The position numbers and the translations under genes are program-made. 64,000 bases of DNA from Siphonodentalium dalli (taxonomy: Eukaryota > Mollusca > Scaphopoda > Gadilida > Siphonodentaliidae): assembly GCA_032622095.1 (NCBI GenBank), contig CP136061.1, positions 234,048,944-234,112,943 on the forward strand. The letters are read 5' to 3'. This document shows positions 1 through 64,000 of the stretch, piece after piece; position 1 is the first letter of the stretch; every line of letters begins with the position of its first letter. The notes beneath the pieces were generated by a model. It was given only the letters and a program-made list of their open reading frames with translations. It ran no database searches and had not been told where the DNA came from.

Positions 1-171
1 ACGCACGTTCTTAATTCTTCCACAAACACCTGTTTATTCCCCGGGAATTAAGTCACTTCTGTGATAAGAATAAATTGATGTCGAGATGTATCCATGCTTG
101 GGATTGGTTGGTTTCACACGACGTTTTCTCTGTCGGGCTGAGTATATATATATATAAAAGATCTCTAATGA

Positions 172-294
172 GTCACAATTCTCAGTATACGAAATTTATT
201 AACCGAGTGCACTAAATTCGATTCGAGCCGATCTTTAGCGAGACTCGAATCGAATTTAGTGGACGAGGTTAATAAATTCCGCATAGAATTGCGA
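172..294. repeat. Imperfect inverted repeat (hairpin)
   Basis: Arms of about 50 bp (172-225 and 244-294) include CACTAAATTCGATTCGAG and its complement, and GGTTAATAAATT on the far arm; the loop is about 18 bp. No target duplication identified. Confidence 0.7.
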
Positions 295-406
295 CTTGAG
301 ATTCATTTTATCACATACTCACAATAGTAAGGAAAAACGATATCGAAACGGCTGGGGTTAGAACATAATTAATATGGATTTCATTATCACGACCAAAGAG
401 GAAGTA

Positions 407-534
407 AAGACACATTCAGTAAAATGTAGTTCCAATTTAAATGTGTTTTTTCATGTTGACAAAATTGTTCAAGACACATTCAATAAAATATAGTTCCATT
501 TTAAATGTGTTTTTTCATGTTGACAAAATTGTTC
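407..534. repeat. 64-bp direct tandem duplication, two copies
   Basis: Two adjacent 64-bp units share the core TTTTTTCATGTTGACAAAAT and differ at only a few positions. No coding content is supported. Confidence 0.9.
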
Positions 535-3500
535 AACCATCATATCACCATGCTATCTCAAAGTCAATACTAAATACCCCAACACAAATCGAATATCATA
601 ATTATATTCTAGTTAACATAATAATAATGATCCGGCATTGACATCGACATATCGTTGGTCTAGTCTCTTTATACGTCACTGTGCGTACCGAAAATACACA
701 TGTGTCTTACTAAAAAAAATATGAGGCCGTGTTTAGGGGTTAATTATGTGTTAGGTATATATAGCCTAAACGTTTTGGTCAGGGCTATATATAACTTCCA
801 ACGAATACACTAAATTATAGACCCTTCATGTCATATCCGATTACCGAGCCTATATATATATATACATGCAGCTGTGGACAAATACTGAATAACTCAGCTG
901 AATAACTAAGTAAATGCTGCCCCTGATTTCATTTAAAGGCACGTGCGGCCTTAATTGTCGAAAATATTCATATTTGTTCCAATCACCGTAAACAGAAAAA
1001 CATTAAAATGCATACAGTTTCGTTCATATATACCATGACCATCGCGTAAACAGCATGTTATCACAAAGACCTACTATATTTTACGTAAGCAAGAGCCTGA
1101 TTGTGTTACAGAAGACAGCACAATGCTGCTGGCTAATCACACACAAATGGCATAAACGCTCTTTATTAGTTCCATATCAGGAATTCACCAACAAAGAACG
1201 CTCTTTATGTTTACCATCATAATATAAACAAACACCAGAAAAGTTACTTTTTATGCTTTTGTTTACATAACAATGGTCAAACATATGACAATAACATACT
1301 GTTTATGCGATATTTCTTATTTATAAACGGACAAAGTCTGTCTACATTTTAATGTTCTTTCTGTTTGTGGCGGTTTTTGACGGGTGGAAATATTTTCACA
1401 GGATAACCACCACCAAGGCCAACAGTACCTTTAACTGATCGACACAAATAAAGTATATTATAACACATATTACCGGTTATAAATAAAGCCTAGGACTGTA
1501 CTCAGTTCTGCCATCGACTGGAAGAGAGAGCTATAGGGTTGCCAAATAACCACTCGAAGGTTAGTACAAACACACAACCAGAATATAGCACCAGCTATAT
1601 ACATGTATCATATATTCTAGGCCAAATACATCTTTATCATGTACATATTCTCTGTCATCTTGTTTAAATTCGTGCAAACCATTGTATTTGGGAGCTGGGA
1701 TAGTTTTAAGTTATGTTAGAACTGTCATTGGAAATTTAATATAGTTGGATCTTCTTTATTCAATTCGCTTCTTCATTTCGTCGAGTAGTAACACGGCACA
1801 ATGACGCATCACAACTGCACACCATATCAAACACAGAACATCACTCGTCCCGGAGATTTTCTTTGATACTAACTCGAGAGAAATCCAAGAAATATCGAGA
1901 TCATAGATAGGCGCACATGCTTGCAAGAAAACAAACATATAGAATTTAAAAGCAATTTCCTGGCTCTGTGGCATCTGAGTGGGTTCTTGTTGAATTCTTT
2001 GATGTGTGTGCTCAATCTTAATGTCTGGCCTTATCTTGAAGAGAGGCAATTTGTCTAATTCTCAGTATATATCTGAAAATCTAAACGGTCTCGTCACCCC
2101 AGCATCTACTCTCGAAGTCTCAACCCTCTTTAACTCAAACGAAACGAACGTAAAGAGAATTCGGATTTTGTGGAACTGCAACAACCAGGGGCTGCGGTAC
2201 GTGTGGAGTAGTTTCAGTCCATAAATCAATATACACAGGGACGTGGCGACAGGGGTTTGAGATTAGGGGTGTATCACATGTACTTTGATTAGTTGGAAAT
2301 TTTATGCCTGACATATAATTTGTTAGAAATTTCACACCAAAGACAGGTTGAAATTTATCTTGACGTTTAATTTTGCAACCAGTATTTAGTGCGAAATTTG
2401 TTGTTTTTAGACCAGCAGTCGCATAATTTTCCACATTCTGTCAAAAATGTAGAGTGCAATGGCCATGCATCAGGTTACCAACCTTTGGTGTGTCAAGTTG
2501 GAAATATTTAAACTGATGTAAAACACTCCGGTTGGGTGATCAAATAGAAATGGAGAAAAATCTTGCTCAAAGTTGTTATTACTACGAATATTCATCCAAA
2601 TTGACAACACACATTTCCATTCTTATATATTAATTAAATGCAATGACTCTCAATGTCGAAATAATTTATGTGAGTTTATCGCCGTTAGTTGCGTCCCGAA
2701 TCCTGATGTAAATATTTACAAATGAGCCTAATTCGGACAATGTTTTCTAGGGAGTGGTATGGTCCATTTCTTTGAAATTTTCGGCGACGTTAGCTGATGT
2801 TAGTAGAATTCTACATTCCCCATGTTGGCATGGCGCCTTAGTATTAACTTATCAGATTCACGAACTCGAACAAGTCCATAATATGTCTTGATGGAAAGCT
2901 TGAGGTACCATATGGAATTAAATCTGATCTTATCTTGTAAGTATAGTGCAGTCGAGTGAATTATACCGAATATTATATATAGTAATATTAATAATACAAT
3001 GTGTATGTCAATCAGAATGTAAACTTATTTAGTGTGGATGCCAGCTACTCTGGAAACATGCGTGACCTCAGGTGACCTATGTTTAAAGTAGCGTACGTCT
3101 TGTTGGTACACGACCATAAACCCGCCCGTATTATTAACGAGGTGGCCGCATATGTTCGGTAGATAGAATGATCGCCATGTTGACAAGAATATGTCAAATA
3201 AACTGTCCAGGAATTTTTGTAAATCATTTTTTATTCGTCCAATATTTATTTTAGCCCTCATGGTACGCATCGCATCACATACCGCCATGTCAGAAGGGGT
3301 AATTAGGGAGCTTAAAGCAGCCGCAGGGAAGATGGAAAACGTAAACTGACCACTCAATGTTTGGTCAACTGTTCACGTACATAAAACGGGTTAGATACTT
3401 TGAATAGAGGTAAGGGTCTATTTGTAACGTGATCCTAGGGATACTTTGGTCGTATAACCGGCTAAGGTTTGTGTTACCTTACAATGGAGTACCTTTCGGC

Positions 3501-4152
3501 CTACCTATTATCGTAATCATGGGTCATTCACGGAAATGGTATCGTGATAAAGGATCATACAAAATATGATATCTTGTTGCCAATGTATCAGTTTCAATGC
3601 TGATGGGATATCGAATGTTGCTATTATGGTTTCATGGGTATTTCCGATTCCCCCTGAGGCTCTTCAATTCATGCATACGTGTGGATAATACACAATACAT
3701 CACAAAAACGCCCACAGATATAGTCCACGGCTCCATGCCGATAACAAAATAAAATAAAATATGTTGTTGGATCGGGTTGCATGGATAGGTAATGTGGATA
3801 TTATATTTACTTCGCTCGTCAGCCATACCAAGACGATAATATCCAGTGTTAAGACAGCTATGTTCTATTTCCAAACGAAGTCCGTGCAAAATTCCATGCA
3901 CAGCGCGCGGTGCTATAGTATGCCCATGACAGGAATTAACAGATCAACCGCGTCGCTTCCTGTCACCAGTGTGCCGGAAAGCAGAGTAATGTGTATAGCT
4001 ATCAGTATAGCTTTAGCTATCAGCATATAGTTTTTCTCTTCGTTTGGTACAGTTTGAGAGATTAATTTTGAGAATCATGATGAAAATACAAAATAGATGG
4101 TATATTGGAGTGTGAAAGTTTATTGTCCTTCATCTCACATTACATTGTCCTT
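535..4152. other. Unassigned AT-rich stretch
   Basis: No gene is supported. Minus-strand open frames of about 100 codons occur at 1756-2049, 2135-2434 and 3025-3357 but show no recognisable domain or convincing splice context. The first ends next to an AATAAA, so a decayed or unknown 3' exon cannot be excluded. Confidence 0.4.
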
Positions 4153-6012
4153 CTTAACCGGTATCCAGTATTCACTTCGATCCTCTGTTAACTGGTATCC
4201 AGTATTCACGTCGATCCTCTGTTAACTGGTATCCAGTATTCACTTCGATCCTCTGTTAACTGGTATCCACTATTCACGTCGATCCTCTGTTAACTGGTAT
4301 CCAGTATTCACGTCGATCCTCTGTTAACTGGTATCCAGTATTCACTTCAATCCTGTGTTAACTGGTATCCAGTATTCACGTCGATCCTCTGTTAACTGGT
4401 ATCCAGTATTCACGTCGATCCTCTGTTAACTGGTATCCAGTATTCACTTCGATCATCTGTTAACTGGTATTCAGTATTCACTTCAATCCTGTGTTAACTG
4501 GTATCCAGTATTCACGTCGATCCTCTGTTAACTGGTATCCAGTATTCACGTCGATCCTCTGTTAACTGGTATCCAGTATTCACTTCGATCCTCTGTTAAC
4601 TGGTATCCAGTATTCACGTCGATCCTCTGTTAACTGGTATTCAGTATTCACTTCAATCCTGTGTTAACTGTTATTCAGTATTCACTTCGATCCTCTGTTA
4701 ACTGGTATCCAGTATTCACGTCGATCCTCTGTTAACTGGTATTCAGTATTCACGTCGATCCTCTGTTAACTGGTATTCAGTATTCACTTCAATCCTGTGT
4801 TAACTGTTATTCAGTATTCACGTCGATCTTCTGTTAACTGGTATTCAGTATTCACTTCAATCCTGTGTTAACTGTTATTCAGTATTCACGTCGATCTTCT
4901 GTTAACTGGTATTCAGTATTCACTTCGATCTTCTGTTAACTGATATTCAGTACGCACCTGGACTCTGTTAACTGGTATTCACTTCGATCCTCTGTTAACT
5001 GGTATTCAGTATTCACCTGGACTCTCTGTTAGCTGGTTTTCAGTATTCACTTGGATCCCCTCTGTTAACTGGTATTCAGTATTCACTTCAATCCTCTGTT
5101 AACTGTTATTCAGTATTCACTTCGGTCTTCTGTTAACTGATATTCAGTACGCACCTGGACTCTGTTAACTGTATTCACTTCGATCCTCTGTTAACTGGTA
5201 TTCAGTAATCACTTCGACCCTCTGTTAATTGGTATTCAGTATGCACCTGGACTTTCAGTATTCGCCTCAATTCTCTGTTAACTGGTTTTCAGTATTCGCC
5301 TAAATTCTCTGTTAACTGGTGTTCAGTATTCGCCTCAATTCTCTGTTAACTGCATGGTATTCAATATTCACTTCGATCCTCCGTTAACTGGTATTCAGTA
5401 TTCACCTGGGTTCTCTGTTAACTGGTATTCAGTATTCACCTGGATTCGCTGTTAACTGGTATTCAGTGTTCACTTCGATCCTCTGTTAACTGGTATCCAG
5501 AATTCACGTCGATCCTCTGTTAACTGGTATTCAGTATTCACCTGGATTCTCTGTTAACTGGTATTCAGTATTCACGTCGATCTTCTGTTAACTGATATTC
5601 AGTACGCACCTGGACTCTGTTAACTGGTATTCACCTGGATTCTCTGTTAACTGGTATTCAGTATTCACCTGGATTATCTGTTAACTGGTATTCAGTATTC
5701 ACCTGGATTATCTGTTAACTGGTTTTCAGTATTCACCTGGATTATCTGTTAACTGGTTTTCAGTATTCACTTGGATTATCTCTTAACTGGTTTTCAGTAT
5801 TCACATGGATTATCTCTTAACTGGTATATATTCAGTATTCACCTGGACTCTCTGTTAACTGGTATTCAGTATTCGCCTCAATCCTCTGTTAGCTGGTTTT
5901 CAGTATTCGCCTCAATTCTCTGTTAACTGCATGGTATTCAATATTCACATCGATTCTCTAGTAACTGTATGGTATTCAGTATTCACCTCGATTCTCTGTT
6001 AACTGGTATTCA
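4153..6012. repeat. 34-bp satellite array
   Basis: More than fifty tandem copies of a unit close to GTTAACTGGTATCCAGTATT followed by CACTTCGATCCTCT. The left half (to about 4930) is homogeneous and alternates a few subtypes (cacttcg, cacgtcg, cttcaat); the right half is more diverged, with units of uneven length and cctgga-type variants. Each intact unit carries GTTAAC. Confidence 0.97.
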
Positions 6013-6443
6013 AGGCGGAAAGGTGGTGACACTATCCATTATATGACCCTTTAATAATTTCTTTTAGTGATGGTACGAGTAAAATAAACATATACAGCAC
6101 GTGATTACACGGCCTTTATAAAAAAAATACAGTTTAGTCGTTTCATAAATAAATATTTATAGGGAGGTTGTTTTGTGACAAAATGTTGATTTACGATGTA
6201 ACTGGTCTGCGTGAATCGCTGCACGCGTAACGGGCGGACATGGTCGAGCGTGAAAACAATGCATCGTTTGTTTTATATCAATGCACGTGTAATGTTTGTA
6301 GAATAGGAGCCGAGATACGGGAACTCTGCCACAGTTCTACCAAACACCTGGGCACGTATCTAATATCGGCGTAACCTTGTTCAAATAACGATAGCGCTTA
6401 ACCCCCTTCAATACAAACGTCGCGTTTGTTATGCACGTATATA
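6013..6443. other. No feature recognised
   Basis: AT-rich single-copy-looking DNA between the satellite and a foldback element; no coding signal seen. Confidence 0.5.
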
Positions 6444-6873
6444 CACCCCTGGTCAAGCGGTCCTGCTAATTTGCTATGACGCTGGTAGGTCCAGCTGAAT
6501 TGCTACGATGCTGGTGGGGCAAAGTTATGTTGTAAAGAAAAAGTACCGTTATTATATTTAAAGTTGTCATTTTCGCGGTGTTCGACTGAACACGAGGAAA
6601 AAAAATCACTATATGTGTATAAAATATTCAAAAACATGTATATGTTGTAAAATATATTGATAATGGCTCTGTTTAAAAATAGATATGTTCACGAATGTTT
6701 CATACAGATACATGTACTCGCTTTTTTCTCAAACACCTCGAAAAGGACAACTTTAGGAAAAAAACAATAACTTTTCTTAACAGCACCAGTTTGCCCTATC
6801 AGCATCATAGCAATTCAGCAGAACCCACCAACATCATATCAAGTTAACAGGACCACTTATCATCCCGGTGTCA
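6444..6873. mobile_element. Foldback element, copy 1
   Basis: Inverted arms of roughly 85 bp at each end: the left contains TCCTGCTAATTTGCTATGAC and the right contains its diverged complement. A second copy with the same arms is at 10231-10732. The middle is AT-rich and has no frame. Confidence 0.7.
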
Positions 6874-7509
6874 TAAAGCACCCTTTTAACTGTTATGAAA
6901 CGTGTTGGTATAATACATGTAGTAAAGACAGCGACGTCTTTCAGACCAACCGACGAATCTAGTTTCATACTTTCGGGATTTTGTTTTCAAAACCAAAGTT
7001 GTTTAAAAAAAAAGAAAAAGTTTATGAGTGTAATGGTGTCAGGTTAAAAATTTCCAACAGCAAACAGGAGTGCAAATGGAAATTTGCGTGTTTGGGAATT
7101 TGTTCAAGGTCTTGTTAAATGTCTATCTATCTATCTGTGTGAACTGGAGACCCACATTTTAGGGTATTATATCCAGTGCGCGTCTGTGCAGAATGGAGAT
7201 AGCGTGTGTTCAGAAAGAGGATGACATTGAGATAGGAGAATCGGGTTTAGAATTTATGTTACAGAAGAGAAATAAAAACTGTCAAAAACACTGGGTTAAA
7301 AGAATGATCATTTGAGCCAGTTATTTGATATGCTGGTACACCTTTCTGAATATGTCAGGGTCTGCAGTGTGACCAGGTCAGAGTTGAAATTATTCCAGAG
7401 AATTGCAGTGAATAAAAGAAAATCTGAAGTAATTTGTGCATATGAATGTGGCGGAATGTTTCCTGATGGTGGTATCGCGTTTTTCTTGTGGGGTTTTCAA
7501 GAAAAGTTG
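6874..7509. other. Stretch upstream of transposase remnant
   Basis: Contains a short (TCTA)n tract near 7120 and an open frame at 7312-7533 with no recognisable domain; it may be the decayed upstream part of the transposon whose catalytic fragment follows. Confidence 0.3.
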
Positions 7510-7699
7510 AAATTTGAATTGCCACAGCCGTGATATAGTTCTTCTAGCCTCCAATGATGTCAAATTTATATCAGAAGTCATAGCCGAAACACTTGAATAT
7601 TTGTATCCACCTTACAGCCCTGTTCTGAATTTTTTCAATTTAGACGATATTTGTGGCTGTGTAAAAAGACCATGCGCAAGCTATGCATATTCTAATTAA
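7510..7699 (+). pseudogene. Remnant of a DDE (Tc1/IS630-like) transposase
   Basis: One frame reads SNDVKFISEVIAETLEYLYP and then PPYSPVLNFFNLDDI. This resembles the catalytic core of DDE_3-type transposases, where DNxxFH is followed by the hallmark LEYLPPYSPxLNPIE. The position of the final catalytic Glu is altered and the frame ends soon after, so it is inactive. The call rests on this motif alone; no N-terminal DNA-binding part was found. Confidence 0.55.
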
Positions 7700-8480
7700 G
7701 GAAATGGGGGTGCAGTTGGAAATGCTAAGTTAAATTTGACACCCTAAACGGAGACCCACAAGTCACGTGACTTGGTTAAAGGAATGTTAATGATAATCCA
7801 CTCCTTTATCCAACATGTTCTCCCTTCAAATATACATGCACTGCCCGGTGGTAAAGAACTTTTATGAAGACCAATACGATGGAGCGGATCCAAGAAAGAG
7901 CCCTGAGTTTATTTTGTGACAATAGAACCATGCAGTCCATGCACATATACCATGGTCTTCGAGATATATATATTTGCCGAATTTTCAAGCGGAAATTCTA
8001 TTGGGGTATTATTCCAATATAGTTTTATTTTCATCATGTTTGAAATTTCTGATTTTCCTCGTTTTTAACCCTCGAATTCGTTCGCAGATTAAGCTGATAA
8101 ATATTTTATTATATATTAGCGCCATTAGCGGAGAGTGAGACGCCCATGGTATTGAAAATGCCTTTGAACCAACGATACCAAAATCGCCACCATCGGTAGT
8201 TCAGTAATCATAAAAACTCACATTAAATGGAAGAGCAACAACTCTATTTGTGCTACAGAAAACATCATTGGCAGAGCCAATCTAAGGGAAGTCACTCCAC
8301 TCATAATGATCTACAACCAGACAGAATACATTTGTTGATTAGATCATGCCATGAATCTCTAATATAGTAGATATTCATGGCATGGCATGATCCAGATGCT
8401 GATCAGCATGTAGGGGTGATGTAGCATGAGGGAGGGGGCAAGTGTTCCTCTTGCCCTCCACCAGAGCCATCTGTTGAACA
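7700..8480. other. Unassigned; small inverted repeat at 8342-8392
   Basis: No coding signal. GATCATGCCATGAAT and its complement (with an extra CATGG) flank a short AT-rich loop at 8342-8392. Confidence 0.5.
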
Positions 8481-9600
8481 TTTTGAGTTATCAGTTGGAA
8501 CCAAGTTTTGAAATCAGGTCCCCATAGGGTGAATTTAGTGATGCTACCCTGCACAGTGATCTAGCACACCAAACTCACCCTCTAGGGACCTCACTATGCT
8601 CAGGCCTCATCTTCTGGGAAGTATCTATAGTCTCAAATTAACATTGTTTTAGTTACTTTTTCCCTTCTGTTCAGTTTCTGTATCACCTAATTTGCAAAAG
8701 ACAAAATGCATAATCAAGGTGAATAAAGGGTGAACATCAACTTCAACTGGGGAAATTCAGTATATTCTTCATGTATGAATACACTAAACCATGCACCCCC
8801 CTCCATTCTCCATATGTATTATGGTTAGGGCTAGGGTTACAGTTAGGTTAAGTGTATTCTTACATGAAGGACATACCAGAAATTCAATATCATCCTAGGT
8901 CACCCATAGCAGTTGAGGTCTAAACAGAGAGGCCGCCCCCCACCTGCTGTGAGTGATAGCATAACTAAATTCACCCTCTGGGGACCTCTTCTGCAAATGT
9001 CAGACACACTATTTCAAGGTTTGGTTGGAACACAAGTGAATGGGGTGCAGACAGATGTTTTTAAGATTTAGGGAAATGGAAGATCATATGATGAATCTTG
9101 ACTGGAGACATGGCTATGTGCGTAGAGATCTTACTCCACCAGTTCAAAACCAAACCTGAATTCAGTGTGCCTGACATTTGCAGAATGAGGTCCCCAGAGG
9201 GTGAATTTAGTGAAGCTATCCCACATAGTGGGCTAGAATCACCAAATTCACCCTCTGTGGACCTCATTCTGCTTTGGCCTCAACTGCTTTGGGAGACCTG
9301 GGATCAGACTGAAGTTCCTCAGTTGAAGTTGGTGATGTTTACCCATTAGTCACCTTGATTATGCATGTTATCTTCTGATAATTAGGGGATACAGAAAGGA
9401 AACAGTTACTAAAACAATGTTAATTTGAGACTACAGATACTTCCCAGAAGATGAGGCCCAAGCAGAATGAGGTACCCAGACGGTGAATTTGGTGATGCTA
9501 GCCCACTTTGCAGGGTAGCATCACTAAAATCACCCTCTGGGGACCTCATTCTGCAAACATCAGACACACTAAATTCAGGCTTGTTCAAAACATGGGAACA
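8481..9600. mobile_element. Cluster of double-hairpin repeat family C
   Basis: Several copies of a module starting GCAGAATGAGGTCCCCAGAG and ending in its complement, each a ~95-bp hairpin, joined by a linker (CATCTTCTGGGAAGTATCTA to ATGCATAATCAAGGTG) that appears in opposite orientations near 8600-8760 and 9290-9460. Ends carry CATTTGCAGAAT / ATTCTGCAAATG with GTGTCTG. Copies also occur at 15940-15995, 60019-60455, 61670-61790 and 63490-63707. Confidence 0.75.
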
Positions 9601-10230
9601 TTGTTCTGACCTGTTCTAACCGGGAACTTATAACTTTGAACTAACAACATGCAGAATATATGTAATTGTTAATACTTGTTCCTTAACAAACTATTTCACA
9701 GTAGTGGGTAGTACCAGGTCGAGATTTCATGATATAGGCGACGTTCGGGTGTCAATTTCGCAATAAACATTAAATATATTACCCGGGAGAACTTCCATGA
9801 TTGAAAGCAATGCAAAACTAATTAAGCTCACCTAAATCACGCAATCTGGAGATGGGACCTTCACACACTGTGCAATACATTATTAAGGAACAGGTATTAA
9901 TTAAGAAATATATTACCTGCATTTTTGTTTTCAAAATGTTCCCAGGCTTTAAACTGGTGAAATTATTATCTCTGCAGGTGTAGAATTGAGATTCATGACA
10001 TTATCTAGGGAAATGGGAGAGTGAGTCGACGGAAATTCAAAGTGGGATACAAAACAACGAAGACCCTTTAGCAACATCCCTTACTTGGAAAGACACATAA
10101 GATGTTCAAATGTTTCCCAAAGATGACTTTTATTAAAAATATAGGATTAGTCAATATAATCAGCACCTCAATCAGGGTTTAACAACTAACAAAATAACAA
10201 CAACAACATTGTAGGTGTGAAATAAAACCT

Positions 10231-10732
10231 GTAATGGCCACTAGAGAGCCCTGTTATGACTCCTGTCGTGCTCCTGCTAATATTGCTATGATGTTGATGG
10301 GGAAAACCGATGCTCTTAACAAAAAGTACAAGTTGTTATTTTTGCAACCTTTGGCTAATCTGAATGATTCGATAAAAGCCAATTATCTGTATAAAACATT
10401 CAGGAATATATATATTTGAAAATATTTTAATAACAACTGTGATGCTTGTTGCAAATCGACCATAATCAAAATAGATCTTTTCACCGTTTTGCAATAACTA
10501 GTGCAGCAATTATTTGATTGTTTTAGAATAAATATGTTCTTGACTGTTTATACAAACACTGGCTCTTCTTCGAATTGCTCGGACTAGTATAACACTGTGA
10601 GATTGACAATTTGAGAGTACTTTTATTACTAGTAACAGCATCACTTTGCCTTTCCAACATCATCGCTAAAATCAGCAAAATCCACCAACATCATAGCAAA
10701 TTAGCAGGACCACTTGACCAGGGGTGGCCTTA
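10231..10732. mobile_element. Foldback element, copy 2
   Basis: Same arms as 6444-6873: left TCCTGCTAATATTGCTATGA, right CATCATAGCAAATTAGCAGG. The open frames inside it have no recognisable product. Confidence 0.7.
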
Positions 10733-11917
10733 TGAATTGACAAGTTTGAAGATATCTACTCACAAATTGCTTAGGATCGTCTACATTCCTTGATATTTAG
10801 ATAAAAATTTAAGAGCTCATTTGGTCGAGAGCTGGTCATTGTTCACCGAAAATTTGAAAACATAACATGACCCTACCCTTTCTGCCCTTTCATTACTGAC
10901 TGGTTAAAAACCCATCCACATAATCCAGTTATCACATTATAAATAGGAATAGTTTATTCATTTGGAGAGGATTTTTGATAACACTAGCCCAGAAAACATA
11001 GGATCATATATTCAGATATTCGGAGGGAATGTTCAGATATCGAGTTAATATAGGTTGTTTGTTAATCTTATTATCATATCATGCCCAAAGTGAACCAGTA
11101 ATCAGTGAGTATTTAGTCATTAAATGGTTAATGATTGACCTATGACGTAAGGTCAACATAGCTTCATGAGGTAGATCAACATAAAGATTGCCCAATAAAC
11201 ATTATGATTATTAAGTCAAGGTAGCTTTATTAGGTCAACATAGCTTCATGAGGTAGGCACTACTTCCATGACATAATTATATATGCAAATTGCGCATGTC
11301 TTCATTTAACATGGAAAATAATGAAATAACATTTTCTTCATTTATATACAAATATCACAAAGAATATGGGTGATCCTTAGCAAATTGTTATTTAGTATAT
11401 AACTGGTTAGAAGTAATAATAACTCTGTGAATCAAATCCCGGCAATAGCACTAAAAGTAAATAAATATTTTCTGGCTGAATACATTGCCAGTAACCTTCT
11501 TGATAATAATTAGCTGTATAAATATTTCAAAACAGATAATGCAAAAAGAAGTCATGGAAATTACTGGGCGGGAATCTGTGCCACAACTATAATCTCTAAA
11601 CGAAAGTCATTCACATTTAAATCACATATTAGCCATGTTCAGCCACACGTACATGTAAGTTGAAACATGTGTTACTATGGTATTGTGAATATGCATTGGC
11701 CGGAAAAGACTTGTGATTTTTTGGTGCCAAAGCAACATGTTTTGAGATATTGGCCAACTTGTTGCAGAATGTGTGAAGAATAATCCGGTGGCAGAGGCAA
11801 GCTGTCCACATCGTCTATAATACTATATGCTTAATTAGATTCAATCAAAACATAGTCTTCAAGCACAGAAACATTCTAGTCTCCTACAGCATGAATAGCA
11901 TTGGCTGCTCACTCTTA
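10733..11917. other. No gene recognised
   Basis: AT-rich DNA with short repeated phrases (tagcttcatgaggtag occurs twice near 11160 and 11240). No coding signal. Confidence 0.5.
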
Positions 11918-12240
11918 GTGCCACCGCAGACGCTACGATTAAAATCGTAAGTGGGGAAAATCGTAGGTGGAGAAATCGTAGCTTGCCCGCAGACGCTACG
12001 GTGCTGCGATCTTTGCAGCTACAATTTTCGTGGTATTTACAACATGCCCAGTGCGACAGTGGTCATGTGACAGCTACGATCGCGCGCGTTGCCAAAGTCA
12101 CGCCACGATTTTCCTGGTAAAATCAAACAGTGCTTGATTGCTACGATTTGGCTACGATATTGTCGTGGGCATGCGCATTGGATGCTTCCTCCTGCGATTT
12201 TCCCCACTTACGATTTTAATCGCAGCGTGTGCGGTGGCAC
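11918..12240. mobile_element. 323-bp inverted-repeat element flanked by TTA (PIF/Harbinger-like MITE)
   Basis: Terminal inverted repeats of about 45 bp begin GTGCCACCGCAGACGCTACG and end with the matching complement (GCAGCGTGTGCGGTGGCAC). The flanks are TTA at 11915-11917 and 12241-12243. A 3-bp TWA duplication is typical of PIF/Harbinger, so that superfamily is inferred. Internally the motif CTACGAT(T/C) repeats many times. No transposase. Confidence 0.75.
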
Positions 12241-12723
12241 TTACAATCACACATATTAAAGTGATGAAAAGATGCCCAAAAAAACACGGCCATGAGAAAA
12301 AGCAAATTGGATCGTCATCTAACATTGCGATAAAATCATGGATAGAGCCAGCCATACCAAATAGCAGTAGAAATTGACACTAACCCGATTCTGTCTATCA
12401 CAGTTGAGTTATCTTCTCCTTGGTTATCAGTAGTTTGGATGATTCCTCTTTGCTACACATTTAATAATTCTACACGTTTGGCACAAAACTTCTAAACGGT
12501 TTGACCGTGTACGAATAGGTGGAATGGTCACATGAGTCAGGTGACTTTCATTGGCAATGGCAACACACGTTAAACGTATGTGTGGCTGAACCTGTCTATT
12601 GTCAAATATCTTAAATAACTAACTGGGAGTTCAGTTATGAAATAACACACTGGTTATGCGCAGAGTGAACACATATGCCGCTTAATAACACAGAATCCTT
12701 TGCGCATCACACACATAACATTG
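12241..12723. other. No feature recognised
   Basis: The 60-80 codon frames overlapping 12138-12377 cross the MITE boundary and are not credible genes. Confidence 0.5.
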
Positions 12724-12814
12724 TACTCTCCCTATGGGAGACTCGCATATATAAGAGAATGCCATGGCACAGGATATTTAATGCTGCACCAGGGCAGCTC
12801 CCATCATGAAAGGG
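12724..12814. mobile_element. Family-B TTAA element, right-end fragment
   Basis: Carries GGGAGACTCGCATATATAAG and ends CATCATGAAAGGG followed by TTAA. The left half is missing. Confidence 0.75.
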
Positions 12815-12818
12815 TTAA

Positions 12819-13895
12819 AAAATAATGTCTTCAATATTAATAGGACAATTGTGCTGAATACAAATTCTCGTCATAATAATTCAGTACAATGGAAATTTTT
12901 GACATTTAGTATATAACAGGTAATGAAAGAAACTGAATATATAATAAAAACTCAGGATACAAAGTTCAGAGATCATTACTATAAATGGAAGAAACTCAAA
13001 GAAAATTTCTTGTTCTGCTTTTCAGAATCTCATTACTAAAAGTCTCTTTGAACACTAAATAATTTAAATACATATCTGGATTCTTGTATTAAATACATAT
13101 TATGGGACTAACTTCAGTGAAAAAACTGATAAGTTAATATCCTAACAGTATCTCCACTGGAGAAATGTAGCAATCAACTGAGACTGTCGAAAATTGCAAA
13201 CCACATTGATTGTAACATTTCAAAAAACACAACATTTGAACTACACAGAAATGTAAATATTTACTACTTTATTTGGTACAAATTATTTAACATTACGGAA
13301 ATGATTCCAACAACATTAGTCACTGCATGTAATTCGTTTATAACAATGACACTTATTTCCTGCCTATCTGGATATCAAATTTATGAAAATAACTATTTTT
13401 GTTGATGATTATTTGTTATTCCGTTCTGGACACCTCAGCAGTGTTTCACATCACTTTGAGCATTGAGCCCGTATTTAGATGATTATTATTCCATGACATT
13501 GAATAGATAGGTTTTGCCTTGATGGAACAAATGAATATTTGATGTCCTTTGATATCGTAATATCAGCAGAGCTGTAAAGATGCACCACATTGGCTTGTAA
13601 ATCACATATTTAAATACAAGTCCCCACTCACTTCAATTATTTAAGCAATAGTTTCAAATTATTTTTGTATTGAATATGAACTCATGATGACTAACCAACG
13701 TTGATTAAGTTTATTTGCTGTGCGCGTATGAACATCCCAGCAGAGTGTTTAACTTCACTTTAAAGGGACACAAGGCCAACTTTGTTCTTATATTAATTAT
13801 TGTTAGTTCTACAATAACAAAATTGCGCATTGAAACAATTGTTATGTAAACATAGCTGTTACAGTGATGTGTCATCTAACATCACTAATTGTGTT
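12819..13895. other. No feature recognised
   Basis: Strongly AT-rich, no coding signal. Positions 13757-13860 resemble 47783-47960 (shared phrase AACTTTGTTCTTAT), so both are probably copies of an unnamed repeat. Confidence 0.45.
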
Positions 13896-14070
13896 CCGGA
13901 TTTGTAAAATATACCTTTTACTTTAGTGATTGGTGTTAGAATTTTAGGAATCAGTTCACAAGGTTGTGAATCATGGCCATTAGAATGGGCCATGATTAAA
14001 AACCTGTTGAACTGATTCCTAACATTCTAACACCAATCACTAAAGTAAAAGGTATATTTTACAAATTCGG
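13896..14070. mobile_element. Foldback element of about 175 bp
   Basis: Nearly continuous arms of about 80 bp. The left runs CCGGATTTGTAAAATATACC inward and the right ends with its complement. The centre near 13983 is GGCCAT...ATGGGCC. No target duplication assigned. Confidence 0.75.
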
Positions 14071-15198
14071 TCGACTATTCTAGGTTAAATTGTTTGAAAA
14101 CTCATAAGCTGAAGCATTATGTCAATAGCGATGCATTAGTTAATCCTTTTTATACTAAATGCTCATTGATAGTTATCCCTTAGGAAATGTTCATGTAATA
14201 AGTTTAACAAACAACCTTCAACTGAATTGGAAAATCCATTCACTATAGAAAGTTTGAGCACTAGTTTTTAATTGATATTTTTAACTTGTTTTCTTAATGA
14301 CAAGCCACTGTTGTAAAAATTATATACGATATGAGAAGCAAGCATATTACACTTCAATAAATAATTAATATAAAATTTTCTTATTTACTTTCTACCCTTC
14401 TGCTCTCATCAACAACATAACCGATTTTTGGAGTCTGGAATTTTGATTAAGAGGAATGTTGATCGCATTGTTTGCATGCGCCTCATGGGTCGTTAAATCA
14501 TGTAATAACGTTTTCATGCAGGCGTTAGACCAAACTACATACAGTGTTTATCTGCGCTTAATGCCTTGTAAAATACCGCTGTCACCGGGAACATTTTACC
14601 CACCTGTGGTGGACTTCCGATAATAGTCATATATACAGCGCTACAAATTGCTCATATTCAGCCTACAAAATATCAAATAAAATATGTATCATTTTATACA
14701 TTAAGTTTGAAAAACGCTGACAGAATCTGCAATATTTCACATAATCCGGTTTCCTGGTAAATTTGTAAACACGAACCCAATTGAAACTTCTTCACTCATG
14801 CAAAGATGTTCAATCTGTTATTATTTATGAGCAGGCGATGTTTATCATCGGAGCATTCTGACTTGTACTTCTGACCTCCTACATAAAGAGTAGATGTCAT
14901 GAATTGTTTTATCAAATTACCAAATCAGACGAAACATTCCACTTTCAACATATTTTGAGGAGTTGTCAATATGTGGTTTCAGCCATGTTGCAGGGAAAAT
15001 ATAGAATGTAAAACTATTCAATATAATGGTACCAAGCCGATTACAGAGTCAGAAAGATAGTATGACTGGTGCACTCTGGTAGAGATTGGCGTTAGGCGAC
15101 TTATTAGAAATTATCGACGCACACATATCTGTACAAAAATGGAGACACACGGAGAACTGTTTATAAAATTCAAACAATCACAACAGGTTAACAAAAAG
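14071..15198. other. Probable IBTK 3' flank or 3' UTR
   Basis: No coding signal on either strand. It lies directly downstream of the IBTK stop and minisatellite; the transcript end cannot be placed from sequence alone. Confidence 0.4.
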
Positions 15199-15670
15199 GG
15201 AGTGGCCAGAGCCTGATAACGACTCATGATGTTGGTCTGTCTGCTGTTGACCTTCCAGAGGGGAGTGGCCATTGATAACACCGACTCATGACGTTGGTCT
15301 GTCAGTTGACCTTCCAGAGGGGTGTGGCCATCACCTGATAATGCGGACTCATTATAGGTTGGTCTGTCTATTGACCTTCCCCAGAGGGGTGTAGCCATCA
15401 ACTGATAATGACGACTCATGATAAGTTGGTCTGCCTGTTGACCTTCCAGAGGGGTGTGGCCATCACCTGATAACACCGCTCATGATAAGTTGGTTTGTCT
15501 GTTGACCTTCCAGAGGGGTGTGGCCATCACCTGATAATGCCGACTCATTATAGGTTGGTCTGTCTGTTGACCTTCCCCAGAGGGGTGTAGCCATCACCTG
15601 ATAATGACGACTCATGATAAGTTGGTCTGCCTGTTGACCTTCCAGAGGGGTGGGGCCATCACCTGATAAC
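15199..15670. repeat. ~60-bp minisatellite over the IBTK stop codon and 3' UTR
   Basis: Seven copies of a 58-67 bp unit, marked by the core TTGACCTTCCAGAGGGGTG, plus a degenerate edge copy. Units fall into alternating subtypes that recur as a triplet of about 190 bp. Read on the minus strand, most units encode a version of VMATPLWKVNRQTN, the end of IBTK. Long open frames on the minus strand here are a consequence of the repeat, not separate genes. Confidence 0.95.
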
Positions 15671-15752
15671 ATCGCTCTACAGTGATTCTTTCACCTGGCC
15701 TCTCATCTACACCATATGCTACGAGTAACTCATGCATCGCCTGCTCTTCAAT
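15612..15752 (-). CDS. IBTK: IBTK last coding exon, running into a minisatellite
   Basis: 141 bp from acceptor ctcttgtag|ATT to TGA. It encodes 46 residues: IEEQAMHELLVAYGVDERPG, then ERITVERCYQVMAPPLWKVN, then RQTNLS. The ITVER motif and the AxPxW motif fit the end of vertebrate IBTK. The last 20 or so codons fall inside the first unit of the tandem array at 15199-15670. Downstream copies repeat the same coding sequence after the stop. I saw no clear polyadenylation signal. Confidence 0.93.
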   Translation of the reverse strand: MEEQAMHELLVAYGVDERPGERITVERCYQVMAPPLWKVNRQTNLS

Positions 15753-18700
15753 CTACAAGAGAAATGTAACATAGTCAAATGACCACACCCCTTTAATTAT
15801 GATTATATACTTATTAGGGGATTGCCCATCATAAATGATGGGTGGCAAACATGACATTCAAGAAAATATCGCGCCCGCTACACCACTGACAATGATATGA
15901 CGAAAGCTGGTAAATGGTGTGCGTAGTGTGTCTGGGATAGCGTCTCTTAATTCAACCTCTGGGAACATCATTCTGCAAATGACAGACACACTATTTCAAG
16001 GCTTGGCCCTAAAACAAAAGGCAATGCTAATGAGCCCAGAGATCAGTCATGTGTAGAGAGTAGAGATGTAGCAATGGCAAGAGATGGTTCAGTCTGAGGT
16101 GCAGACCTTGAGTCTGAATTATGAAGAACTGTCAATTCCACCATTCCAGTGGGGCAGACGTAAACATTTCTGTCACACTAGGGAACTTTATACAATTAAA
16201 TCTTATCTCCATGATGCAATGTGTATCTGCTCCATGGGATTAACACAACGCTTCAAAGTCCAAAACTATTAGACAATGTCACATGCCAAAGTTATATTTA
16301 GTGGATTACCAAGTCCGCTGTGGTATATAAACCAATGTAAGGCCAAAAAAAAAAGAAGATATTTCATTCTCAGGAAATTATTTTTGAAAATCAATGTGGG
16401 AGCGATGGTTTTATTTTTACTTTTTACTGCCCACCGACTGGCATAGTAAGCATGGGTTATTATATCTTCCCAGTCCAGAAAATGTAGGGAGAACTTTGTA
16501 TTGGATTTAACTCTTTCGTTGCCAAACGCGCATAAATGCGAACTTCGTAGACGCTGCCAATCGCGCATTTTTGCGAATTTGGTATGTCGTCTAATGTATG
16601 GGATATAACTCTATTCTTTCCGGCATGTTTGACAGTGTACAATGTATTTATCTGTAGTACTGTTGCGCGCGAACAATTTAAAGCGACAATGTCCTCAAGG
16701 TCATGCTATTTCTGACGTTATGGAGGTACAGTCAGAGCCGGAATATTGCGTCATTGTTATTAGCACGTGGTTATCAGTCGAAAATGGCTGCTCGCAAAAG
16801 ACTCAGGACTGAAGAAGTTATTGTTATTACCTCTATACTCTAATGATCGAGGGGCGCCTGTGGCGCATAAGTTACTTATACCTATTATTTGTGTGGGCAG
16901 TAGCCTCTATTATAGGGCGCCTGCGGCGCATAAGATACTATGGGTGGCGGGATGGGGTGGTGAGTGGGTAACTAACCTCTATACTCTAATGATCGAGGGG
17001 CGCCTGCGGCGCATAAGATACTTATACCTATTATTTATGTGGGCAGTAGCCTCTATAGGGGCGCCTGCCGCGCATAAGATACTATGGGTGGCGGGATGGG
17101 GTGGTGGGCGGGTAACTAACCTCTATACTCTAATGATCGAGGGGCGCCTGCGGCGCATAAGATACTTATACCTATTACTGGTTTTGAACAACCCTTGTCT
17201 ATTGTGTCATTTACCAGTGGTGATAACAGGCAACTAAATTAATTATGCTGGTGAGTTGACCATGCGTACGCCCGCGTGACCCATATAATTCACATAAATC
17301 ATCGTAAAACCCAATTTTCCTGAAATTCAAGATGGCCGTCAAGATCACGTGACTTATAAGGGGCGGAGCAGGGTTATATGTCCCCCTGCAGGTATATATA
17401 TATACATATGGGTATGGTTATATTATATATATCTATATTTGGAATTGTACCTATCCGGGAATATTCAAGCAACAAAAGCACGAACTCAACAAAGTGCGCC
17501 ATTGTATCCCATTTTGCTACAAATAGGTGGCAACTTGCATAAATCCAAGATGGACTCCAAGGTCACGTGACCTATTTTATGTCCAAAGTGGGTTCATATA
17601 GGTTACTCCCGTGTACCTTACTGTTGGACATTGTATAATTGGGTTGAAAATTAGAAAACAAACAACACACCCATTCATACCCACACAAACTGTACATATA
17701 CAGGCAAATAGCCACTAATCCAAGATGGCCGCCAATGTCACGTGACCTTGGTGGGCGTGTCCACGGCGGCATTCGACAGGGTATACCTAAGTATATATAC
17801 ATGTGAAGTTTCAACTAATTATATTAGAAACTGCTTGAGATATAATGTATTACCCATATATACCTGAAATACATGGATATATGTACAGGATGCGTGGCAC
17901 TGGGGGGTACGTCTGTGGTGGCGGGTGGCAGCGAAAGAGTTAAACTACTTTAATCTGATATAAAGAATGACAAATTATGACATTATACTACCCATACATC
18001 ATATTACTTAGGGATTACTTATAATGATATATATATATTGATATGATTTTAATATCGGCACAATCATGTTTTAAACAACATGCTCAGAACTACATATCCC
18101 ATTCATATACAAATATTGAACGTAAATACAGTCAAAACGAAAAGATAAAGTCATTCACTTATTCCGCTGACTAATTGAGATTGTATATGTATCGCAATGG
18201 ATGGTAGACCGTAAAACTTTAAATAAAGATGGGAGTGTGATGGCCGAGTGGTTAGCGTGTTTGACTACCGGCCAGAGGTTTCGCTTGGACCCTGGATCGA
18301 TAATCCTCTCCCGCCCGGTGTCATGTACAGGGATGACACTGGTTTGATCATGCCTTCCCATCGGATGGAGACGTAAATGGCTGTCCCATGTACAACCATG
18401 TGTGCACGATAAAGAACCCTACTGTGGGCAATGATCCACGGGTTAATGGAAAAATTTCCTGTCAAAATTCCTCCCTTCAGGCGTGTAAGTTGATAGACAT
18501 TTCAGGTGATGGTGTAATAGTGTTATCTCTCTTCAAACTACATATCTGTGTGTATATATAGCACATTGTAGCATTCGATTGTGTGACACAGAAATGGGAC
18601 GTTTCAGCAACGTCGGTGGGTAGGCTTACATGTGTGTCAACACAGATCAAAGGCTCATCCAAGTTTGAGGTCGACTGTGCTCAGGTCAAAGGCTCATTTC

Positions 18701-21700
18701 AGGTCTACTGTGGCTTCGCATGTAGAGGGTGACGTTACGATATAAAAAATATGTGCTTGTATATAGTACATTGTAGGATTCTACCCCATCTGATGTGGGG
18801 GGGGGGGGGGGGGGGGGGGGGTGCGCCGACAAGTCAATGGTGGAATTTCATCATACCATACCATAGCCAAAATACAACGGTTTTGTGGTTCAGTTTGTGT
18901 ATAGCTTCCATCGCAATAGCAAAGCAAGGTGGAAAACTAACTTGCAGGGTTACTTACTGTGCAAAGGTCAATATCCAACTTCCTGCTTTTATCAAAATAT
19001 TTCAACACATTTGACCAATAAACTTGGGGTTTTGGACAGCCTGTGGTGACAATATACCTGATAGTTATCATTGCCTATGCTCTTTTGTTGAATACCCACA
19101 CATACACCATTGTATTTAGCTCATATTCGATATCTGAAACATAACTAATTTCCGTTTGACAGTTTCCTATTTTTGTGTTTCCAGTTTTCAACTACGGTGA
19201 AAATTTTAAATCCAATAAAATGGTCCAACGACTGAGAATCAAACCTTTTTTTTTTTGGCCGAACATGAAGAAGTTTTATATAAAAGCCTGGTTAAGTTTG
19301 ACAACTTCGCACTACAAATGCCTTTAGCTATAGATATTAATGCTCAAGAGCAGCATGTGATATTTCTGCACAAATGACTGGGTATTTGCTGTTAAATAAG
19401 TAAAAATTTAATAAGTGAGTTTGCTGATAACAATGATCTATCTGTCAGCAGAACATCAAATAACTTCTGATCAAACATCATTACAATTTTGATTATTATT
19501 TTTCAAAGGTTTCAGATCAAAATAACCAATGCAATTACTTGGATTTGATCAACTAAAATTCATTTTTGTTTCTTTCTGGAGAATGTTTTCCAGATTTTGA
19601 GAGAAAAATTAAACTAAAGAGCCTCTTCCCTCATCTCAAAATTGAGACCTAATTGCCTGAGAAGACAGATATTTTATTTTAATAGCCTTAGATCAGAGGA
19701 AAACCACATTGGTCAATCAAGTAGGCCACTTCAAATTATATTGAGGATGATAGCCTTGACAAAAGGCTTATAATCAGGTTTGTACAGTTAGTAACCCTTC
19801 AAATACTGAGTGGATATTCCCATTCAGTTATGAAATTATACATTGAAACTTAATTCTTTAGTCGTGGGGATATTCAGATAATATAAGCAGATGACAGGCA
19901 AAGAAACACTCTCTATAGCAAAGTTCAAAACTTATTTGATGAACATCCTTACAAATGATTCATTGGGAATCAAGTAACAACTCGTCAAAAAGTATTGAGT
20001 TATCAAAAGGTTAAAGTTTTAACTCAGAAATCTTCTATATACTAGAAGTTACAGGGCAATTAATTTTCATACATGATGTCAATGTCTTGCACAATATTAA
20101 TCTCGCTGAGGCAATTCAGCCAATGGTTCATCACCATCGGTATGGTAACAAATTGAATTTAATAGCTAATTTTTGCATCTTTAGAATGTTCAAAAAATAT
20201 CACATGCAGGTTTTGGAACTATTGTGTTTTTTAATTGGTAGAAAATGATTTAATTATATATCTCTTTATTGGTGCCAAAATATATAAGAATCCATACCAC
20301 ACCCCCCTACCGTCCCCCAGTTAGTACATCTCCATTCTCGTTGGTAAATCAAGTAGGCAATCATGATAATATAAACTATAGGAGATTTTGTAACATCATG
20401 AGATTAGAACAGTACCTGTATGAGTCCCAGTGGTTTCTTGGAGGCTTTGTGTTGACTGTCTATCCTCCGTTTCTCATCATGCATTATATCACTGAAGCTA
20501 ATGGATGACTGCTGGGGTGATGTCGCTGTTGCTATGCTCCAGGGATTCTCTATGGATGACTGCAACACGGGCTGGATTTCTACTGGCTGACTAGACTGAG
20601 GTTTCCTACCAATCGGAGAGGGTAATCCCCAGCTGAAAGGGAGTGATTTTTTGTTTTCAGACCATATAATCACAATGATTATACATAACAATTTAGTGCC
20701 ACATATGGCTTCTTATTACAACACTGTTCCTGAAAAACTACTGTTCCGTTGTCTTCGATGGCATCCGATTCCACACATATTTGTGGAATCGGATGCCGTC
20801 AATGTCACACAACGTATATGCAAATGACGTTTGCGTCGACCATGAATGACCGTGTTATCGCAGAAGGATAAAACTCAAGGCTAATTCTTTCCTTCTGCTT
20901 TGGAACTCATGATGTATTGACAAACCCTTTAACATACACGTGTCATTTTGTGTAATTATTCACTGCTTATTATCTCTATAAATCTATAAAGCCAGTTCGA
21001 TCAAAGTTACATTTATTATGCTGATTAGCTTTATTGAGTCAACATAGATTTATTTAAGTTACTACAGTCAATTTCAGTTAATAACATATCATTTAACTGC
21101 AGGGCATATACTAATAGACAGTTCTGATAATCACTACTTATGTAGAATCCTGCGGCTGATGAAATAGAAAGTCTATGACAAGTAATCAGACCCACTATTT
21201 ATATGTGGGTCGGTAGTTAACTTAGATTGAACCCAGACCTGCTCAATTCATTACATAAGGCCATTCAACAAAGATTCCTTGTTTCTCATCAGCACCCATC
21301 CAGATTTTATCACCTGTCTCTAATTGTTTTGTATTTTACAAATGGTCTATATCGCACATACGCAAAGATAAAATATCGTTCAAGCGGTAACTAAAATGCT
21401 GGGGTGTAACAATATGTGGTTTTGGTGTTTATCGCGATATGTAGATAGATCACGATGTACATGTAATGCGTGCATATGCAATTTTTATTACAGAAGATAT
21501 ACCTATACCCGTTGGCGGGTATTTTTACAATAGAATATACTGGTATAGCAACTAAAAGTGGTAAGCATACTTCGCTGTCAGAGAAATAAACATTGAAGTT
21601 GGAACTGTGTAAACCTGATTTAAGTATGCACTGAAACTGATTCTACCACGCAAAAAATGGATAATGTCTTTTGTGAGGAGTCCTATTCTTATATCAAACA

Positions 21701-24700
21701 AACAGCTTTATCTTTGCCAACAGATAGGAAGGCATAATTATTACAAAGAACAGTAACTTCTGACCTATAACTTAAGGAACGTCAATTTTATATTGCTATG
21801 AATCAATCTTAAATTCACAGATTGTTGGCCACTCAGGTGCGGGGCGTGTTGATAATTTAACAGTGTTTTTAATATTGGCCATTATTTCTGCAGTTCAATG
21901 TGTACTACATGTATCATTAACAGTCATGTCATACTCTGGAAGGGCCAGTGAATAAATTAAATCCCGAGCAAATCATCTCACATTAACTCCTGACCAATGT
22001 TCCAACTTTAACCACATATACACATCTAAATTACAAAAAGGTGATTGTCTAAATTTACTATGAGTTGACTTAGAAAGTTACAATACAAAAAAAAAAAAAA
22101 AAATGCCCTCCCGCCCCATTCTCAGAAAAAGTCTGATGAGAAACAAGGAATCTCTGTTGAATGGCCTAATTTAATATTTGAAGGTTATGGTACCATCTTT
22201 CAATACATTCTAAGGGGTTAATATTAACAACACAAACCTCATGTCACCTGAAGCCATTACTACTGAAGGTGACTTCAATGCTGGAGTAATTTGTTTTGGT
22301 GCAGACTGTTGTCTTTGTAGAGGTTGGGAGGTAGAACTGATCTCATCTAGCATAACTTCACGGAATGATTTTGTAACTTGAGCCATAGAGTGCCTGAAAA
22401 CATTAAAGATATAAATCAGGGAAAGAGATTGAAAACCTACTCAATATTATTCCACATTACATTTTAATCCAAAATGAATACAAAAATTAATATATCGAAC
22501 ATACCAGTCTCTTTAAACACAGACAATAGTCTGATCAAATTACGCCTCTAGAATTCTTATTCAGATCCCATTTCTCTATTAACCCTTTACCCAACAGAAG
22601 GGCCATGTGCCAATGCATTCTCTTATATATGCGAGTCGACCATAGGTCGCCTCGCATATATAAGAGAATGCATTGGCTTAACACATTAAAAATTAGGCCA
22701 ATGCAAAATTCTCTTATATATGCGAGGCGACCTATGGTAGACTCGCATATATAAGAGAATGCATTGGCACAGGGCATAACTGTAACCATCACAATGTGGT
22801 CAATGAGCCGGTTCCAATGCTATCCATATTTGTATGGTTTTATTGAGACAGACCCAAGATAATTTAGGCTCTTGAAGCTTTATTTGGCCGGTTTTGGCCG
22901 GTTTGTTGGGTAAAGGGTTATCCCTTTCATGATGGGAGCTGTGCTGGTGCAGCATTAAAGATCCCCATGCCAGTGCATTCCCGCATATATGCGAGTCTCT
23001 CATAGGGAGAACGCTGAGTTACACCAGCTTCTGACACAACAAACACAAATTTATGTGATGCATGGCAGGCAGAGTTCCAATAGTTTTTACAATTGTTCTA
23101 ATTTTGTGTCGGATGCAAGTGACACAATATTTGCATGGGTTGTCTGTGTAAAGGCTCGACATACCATGGATTAGATGCACTATGTTGGCTGTTAACTGAT
23201 GCTTCATTCTCAACTATGTCTGTCAGAGACTTGCTTTCTTTAACTGGAGTTTTTCTTGCTTGCTGTTTCTTCACATCTTTCCAAGAAAATTTCCCTGATA
23301 AAGACCTAGGAGTATTTCCACTGAAACAGAAATAGGAATCACTGACATGAACAATCTAATTAAAAAAACCAATTCACTCACTGCAGTTTTGTTTTTATTT
23401 TTCATTTGAAGAATTAGATTTTTTATCAAATGCTAACTGTGTAGCAAAATATTTCGTAGACAAGGAATTACTCTCACACTAGAACAAAGCGTAACAACTC
23501 GATTAATATAAGTCCCACTGGCATCGAGGCCTTACCATCCCACCCTATCACACATAGCATTATGGAAAAAATAAATATCTAATAATGCAAACATACTGTT
23601 TGCAGCGTGTCATGGATCATGCCCGATTTTTCCGTATTATTTCAAATAAACATTTTTTATGTCCACAACACCTTAGATGATTACACCAAGTGTGAATGAA
23701 GAGTTTCAGACTGTGCACTTGTACTGTGTGATAGTTCCCCTCCCCTACATTGAAATATCTGATGTTAATTTATATGTGTAATATTCCTTGTATGTTTTGT
23801 TATTCAATGAAAAAAAAATAGAAAAGAAAAAAGACTGTGTGGCAATAAATGTTACAAGTTTTAGAACATCATCTATGTATGTTAATGTTGATAAACTTAA
23901 TAAAAACACAATTAATTTTCTTAAAGATGATGTATGACTTCCATAAACTTTCTGTGTAGATTCGGGCGAGTGAAAACATTATTTTGATTTAGAGAGGTCA
24001 ATGGAAACTAGGATATCATTTTTTTTATACAAATACTTTCTATGAACCTGGACAGAAAACATGGATATATTTAGAACACTACCCTATATTTGATTAAAAA
24101 TATATGTTTTAAAACACTTTTCCGTAAAATATATGAAACACCAGACATTTTAGGAAAAAAAAACAATGGACAAATGTTTGTGGTTTCTGGAAGTGGTGCC
24201 AGGCAGCGATTGAGCATCATTAAAGGTACTCAATCCGATTTGATGGTCCCCATATAATCACATTCCATAAATTTTTTTTTTTTTTAAATGCCGCTTCAGT
24301 TATCAGAATTGATTAATTGCCCAAAAATAATGCTAACCACTGTCAACTATAGTATAACATTGCCCGAAACGTGTTTTTTATCAACATGTTGTTCGACGAA
24401 ATTTGGCCTTATTATCAACACAAAGCATCTTGATTTTAGAGTTATCCACCTGCATCTGCAATTTGTTCCGAGACCTTCGGCTTGTCGACTTTTTACTGGG
24501 CCACTAATAATTCTCGATGGTGAAAAATAATAGATTTCAAAAATCAATATCTAATAACTCTGAGCTTTGATAGGTGGGTTCCTCAACTCGAATCAAATAT
24601 TTGTTACCGACGAATCCAAATAAATAGTAATTGAGGGGCGCTTAATCGGATTAGGCATCTTTAAGAATTTATTCAAATTTACCTCTTAGTATTTTTCATT

Positions 24701-27700
24701 ATACTATCTTCTTGTTCCATAATCTCTCTTAGACTAGAAGTGTCAGATGGGCTCATAGCTAGAGCATGTGGGTCCTCAGCTGCCGAATCAACTTTAGCAC
24801 CTGGTCCCCAATTCCTGATCAATGTTTGTGGTACACCGGTCAGCCGAGTACTATCCTTTATATTATCTAGATGAATGTTTATACTTATTCCCGGTTTTAC
24901 TTTCTCTTCTTTGGAACATTTATTTTCCTGCAAAGAAGCATTATAAAATATCTCAATCTCAAACAATAATTCCGGCGGATGATCGTTTTAACCCTTTACC
25001 CAACAAACCGGCCAAAACCGGCCAAATAAAGCTTCAACAGCCTAAAATATCTTCGGTCTGTCTCAATAGAACCATACAAATATGGATATCATTGGAACCG
25101 GCTCCTTGACCACATTGTGATAGTTACAGTTATGCCCTGTGCCAATGCATTCTCTTATATATGCGAGTCGACCATAGGTCGCCTCGCATATATAAGAGAA
25201 TGCATTGGCCTAAAAAAAAATGTTTTTAACACTTTTACACATTTTTTCTTACATTCTTTAACAATTTTATAATTTTTAATGTGTTAAGCCAATGCATTCT
25301 CTTATATATGCGAGGCGACCTATGGTCGACTCGCATATATAAGAGAATGCATAGGCACAGGGCCCTTCTGTTGGGTAAAGGGTTAAAACAAATTAAGAAA
25401 ATTCCAAATGATGTCTAAAACCTTCATAAAAAACAGCAATGGGAACCACCCGTAATCACTTTAGCTAACCGTAGTGATTTGCTGGTATTTCCTGGCTTCA
25501 CAACGGTACCTGTACCAGTACCGATACCGGAACCGTCGGTACCGGTACTTGGACAATTTTCACAGTACTGGTACTGAGTGTTGAGTACCATGGTACAGAG
25601 TACAAGACGGTACTCGAATTAGTAGTCTATATACATTTGTATAAGCGATGGATAACTTGATTTAGATGTTATTTGCAGCGTTAACATAACCAAATTTGAA
25701 TCACAGTTTGTTATTGCTAAATAAATGGTGCTTGTATACATATGGTGACAATATTCGCTTAGCAGCAAACCCGATTTGCAACTTGCCCCAACCAAAATGG
25801 AAGGCAATACAGTCTATCGGTAGTTGCAAAGAGTACTTTTTTGTTGCGAAGTTGGACAATTTAAATTACACACATCGTCTGCGTATATCATAAGGTACCA
25901 CGGTAGCCTCAACCCAATTAACTGACCAATTAGCGACGCTTCTATGAGTATAGAAACATACATATAATGTGACCTAAACATAAAAGACAATTACAAATGA
26001 CCAATCGCCAAGGTTACCACGGAAAAGGCGGTAATCAGGAATTAAATCTGTACAGGTTCTGATGTCGAGTATCGACGGTTCTCGGTACTGATTGTTGATT
26101 TCTATTAATATGCCTCTTAACGAATATAAAGGGTTAATTAAGCAGCTCAACATAATGCCAAACACAACTGCAATGGGTTAACGTGATATCGTCAGCACAT
26201 TCAAACATCAAAGGCACAGTATGCCGCACTATGACAACTTGTCAATAAATTGACAGAATGCATGCATTGGGTGGGCGGCACAACATGCGAGTAATATGGC
26301 CGATTAGTGAGTTCTCTAATTACCATAGAAATAATATGGTGTACCGTGTATCTATACAAGCCTACAATGTTAGCCGGCCCAGTAGTCAAACATACATATC
26401 TCCATTCGTTCCACTCTGTAATCTGTATTCCGTCTTTTAAAAAATCCTCCCTTTGCGACTTGCCGAAAACCGCCGCAAACAACAACTTAATCTCGTTGCT
26501 TGACTAAACCTCAAACTTAATGAATAATTGATAATGGAACCCCACGAAACCGAAGTTATTTGCAGTATAAAAGTCCCCTTAATGAGTACCGATAGTCCGA
26601 TACCGACCCGGTTTGCGGTACTGACTATCAGTATCGAACCGGTACCGAAAATTGTGGTACCGTCGGTACTTTGGCAACCCTGCCAATCGCTGACTGAGCA
26701 ACAAGTCATGATACACGTGGCCCCTAGTGATGTCATGTGCAGTAACTGCATCTGAATCAATGTTGATGGGATATACCATGTATATTTCTATACTTCAATC
26801 GAAGTTCAAAGATGTCAAATGATCAGTCTGCAACTGACATGCACATGTACTTGTCCTCAAGGCTCGATTGGAATGATTGTCTTGTGTTTTTTCTTTTAAT
26901 TTGAAATAATTTAAATGATTTTTTTGGTTGATAAATACAGACAACTTCAGCATTCTATCATTGTATTTTATTTATCTAAATCGGATTCGATAGTCACAAT
27001 TTTAAAAGTCAGTGAACCTGTATTCGTGAATATAAACTGTTCATCATTAATTATATTCGATCGCTGATGAAGCTTTTTCAACCGCTTTGTAAAAATACAA
27101 AAGCAGAAGAGCTTACCGACCCGCGAACCATCTTGAATCTTCGCTACATATCATATTCATACATAGTAATGACGTTGCTTGTTACCAATTTTGATATAAA
27201 ATCAATTACCTTTACGGCGACTATGTCATCTGCGACCCATTCGATCACAATATGTGTTACAGTCACCTTAATTAAATTCACGCAGATTGTAGGCATGTAT
27301 CATCAACTCATCGGCTTTACAGTTTATCTCTCCAAAACAAAGCGATGAGTAAAATAATCAGTTAGTGATGCTTCTTTCCATCTTACACTCATTGTTCAAA
27401 GACATGTTCAAACGACAAATTGCCAACTGCAATTTGTGTGGTGTTATACAGTAATGCTCTAATTAATCGACCTCTTAACCAAAGCAGAATTATGGGTAAC
27501 TTTTCAGGATTTAGTCGGAAATATGGCTTGTTGCCATTCATCGGAAAGCTCTCGGGGAGAGCTTTCCGATGAATGGCAACAAGCCATATTTCCGACTAAA
27601 TCCTGAAAAGTTACCCATAATTCTGCTTTGGTTAAGAGGTCGATTAATTAGAGCATTACTGTAAGTATCTTTGTTTGAAATGCTTGTTTTGAAGTGTTGT

Positions 27701-30700
27701 GAAATTCATTATTTAAATTCTTCTAAATCCACAATGTTATCTACTTCCAGCCGTAAGATCAACCTGTATTTCGTACCTGGCACATTGTATATATAACTCA
27801 TATAAATCCAAGCAGCCACTTACAATATTATCAATTGTACTGCGGTACCGCACGCGGAACAATCCCGGTACCGAGAAGCCTGTGTATTTCCCAATTATTT
27901 AGGGGATAATGGTACGATATATAATGTCAATTGAACCAGCTTCGTAAATGCTAGACAGCTTAACCCTTTCGTGATGGGAGCTGCACTGGTGCAGCATTAA
28001 AGATCCTGTGCCAGTCCATTCTATTATATATGCGAGTCACCCATAGGGAGCATCACATATATAAGAGAATGTATTGGCTTCCAATGTATTCTCTTATACA
28101 TGCAAGGCTCCATATGGGAGACTCGCATATATGAGATAATGCATTGGCACAGGTTTTTGCAAAATTTCAGGAAGTTCCAGTCATCAAAGTGTTAAATAAG
28201 TCTAATTCACTATACATATTATCAACTGAGCCACCTAAGTGCAAGAGTATGATGGAAAATTGTAACACTGATCATGTAGACCTTACCGTCAACTGACTGT
28301 CATCAATCACTGTTGTCAGCGATTCTGACTCATTCTCTTCCTCCGACTTCACGCTGATATCTGAGCAGCCTGATATAGTTCTCTCCCTCTTATTGTTCAA
28401 CTTTTCATCCTCGCTCCAGCTTTTATGATGACTTCGTCTCTTTTTTTGCTTTACTTTCTTGGCGGATGCTGTTTTTTCCCCCGATTTGCTGTAATTTTTC
28501 TCAAGCATTTCTAAGTATTCGTAACTTGGCCCATCTGAATCAGGTGTTATCAACCTTCTGCACATTGCATCATTCTGTTCATGAAGACAAATGAGAGATG
28601 AATTAATTTCAACTGTATGACTATTGACAATGCTTTAGGAACATTTTCAAGATCTCCATGTAATATATATATAATTTGGGGATATTGTCACCATCTCCAA
28701 AAGGTTAATATATATGCAATCTATGGTTTCATTAAAAGCTGGTGGTCAACGATAAAAAATTGTTTTCCTCAGATGGACAACGAATGGAATGATGGACAGA
28801 CAGCTGACCAGATGCATGTAATCCAGCTTACTACATTTGTGGGGGTATAACAATTAGGCATATGTGAATTGACTATGTCAAATTAAAAGCTTGTGGCTGC
28901 TAGTGACAGTTACTGATGGTAATCAGTGGGGATTAACATAGAAGGGAAGAGATTCAAGGAGAGATCTATTATTTTAAGATGAAAGCATCATGAGAGTAAA
29001 GTAAAGTATATTTGAAGCCAGACTAATTGCTCATCCAAGAGTAATTATAATTACAATACACCACATTTGTGTCATATGTGTATAATCTCCCATATGAAAA
29101 ACATTTTTAAAGAAATTCTGATACACATATACCTTGATTGTCAATTCAATATTAAGAAATATTCATTTTATATTGAAATAATCATCGGTTGTGACTGACC
29201 TGCTCTCTGTAGTATGTGGTAACATCTGCCATCACTTCATCGCTAACCATATCCAGATATCTGGAAGGGGGATGCATATCCATTTCTACTAGTATATGAA
29301 ATATATATCTCTTTCATGACGGGAGCTGCGCTGATGCAGCATTAAAGATCCTGTGGCAGTGCATTCTCTTATATATGCAAGTCTCCCATAGAGAGCCTTG
29401 CATATATAAGAGAATGCACTGGTTTACAAGGTCAATATTGTTAGGCCAATATAATCTCTTATATATGCGAGGCTCCCTATGGAAGACTCGCATGTATAAG
29501 AGAATGCATTGGCACAGGTTTTTCGCATAATTTAAGGAAGCTCCAGTCATGGAAGGGTTAATGGGTTATTGGATGGGGCTTTGGGTTGTCAAATTTACAG
29601 TTTTAGTGGTGCAGGAAAGACCACACTGAGGATGAATATCACTGGGGAATATCATGGCACATAGAAACCACTGCCCCCCCCCCCCCCCCCCCGATAAGCA
29701 ATATGCAAATTTACCAGGATGCATGAACCCAGATAACCTTCCAGGTACTTGGTGCCATGACCACTACTGCATAGTTCATAGTTATAATTCCGTTATTTGC
29801 CGATAAATAATATATAAAAATATTTCCCATCAGGTCAGTTAACCCTTTACCCAACAAACCGGCCAAAACCGGCCAAATAACCTATAACTTAAGGAACGTC
29901 AATTTTATATTGCTATGAATCAATCTTAAATTCACAGATTGTTGGCCACTCAGGTGCGGGGCCTGTTGATAATTTAACAGTGTTTTTAATATTGGCCATT
30001 ATTTCTGCAGTTCAATGTGTACTACATGTATCATTAACAGTCATGTCATACTCTGGAAGGGCCAGTGAATAATTTAAATCCCGTGCAAATCATCTCACAT
30101 TAACTCCTGACCAATGTTCCAACTTTAACCACATATACACATCTAAATTACAAAAAGGTGATTGTCTAAATTTACTATGAGTTGACTTAGAAAGTTACAA
30201 TACAAAAAACAAAAAACAAAATGCCCTCCCGCCCCATTCTCAGAAAAAGTCTGATGAGAAACAAGGAATCTCTGTCGAATGGCCTAATTTAATATTTGAA
30301 GGTTATGGTACCATCTTTCAATACATTTTAACCCTTTACCCAACAAACCGGCCAAAACCGGCCAAATAAAGCTTCAACAGCCTAAAATATCTTCGGTCTG
30401 TCTCAATAGAACCATACAAATATGGATATCATTGGAACCGGCTCCTTGACCACATTGTGATAGTTAGTTATGCCCTGTGCCAATGCATTCTCTTATATAT
30501 GCGAGTCGACCATAGGTCGCCTCGCATATATAAGAGAATGCATTGGCCTAACAAAAATCTTTTTTTAACACTTTTTACCATTTTTTCTTACATTCTTTAA
30601 CAATTTTATAATTTTTAATGTGTTAAGCCAATGCATTCTCTTATATATGCGAGGCGACCTATGGTCGACTCGCATATATAAGAGAATGCATTGGCACAGG

Positions 30701-33700
30701 GCTGTTCTGTTGGGTAAAGGGTTAATAAGTCATCATACCTTCCTTCAAGCATGGCTGCTAAGTTCTGACATACGAACTGTAGACAGGATTGCCTCAGCTG
30801 ACCAGCGTTGTAAGTCGAAGCAAACTCCAGCAGCTCACCGCAGTTCTTCAGGGTCACTATATAAACATATCAAGAATCTGTATGGAGTGTAATGTGCACA
30901 CCGTGACCAGGGATGTGGGAAGGGGGTCTTTGATGGGATGGGAGGAATCATTCAACTGCACCCCCTCTTAAAGACATTGCTAACATTATTTGTACCTGAC
31001 CATCCTGACAATTCTGAAAAGAGTAGTCTGAAAACAAACTCAACCTATTTTCAGTCTGGAATAAAAGGACGCTGACATTTCCCCATCCCCGAAAAAAAAA
31101 ATGGTTTTCTCAGAAGGTTGGCTTTTTGGGAATCAAAATAAATATTGAACTTGGTAAAAATTAGAATAGTATAAAGTAAGGGGGGGGAAAATACCTCTGA
31201 AAAATAATTTTTTCCGTCGTTCATATACATGTCAGAACAGCAGCCATATTAGTAATATATTATGTAACAAATATCCTAAAGTTTCAATTCTCTATATTTG
31301 AAATTGGAGGAGTTGATTACATACACAACGTAGGTACCCAAAATCAAAATGGTCAAAATCTTTCTAATCTAAGTCAAGAAAGGGAAATAACTCGGTGATA
31401 AAAAAAATGTTCTGTTGTGCATATACACGCTGCACATTCAGGCACATTAGTAATATATCGGTACCAATATCCCAAAGTTTCAATTCTCTACATTCGAACC
31501 TGTGGGAGGAGTTGATTACACAATGAAGGTATCCATAATATGTGACGGACAAACAAATGGCCAAACAGACAGGTCATTCCTATAGTCCCCCAAAAATAAA
31601 TTTTTCGGGGGACCATTACCAACTGGTGTTGTTTCAGGCATGACAACAATCAGAGTTATTCATGGCTGCAAATTTGAAGGACCTGATCCACTAGCTGGCA
31701 GCCAGATGTCTCACATAAAAGTGAGTAATCATCGTTTTCTTCACTTGTATAACTAATTCAACCAAATGAAAGTGTCAATGACACTGTAGCTCAACTTGGA
31801 AAGGAAATTATTTCATGTGTTAAAGTCAATGGAGTGATTAGGAATGTGGAAAGTTGAAAGGCCTAGTTATGCAAAGAGTAAAATCTGAGATGGCCGCTGG
31901 CAGCCATGTTTTTTTGCCAAATGACCCCAAAAAGACTTGTTACCATTTACATGTCATTATTAACATCCAGTACAAATTTCATGATGATCTGACAAATGAT
32001 ACGACCTGTAGCCTGTGTCAAAGGATTTAGTCATGCAAAGAGTAAAATGCCAGATGGCTGCTGGCAGCCATGTTTTTTGGCCAAATGACTCCAAAATGAA
32101 TCATTCCCATCTACATGTCATTGTTAATATCTGTAACAAATTTCATGAAGATCTGACCAAAGCTACGACATGTAGGCCGCGCCAAAGGATTTAGTCATGC
32201 AAAGAGTTAAATCCAAGATGGCTTCTGGTGGCCATTTATTTTGGCCGAATGACCCCAAAATGACTCGTTCCCATCTACATGTCAATATTAACATCCATGA
32301 CAAATTTCATGATGATCAGACGAGCAGTATGACCTGTAGCCCGCGCCAATGGATTGAATTTTGAAATCCAAAATGGCGGCTGGTGGCCATGTTTTTTGCC
32401 GAATGACCCCAAAATAACTCGTTCCCATCTACATGACAATGTCAACATTCATGACAAATTTCATAAAGATCGGACCAAAGGTACGACCTGTAGCCCGTGC
32501 TAATGAATTGAATTTTGAAATCCAAGATGACCGCTGGCGGCCATGTTGTTTGTCCGAATGACCCCAAAATGACTTGTTCCCATCTACATTCCAATTTCAA
32601 CAGTCATGACAAATTTCATGATGATCAGACTAAAGGTACGACCTGTAGCCCGTGCTAAAGGATTTAGTCATACAAAGAGTAAAATCCAAAATGGCTGCTG
32701 GCGGCCATGTTTTTTGGCCAAATGACCCCAAAATGACTCGTTCCCATCTACATGTCATTGTTAACATCCATGACACATTTTATGATGATCCGACCAAAGG
32801 TACGACCTGTAGGCCGTGCCAAAGAATTTAGTCATGCAAAGAGTAAATCTAAGATGGCTGCCGGCGGCCATGTTTTTGGGCTGAATGACCCCAAAATTAC
32901 TCGTTCCCATCTACATGTCAATGTTAACATTCATGACAAATTTCATGATGATCAGACCAAAGGTACGACCTGTAGCCCGTGCTAATGGATTGAATTTTGA
33001 AATCCAAGATGGCCGCTGGCAGCCATGTTGTTTGTCCGAATGACCCGAAAATGACTCATTCCCATCTACATTCCAATTTCAACAGCCATGACAAATTTCA
33101 TGATGAATGATGATCAGACTAAAGGTACGACCTGTAGCCCGTGCTCAAGGATTTAGTCATACAAAGAGTAAAATCCAAAATGGCTGCTGGCGGCCATGTT
33201 TTTTTGCTGAATGACCCCAAAATGACTCGTTCCCATCTACATGTCATTGTTAACATCCATGACACATTTTATGATGATCCGACCAAAGGTACGACCTGTA
33301 GGCCGTGCCAAAGAATTTAGTCATGCAAAGAGTAAATCTAAGATGGCTGCCGGCGGCCATGTTTTTGGGCTGAATGACCCCAAAATTACTCGTTCCCATC
33401 TACATCTCAATGTTAACATTCATGACAAATTTCATGATGATCAGACCAAAGGTACGACCTGTAGCCCGTGCTAATGGATTGAATTTTGAAATCCAAGATG
33501 GCCGCTGGCGGCCATGTTGTTTGTCCGAATGACCCCAAAACGATTCGTTCCCATCTACATTCCAATTTCAACAGCCACGACAAATTTCATGATGATAAGA
33601 CTAAAGGTACGACCTGTAGCCCGTGCTAAAGGGTTTAGTCATACAAAGAGTAAAATCCAAAATGGCTGCTGGTGGCCATGTTTTTATGCCGAATGACCCC

Positions 33701-36700
33701 AAAATGACTTGTTCCCATCTACATGTCATTGTTAACATCCATGACACATTTTATGATGATCCGACCAAAGGTACGACCTGTAGGCCGTGCCAAAGAATTT
33801 AGTCATGCAAAGAGTAAATCTAAGATGGCTGCCGGCGGCCATGTTTTTGGGCCGAATAACCCCAAAATTACTCGTTCCCATCTACATGTCAATGTTAACA
33901 TTCATGACAAATTTCATGATGATCAGACCAAGGGTACGACCTGTAGCCCGTGCTAATGGATTGAATTTTGAAATCCAAGATGACCGCTGGCGGCCATGTT
34001 GTTTGTCCGAATGACCCCAAAACGATTCGTTCCCATCTACATTCCAATTTCAACAGCAATGACAAATTTCATGATGATAAGACTAAAGGTACGACCTGTA
34101 GCCCGTGCTAAAGGATTTAGTCATACAAAGAGTAAAATCCAAAATGGCTGCTGGTGGCCATGTTTTTTTTGCCGAATGACCCCAAAATGACTCGTTCCCA
34201 TCTACATGTCATTGTTAACATCCATGACACATTTTATGATGATCCGACCAAAGGTACGACCTGTAGGCCGTGCCAAAGAATTTAGTCATGCAAAGAGTAA
34301 ATCTAAGATGGCTGCCGGCGGCCATGTTTTTGGGCCGAATGACCCCAAAATTACTCGTTCCCATCTACATGTCAATGTTAACATTCATGACAAATTTCAT
34401 GATGATCAGACCAAAGGTACGACATGTAGCCCGTGCTAATAGATTGAATTTTTAAATCCAAGATGGCCGCTGGCGGCCATGTTGTTTATCCGAATAACCC
34501 CGAAATGACTCGTTCCCTGCTACATTCCAATTTCAACAGCCATGACAAATTTCATAATGATCAGACTAAAGGTACGACCTGTAGCCCGTGCTAAAGGATT
34601 TAGTCATACAAAGAGTAAAATCCAAAATGGCTGCTCCCAAAATGACTAGTTCCCATCTACATGAAATTGTTAACATCCATGAAAATATTTATGATGATCC
34701 GACCAAAGGTACGACTTGTAGGCCGTGCCAAAGAATTTAGTCATGCAAAGAGTAAAATCTAAGATGGCTGCCGGTGGCCATGTTTTTTGGCCGAACAACC
34801 CCAAAATTACTCGTTCCCATCTACATATTAATATATTAATATCAATATTAACATCCATGACAAATTTCATGATGATCAGACGAACAGTACGACCTGTAGC
34901 CCGTGCTAATGGATTGAATATTGAAATCCAAGATGGCCACTGGCGGCCATGTTTTTTTCCCGAATGAACTGAAAATGACTCGTTCCCATCTACATGTCAA
35001 TGTCAACAGCTATCACAAATTTCATAATGATCCGACCAAAGGTACGACCTGTAGCCCATGCTAAAGGAAATTGTTGACGCATCACGCACACACACAAGCA
35101 CGACGGACGACAAAGCCATGGCAATAGCTCAAACTTTTCAAAGTAAAGTTGAGCTAAAAAGATAGCGATTGAGCTATATATCAATATTTACTAGCTCACT
35201 ATGAATCACATCTCCATATAAATATGACTGTTGAGAAGATAGTGTTCAAGTGACTTCGGTCACCATTTTTCGAGGTTGTAAAATTTGAATGCCAAAATCT
35301 CCTTAAAAACAAATCTGTTTAATATCTGGGTTTTGCAGTATCCGAGATGTGAGTTGTTGGGCTAGCTCATGAGTCAAATAGTATGCTGATATAAATGGAA
35401 CATAAAGAAAAAACAATGTTTAAATTACCTGGCGTGATATCTAGCTGACATTTTCGAGCCAATTATCACATATCAAAGTTCCCAGCCCTGTGGCACAACA
35501 CAGTCCAACTAAAGCTTATCTATATACTAGGGGGTTGCCCGTCACAAAATGATGGGTAACATTTTGTTACTTTCTAGTGTCCACGGTCATGAAAACATTC
35601 TCATTTCTATATTAGAATGCACATATTGGACGAAACAAAATCAGCATATTACTTTAAATATTACTAAATACAACTGAAACATACTCAATTCGGGAGACTT
35701 TATTCAGCAACGAAGGGCGCTTGCAGCAATATTTGTTCTTAAACGGACCCCCTTTAGAACCTGTATTCAGCATGCAGACTAAGGATCACAGGCCCCTTTA
35801 CTGCCCATTTGTTGGAACACTTTATTTCAATAAAACTGTATTTTCTACCGCCCCCTCTCCCCAACCCACATATGCATGCACATATGGAACGCAACGATCA
35901 AGATATTTTTACGTTATTACTATATACTAACTGAAACATTCGTGAGCCTTTATTTAGCAGGTGAGGGGCTTCGCGCACATTTTGATCTATTAAACATTCT
36001 TTTTTCAGATTTGCACCCAACTGAAAAATTAAAAGAGCATTAACCCTTTACCCAACAGAAAGGCCCTGTGCCAATGCATTCTCTTATATATGCGAGTCGA
36101 CCATAGGTCGCCTCGCATATATAAGAGAATGCATTGGCTTAACACATTAAAAATTATAAAATTGTTAAAGAATGTAAGAAAAAATTGTAAAAAGTGTTTA
36201 AAAAAGATTTTTTTTAGGCCAATGCATTCTCTTATATATGCGAGGCAACCTATGGTCGACTCGCATATATAAGAGAATGCATTGGCACAGGGCATAACTG
36301 TAACTATCACAATGTGGTCAAGGAGACGGTTCCAATGATATCCATATTTGTATGGTTCTATTGAGACAGACCGAAGATATTTTAGGCTGTTGAAGCTTTA
36401 TTTGGCCGGTTTTTGCCGGTTTGTTGGGTAAAGGGTTAATTAGCGTCGGCAGTATTGTTTACACTGTATTATTAGTCCCGGTCCGGGAATGTGGTTTTTC
36501 CAACTGAGTTCCTGTGAATGTACTGAATGGTACCCACTGACGGGAGGTCAGACTGAGTCCATTCGCCATCTTCCGGTACTCCTTCGATTCCACACTCAAT
36601 GCACAACTTTCATATCAAATACAGCATTCTTTACTTATGTTCACACCGAACTGTCAAATTAAAATACCATATTAGCACCCATTCCCAAGTCTCGACTCTA

Positions 36701-39700
36701 CACCCCACTACATGCACTTCCATGAAAAAAATCTACATTATTTACTTATATTCACACTCATCCTGAACTGACAAAATTAATTTAGTGCCTATTTCCAACA
36801 ACGCTTTGGTAGAGCGCATGGAAGTGTGGGTTTGCATGCGACATCACATGACGTTGTTTCAACAAACGTCATAAGAAATGTGTCTATACTTGAGTGCAAA
36901 TACTGCATTTGGGGAACATGTTAGATCTCAGGTTTGCTTTGACCAATTGGCGTGAAATTTGGTGAGTCATCTTTTACAACACAATATAGGTCATGGTACA
37001 AATTTGGGCCACATTGCATGCATTGGTTGAAAAGTTATAAACGTGCAAAAAGCGTGACCGAGTTATACAGACACAGATACGCAGACAGACAACGGGTTTT
37101 ATATATATAGATATATATATATATATAAAAGAATAGGGTCTGTCTATCCGTGATTTTTCTCCAAAACCCCTGGACCAATTTCAACCAAATTTGGTGTGGT
37201 GACTCAGGGTACCCTGGCGGATATTACAACGGTATTAGATTTTCAAATTTTGAATTTAAAAACAAATTTAATTTAATTTAAAAACAACAAAAAAGTTTTT
37301 GGTTAAATTGAGCAAGGAGTTCAATCTAAAAATAAAATTCAAAATTTAAATTTGTTTTAGGGTTGCCACGACTATGAGTTTTCATAATCGACTAATCGAC
37401 CCTTATAATTGACGGCTAGTCGATTAATCGTTCATATATGAGGCCTATGTTACACCCAGGTAAACAAGTGATAAATGCGAAATTACAATGACCACTTTAC
37501 ATCCAGTCTGAACACAGTTATAAACTGTCAGTCAGCAGGTTTGTCCTTCTGAGGCCCCCGCCCGTCATCGGCAACCTAAACTCAAATTTGCGCAGCCGGT
37601 GAACACCCTCCTTGTCGTTATTCCCCGAGGACGAGAATTTTTTATAATATCTGTCGTGAACATGCATCGCAGTGCCAATTGAAATGTGTGGAATTGTCGC
37701 ATACATATTGAAAACAGACTATCGTTAGTTTTTCAGAGAATCCCATTGTGTATTGATTACGTCACCTAACATATATGGAGCACTTAGTTTATTTCGTGGG
37801 CTTCGGTGTGCGTGCGCGCCTCTTGTTAATTACAAATTAATAGTTTATATACATTGCCACGTTGGAGAATGTAATGTATGTAGCACTACATAAGTGATGA
37901 CATAAACTTGTTACTGATTAACTGTCTAGTAACTTTGAACATTCCATGTCCCGCGAACTTTCTGACTTTGTGAATAATGGTGATCGTTTTACAGTATGAA
38001 ATTCGAGAAATGAAACATAGATGCAGTCCGATGTACGTCGCCCATTTTGGCAATAATGATCATTAATTACCGATGGGAACATAGGAACATCAATTAACAG
38101 TTAAACATAATTTATAAACAATGACAAGACCGTAACACAACATCAAAGGAAGCCGCTGGCCCACCACGACTGCGGGAACATGTTGTACACTGAATTCTTT
38201 GAAGATGACCGCCAATCGTCGGCTGCGACATCAAAGACGCACCAGAAGTGGCAAGAGAACAGGCTGTCGGGTGGTAAATTGTGCTACATACACTGTTAAC
38301 TTTTACTTCCAGACATGGCATTTGTGCATAGTACTGCTTACATACACAACCATACCCACCCCCTCCCCCCCTTGGGGGCGATTAGTCGACGAAAGTAAAT
38401 AACCGTCAACTATCGCACCTGTCGAAGGTTAGTCGATTAATTGAATAATCGTGGCAAGCCTAATTTGTTTGTTAAATTTTAAATATATTTGTTTTGGTTT
38501 TGTTTTAATCCAAAAGATTAAACAATAAAAATGTGCATAAAGCGCACAAAGGGGCCACAGGCCCCTCCGAAGCGAAGCTGAATAAAGGCTCATGAAGAAA
38601 GCCTGTTTCAGCTAGTATTCCATAAAATTCTAAGTTCTCACTCACCTAAGCTGACAACAGACACTTCACATATCTCCTTCAGTCTGGTCACTAAGAGCTG
38701 GTCAGAGAGAACCAGGATGTTACACAGCAGCTCAACATTCCTACAGTCTGTGGACGGCAATAAAAGAATCACAATTTTAATCCTTTGAATACTCAATGGA
38801 TTTAGTTCTCAAAGTATAGGAATGGTCCATTTTCCATTTGTAGGGATGTTCAGATACCACAAGCAGATGGTAGAAGAAAATGACTAAGATATTTCTCAGA
38901 TATTACAAGTGATGCTAGGAAGAAATTGACTCTAATGACTGATTTGTAGGGATGTTCAGCTACTAATTCTATGTGATTAATATTATTCACCCAAAGGTGC
39001 ATGACCAGGTGTTCATGCCCTCTGGATATTTCGTCCAACATCCAGTTTTATAATTATTATGTTTTGCAAACATCGAGTGTTTTGTTCTCGATGTCTGAGT
39101 CAGTATGTGAGACTTGTGACACGATATGAGTGGTAGTTGTGTTTACTGACTAGCTTTTGTGAGCATTTGATATATCCCTAATGTGTTGTTGGTTCTTGTT
39201 GTAAGAGTTTAAAAAGATTGTTGGGAGGGGTTTATTTTTTATAAATTATTTGTTGAGTGCTTTTGTCAAGTGTTTGATGTATATGTCCTATCGGGTTTTG
39301 GAGGGGTGTATCACTAGGTTATTGTCCAGTATTTGGGAGTTGTATGCTGGCCAGGGCTTTGGCAATGGTGAGTATATTAGTTAAATTGTTTGTGCTGGTG
39401 CTTGGTGCATCAGTACTGTGACATATTGTACGTCTTTTGGCCTTTAGAGGGCGTTTGCATGGTAGGGTATCTTTTTTCAGTCTGATTTCTGTGACTGAAA
39501 TGAAGTAGGGGTCATTGACCTTTTCCTTTTTAGGTATTCTAGTCTGACCATATTCCTCTGTCGTAGCTCCAAATTGAGTCTTGTTAGGAGTGTATCTATT
39601 GCTTCTTCTGCCTCGTTTCTTGCAGTAAGTGAGAATGAGGCATTAAGTTCAGTGCTTTTGGCAATGAATTCCGATTTGTTGTGGTCAAGTCAGGATTGTG

Positions 39701-42700
39701 TTAGTTCTTTGTTGATTTGAATAATGTTAAGTGAAGCTTCAAGGAGTGTCTCTTTTTGTCTTTATGCGTGTGGCTCCTGTGTGCAGATATTAGTTCGTTG
39801 GATGCTAACTTGTTGACTAAGAGGTATAAGTCGTTCAGTCAAGCAGCGGTTTAGAAATTCTACGCGTTGTTCCGCTTTGATGATTTTAATTCGGACATTT
39901 CTCGTGGCCTTGTATAAAGGAATTTTGTCTAAGGGGATATTGATTTTCACGTGTGGAGGTTTTTCATGTTTTTTGGTGGGATGTGACAGGACACGCCGTT
40001 TGGCGTTCCTATTATCCATATTCAAGTTTGGTTCACCTGTGTCGGAATGTCTGACTTCTGTGTCTGTGGTGAGCCATAAATCGCTGGATGATGATGCGGG
40101 TGAAATTTGTGTAGTCATATAGTAAAATAGTTAAAGTTTAACAAGGGAAGCCTAACTGTCTTAGTATAGCGTTTGTCGAGTTAAGTTCTCGTAAGTTGCT
40201 TGTTAAGTGTGATAACTTAGGTAATAAATTTACTAATTCAATGTATTGAAGTTCAATGTATTGGCTAAATATACCTAAACATGAATAAAGGATAATCAAT
40301 CAAGTAATAATAAGTCTATGTAACACAGTTTTTGTAGAATATACCTTGTATATACAGTACGCATATATATAAAACAAAATAGATTCAAATTAACCTTAAA
40401 TAATGTTTAGTTTGGGCAGAAATGTGAAAAATACTGTTATTTGCCACCACAATTACCTCTGAAATACCATTCAATTTGCCTGAATACTGCCTGAATTTGA
40501 CCAAAATTATCTCCAATTTACCCGATAATTGCCAGAATTTTTAGTTTTTCTCAGCCCACCCAGCCCCACTGGCCCAAACGGCTATATTTGGAATTGTTAC
40601 ACAGTGAGATAAAACATTTTGACCAAATTTGCCAAAAAACTTCTGTGGCCAATTTTGAAAAAATATCACTGGAAATTTTACCTGGCAACAGGAAATATCT
40701 CTCGGATCTCACCTTCGATATACGGCGAATCGTCAGTGTACAAATAATCAATCAAAATTTCCAATATATTAGCAGGGATAGATAACGTCAACTGGGATGA
40801 CATCGATGTCTAAAAAAAAAGAAACGGAACAAATCGAAAAAAGAAAAGAAAAGAAATGCATTTTTCAAAAGCACATAAATTCTCATGAATTTGAAGTTTG
40901 GTTGATAATAAAATTTCAGTAATGATGAATCAATCTGGGATATTAAATCCTACTTCATGTATAAATTGTGAAAGATTTACCTTTCGATAAGCAAGATAAC
41001 CTTTTCTATACTAAATGGATTCTTCCACTCAGTTGTAAAAGTAGACATTGGAATGGTCTATTATTCATCTGGTGGGGTTTTCAGGAAAAATACACACACA
41101 GTCATTTGTTGAACTAATTATCTGAACATTTCTTATGGGAACTACTCTTCAATGAGTTTTTAGCATATCAATATTAGTTGCATAAAAAGATGAATGAAAG
41201 TGCATTATACCTCAATCCATCCTGTTGCCAACATACTATGGAAGTATTCAAGTCTGGATACCAGTATGCATTTATGGCACTCAACCAGCTTATCATCCTC
41301 CGATTTTATACAAACATCATAGAACTCTGGTCTGCAAACAAAATTAAAATCTCAGCATTGGTTTTTGGGACTTAATCTTGTTTTAACTGTTAGGTCCTAT
41401 CATGACATTGTCAGTCTTTATTACCCACCCAGCGGTTTAACCCTTTACCCAACAAACCGGCCAAATAAAGCTTCAACAGCCTAAAATATCTTCGGTCTGT
41501 CTCAATAGAACCATACAAATATGGCTATCATTGGAACCGGCTCCTTGACCACATTGTGATAGTTAGTTATGCCCTGTGCCAATGCATTCTCTTATATATG
41601 CGAGTCGACCATAGGTCGCCTCGCATATATAAGAGAATGCATTGGCCTAAAAAAAATATTTTTTTAACACTTTTTACCATTTTTTCTTACATTCTTTAAC
41701 AATTTTATAATTTTTAATGTGTTAAGCCAATGCATTCTCTTATATATGCGAGGCGACCGATGGTCGACTCGCATATATAAGAGAATGCATTGGCACAGGG
41801 CCCTTCTGTTGGGTAAAGGGTTAAATTCATCAGGTCATTACTCAACTGCACAGTGCATTCTCTTATATATGTGAGGCTTCCTATGGGAGACTCGCATATA
41901 GAAGAGAATGCACTGGCACATGATCTTTAATGCTGCACAAGCGCAGCTCCCATCAGGAAAGGGTTAATTATTATCATGCATGTTCCACATTAATTTGTGG
42001 CTTTTTGCAATGAAATCATTCAAGCATTCAAAACTAGAAGTATGCAACCCAGATAAAAATTATAATCTTTAATAAACTTTGTAACTTTCTGTCATGGAAA
42101 TGATAGATTGCTTACTTGGATGAATGGCTACCTACACATACAAGTTTTAACCCTTTCATGACAGGAACTGCGATGGTGCAGCATTAAAGATCATGCGCCA
42201 ATGCATTCTCTTTTATTTGCGAGTTTCCCATAGGGAGCCTCGCATATATAAGAGATTACATTGGCCTAACAATATTTACCTTGACCTTGTAAGCCAGTGC
42301 ATTCTCTTATATATGCGAGGCTCCCTATAGCAGAATCGCATGTGGAAGAGAATGCACTGGCACATGATCTTTAATGCTGCACCAGCGTGTCTCCCGTCAT
42401 GAAAGTGTTAAATGTTATCATGCATGTTCCACATTAATTTGTGGCTTTTCACATTAAACTCATTCAAACCTAGAAGTACGCAACCCAGATAAAAATAAAC
42501 ATCCATGTACAAAATCTATTCGCGTCTCCAATGTTGCCAGAGAAAGCTTGCAACTCACAATTTCCGCCTGTCAAATTTTATCTTTGTCGGATTCAAAGAT
42601 TTCCCATATGATTGTATCACTCCGTTCACCCACTTGACAGCATCCAGTCTGAAATTCAGAAAATGATGTTCATATAATTGAAGAAATTCACAGAAGGATA

Positions 42701-45700
42701 TTATTATAAATTTCATTCATAGCATAAAAGATAACTGCATCAATTCCTTGTTTTGAAAGCATACTCTAAGCTGCCTAATAATTGAGATGGCCTAATAAAA
42801 GTGATAGGTGAGGATTTAGGTTAAAATTAATAATAGTCAATGTCTCAATGCTAAATAATAGCGACCGTTGGGAATTTTCTCCAAAATTAATAATCATGCT
42901 GACACTATTATTAGGCACCAACAGGCCTGGCATTCTGAGGCGAGTGATAAAATCGCTCGCCTACCGCCCGCCTGAAAATAATCCAGGCGGACGAAATAAC
43001 GCCCTCCAAAATGGCAAAACATCGCTCTCCAGGACCCGGGTGTAAGTAATGATCTATGTACTAACAAGGTCGGCAACGAAGTGTTAAACGATGTCGGTAT
43101 GGGACCTTTGATCTATAAGCCGCATTCCGACTGTCCCTGGCGAAATGTACAAGCGATATTGATTACGTTGTAGCAACATTTCCACCGGAAGCACGTGCCT
43201 CTGTGAAATAGACACACCGTTCAGAGTTATGTCACTTTGAAGTATTGCGTCATGCCTCCCACGCAACTGGACAGTGCTATATAATGTCAGGCATCATTGA
43301 GGCATTGTTAGAACTTGTTATTTTGTGTAATGAAAACAACAAACTCAGCAATTATTGTAATAGTTTAATACTGACATGTACTTTATTTTTATCAATACTG
43401 TACATGTGGAGTGGAATATTTACTATGTCTGATTTTGGCAAACATTTTCGCCCTCCTGTGCTCGGCACAAATAATAGCCCTCCTAGACCTTTTCAGGAGG
43501 GCGATTTTTAGCTCTCCTAGATTTCTGAGAATGCCAGGCCTGCACCAATATCAAATTAAAAAGCAGCCGTTTCATTCGTATCGTCTACTGTATCGAAAAA
43601 ACAGAAATATGCCAGTTGTAAAAGGACTTATGACCATGACCTATGTAAAATTTCTTATCTAAACATTCCCTTAAACTAAATTCAAGGATATTCATTTTCA
43701 GCATTTGTATCATCCAAACACCCCTCCAAATAAATAATGGACCATTCCAATATATACTTTTATAAAGTAAAGTAGTCTAGTGATTATAAAATTGTTGTAA
43801 CTATTAAACAAGTTAAATAAGATGGAAGATCGTCAAGAAAAAAACTTTAAGAGCAAATTTAGAAAACTGATGTACTATTGAGGCAATTTTGTGATCATTG
43901 GAAGAAGAAACTGGCTAAAACTACAATCAGTTGCAGGGAAAACATAACAAACAACATATAAAATTTACCATCATTTATTGTACTTTAGGTGCTGATTATA
44001 CAGACATTTCGTGCAAAACAGATTAAACTTCGCTAGAGAGGCGGATGTGACTTTAAAATTACCTGCCTGGATGCATGGTAAAATAAATTCTTGGATTTCC
44101 CCAGCGATAGTGGGAGTTCTAAAATTAGGAAGCAGACTATCGTGTTGAGGACGAAACTAACACTTTCATGACTGGAGCTTCCTGAAATTTTGCAAAAATC
44201 CTGTGCCAATGTCATAACAATATATACCTAGACCTTGTAAGCCAGTGCATTCACTTATATATGCAAGGCTCCCTAGGTGAGACTGGCATATATAAGATAA
44301 TGCACTGGCACAGAATAGTTAATGCTGCACCAGCGCAGCTCCCATCATGAAAGGGTTAAAGAGGCAATAGTGAATGTCAAGCAGCCAATCACAAGCATGG
44401 ATAGGGCTTAGAAAGTTAAGAGAGATTAAAAATTACACTCACTTTTTAACAAGTGTCTTGATTCCGAGCTTCCTTGCAAGTTCTTGTAAAGCTTTCACAG
44501 GATTCTTTCCTCCCGAGTTCTCTTTGCTGTCTTTCTTTTTTCCTTTGTTTTCTTTCTTTTTCTCTTCAATAACAGCAAAGGCTGACATTCTATTATCAAT
44601 AATAACATCATCTGCAATCACTAGATCTTTTGGAGGAAAAATGCTATTGCTAGAAACCACATAGTCAATTTTCTCACCATTTTTCATAAAGTCACAAGCG
44701 CCTGTGTAGAGATATTTGAGAAGTTGAGTAAACAGTTGAGGATCAACATCATTTAGTAGCACTATCGGGGTCTCTCCTTCGGGACAATCCTTAACTGCCT
44801 CAGACACGAGCTTGCGTAGAGTGTCACTTCTACTGCATACAATTAACCTGTGAGCAGGCCACGTCTTCCTTTCAGTCTGAGAAAAAAAATAAAAAAAATA
44901 AAAGTATCAAACGTTGTTGCTCTAACCAGGGGGACTACCTGAATGAATCAGCACTGAAGCAAATGAGGTAATCACAAGGGTAGCTTATATGTAAGCCAAT
45001 ATCATGTTGTAGGTGCCGTTTTTATCTGTTTTAGTACACCGTGGTTGTATATAAACTTTTATGTATCATGATACTTGCGCGCATCCTGCTTTGTTATTTC
45101 AGCCTTTTATGGGTTAACTTAAATGTGTGTCAGTGTGCATACTCGTAAGAGCGAACATGAACGATAGTATCACCTGCACTCTGATTAGCACTCACCTGTT
45201 ACTGGCGGGAAAATTAGCATGATTGGCGTCATTCATTAATTAGTTTTTGAAATAGTCAAACACAGTTATTCGATTACAAATTTTAAATATATAATGAAAT
45301 GCAGATTTCATTTTAAGGACTATCTTTAATGGTTTTAATATTGGCTGCTGTGATGATTATGTTGATGCCTTTATGATTTTAAATACACTTTATTAACCCA
45401 ATTTCATTTGTGTGTTGGACTTACTATCTACGTTAAATCCAGCCGTATAACAATCAGAAGTGTAGCATGGTGGGAAATCTCAATCCATTCCAACAACTGT
45501 GAATGTCTAGTATTAGTAAATCAGCCCGTATCAGCAACTTCTGATTGTCCATGGTAATATAAGGACAAAAAGTCAAGCAATCGTAATTGTGGTTTTATTT
45601 TTAACAAACTGAGTTAAGGGTAAGTAATGTAAGATAAAACAAATTTATGTTTTGTTTCAAGGGCCCCGCCTCATTGTTTTCTTTGGTAAAGCATAAAATT

Positions 45701-48700
45701 TGTATTGTAGGTAGAAATTTTGTGATGAAAGCATAAAGTTAAATCGAAAGACAAAATGAGTGGTCAGCTAGTAAATAATTACTATCTTCGTTTATTGCTC
45801 CCTGTTGGTTTTTTTTCAGTGGGAGATAAACAAGTGATGTGGGCATTACTTTGTGGATTGGGTAGAGGAATGTGTCTAGGGGAAAATTTGTGCCAGGGGA
45901 AAGGGACCCTATAGGGGCACACTGCCCCTCAAGCGAGAACCCTGTTGTAGTAGTACATGAGTGTGTGCAGTTTTATCATGATATGATTTAAAAATCCCTT
46001 TGTGCCATGCAATCATGTCAACATGTCTTCTCTCATATTGTTTTTCATGAACATAATCAGTTGAAGCTGATAATTGACAATTACCTTGAATATAACATCA
46101 TGTATTAGATCACTCTCGTCGCATTCATTCAGCAACGAAGCAAGGTGAACATCCATCTCCGAAGCACTGACTGTTGGCACATCTGTCAGACTGAAAATTA
46201 GTATAAAATATACAAATTCACATGTTTGAATATAGTTACTGATTACACAATGAATCGGAAATTTGAATCGGGGAAATGGGCCTGTTCGATTTGTCTTGTA
46301 TAAACAAATGTACGACAATTATTTTGTCCCGATTAAAATTTTTCCAAACAGATTGACTGCAAATAAATTAGTTGCACGCGTGGGGTTTTCATTCTACTGG
46401 ACTAGAAATGACCTAAACTAATCAAGATGGCTGCCAATACAATGGAAAAAGGACAAATTTGACATATCTGGCCTAAAGGTAATCATCTTCATCATGAGTA
46501 TGGCTAAAGAGGACCCAGTATGTTCATGAAGGTAATCATCCTATCAATATACCAATATAAACAACCATGAATAGTAGAGTACTATCATTTACTCTTACCT
46601 AGCATTGGGTAATGACTGTAGGACTGCAAAATTCTTTCCCTTTTTATCGCATGCCAAACATGTGGCGCGGTGCACATGTGGTACTCGATGCACCTGCAGG
46701 TCCTCTGTAGAATCTCTCAGCAGCAGATCCATGAGGCTTATAGATTCAAAGACATCAGAACCATGACCTAAAATATAAAAGGCTGCTTGACCACATATTC
46801 CTCAAAAAAGTGGCTTCTTATGACCATTGGCTTTCTTTTGAAACACGAAATAAAATTCTGGAAAAACAATGAATGAATGAATCTTCAATTCCAACTTAAA
46901 GGTAGTGTTCAAACGACTCTGGGATTCTGGAGTCGACTAGTCGAACCCCAAAAGTCGAGTCGACATCGACTAGTCGGCCAAATACATCACCAACCTTATA
47001 CTAATGAAACACATGGGAAAGAAAATTACAAATTCCGTGCCATCATCACAATATTTACACTCTACTTTGATCGGAGAATTGAATCACGTGACACGTCACG
47101 TGGTTTTGTTGCAAATGAACCGGTGCTCTAGAAACCCACCGATCGCAAATAAGTTCCCTACGAATCTACGATGATAATGAGAATAAATAATTGAGGAAAT
47201 AATTGAGGGATTTTCTGTTTAATCATGAAATCAAATAAATACTTCCCTGCCAGGGTATAGAAAATAAACGATACTCAGTCTCAGAGTCAGCTCAAAATAA
47301 AAAAAAAACAAAAGAAAACACACACACTGTGTGACAGACATTATAGTGATTAATGATTATATATACGATGATGCGTACATAGACCACGTGGCATTAACCT
47401 GGAACATGCGTGAGACGTCGGTCAAGTACGCCGCGACCTAACACTTACTGTTAATGGACCACGTGCTTTTTAGAAGTCAAATATAGAGTTACTGCTCTTG
47501 TATTGAAAATGAGTAGTTGTTAACTTGAATTATCGCATTGGCGAATTTCGGCGTAGTTCTATGTCAAGCTCGACATTATTACATATGTTCGGACTTTGGA
47601 AAGCTTCTTGAACATAGACTAGCTATCTTTGCTGCTTTTCTGACCCACATTTAGTGAAACCATGCATTGTCAAGGCCAGCTGATGAGATTATATACTGTA
47701 TTCCGACTAATGGAAGTTAGAGTTGATTTTCCGACAAACCAACGTCGACGATCATTTGTCGACAAATCGTTTGAACACTACTTAAAGGGACCTAATGCAG
47801 TCGCAGTGGGTAAATGTGCCAAAATTTTAAAGGTCAGTAAAAATATCACCACCAAGAAAAACATGGAGAAATAGTTGAACTTTGTTCTTATGTTAATTAT
47901 TGATAACTCTCCAATAACGACAAATTTCACATGTTGAAACCATTTTGTACATATAAATAAACTGTAGCAACTTCAAATATGTCTTTCCTCTCTCCTTTCC
48001 AATGTTTACTGTCAAGTTTTGATTAAACTTTGGTATCTTATTGGATTAACAGGACTTGTATAAATAATTCCACTGTAACAGTAATGTTTACTAAACAATG
48101 GATTTGACATACAAAATATAATAAAAGGCCGTCCGGCCAGTGTCCCCCGAAAAAGTGGCTTCATTGGGGGCATCAGCTTTTCTGAAAAAAATAACAAGGA
48201 CCCTAAATCCGATACTAAATTCAGAACAAAATGGGTGGATCGTACCCATATTCGAACTTGATCTGTATTTCGAGCTGATAAACTCATATACCAAATTTGA
48301 TTCAGATATGATCACACAAACTAAAGTTATCATCCGGAAACCAGAAATTGACAGGATTCTAAGTTGTAAAAGGGCCATAACTCTCACAAAAATGGGCAGA
48401 GCAAACCCATATTCGAACCTGACCTGTATTTTGGGCTGATAAACTATCATACTAAATTTGATTCAGATATGATCATACAAACTAAAGTTATCATCCTGAA
48501 ACCATAAATTGACAGGATTCTAAGTCGAAAAAGGACCATAACTCTAGCAAAAATAGGTGGATTGTACCCATATTCGAACTTGACCTGTATTTCGAGCTGA
48601 TAAACGCACATTCCAAATTTGGTTCAGATACGATCACACAAACTGAAGTTATCATCCGGAAACAAGAAATTGACAGGATTCCAAGTCGAATAAAAGGTCG

Positions 48701-51700
48701 GTAGACCTCATGTCCGCCTCTAAGCGTCGGCTTGATACGACCATTGTTTGCGCATAAAAACCTGTCTTTAGTGCTAGTAAACCTACATACCAAATTTAAT
48801 TTCATTCAGTACACATTTACTAAAGTTATCATCCGGAAACCTCAAATTGGCAAACATTCTAAGTCAAAATTCGAACTTGACCTGTGTTTTGCTGGGAGAA
48901 AGACACATACCAAATTTGGTTTAAATCTGATTAACTCTACTAAAGTTATCATCCGGACAGCAACTTTTGGGGTTTTATATGTCGGGTCGGCGGACAAAAA
49001 AGGGCCGTAACTCTCGCAAAAATTATCGGATTAAACCGAAATTCGAACTTGAGCTGTATTTTGATATAAGTAATCCACAAAAAAACAGGTTTTGCATATA
49101 AACAATCCAAAATCAAGTTATCATCCGGAAACCAAAAAACAGAAGAAAAACTGAATTTTCTATGTCGAAAAAGGGGCATAACTCTTGCTGGGAGAAAGTA
49201 ATATACCAAATTTGGTTTGAATCCGATTAACTCTACTAAAGTTATCATCCGGAAACCAACTTTCAGGGGTTTTCTAAGTAAAAAAGGGGCATAACTCTGG
49301 TGAAAATTGGCGGACGGAACCAGAATTCGAACTTGACCTGTCTTTTCTGCTAGTAAACCCACATACCAAATTTAATTTAATTTGGTTCACTCTAACTAAA
49401 GTTATCATCCGGAAACCTCGGATGCACGGACGTGCTGATTATAATAGTCCTCAGAACCCGTTGGGTCGGCAGACAAAAAGGGCCAACTCTCGCAAAAATG
49501 GGCGGAGCAAACCCATATTCAAACTTGACCTGTATATAGGGCTGATAAACTCACATACCAAATTTGGTTCAGATATGATCACACAAACTGAAGTTATCAT
49601 CCGGAAACCAGAAAATTACAAGATTCTAAGTAAAACAAGAGCTACGCTGGGCGTGCAATATACGCCCTCTCTTGGGTCGGCGGAAACTGGTAAAAAAGGG
49701 GCATAACTCTGGTAAAAATTGGCGGACGGAACTCAAATTTGAACTTGACCTGTGTTTGGTGGGAGAAAGTAATATACCAAATTATCATTGAATCCGATAA
49801 GCTCTAGTAAAGTTATCATCCGGACAACAAATTTCAGGGATTTTCTAAGTCAAATTACGTCAAATAAGGGGCATAACTCCGGTGAAAATTGGCGGACGGA
49901 ACCCAAATTCGAACTTGAGCTGTCTTTTCTCCTAATAAACCCACATACCAAATCAACTAATGTTATAATCCGGACAACAAATTTCAGGGATTTTCTAAGT
50001 CAAATTTCGTCAAAAAAGGGGCCATAACTCTTGCAAAAATTATCGGATTAAAACGAAATTCGGACTTGAGCTGTATTTCGATATATGTAATCCACAAAAA
50101 AACGGGTTTTGCGTATAAACATTCCAAAATCGAGTTATCATCAGGAAACCAAAAAACATAAGAAAAACTGAATTTTCTGAGTCGAAAAAGGGGCATAACT
50201 CTGCCAAAAATGGTCGGACAGAACCCAAGTTCGAACTTGACCTGTGTTTTGGTGGGAGAAAGTAATATACCAAATTTGGATTCATTCCAATAAACTATAC
50301 TAAAGTTATCATCCGGACAACAAATTTCAAGGATTTTCTAAGTCAAAAAACGTCAAATAAGGGGCATAACTCCGGTGAAAATTGGCCGGCGGAACCCAAA
50401 TTCGAACTTGAACTTACTTTTCGGCTAATAAACCCACATACCAAATTTTATTAAATTTGGTTCACTCTAACTAAAGTTATCATCCGGACAACAGGTTAAC
50501 GGACGGACGGACGGACGCCCGCCCGGACGGACGGACGCCCGCCCGGACGGACGGACGGACGGACAGACCAATACTATAATACGGCCTTTTTTTCAAAAGG
50601 GCGTATAAAAAGGGCCATAACTCTCGCAAAAATTGGCGGAGCAAACCCATATTCGAACTTGACCTGTATTTTGGTCTGTTAAACTCACCTATGAAATTTG
50701 CTTTTGATCTAATAACCGAAACTAAAGTTATCATCCGAAAACCATTTCTGGACACACGGACAGACGGACACCGGCTATTTTAATAGTCCCCAGAAAAAAA
50801 AATTTGGGGGGACAATTATGGCCAAAAACAGTACGACCTGCAGCCCGTGCTCATGAATTGAATTTTGAAATCCAAGATGGCCTCTGGCAGTAATGTTTTT
50901 TTGCCGAATGACCCCAAAATGACACATTATCATCTATATGTCAATGTCAACAGCCATGACAAATTTCATAATGATCCAACCAAAGATACGACTTGTAGTC
51001 CATGCCAAAGGATTTAGTCATGCAAAGAGTAAAATCCATGATGGCTGCCAGCGGCCATGTTTTATGGCCGAATGACCCCAAAATGACTCGTTCCCATTTA
51101 CATGTCAATATTAACATCCATGACAAATTTAATGATGATCAGACAACAGTACGACGACCTGTAGCCCGTGCTAATGGATTGACTTTTGAAATCAAAGATG
51201 GCCACTGGCGGCCATGTTTTTTAGACGAATGATTCATTCCAATCTACATGTCAATGACAAATTTCACAATGATCCGACCAAAGGTACGACCTGTAGCCCA
51301 TGCTGAAGGAACTTGTTGACACACACGCACACACACACGGACGATGGATACCAAGCCATGGCAATAGCTCAAACTTGACAAAGTAAAGTTGAGCTAAAAA
51401 TGCATGCGAAACAAGATATTAAAATATATTTTGGCCTTTACCTTTAGCTACTGGTGTTTGATCTTTAGGATTCTTTTTTCTGGCAATTGTACCAATCCGA
51501 GCATCACCAACATCAGTTACCATGCCAATGTTAGTCGTGTTCAAGGCAATACTGGTAATGCTGAAGTTACGCTTCGTGAGAAATCTGCAACGTTTCACTG
51601 TGGGGTCAGAAGCTCGCCATAAAAAGACCTGAATAAGACCGATAATTAAAATGCATGTCAATAAATCAATATTCATGTTTAGGACATTATAAATATATAT

Positions 51701-54700
51701 GTTCTCAGAGGAATTATACATAGAAAATAAGATGGGGAGGGAAGTACTTATTTTTATGTTCTGCAAGAATTCTAGATATCTATGGAATGAAATCCTTCAA
51801 TTTTCCAAACAGTTTACATTGAGGCATGACCATATAAGTGTTCCAGCAATGTAGAACCATTATAATGGATTCTCCCATCAGTTCTAAAAGTATACATTGG
51901 AATGGTCTATTATTCATCTGGAGGGATGTTCAGGAAATATAGGCAGATGATAAACAAACAGATAATGCCAATACACAAGGATTCCTATTCACTGGTGCGA
52001 AATGTTAAGATAATAAGTTCAACAAATGGCCATAAACCTATGGCCGTTTGTTGAACTTTATTATCTTAACATTTCGCAAGTGAACTAATCGTGCCAAGGA
52101 GTATTTAGTAAAGAAACCAGTCATACTCGTTTAACTCCTTCTTCAACTCAATGATGCATTGCATTGTGATTTTTATAATGCAGATAATGATTTATATTAC
52201 AGTTCCTAGATGAAAACATTTTTATAAATTGTTGTAAAATAAAGAATCTATTTCATCAACCCAGCATTAAACTCCCAATGTTTGTGAACATGTTTTTCAG
52301 AAGTTACTTAACATTGTAAACTGAAAACTTACTTTCCCAGTTCCATTTAGTAGCATTATCATCGCTTCAGAACCACCTTGTTCTCTGAGCACATCAAGAT
52401 CGGTGCAATGATCCAGGTTTCCCCCTACTATCTCCAACTGTTTTATATCTAGCCACCTGTGAACAGAGACAATCAAAGCTTATGAGTGACCACCTGTGAA
52501 GAGATGGTTATAACGAACCAAAGCTGGACGCTTTGGGTCGTATACTGGCTTCAGCTTACCAGGCGAGTAGGGCGAAATAGTCGCCCTCGACGCCTCGAAG
52601 TCGCCTTAGTGTCGCGCCAGGGAGAAGTGAAGTCGCCTCCGATTTTCCCAAAATTATCCTACGGCTGTAGCAAGCGATAAGCCATGCATAGTGTTACAAA
52701 TCAATTATGAATATATCGCCTGCGAGTCAACAGTGACAAAATGTTGACACAAGGTCGACTCCTTTTGTTTAACAGCGTTGAGTAAGTAAATGCGGTCTTC
52801 AATGTCCAGACAAGGATTATAATATATCAAACAAAGAAGCCTTCCGTTTTAGCCATACTTAATAAAGTGTTAGTTTCTGATCGTCCCGACCGACTGCTTC
52901 AAAACCGCCGACTCAAATTATTATTATATTGCTGATTTAAACGTTTTGTTTGTTTTAGTTCCGTTTCCGTCTTTGTGGTATTCCGTGTTTTTACGCAATA
53001 ACAGAACGCCAATCGTACGGACCTCAAACAATTTTATTGAATCCGTAGTCCCTTTTAAATTATCCGATGTTACCTGATGTTACTGAATATATTTGGCGAC
53101 AAAATTATCCGAGAGCACCATTTTATAGTGTGCAAATAAAGTTTTAATTGTTGTATTGCCTTGTTCGAAATAAAACGTGATCCATAACGGAAAATCGTTA
53201 TTTTATTCCCAATGATTCAGTGATTTTAGAGACACTCGGTTAGTCGGTAGTCGATGTCAAGACTCAAGGTCGTTAATTGTGGCATATATATGCAAACCAA
53301 ATGCAACAAACAATCTATATTACATTTAAATGAAAAATTTGACTCTAAATAGACTATATCTGATTTTGTGACGTCCCCAATTATTAACTAATATGACGCT
53401 GTTGTTTTGAATTTTCGGGAGCGTGAATGTCGCACAGTAGATCGGTGGTCTTAAAGCATTAATGTCGTAATCGGCTGTCAAGAGGCCAACCCAAATCAGT
53501 CGACGTGCAACATTCTCCTATTTATATAAACGTCATAAAATCATTTATTTGTTTTTATTTTTAAGGGAAAGTAGGTCCATAATGAACTTCTAACGGGTCT
53601 ACTCCGGCACTCTACTGGATCAAATCATCGGACCCTAGGAAGTTTTAATATTTGTTTAAATAAACTAAAATCAACACAACTCAACACGATCTACGTGTAT
53701 TTCAAAGCTTTATTTTCCAACTGATGCACGGCAGTTGGTCAATACTTCACGGTTCTGTAGAGACTATACCGTGCGAACGAAAATAAGATAATATTTAATA
53801 TGGATCTGATTGTTATCATAAGTCTGCATACTTACATTACATGCATCTGATAATCCATATATATCCTATTTTCTTGAATAGAATGAAAACACATTCTTAT
53901 GAACAAAGCAGAAGATACATTCAGTTCCACGCGAATTCGGTTAATGGTGAAAGTTACACGATGACGTTGTTTGTCGACTATCGTTGAAATTGACATGTTA
54001 CGAATGAAATTAACATCCTGAGTATCTGATTAAAGCGGAGACCTCCCCCAGTACACCAAGTAATATAATGGTTAGTTTAAGTTCCATGCACCCTCGACAA
54101 CATATATAACTATTTATAATTACCCCACCAAACATAAGCCTTATGCATGTGAATCTTATTTGGTGGGAATCTGTAAAGTGATTTTGACAAGAATTGTTTT
54201 AAACGCTACTTGCAGAAACCCCTATGTGATTGTTTTAGCTTTGGTTCAATAATTACGCTTGCGTATGATCATATTAGATTAATGTCTAACAACCTGGAAT
54301 AGAGAGAGAGTTACATCTTGACATCCAGTCTTTTTGAAAAGTTGACGAAAATCCTAATGGATGTATTTCTCTAGATTTGTAATCTAAAATCAGTTTCTGT
54401 ACTGATGGGATTCCCTCCATTTCATTTGAGAGTGGTGCAGAGTACATACTTGATGAGCGATTTCATTGGTAGTGGCATAACAGGTCACTTCACAGATCAG
54501 AGATCAATGACATATGTTGACAATTTTCCCATGCATTGTCAAACAAAACTATTGTTGGAAAACTGAATGCAGGCGATGTATCCATAATTCATTATACTCA
54601 TTGCACTTTTGGAGACATCATCTTCGAGTTTTTATCAGTCAACGATATTCATGACTGATTGATCATTCTTTCGTATCTTGTTGTATTTATAACTATTTCA

Positions 54701-57700
54701 ACAATACTGCGACTCTCACAAATATTTACTATGCCAGGAATGCACTCCATATTTGAAAACGTTTTATTACGTGATGTTGGGAGTGCCGCGTCGTTGTAGA
54801 AATGAACTATAATCAACAAATATAGATATGTACATTCGTTAGGATTATTGTTGGCTTTTCAAAGAGACTGCTTGACATCACATGTATGCAGAGACAGGTA
54901 AAGACTTATGTGTAACCCCAAATAAATGGGCAATATATGAACAATCTGTAAACAAAGCTTTATGTCTAACCACCTGTAAGTATAGATCATGTCATGAATC
55001 TCTACACTGGATATTTTCGTTCACCCGACAGCGAGTAGTTACAAAATGTACAAGCTGCAGTTATAGTCTAAATCAGTTTAGAGTCTGTTTTGTTCCCACT
55101 TGCCTGACTGTTGAGTACGGCCGCCAGATTTCACAATATGGAGTTTTATGTTTTTTCAGTCGCAACCTTTTCCTTATCGCAGTTATATATACAAGCTAAC
55201 GTCTCAACCTTGATATGTTATCATTTTGTTTGTTCACTATGAATAGTGGTCAGTAACCAGTGTGATATATAAGGTGATATCTCTCTACTTTTAAATCAAC
55301 TTCAAGTTTATTACACCATGTGACTCAAAGCCAATTACTTCTATATACCAGGAAGGAATATCGAGCAAGTATTTGATAGCATACAATATAGCAGTCATAT
55401 GTATCCTTAGTGTTGGTATATGTGCCCATTTTGATATATCCTAGTTGCAAAACGAAGTTGAACCATAACTGAACAAAAGAAACAAACATATACATACAGT
55501 ATATGTAACAATACAATTTTTATCAAATATCTTCTACAAAACATAGAATGTTTGCTGTTTGTGACCATGTATTTTCCCGGATAATCAATTCAATGATTAT
55601 TGTGATATAGATTCCCAAAAATATTGCAATCTTCAGTTAGACCTCCCCTACTGTTAAATATATTATTAAAGTCACTTAGTGGTTTGCGATCCAAAATACA
55701 CCTAATAATATTCGTTTGTGAATTTTTCCCGGTATCAAAATAGGTTCATAAAAACTTGAGCCACCATAATACGAGAATTATATGTGTCAGACATATGCAT
55801 TGAAGCAAAAAGTGAAAGTGTCATTGACACTGTAGTTCAACTTGGAAATGGAATCATGCCATATATTACAGTCCGTAGAGTGACAGGGAACTTGGACAGT
55901 TTATATGCTTAAGTAACTAGAGGTTTCACTGAAGATGCTTAACCCTTTACCCAACAAACCGGCCAAAACCGGCCAAATAAAGCTTCAACAGCCTAAAATA
56001 TCTTCGGTCTGTCTCAATAGAACCATACAAATATGGATATCATTGGAACCGGCTCCTTGACCACATTGTGATAGTTACAGTTAGCCCTGTGCCAATGCAT
56101 TCTCTTATATATGCGAGTCGACCATAGGTCGCCTCGCATATATAAGAGAATGCATTGGCCTAAAAAAAATCTTTTTTTAACACTTTTACCATTTTTTCTT
56201 ACATTCTTTAACAATTTTATAAATTTTAATGTGTTAAGCCAACGCATTCTCTTATATATGCGAGGCGACCTATGGTCGACTCGCATATATAAGAGAATGC
56301 ATTGGCACAGGGCCCTTCTGTTGGGTAAAGGGTTAAAACAGTTTGGGATTAATCAGATGCAGATACAAAGGATGCAGTAATACTAATATAAAGAGCAAAA
56401 TCTGAGATGGCTCCCATCTAGAGGTCACCCCAAGATCCATTTGTAGTTTGGGGAAGATCTCATGAGGGAGTTGGCCTCTTGGGTGTGCCGAACGATTCAG
56501 TCATACAAAGAGTAAAATCCAAGATGGCCGTAGGCGGCCATGTTTTTCAATGAAACATGGAAAACTTTTATGGCTCCCATCTAGTGGTGACCCAAAAGAT
56601 CCATATGAAGTTTGGTTACAATCGGATGGGGGATGTGGTCTGTAACGGTGTGCCAAAGGATTTAGTCAAGCAAAGAGTAAAATCCAAGATGGCTGCCATG
56701 TTTTTCATTGAAATAAAAAAAATTTGATAGCTCCTATCTAGAGGTGATCCAAAACATGCCTGTTAATTTTCTTTCAAACAATACTCCAATAAATGCAGGC
56801 TGCAGGGTGCGGCGATGGATTCAAATTTGAAATCCAAGAATGTTTTGTGAGGAATTTTTAGAAAATGAAAGTGTCAGTGACACTGTAGTTCAACATGAAT
56901 AGGAGATAATTTCATTTGTTAAAGTCAATGGAACGATTAGAAACACGAAAAGCTGAATGTCTTAAGTCTTAAATACATCAAGTAATATCCATAAGGGTTG
57001 TGCTTTAATGGGTCATCGGTATGCATCATATTCCACTGGTTTGAAAATATCCTAGCAACAACTTTGATGTATCAAAATCAATTGCAAACAAGATATTGCA
57101 CCGGCGGTGCTGGCATACCCCCACCATGGCAAATTTGAACCAACAAGGTATTGTTGAGATATCTGCTCGGACAGGGAAAAAAACCTCAACATTTTCATAT
57201 AAACAAAGATAAATAACATCAGAACGGGAAAATTTTTATTGAACACTCTATTGATTGCCATCATAGTAGTGAACATCAATACCAAATTTTTTTTATATCT
57301 GTCAACCAGTGGTGGAAATACGGATAATAAACCATCACTTTCAAATAAACAAAGATGAATAACTCTAGAACAGAAAACTGGAAAAAAACTATTGAACACT
57401 CAATTAATTTCCCTCATAGTAGTGAACATCCATACCAAATTTAATTGAGATTCGTCTACCGGTGGTGGAGATAACTGCTCTGACGGACAAAAAAAAAACA
57501 ACATTACAAAATAAACAAGAGGTGTGCACTCGAGTGCCAGCATACCCCCACCGTGGCAAATTAAACCCGCATTATCCGTAAACTCAACCAAAAAGATTTT
57601 TAACTTTAAAGAAAACTTCGGACTAATAAATCGATATGGTGTCACAAGAAGCTTGTACAGTAAAAATTATTCAAATCGGTTCATATTTGTTAAAGTTATT

Positions 57701-60700
57701 AAGTCAGACAGAATTTTCTAAGTCAAAATAAGTCGAAAATGAGGTGTAATATTACGAAAAACAGTCTGAGCCAATCCCTAGCCGCATCATGTAGAGAGGG
57801 TATTGTGAGAAGCATGTATACCATAAATTATTGAAATCGGTTCATATTTGTTAAAGTTATTAAGTCGGACAGAATTTTTCTAAGTCAAAATAAGTCGAAA
57901 AAGAGACGTAACTTGAAAACAAAAAGTCGGACCGAACCGCAATTAGCATCATGCGGAGAGACCGTCCTAAGGAGATTGCATACATAAAATTATTGAAATG
58001 GGTTCATAGTTGTTCGAGTTATGAGGTCGGATGGACGGACGGATGGACAAACGGACGGAGAAAGCGTGACGGACAGACAGACGGACGGTACGACGCAGTC
58101 AATCCAGTATACCCCCCATTTTCTTCGAAAGTGGGGGTATAATAAAGATGAATTACCTTATATCGGAAAATCCAGAAAATGAGATGCATGCATATTGCGC
58201 AGAAGACGCATTAATATTGTTAGGCAATATAATATCCATTGGCGATCAGTTATTAATAGGCTTTCGGTTCGTTACAGCTACCAATTTAAGAGTTTACTGA
58301 ACTAATCAACCTCTTCACTTTTGACACACTTGATAACTTGATACACAAGAAAAACAGCTTTCTTCAAATTTATATGACTAGAATGCCAGAGCAAACAGGA
58401 ATATATAGTGACTTGCTTGTAGGACCAAAATAGTCAGGAATTATTTAATTTCAATTTGAAGTAACAATGTTACCGCAATGACTCAACCAGACAGACACTT
58501 ACTTGGATGCCACCTTTCTACATTGGTATTCATGTAGAATGTAGATGTCTCCTTTAACAGTCATTACCACTGTGGCAGAATCTGAGCAAGATACCAAATC
58601 TATACCCATGTCTTTGTTGTTGAAGAATGCTACCTGTCGGGGCTGTGTCTGTAACCTTTCACCTTTATGATGACCTTGAAAAATGAAACCACAGTCATGT
58701 GGTATGTGGTGAGTAGATAAAGGAACCACAACCCAAATTATGAATACTGGCACAATGTATTTTTCCATACACAATGGAGTGCGTCTCTGATTATGCTGTC
58801 GAGACAAGCAGAGAAGCTGGGAATTTGAAAACTTATTAACCCTTTACCCAACAAACCGGCCAAAACCGGCCAAATAAAGCTTCAACAGCCTAAAATATCT
58901 TCGGCCTGTCTCAATAGAACCATACAAATATGGATATCATTGGAACCGGCTCATTGACCACATTGTGATGGTTACAGTTATGCCCTGTGCCAATGCATTC
59001 TCTTATATATGCGAGTCGACCATAGGTCGCCTCGCATATATAAGAGAATGCATTGGCCTAAAAAAAATCTTTTTTTAACACTTTTTATCATTTTTTCTTA
59101 CATTCTTTAACAATTTTATAATTTTTAATGTGTTAAGACAATGCATTCTCTTATATATGTGAGGCGACCTATGGTCGACTCGCATATATAAGAGAATGCA
59201 TTGGCACAGGGCCCTTCTGTTGGGTAAAGGGTTAAACATAGTACAACATATAACTCGCACAACGTTTGCTGATGGCTTGGTTATTATCTCGTTGATTGCG
59301 TCTACGATTTCAATAGTTTGGCAGATTTGTCCATCAGTAAACAATACAAGCACATGATGTCCCAACTAAATGCGAGTTGTGTTTAATCAACGTAAGGTTA
59401 TAATAGATAACAGGAAAATTTGTAGTAAAAATTCCCAATATGAATCTTAAACAAAAGTTAGATTTTGATCAAAAACAAGATAGTTCGCTTGCCGGGCAAT
59501 GGTCAAAACTCCTCACTTGACACGTGATGGCTATGGTCCAATCAAAATAAAGTATGAACCCTGGTGAACTGTTCATATATAATAATTGAGATTATAATTA
59601 AAAATAAATGATGAGTGCTGGCAGTTTTGACTGGGACAAAAATAGCACTAACCGACCTGTCTTCCTGTTCGTCCCAGAAGCATAAAACTCAATAATTAGA
59701 TTTGGTTAACAGCAGAATGATTCTCTAAGCCACGCCCCACCCCGATATGCATGTCACCACAGAGACTGTCCATCTGCACCACCCACCCCACCCCCAGTAC
59801 TTTGAAGATTGGAAGACAGGTGTTTTATTATATATGACACATTTCTCACCTTGCACCAACCGTGATGTCAGCAGGCTGGTAATAGTTCGAAGACTATATC
59901 CAGGGTGATAGTTTGCTTGCCATTACTCTCACCTTGCACCTACCGTGATGTCAGCAGGCATATATTAGTTAAAAGACTATAGCCCGGATGATAGCTCACT
60001 TGCTGGGCAATGATCAAGCCTGCAAATAGCGTGTCTGTCATTTGCAGAATGAGGTCCCCAGAGGGTGAATTTAGTGATGCTATCCCGCACAGCGGGCTAG
60101 CATCACCAAATTCACCCTCTGGGAACCTCATTCTGCTTAGGCCTCATCTTCTGGGAAGTATCTATAGTATCAAATTAACATTGTTTTAGTTACTTTTTCC
60201 CTCGGGGAAGTTTCTATATCCCCTAATTTGCAGAAGATAAAATGCATAATCGAGGTGCCCAATATGTAAACATCATCAACTTCAACTGGGAAACTTCAGT
60301 ATGATCCTAGGTCTACCTAGCAGTTAAGGGCCTAAGCAGAATGAGGTCCCCAGAGGGTGAATTTGGTGATGCTAGTCCACTTTGCGGGATAGAATAACAA
60401 AATTCACCCTCTGGGGACATCATTCTGCAAATGACAGACACGCTATTTGCAGACTTGGCAATGGTCAAAACTACTCAGACACACATGATGGCACTTGTTT
60501 CAATCATAATACAGTATGACCCTCGGTGAACTATACATATAAAATAATTGAGAATATATGCTGGCTGGAGTCAATACACACTCCGGACATTATGAGTTGG
60601 TACATAAAACACGTTCAGAATAATTTTCGCAATAAATCTCCTAAGAGTTGCCGAGATAAAATTGATATCTAAATACTACTCACCAAGTTGACCAGCGTTT

Positions 60701-63700
60701 AATCCAAAAGTGTAGATAGCATCAGAGCTGGACAGTACAGTGTGGAATCTCCCACAACACACTCCTTTTAGATGTTTGCCTTTCAACAGTTTGTGTATAA
60801 CCTGCAGGGTAGAGGGGTATAACGATTAATACATGATACTTTCTGAGGAATCATATTGCAATATGTTTTAACAGATGTCTAATGCGAATTGTGATACCCA
60901 TATCGTAACGTGAGCAAAAATTGCAATGTGTATCGTATCCCAGCAGGGGTGTATCATTACAGCCCTCGAGGGAGAGTAGTTCCCTTTGGAAATATTGAGA
61001 TAATAAGTTGAACAAATGGCCGCAGAATTAAATTTGTGTTGTCCAAATCCCATGACAACATTGAAGCCATCACTCATTTCTTATATAAAACAATACTACT
61101 GCACATAAAAACCATGGACCCTTGGTTAACAACTGACAATCTTGCCCAAATACAACAGGAATCAAGTGACCCCCTTTTTGTTGAACATCAATCTGTAATT
61201 ATCATGAATTTACCAAGCTTTAACATCATTAGACAGCTTATGCTCGTCCTAGGGCTGTAACGATACACCTGGTCATGATACGATATAAATCACAATACAT
61301 GATACATTACATATCCTGATACACTAATTCGATACAATATATATCATGATATATGAAATAATTAGTGTTCTCAAATGATTTACCACCTGATTTATCAGAA
61401 TCAACATGTTTATAACTAAAGATAGAGTTCGTTTTTTTTTTACTAAAATGGAGTGTAATAGTTATCCAGCCGAGTCTAATAGACATGTAATCTTGAGAGG
61501 CAATTGCAGGTTTTGTTCTTTTACACATGAAAATCTTCAGAAATTATTTGAGTTCCTCTATATGAAACACATGAAATGATACGTGAAAGTGTATCACGAT
61601 ATATTGAATTCATGATGAATAGTTACAGGTATAGTGGGTCTAATGTGCTAAGTATCCTTATGACTGGGACACAAGCCTGCAAAAAGCGTGTCTGTCATTT
61701 GCAGAATGAGGTCCCCAGAGGATGAATTTGGTGGCGCGATCCCGCACGGTGGGCTAGCATCACCAAATTACCCTCTGGCAGGCTTTCCGCCAGGTTTTGG
61801 GGAACAGGTCCTGTATCCGCCGAGGGGAAAATGCAGTCAATGTTTTCAATGTCATGGAAACACTAGTGGACCTACTTTTGTTGTATCGGCCAATAGAAGA
61901 ATCAGAGAGTAGATTTGCTGATAGTTTTGCATCCATTTTCTACCCAAGTTACTATCCCATCAACCGCAATAAATTTAAAACCTAGAAAATTTATTAGATC
62001 AAAATTAATTGCCAGGTTAAGATCACCGGTGGTGAAGGCCTTGTGTTATTCCCAGTATACGGAAACGCGGCCATTGAAGTTAAATGACTTACTATTCAAG
62101 CAATGAAGGAATAGAATAAAGGCGCAATGTGTTAGTTCTAAATACCAAGCTAAATAATAATAAACATAGATAAGATGCTTTGAAAATGAAAGTGTCAATG
62201 ACACTGTAGCTCAACTTAGGTAGGGGAATAATTTAATGGTTGACAGTAAATGGAGGAATAGGAAAGGTGCTAATTGAAATGTCTAAGTAAGACTAGATGT
62301 ACATGTCCATGTCAATATCAACATTCATGACAGGTTTCATAATGATTGGATCAGGGATGTGGTGATTATGGTGTGCCAAAGGATTTATTGATGCAAAGAG
62401 TAAATTCTAAAATGGACATCGGCAGCCATGTTTTTTTCCAAATTACCCCAAAATGACCTGTTCCCATCTACAGACTTTACAAATCTCATAATGATCTGAT
62501 CAAAGGTACGACCTGTAGCCCGCGCCAAAGGATTTAGTCATGCAAAGAGTAAAATCCAATATGGCTGCTGGCGGCCATGTTTTTTGGCCGAACGACCCCA
62601 AAATGACTTGTTCCCATCTACGTGTCAATATTAACATCCATGACAAATTTCATGATGATCAGACGAACAGTACGACCTGTAGCCCGCGCCAATGGATTGA
62701 ATTTTGAAATCGAAGATGGCCACCAGCGGCCATGTTTTTTGGCCGAATGACCACAAAATGACTCGTACCCATCTACATGTCAATGTCAACATTCATGACA
62801 AATTTCATAAAGATCAGACCAAAGGTACGACCTGTAGCCCGCGCCAAAGGAAATTGTTGACGGACACACGCACACACACATGCACACACGGACGACGGAC
62901 GCCAAACCATGGCAATAGCTCAAACTTACAAAGTAAGTTGAGCTAAAAATGGAGTGATATATATATTTTACGACATGAGGATAGAATCAGTGGGTATGAT
63001 TAAATTATCGGCGGTCATTTTTCGTAACCTAACTGCAGCAACGTAACCAGCAGACGACAAAGCATGTGTTCTAGCGATGTTTGGTTTGATCACTTCCTCA
63101 GTTCATCTACCCCCGGTAACTGTGTCTGCAGGTTGGAGCTAGCGTGCAACGTGCAGAGCCGGGTGTACTCGTTTTAAAATCCGGAGCATTTCAGTAAAAA
63201 CTAAATAAAGTGTACTCTATATTCTAAATGGAACACATCGACCCTGCACGTTGAATGTTAGCTCCGGCCTACAGACCTACTGACATCCAACTTTTAGTGT
63301 TAGAGTGGTCCTAGTGTGTATTCTCGCTAGAAATCAAATAAAGTTGTCAACTATTTAAATTTCTTAGTACTGTCCCAACAAAATTGAGAAGTAAACATCT
63401 TTATACCTTTATACATATGGAATATGTCCTGTTGTATGACAGAAGGGGAAAAATTGGCTGGGGGAATGGGACCCTTAAAGGGACCCCCTGCCCTACTAGC
63501 GGAAAGGTTGCCTCTGGGAACCTTATTCTGCTTAGGCCTGTTATTTTGAGACTATTTATAATTCCCAGAAGATGAGACCAAAACAGAATGAAGTCTCCAG
63601 AGGCCAGAGGGTGAATTTGGTGATGCTTTCCTGCTGTTTAGGATAGCATCACTAAATTCACTCTCTGGGGACCTCATTTTGCAAATGACAGGCACACTAT

Positions 63701-63809
63701 TTGCAGACTTGCTGGGACACCTACCTGTTTGGGTACCAAACTCTTCTCCGGAACTGGGAACTGTCCTAACTGATGACATGTATTCAATCCACAAGAGTAG
63801 ACTGAGCCA
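15612..63809 (-). CDS. IBTK: IBTK (inhibitor of Bruton tyrosine kinase) orthologue, 20 exons, 5' part outside window
   Basis: Twenty exons on the minus strand join with consistent phases and GT-AG introns into one frame of about 1,061 residues ending in TGA. Domain order (numbering from the first complete codon here): RCC1-type repeats 1-130 (motifs YSCGLNTCHQLG and YTFGLNAGQLG), linker 130-300, BTB1 about 305-460 with a Lys/Glu-rich insert, BTB2 about 495-600 (HKCILVSRLEYFHSML), BACK-like helices 600-640, a basic and Ser-rich segment 660-940 (KKVKQKKRRSHHK) and a conserved tail 940-1061 (SFSDIM, IEEQAMHELL). In vertebrates IBTK binds BTK and acts as a CUL3 substrate adaptor; a CUL3 adaptor role is the safer inference for an invertebrate. 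Vertebrate IBTK is about 1,350 residues, so roughly the first 250-300 (ankyrin repeats, first RCC1 repeats) should lie to the right. The family call rests on remembered domain order and motifs, not a search. No frameshift or internal stop was seen. Confidence 0.95.
15753..16510. other. Last IBTK intron, proximal part, with repeat fragments
   Basis: Contains a family-C fragment at about 15940-15995 (ATCATTCTGCAAATGACAGA) and the phrase GGGGATTGCCCATCATAAAT, which resembles GGGGGTTGCCCGTCACAAAA near 35530. Nothing coding. Confidence 0.5.
16511..17939. mobile_element. 1.43-kb TTAA-flanked element with internal minisatellite
   Basis: Ends CTCTTTCGTTGCCA (left) and TGGCAGCGAAAGAG (right) match as inverted repeats at 13 of 14 positions; TTAA flanks both sides (16507-16510 and 17940-17943), the piggyBac target signature. 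Inside lie a 145-bp tandem repeat (16831-17187) and three copies of an AAGATGG...TCACGTGAC phrase (near 17330, 17548 and 17722). No transposase is visible, so it is non-autonomous. Confidence 0.75.
16831..17187. repeat. 145-bp minisatellite, about 2.5 copies
   Basis: CTCTATACTCTAATGATCGA recurs at about 16831, 16977 and 17121. A shorter sub-unit, GGGCGCCTGCGGCGCATAAG, recurs within units. The repeat keeps a 156-codon frame open (16767-17237) by chance of composition; I do not call it a gene. Confidence 0.9.
18232..18478 (+). mobile_element. tRNA-derived SINE
   Basis: The A-box-like TGGCCGAGTGG (18241-18251) is followed by a degenerate B-box-like GGATCGATAATCC (18294-18306). This arrangement looks like a tRNA-Ser/Leu-type head. 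The body GGATGGAGACGTAAATGGCT and GCACGATAAAGAACCCTACT resembles conserved central domains of metazoan SINEs. The family name is not certain. It is not a functional tRNA gene, as no cloverleaf 3' acceptor is present. Confidence 0.75.
18797..18821. repeat. Poly-G run of 25
   Basis: An uninterrupted run of 25 G. Likely length-unstable and prone to sequencing error; it keeps a short frame open artificially. Confidence 0.95.
18822..20415. other. Last IBTK intron, AT-rich part
   Basis: No gene. Positions 19790-19905 belong to a repeat family (ggatattcccattcagttat...gatattcagataatataagc) also seen at 38783-38880, 40995-41100, 51850-51955 and, inverted, 43680-43770. Confidence 0.5.
20416..20632 (-). 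CDS. IBTK: IBTK penultimate exon: SFSDIM motif
   Basis: 217 bp, acceptor tttcag|C, donor ATACAG|GTACTG. It encodes SWGLPSPIGRK, ENPWSIATATSPQQSSISFS and KKPLGLIQ. The SFSDI(M/V) and KPLxLIQ motifs are the strongest C-terminal markers of the family. Confidence 0.95.
20760..20797. repeat. Perfect 38-bp palindrome
   Basis: 16-bp arms, GGCATCCGATTCCACA and its exact complement, around a 6-base loop, in an IBTK intron 127 bp upstream of an exon. Confidence 0.9.
21258..22167. mobile_element. Element bounded by 35-bp inverted repeats
   Basis: AGGCCATTCAACAAAGATTC at the left and its near-exact complement GAATCTCTGTTGAATGGCCT at the right, with arms extending to 35 bp each. A target duplication is unclear. 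The poly-A tract near 22087 lies inside. No frame. Confidence 0.6.
21764..22209. repeat. Source copy of a 446-bp duplicated intron segment
   Basis: Nearly identical to 29881-30329. The few differences include the poly-A tract, which is uninterrupted here. It ends 29 bp short of the exon at 22238. Confidence 0.9.
22238..22393 (-). CDS. IBTK: IBTK exon: disordered region with SFREVMLDE motif
   Basis: 156 bp, acceptor tttcag|G, donor ATGAG|GTTTGT. It encodes VTKSFREVMLDEISS and SAPKQITPALKSPSV. The intron sequence starting 29 bp beyond the donor end was copied to 29881-30329. Confidence 0.9.
22583..22917. mobile_element. Family-A TTAA element, copy A1 (inverted)
   Basis: Ends CCCTTTACCCAACA and TGTTGGGTAAAGGG; flanks TTAA left and TTAt right. 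Contains two palindromes built on CTCTTATATATGCGAG and its complement, and a GGCCGGTTTTGGCCGG end segment. About 190 bp from the exon at 22393. Confidence 0.88.
22922..23011. mobile_element. Family-B TTAA element, left-end fragment
   Basis: Begins CCCTTTCATGATGGGAGCTG directly after the TTAt that ends copy A1, so the two share a target site. Truncated within the palindrome. Confidence 0.75.
23165..23320 (-). CDS. IBTK: IBTK exon: disordered region with KFSWKD motif
   Basis: 156 bp, acceptor tttcag|T, donor CCATG|GTATGT. It encodes SGKFSWKDVKKQQARKTPVK and SLTDIVENEASVN. Phase matches both neighbours. Confidence 0.9.
24224..24660. mobile_element. 437-bp TTAA-flanked element, third small family
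   Basis: Left AGGTACTCAATCCGATT and the complement of the right end, AGATGCCTAATCCGATT, match at 13 of 17 positions. TTAA flanks both ends (24220-24223 and 24661-24664). The open frame at 24288-24530 has no recognisable product. Its right end lies 22 bp from the exon at 24683. Confidence 0.65.
24683..24927 (-). CDS. IBTK: IBTK exon: disordered region
   Basis: 245 bp, acceptor ttgcag|GAA, donor AAGAG|GTAAAT. It encodes a charged, Ser-rich segment including SDTSSLREIMEQEDSIMKNT, a LREIMxxE short motif. A TTAA-flanked element ends 22 bp beyond the donor side (24224-24660) and a second begins 64 bp before the acceptor side (24992-25382). Confidence 0.9.
24992..25382. mobile_element. Family-A TTAA element, copy A2
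   Basis: 391 bp, CCCTTTACCCAACA to TGTTGGGTAAAGGG, TTAA on both sides. Two internal palindromes flank a T-rich centre. 64 bp upstream of an IBTK exon. Confidence 0.92.
25383..26008. other. Intron segment with GGTACC-rich palindromic motifs
   Basis: Positions 25503-25610 contain overlapping GGTACCGGTACC-type words, like those inside the hAT-like element at 26009 and near 27843. Probably part of a related element whose ends I could not define. Confidence 0.4.
26009..26682. mobile_element. hAT-like element with CCAATCGC target duplication
   Basis: Exact 8-bp flanks CCAATCGC at 26001-26008 and 26683-26690. Ends CAAGGTTACCACGG and (complement of right) CAGGGTTGCCAAAG match at about 10 of 14 positions; both fit the YARNG start typical of hAT. 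The right subterminal region is rich in GGTACCG words. Non-autonomous, 674 bp. Confidence 0.72.
27449..27661. mobile_element. Perfect 213-bp palindrome, Tc1/mariner-like, TA target
   Basis: Two 105-bp arms, complementary at every position as read by eye, with a 3-base GGG loop. Ends CAGTAATGC...GCATTACTG with TA on both sides (27447-27448, 27662-27663). A second copy begins at 63936. Confidence 0.9.
27964..28191. mobile_element. Family-B TTAA element, copy B3
   Basis: Starts CCCTTTCGTGATGGGAGCTG after TTAA and ends ATCAAAGTG before TTAA. It shares with family A the TATATATGCGAG palindrome. 95 bp from the exon at 28287. Confidence 0.85.
28287..28574 (-). CDS. IBTK: IBTK exon: conserved ITP motif and basic low-complexity region
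   Basis: 288 bp, acceptor gaacag|AAT, donor TTGACG|GTAAGG. It starts with NDAMCRRLITPDSDGPSYEY, a conserved IBTK stretch, then turns basic (KKVKQKKRRSHHKSWSED), a plausible nuclear-localisation-like cluster, and ends Ser/Glu rich. A family-B element (27964-28191) lies 95 bp beyond the donor side. Confidence 0.94.
29200..29260 (-). CDS. IBTK: IBTK micro-exon after BACK segment
   Basis: 61 bp, acceptor ttccag|A, donor GAGCAG|GTCAGT. It encodes YLDMVSDEVMADVTTYYREQ. Too short for open-frame detection alone; it is supported by splice sites, phase and the family match. A decayed family-B element starts 48 bp upstream of the acceptor. Confidence 0.92.
29308..29557. mobile_element. Family-B TTAA element, decayed left end
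   Basis: CTCTTTCATGACGGGAGCTG at the left, the paired TATATATGC palindromes, and CATGGAAGGG followed by TTAA at the right. It lies 47 bp upstream of the acceptor of the 61-bp IBTK exon. Confidence 0.8.
29674..29692. repeat. Poly-C run of 19
   Basis: Uninterrupted homopolymer inside an intron. Confidence 0.95.
29843..29880. mobile_element. Family-A left end, 38 bp only (A3)
   Basis: TTAA then CCCTTTACCCAACAAACCGG and a further 18 bp, after which the sequence switches abruptly to the duplicated intron segment. Confidence 0.9.
29881..30329. repeat. Inserted copy of the 446-bp IBTK intron segment
   Basis: Nearly identical to 21764-22209 and in the same orientation. It begins right after the broken A3 end and runs directly into the TTAA that starts complete copy A4. 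Confidence 0.9.
30332..30721. mobile_element. Family-A TTAA element, copy A4
   Basis: 390 bp, complete ends and TTAA flanks (30328-30331, 30722-30725). It ends 17 bp before the IBTK exon at 30739, so the donor GTATGA is at 30738-30733. Confidence 0.92.
30739..30856 (-). CDS. IBTK: IBTK exon: BACK-like helices after BTB2
   Basis: 118 bp, acceptor atatag|TGA, donor GGAAG|GTATGA. It encodes TLKNCGELLEFASTYNAGQL and RQSCLQFVCQNLAAMLEG, a helical pair like the 3-box/BACK segment of CUL3 adaptors. A complete family-A TTAA element ends at 30721, so only about 17 bp of intron separate the exon from mobile DNA. Confidence 0.96.
30857..31763. other. Intron with diverged ~230-bp repeat pair
   Basis: AAGTTTCAATTCTCTA occurs twice (about 31277 and 31474) in a duplicated context containing GGAGGAGTTGATTACA. 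The stretch ends in CCTATAGTCCCCCAAAAATA, similar to the end of the array at 48121-50816. No gene. Confidence 0.5.
31764..35160. mobile_element. Pearl-like element, 3.4 kb, with ~20 tandem 160-bp core repeats
   Basis: Begins ATGAAAGTGTCAATGACACT then GTAGCTCAACTT, and ends AAGTTGAGCTAAAAA after a short CACACA/GACG microsatellite. The core unit contains AAGATGGCTGC(T/C)GGCGGCCA, TGACCCCAAAATGACTCGTT and GGTACGACCTGTAGCCCGTG. Four stretches repeat with a period near 483 bp (three units). Structure (inverted ends, tandem core, microsatellite) matches pearl/HINE-type elements described in bivalves. Frames of 77 codons recur only because the unit recurs. Confidence 0.8.
35161..36043. other. Intron with older repeat beginning near 35527
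   Basis: ACTAGGGGGTTGCCCGTCAC marks a repeat boundary; similar wording occurs near 15815. The A5 element interrupts this repeat at TTAA 36040-36043. No coding content. Confidence 0.45.
36044..36435. mobile_element. Family-A TTAA element, copy A5 (inverted)
   Basis: 392 bp, complete, TTAA at both sides, reverse orientation relative to A2 and A4. Confidence 0.92.
36436..37357. other. Intron with retroelement-like tail
   Basis: ACAGACAGACAACGGGTTTT followed by (TATA)-type microsatellite near 37080-37130, then CAAAACCCCTGGACCAATTT, phrases seen at ends of invertebrate non-autonomous elements. Family not assigned. Confidence 0.4.
37358..38462. mobile_element. hAT-like element with exact ATTTGTTT target duplication
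   Basis: 1,105 bp. Flanks ATTTGTTT at 37350-37357 and 38463-38470. Left end TAGGGTTGCCACGA; the complement of the right end, TAGGCTTGCCACGA, matches at 13 of 14. TAGGG fits the hAT YARNG rule. Subterminal TCGACTAATCGA-type motifs occur on both sides. No transposase frame. Confidence 0.85.
38463..38645. other. Right part of the repeat interrupted by the hAT-like element
   Basis: Contains GGGGCCACAGGCCCC, then AGGCTCATGAAGAAAGCCT, then GTTTCAGCTAGT near 38617. A hairpin followed by CTAG before T resembles a Helitron 3' end; this is only suggestive. Confidence 0.3.
38646..38747 (-). CDS. IBTK: IBTK exon: BTB domain 2, end
   Basis: 102 bp, acceptor ccacag|ACT, donor TTAG|GTGAGT. It encodes NVELLCNILVLSDQLLVTRL followed by KEICEVSVV, the closing BTB helices. 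The next intron is the largest in the gene (about 7.8 kb) and contains the 3.4-kb pearl-like array and a nested hAT-like element. Confidence 0.96.
39060..40118 (-). pseudogene. Decayed transposon-like coding sequence
   Basis: An intact 118-codon frame (40118-39762) with KIIKAEQRVEFLNRCLTERL continues in the same frame past stop codons at about 39760 and 39690 into LLEASLNIIQINKELTQS and EAEEAIDTLLTRLNLELRQR, then basic residues (KRKRSMTPTS), and is later frameshifted. The helical, basic layout resembles N-terminal regions of retroelement polyproteins such as Penelope-like elements, but no reverse-transcriptase motif is present, so the family is a guess. It lies within an IBTK intron on the gene's own strand. 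Confidence 0.4.
40713..40809 (-). CDS. IBTK: IBTK exon: BTB domain 2, middle
   Basis: 97 bp, acceptor tttttag|ACA, donor GAAG|GTGAGA. It encodes TLSIPANILEILIDYLYTDD, the BTB helix-YLYTD motif. Of the three frames only this one stays open and keeps phase with both neighbours. Confidence 0.95.
41211..41331 (-). CDS. IBTK: IBTK exon: BTB domain 2, first half
   Basis: 121 bp, acceptor ttgcag|A, donor GAG|GTATAA. It encodes PEFYDVCIKSEDD and ECHKCILVSRLEYFHSMLAT, a textbook BTB start (DVxIxxxD, HKxxLxxRxxYF). A family-A TTAA element lies 110 bp upstream (41441-41820). Confidence 0.96.
41441..41820. mobile_element. Family-A TTAA element, copy A6
   Basis: 380 bp, complete ends, TTAA at 41437-41440 and 41821-41824. 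It lacks one GGCCAAAACC unit near the left end. 110 bp from the exon at 41331. Confidence 0.92.
41848..41963. mobile_element. Family-B TTAA element, right half (B5)
   Basis: One palindrome (CTCTTATATATGTGAG...) and the end CATCAGGAAAGGG followed by TTAA. Confidence 0.75.
41933..42060. repeat. Direct repeat copy 1 (element end plus flank)
   Basis: GATCTTTAATGCTGCAC through the B5 end into ATCATGCATGTTCCACATTA and AACCCAGATAAAAAT; repeated at about 42366-42495. Confidence 0.8.
42151..42407. mobile_element. Family-B TTAA element, copy B6
   Basis: 257 bp; CCCTTTCATGACAGGAACTG to CGTCATGAAAGTG, TTAA on both sides. 151 bp from the exon at 42559. Confidence 0.88.
42366..42495. repeat. Direct repeat copy 2 (element end plus flank)
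   Basis: Diverged repeat of 41933-42060, covering the right end of B6 and the same non-element flank. Confidence 0.8.
42559..42648 (-). CDS. IBTK: IBTK exon: between BTB1 and BTB2
   Basis: 90 bp, acceptor tttcag|A, donor AAATT|GTGAGT. It encodes LDAVKWVNGVIQSYGK and KIKFDRRKL, leading straight into BTB2. The donor lacks a G at the last exon base but keeps a strong GTGAGT. Confidence 0.93.
42922..43542. mobile_element. hAT-like element, about 620 bp
   Basis: CAGGCCTGGCATTCTGAG at the left; the right end CTGAGAATGCCAGGCCTG is its near-perfect complement. Depending on the exact boundary the flanks are GCACCAAC/GCACCAAT, matching at 7 of 8. CAGGC fits only loosely the hAT end rule, so the assignment is moderate. 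Frames inside it have no recognisable product. Confidence 0.6.
43543..44160. other. Intron with one inverted repeat-family fragment
   Basis: 43680-43770 is the complement of the family at 51850-51955 (ATGGACCATTCCAATATATA). Otherwise AT-rich and empty. Confidence 0.5.
44161..44355. mobile_element. Family-B TTAA element, copy B7
   Basis: CACTTTCATGACTGGAGCTT after CTAA, and CATCATGAAAGGG before TTAA. 195 bp, internally deleted. 87 bp from the BTB1 exon. Confidence 0.82.
44443..44876 (-). CDS. IBTK: IBTK exon: BTB domain 1 with basic insert
   Basis: 434 bp, the longest exon here; acceptor ctcag|ACT, donor AAAAA|GTGAGT. It holds the BTB core (WPAHRLIVCSRSDTLRKL, LFTQLLKYLYTGACDF) and then an insert of about 50 residues rich in Lys and Glu (EEKKKENKGKKKDSKE) before ALQELARKLGIKTLVKK. 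A long insert between BTB1 and BTB2 is usual in IBTK; its composition here probably means a disordered, charged loop. A family-B TTAA element (44161-44355) ends 88 bp beyond the donor side. Confidence 0.96.
44877..46084. other. Intron, no feature recognised
   Basis: AT-rich; no element ends or coding signal seen. Confidence 0.5.
46085..46190 (-). CDS. IBTK: IBTK exon: entry into BTB1
   Basis: 106 bp, acceptor ttttcag|T, donor TTCAAG|GTAATT. It encodes LTDVPTVSASEMDVHLASLL and DLIHDVIFK; the DVxFK strand opens the first BTB fold. Confidence 0.95.
46599..46767 (-). CDS. IBTK: IBTK exon: linker before BTB1
   Basis: 169 bp, acceptor ttttag|GTC, donor GCTAG|GTAAGA. It encodes SISLMDLLLRD, VHRVPHVHRATCLACDKKG and NFAVLQSLPNA. 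The His-Arg-Ala and FAxLQS motifs fit this part of IBTK. A hAT-like element (46903-47780) begins 136 bp upstream. Confidence 0.94.
46903..47780. mobile_element. hAT-like element with exact CTTAAAGG target duplication
   Basis: 878 bp. Flanks CTTAAAGG at 46895-46902 and 47781-47788. Ends TAGTGTTCAAACGA and its exact complement TCGTTTGAACACTA; TAGTG fits YARNG. Subterminal GTCGACTAGTCGA-type words are like those of the element at 37358. The 84-codon frame at 46877-47131 crosses the boundary and is not a gene. Confidence 0.88.
47789..48120. other. Intron, fragment of unnamed repeat
   Basis: Shares AACTTTGTTCTTATGTTAAT-type wording with 13777-13850. No gene. Confidence 0.45.
48121..50816. repeat. 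Diverged ~165-bp tandem array with GGAC microsatellite
   Basis: Units contain AAAGTTATCATCCGGA, GGGGCATAACTCT, AATTCGAACTTGACCTGT and CATACCAAATTTGG. A (GGAC)n/GCCCGCCC stretch lies at about 50500-50570, and the right boundary is TAATAGTCCCCAG. Overlapping frames of 70-137 codons on both strands follow from the repeat and are not genes. Confidence 0.85.
50817..51400. mobile_element. Pearl-like element, right-end fragment
   Basis: About three core units, then CACACGCACACACACACGG, GGCAATAGCTCAAACT and the terminal AAGTTGAGCTAAAAA. The left end is replaced by the preceding array. It lies 41 bp from the IBTK exon at 51442. Confidence 0.8.
51442..51628 (-). CDS. IBTK: IBTK exon: linker, propeller-like
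   Basis: 187 bp, acceptor attcag|GTC, donor AAAG|GTAAAG. It encodes VFLWRASDPTVKRCRF and SITSIALNTTNIGMVTDVGD, the region between the RCC1 repeats and BTB1 in the family. A pearl-like repeat right end (to 51400) sits 42 bp beyond the donor end of the exon. Confidence 0.94.
51850..51955. repeat. Dispersed repeat fragment
   Basis: GGAATGGTCTATTATTCATC followed by TGGAGGGATGTTCAGG; relatives at 19790, 38783, 40995 and (inverted) 43680. Confidence 0.65.
51990..52083. repeat. Foldback of about 94 bp
   Basis: GCGAAATGTTAAGATAATAA and GTTCAACAAATGGCCATA pair with the right arm; loop of about 4 bases. A half copy is seen near 60995-61020. Confidence 0.8.
52333..52456 (-). CDS. IBTK: IBTK exon: linker after RCC1 repeats
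   Basis: 124 bp, acceptor ttcacag|G, donor GGGAAA|GTAAGT. It encodes WLDIKQLEIVGGNLDH and MIMLLNGTGK. The phase on both sides matches its neighbours. The intron before it is about 6 kb and holds tandem and mobile repeats. Confidence 0.93.
52457..55811. other. Largest repeat-poor part of an IBTK intron
   Basis: No gene or element ends recognised. 52556-52660 has repeated TCGCC(C/T) words reminiscent of the hAT-like element at 42922. The frame at 54882-55199 (105 codons) has no recognisable domain. Confidence 0.45.
55812..56900. mobile_element. Pearl-like element remnant, interrupted by a family-A element
   Basis: Left end AGTGTCATTGACACTGTAGT at 55817, then A7 inserted at TTAA 55939-55942, then diverged core units (AAGATGGC, ATGTTTTTCA) at 56395-56850. 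A second left end, AGTGTCAGTGACACTGTAGT, starts at about 56870. Confidence 0.7.
55943..56332. mobile_element. Family-A TTAA element, copy A7
   Basis: 390 bp, complete, TTAA on both sides, nested in a pearl-like remnant. Confidence 0.92.
57050..58142. repeat. Tandem-type repeat with ATACCCCCAC ends and GGAC microsatellite
   Basis: Two to three diverged ~150-bp units with GAAATCGGTTCATATTTGTT and TTATTAAGTCGGACAGAATT. (GGAC)n-like stretch at about 58030-58090. The right end TTCGAAAGTGGGGGTATAAT mirrors CATACCCCCACC at 57113. Similar in design to 48121-50816. Confidence 0.7.
58503..58674 (-). CDS. IBTK: IBTK exon: last RCC1 blade and start of linker
   Basis: 172 bp, acceptor ttcaag|GTC, donor TCCAA|GTAAGT. 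It encodes the stretch with SATVVMTVKGDIYILHEYQC, a further propeller-like blade, ending in KVASK when joined to the next exon. A family-A TTAA element (58840-59231) lies 166 bp upstream in the intron. Confidence 0.94.
58840..59231. mobile_element. Family-A TTAA element, copy A8
   Basis: 392 bp, complete, TTAA at 58836-58839 and 59232-59235. 165 bp from the exon ending at 58674. Confidence 0.92.
59232..60018. other. Intron with a repeat resumed at 60455
   Basis: GGGCAATGGTCAAAACTCCT with about 90 bp after it (59497-59590) resembles 60457-60550. No gene. Confidence 0.5.
60019..60455. mobile_element. Best-preserved copy of double-hairpin family C
   Basis: Terminal CTGCAAATAGCGTGTCTGTC and its complement GACAGACACGCTATTTGCAG enclose two ~90-bp hairpins (60050-60140 and 60340-60430) joined by a ~200-bp linker. 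Similar GGCAATGRTCAA wording flanks both sides, perhaps a target duplication or host repeat. Confidence 0.78.
60684..60801 (-). CDS. IBTK: IBTK exon: RCC1-type repeat
   Basis: 118 bp, acceptor ctgcag|GTT, donor CTTG|GTGAGT. It encodes residues 29-67 including GRFHTVL and YTFGLNAGQLG, both typical RCC1 blade signatures. The final G is completed by GT of the next exon to give Gly, as expected of the GQLG motif. Confidence 0.95.
60802..63489. other. Intron with repeat fragments
   Basis: Includes a family-C half copy (61670-61790), a pearl-like element (62184-62949) and AT-rich filler rich in CGATACA/ATGATAC words near 60880 and 61260-61340. No gene. Confidence 0.5.
62184..62949. mobile_element. 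Short complete pearl-like element
   Basis: AATGAAAGTGTCAATGACAC then GTAGCTCAACTT at the left, about three to four core units, a CACACGCACACACACATGCA microsatellite, and AAGTAAGTTGAGCTAAAAA at the right. About 766 bp, against 3.4 kb for 31764-35160; the difference is core copy number. Confidence 0.8.
63490..63707. mobile_element. Family-C fragment abutting an IBTK exon
   Basis: TGGGAACCTTATTCTGCTTA through a hairpin to TGCAAATGACAGGCACACTA and TTTGCAGACTT. It ends about 17 bp before the exon at 63725, whose donor GT is at 63724-63723. Confidence 0.75.
63725..63809 (-). CDS. IBTK: IBTK exon: RCC1-type repeat
   Basis: 85 bp, first in window in transcript order. Acceptor cag at 63812-63810; donor CAG|GTAGGT. 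The first base completes a codon begun upstream. It encodes residues 1-28 with the RCC1 blade motif YSCGLNTCHQLG followed by a VPKQ turn. A repeat of the GGTCCCCAGAGGGTGAATTT family ends about 17 bp beyond the donor. Confidence 0.93.
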
Positions 63810-63935
63810 CTGAAATTAAACAAGAGTTGACAGTCAACGAACCTGCAGTTAGGAAACTGCAATTCAAATTGCTGGCATCAAGGATGGAGAAATGTTTACA
63901 TGATTACCATTTTAATTACAACTAAATTACACATA

Positions 63936-64000
63936 CAGTAATGCCCTAAATAATCGACTTCTTTACCACAGCAGAATTATGGGTAACTTTTCAGGATTTA
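63936..64000. mobile_element. Second copy of the TA-flanked palindrome, cut by window end
   Basis: TA then CAGTAATGCCCTAAATAATC and GCAGAATTATGGGTAACTTT match the left arm of 27449-27661 with several differences. The right arm is outside the window. Confidence 0.85.

Follow-up and report, generated by a model that had tools for sequence, protein, structure and literature searches.

The predicted coding end of a gene fitting IBTK forms the first unit of a minisatellite that runs on past the stop codon, as the initial annotation had proposed and as both the edge of the array in TRF (15677) and the alignment of its units confirm. We consider the array most likely to be an ordinary minisatellite lying over the end of IBTK, with a minor chance that it swaps the tail of the protein. 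The course of events that we favor, at a probability of roughly 0.7, is that the coding end of IBTK was the seed, that unequal exchange expanded it into the 3' UTR as an ordinary local minisatellite, presumably with no function of its own, and that the first unit still encodes the tail. All coordinates are positions within the window, the whole 64,000-nt stretch of DNA that was analyzed, in which the gene lies on the minus strand; the features are collected in Table 1.

The identity of the minus-strand gene was assessed from its predicted architecture, which fits IBTK in having RCC1 followed by two BTB domains. The earlier assignment to IBTK is upheld by these domains and by their order, with one RCC1 frame and two BTB frames on the minus strand scoring above the Pfam cut-offs; they are the only three of the 13 frames scanned to pass the curated threshold. 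Two more frames fell short of it, one resembling BACK (E 0.0022) and the other a second RCC1 frame (E 0.0023). A published description of IBTK-alpha gives the same layout, RCC1 repeats and then two BTB domains (PMC4447969). The ankyrin repeats of IBTK may be situated past the end of the window. The predicted last exon, which follows an acceptor-like intron end, translates as IEEQAMHELLVAYGVDERPGERITVERCYQVMAPPLWKVNRQTNLS, and the tail encoded at its end is ERCYQVMAPPLW; the preceding frame, ending in ...GLIQ before the donor-like GTACTG, joins it in phase 0. The full 46-residue exon has a single match in the genome, the IBTK locus itself, and three further matches correspond to later units of the array. 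The gene model as a whole, this last exon included, is a prediction from the DNA.

Table 1. Positions of the array, its units and the predicted IBTK frames within the window
Feature	Position	Strand	Basis
Minisatellite: seven complete units (62-67 nt each), then part of an eighth	15198..15677	-	TRF, unit alignment, shuffle control
Unit 1 (U1), 64 nt, codons ERCYQVMAPPLWKVNRQTNLS and the T of the stop	15614..15677	-	Unit alignment, frame reading
First three-unit block U1-U3, 196 nt	15482..15677	-	Unit alignment, block comparison
Second three-unit block U4-U6, 194 nt, entirely past the stop	15288..15481	-	Unit alignment, block comparison
Unit 7 (U7), outside the duplicated block	15226..15287	-	86-94% identity to U1-U6
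Unit 8 (U8), partial, diverged; similarity ends ~GCCACTCCC	15198..15225	-	Unit alignment
Predicted last coding exon of IBTK, 46 codons and TGA (15614-15612)	15612..15752	-	Open frame, acceptor-like tttctcttgtag upstream
Open frame with the preceding IBTK exon; start undefined	20407..20712	-	Coding ends ...KASKKPLGLIQ, then donor-like GTACTG
Start of second BTB domain, open frame	41208..41351	-	Pfam PF00651, E 6e-6, 26.8 bits vs cut-off 20.5
BTB domain frame	44442..44906	-	Pfam PF00651, E 2.5e-10, 41 bits vs cut-off 20.5
RCC1 repeat frame	63677..63877	-	Pfam PF00415, E 2.7e-5, 25.1 bits vs cut-off 21.7

A minisatellite is a run of several highly similar units, each of roughly 10-100 bp, arranged head to tail, and the array is one by its head-to-tail units, its copy number and their similarity. 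TRF reports it with a period of 196 and a score of 759 at 15219-15677, and with periods of 67 and 132 at 15220-15669; a separate run on a 2.4-kb region scored 741, compared with 41 at most in 200 mononucleotide shuffles. In minus-strand order U1 to U7 measure 64, 67, 65, 64, 67, 63, and 62 nt, which replaces the "~60-bp" unit first described with an aligned length of 62-67 nt, and identity among the seven is 84-97%. The sequence ATGAG stands at all seven unit boundaries with a spacing of 62-67 nt; the units were cut at this anchor, and the shared junction is therefore partly built in, but the spacing and the edge at 15677 are not. That edge, the left limit of similarity between units, falls at the start of the GAG codon of V-E-R and is the same in TRF, whereas the right end of U8 similarity, at ~15198, was judged by eye on the alignment. 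Higher-order structure of the kind that unequal exchange can give is also present, in that U1-U3 recurs as U4-U6, with two differences between U1 and U4, two between U2 and U5, and four together with a 2-nt gap between U3 and U6.

In the course that we favor, the stretch from the GAG codon of V-E-R onward would have undergone tandem duplication in this lineage, and unequal exchange would then have produced a minisatellite occupying the start of the 3' UTR. A single later duplication would account for the second copy of the three-unit block, and the first unit would have been kept as the tail of the protein. A coding seed is likely, to judge from the register of U1: the array starts inside the coding exon and in register with the tail, which we count in favor of such a seed. 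The partial and diverged U8 counts against a simple duplication, and would need either a later deletion or an older history. Vertebrate IBTK carries the motif A-x-P-x-W near its end, and the counterpart of this motif here falls inside unit 1; provided that this vertebrate ending holds, the coding sequence predates the array. The same position argues against the reverse order, in which the minisatellite was in the 3' UTR first and the gene, on losing the end it originally had, read into the first unit and so captured a new tail. Such a capture would agree with the abrupt start of inter-unit similarity at a codon inside the exon and with the supply of part of the stop by the array, but on balance we think it unlikely. 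Relatives of the protein were sought in several collections. The last exon retrieved nothing from the PDB with phmmer up to E 10, and the BTB-containing frame retrieved 22 PDB sequences up to E 10, of which the best was SPOP (0.004) and none was named IBTK. A two-exon query against viral contigs (nine pattern matches) and genome contigs (90) gave no relative, and a literature text search with a piece of the human IBTK C terminus found no paper. As these searches found no ortholog, the direction of growth proposed here follows from the vertebrate ending.

A transposon-derived or dispersed-satellite array was considered and is not supported, since the unit matched only the IBTK locus when the 2.23-Gb genome was searched by a method that skips very common words and scores the best candidates only. 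A 15-base pattern from the unit likewise had no match outside the array, and a control pattern had none, in a possibly non-exhaustive scan for which a rough estimate gives about two chance matches each. A unit for which no other locus was found fits a local seed. Interspersed repeats do lie on either side, and neither overlaps the array. One, in the last intron at ~15790-15938, ends ~40 bases before the exon and occurs in at least 39 other places (40 scored of 129 candidates). The other begins about 100 bases past the array and runs from ~15097 to 15000, where the query ended, or farther, and it too occurs in at least 39 other places (40 scored of 772 candidates).

We turned to the reading frames of the units and to the stop codon, which straddles the U1/U2 junction, the T of TGA being the last base of U1 and the GA belonging to U2. 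With U1 taken from the left limit of similarity, it covers 21 codons and that T. All seven junctions read T/GAG. Each unit closes with AT and its neighbor opens with GAG, which after the 64-nt U1 places a TGA in the tail frame, and translation should stop at this first junction whatever the copy number. Modulo three the unit lengths are 1, 1, 2, 1, 1, 0, and 2; six of the seven full units are not multiples of three, and the later units therefore share no single reading frame. The motif VMATPLWKVNRQTN is intact in U3 and U4. In U6 a stop follows KVN, and U7 reads KVNSRQTN and is without the V before MATPLW, whereas in U2 and U5 a 2-nt insertion after the W shifts the frame and in U8 the motif breaks off after ATP. 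Among the later units, then, the full motif is retained by U3 and U4 and parts of it by U6 and U7.

With frames of this kind, the array is predicted not to be a coding VNTR of in-frame translated units such as that of CEL. The CEL VNTR lies in the last exon of human carboxyl ester lipase and is described as made of 33-bp segments encoding 11 amino acids each, in which single-base deletions lead to aberrant C termini (PMC8692231). The two systems are alike in having a tandem array where the gene encodes its C terminus, within which frameshifts give aberrant C termini (PMC8692231). They differ in that the IBTK units are 62-67 bp long, only one of the seven lengths is divisible by three, and every unit after the first lies beyond the stop.

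The consequences of array changes for the protein were followed by simulating every in-register exchange between different units at every alignment column, using one alignment and an equal chance of a break in each column, the poorly aligned end of U8 included. The protein was unchanged in 1,932 of 1,932 copy gains and in 1,549 of 1,932 copy losses. In the other 383 losses the tail was changed, becoming longer in 177, shorter in 140, and different at equal length in 66, and two A-x-P-x-W motifs were present in 34 of the 1,932. With U8 left out, the tail was changed in 316 of 1,449 losses but in none of the 1,449 gains, and two motifs were again present in 34 losses. The tail-changing losses listed all break within U1, as do 483 of the 1,932 losses altogether (7 partners x 69 columns), and most contractions that reach U1 therefore alter the tail. 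Tails of 74, 84, and 126 exon residues are possible. Copy gains should accordingly alter the length of the 3' UTR only and leave the protein untouched, whereas a contraction with its break inside unit 1 would in most cases replace the tail by the version that another unit encodes.

Point changes at the stop and small insertions or deletions were examined in the same way. Of the nine possible single-base substitutions in the stop, one (TAA) is still a stop, and the other eight let the frame run on to the next TGA, adding six residues and no motif. Within the 66 array-coded bases, single-base insertions produce a second motif in 116 of 264 cases, two-base deletions in 30 of 66, and one-base deletions in 0 of 66. 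The initial annotation had expected that copy-number change or a lost stop would append motifs to the protein; this fails for copy gains and for every substitution of the stop, and survives for the 34 losses and for some frameshifts. Its length-variable C terminus is for the most part not supported, as gains never change the protein, although contractions and some insertions or deletions do alter the tail.

These results bear on the idea that the C terminus varies in length or is swapped among individuals, through contractions or frameshifts that fuse unit 1 to a later unit. The frequency of tail changes among breaks in U1, with nearly half of the altered tails lengthened, and the second motifs produced by insertions and deletions are what such variation would need. 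The neutrality of all gains and the lack of any motif-adding stop substitution speak against it, only one assembled allele was examined, and altered tails might be selected against, given that a pull-down described in PMC4447969 required region 891-1353 of human IBTK-alpha for Pdcd4 binding. We regard variation of this kind as improbable. A more elaborate version would make the array a self-terminating library of tail cassettes, in which the later units are alternative C termini, the stop at the junction renders growth harmless, and individuals come to express different tails through contractions or conversions; we would place this a shade lower again.

As for the transcript, the gene strand has neither AATAAA nor ATTAAA from the stop as far as 14272. 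This makes it probable that the array belongs to the 3' UTR, where it would form the start of that region in the IBTK mRNA and presumably be retained in the mature message. A weaker TATAAA is present on the gene strand at 15165. Alternatively, selection might maintain the array as an element of the 3' UTR, such as a structure or a repeated RNA-binding site that tunes IBTK expression. Folded as RNA, 15180-15800 is somewhat more stable than its shuffles (z -1.89; 0 of 20 as stable). Repeats may fold differently from shuffles for trivial reasons, however, and we do not take this modest stability as evidence of function. An intron stretch at 15780-15794, which comes close to being the complement of a segment shared by U3, U4, and U6, could be read in the same sense, but the similarity is marginal, the four flank tests having given p 0.016 once and 0.28-0.64 otherwise. 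Of all the readings weighed here, a selected element receives the least credence from us. The intron stretch itself, AAAGGGGTGTGGTCA on the minus strand just upstream of the last exon, pairs with the unit segment at 13 of 14 bases, and a scan of the window for complementarity gave four matches, namely this stretch and three copies of the one unit segment, which are not independent, against a chance mean of 0.11. A splice-donor-like CAGGTGATGG is present in five of the eight units (U1-U4 and U6; 15288-15677), by which splicing within the array may occur.

The nearest parallels to a minisatellite at the 3' end of a gene come from a survey of human VNTRs, which reports that, compared with tandem repeats as a whole, they are enriched in 3' UTRs and coding exons (PMC8096271). 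The IBTK array resembles these human VNTRs in its short unit, its head-to-tail copies, and its place at the 3' end of a gene, and differs in that its first unit encodes protein and contributes the first base of the stop codon, and in being known from one assembly (PMC8096271). Neither an array crossing a stop codon nor a repeat at the end of IBTK is described in the titles and abstract openings of the literature matches listed, and the part of PMC1273636 available contains nothing on an array over a stop codon. The arrangement can be put as a junction rule: where the first unit starts on a codon, has a length of 1 mod 3, and meets the next at a T/GA junction, the second copy brings the stop with it. 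Under this rule an array can gain copies without touching the protein, which makes the IBTK array a clean example of growth over a stop codon. The effect expected on IBTK is one on 3' UTR length, and the rule is easily scanned for in other genomes.

TRF intervals cover 12.3% of the window (20 intervals, merged by hand from 30 rows, with the IBTK array included), and it is thus unsurprising that an array should meet the end of an exon. A large array at 31864-35068 has a 164-bp period, a 482-bp higher-order period, and a TRF score of 4676, and a consensus resembling its own recurs at 62571-62851; another, at 4154-6012, holds ~55 copies of a 34-bp unit by TRF. A further element recurs on both strands, for example at 22535-22819, 25235-25414, 29314-29565, and 56017-56352, with frames that read ...CILLYM..., ...RIYKRMHW..., or close variants, and it looks like an interspersed family.
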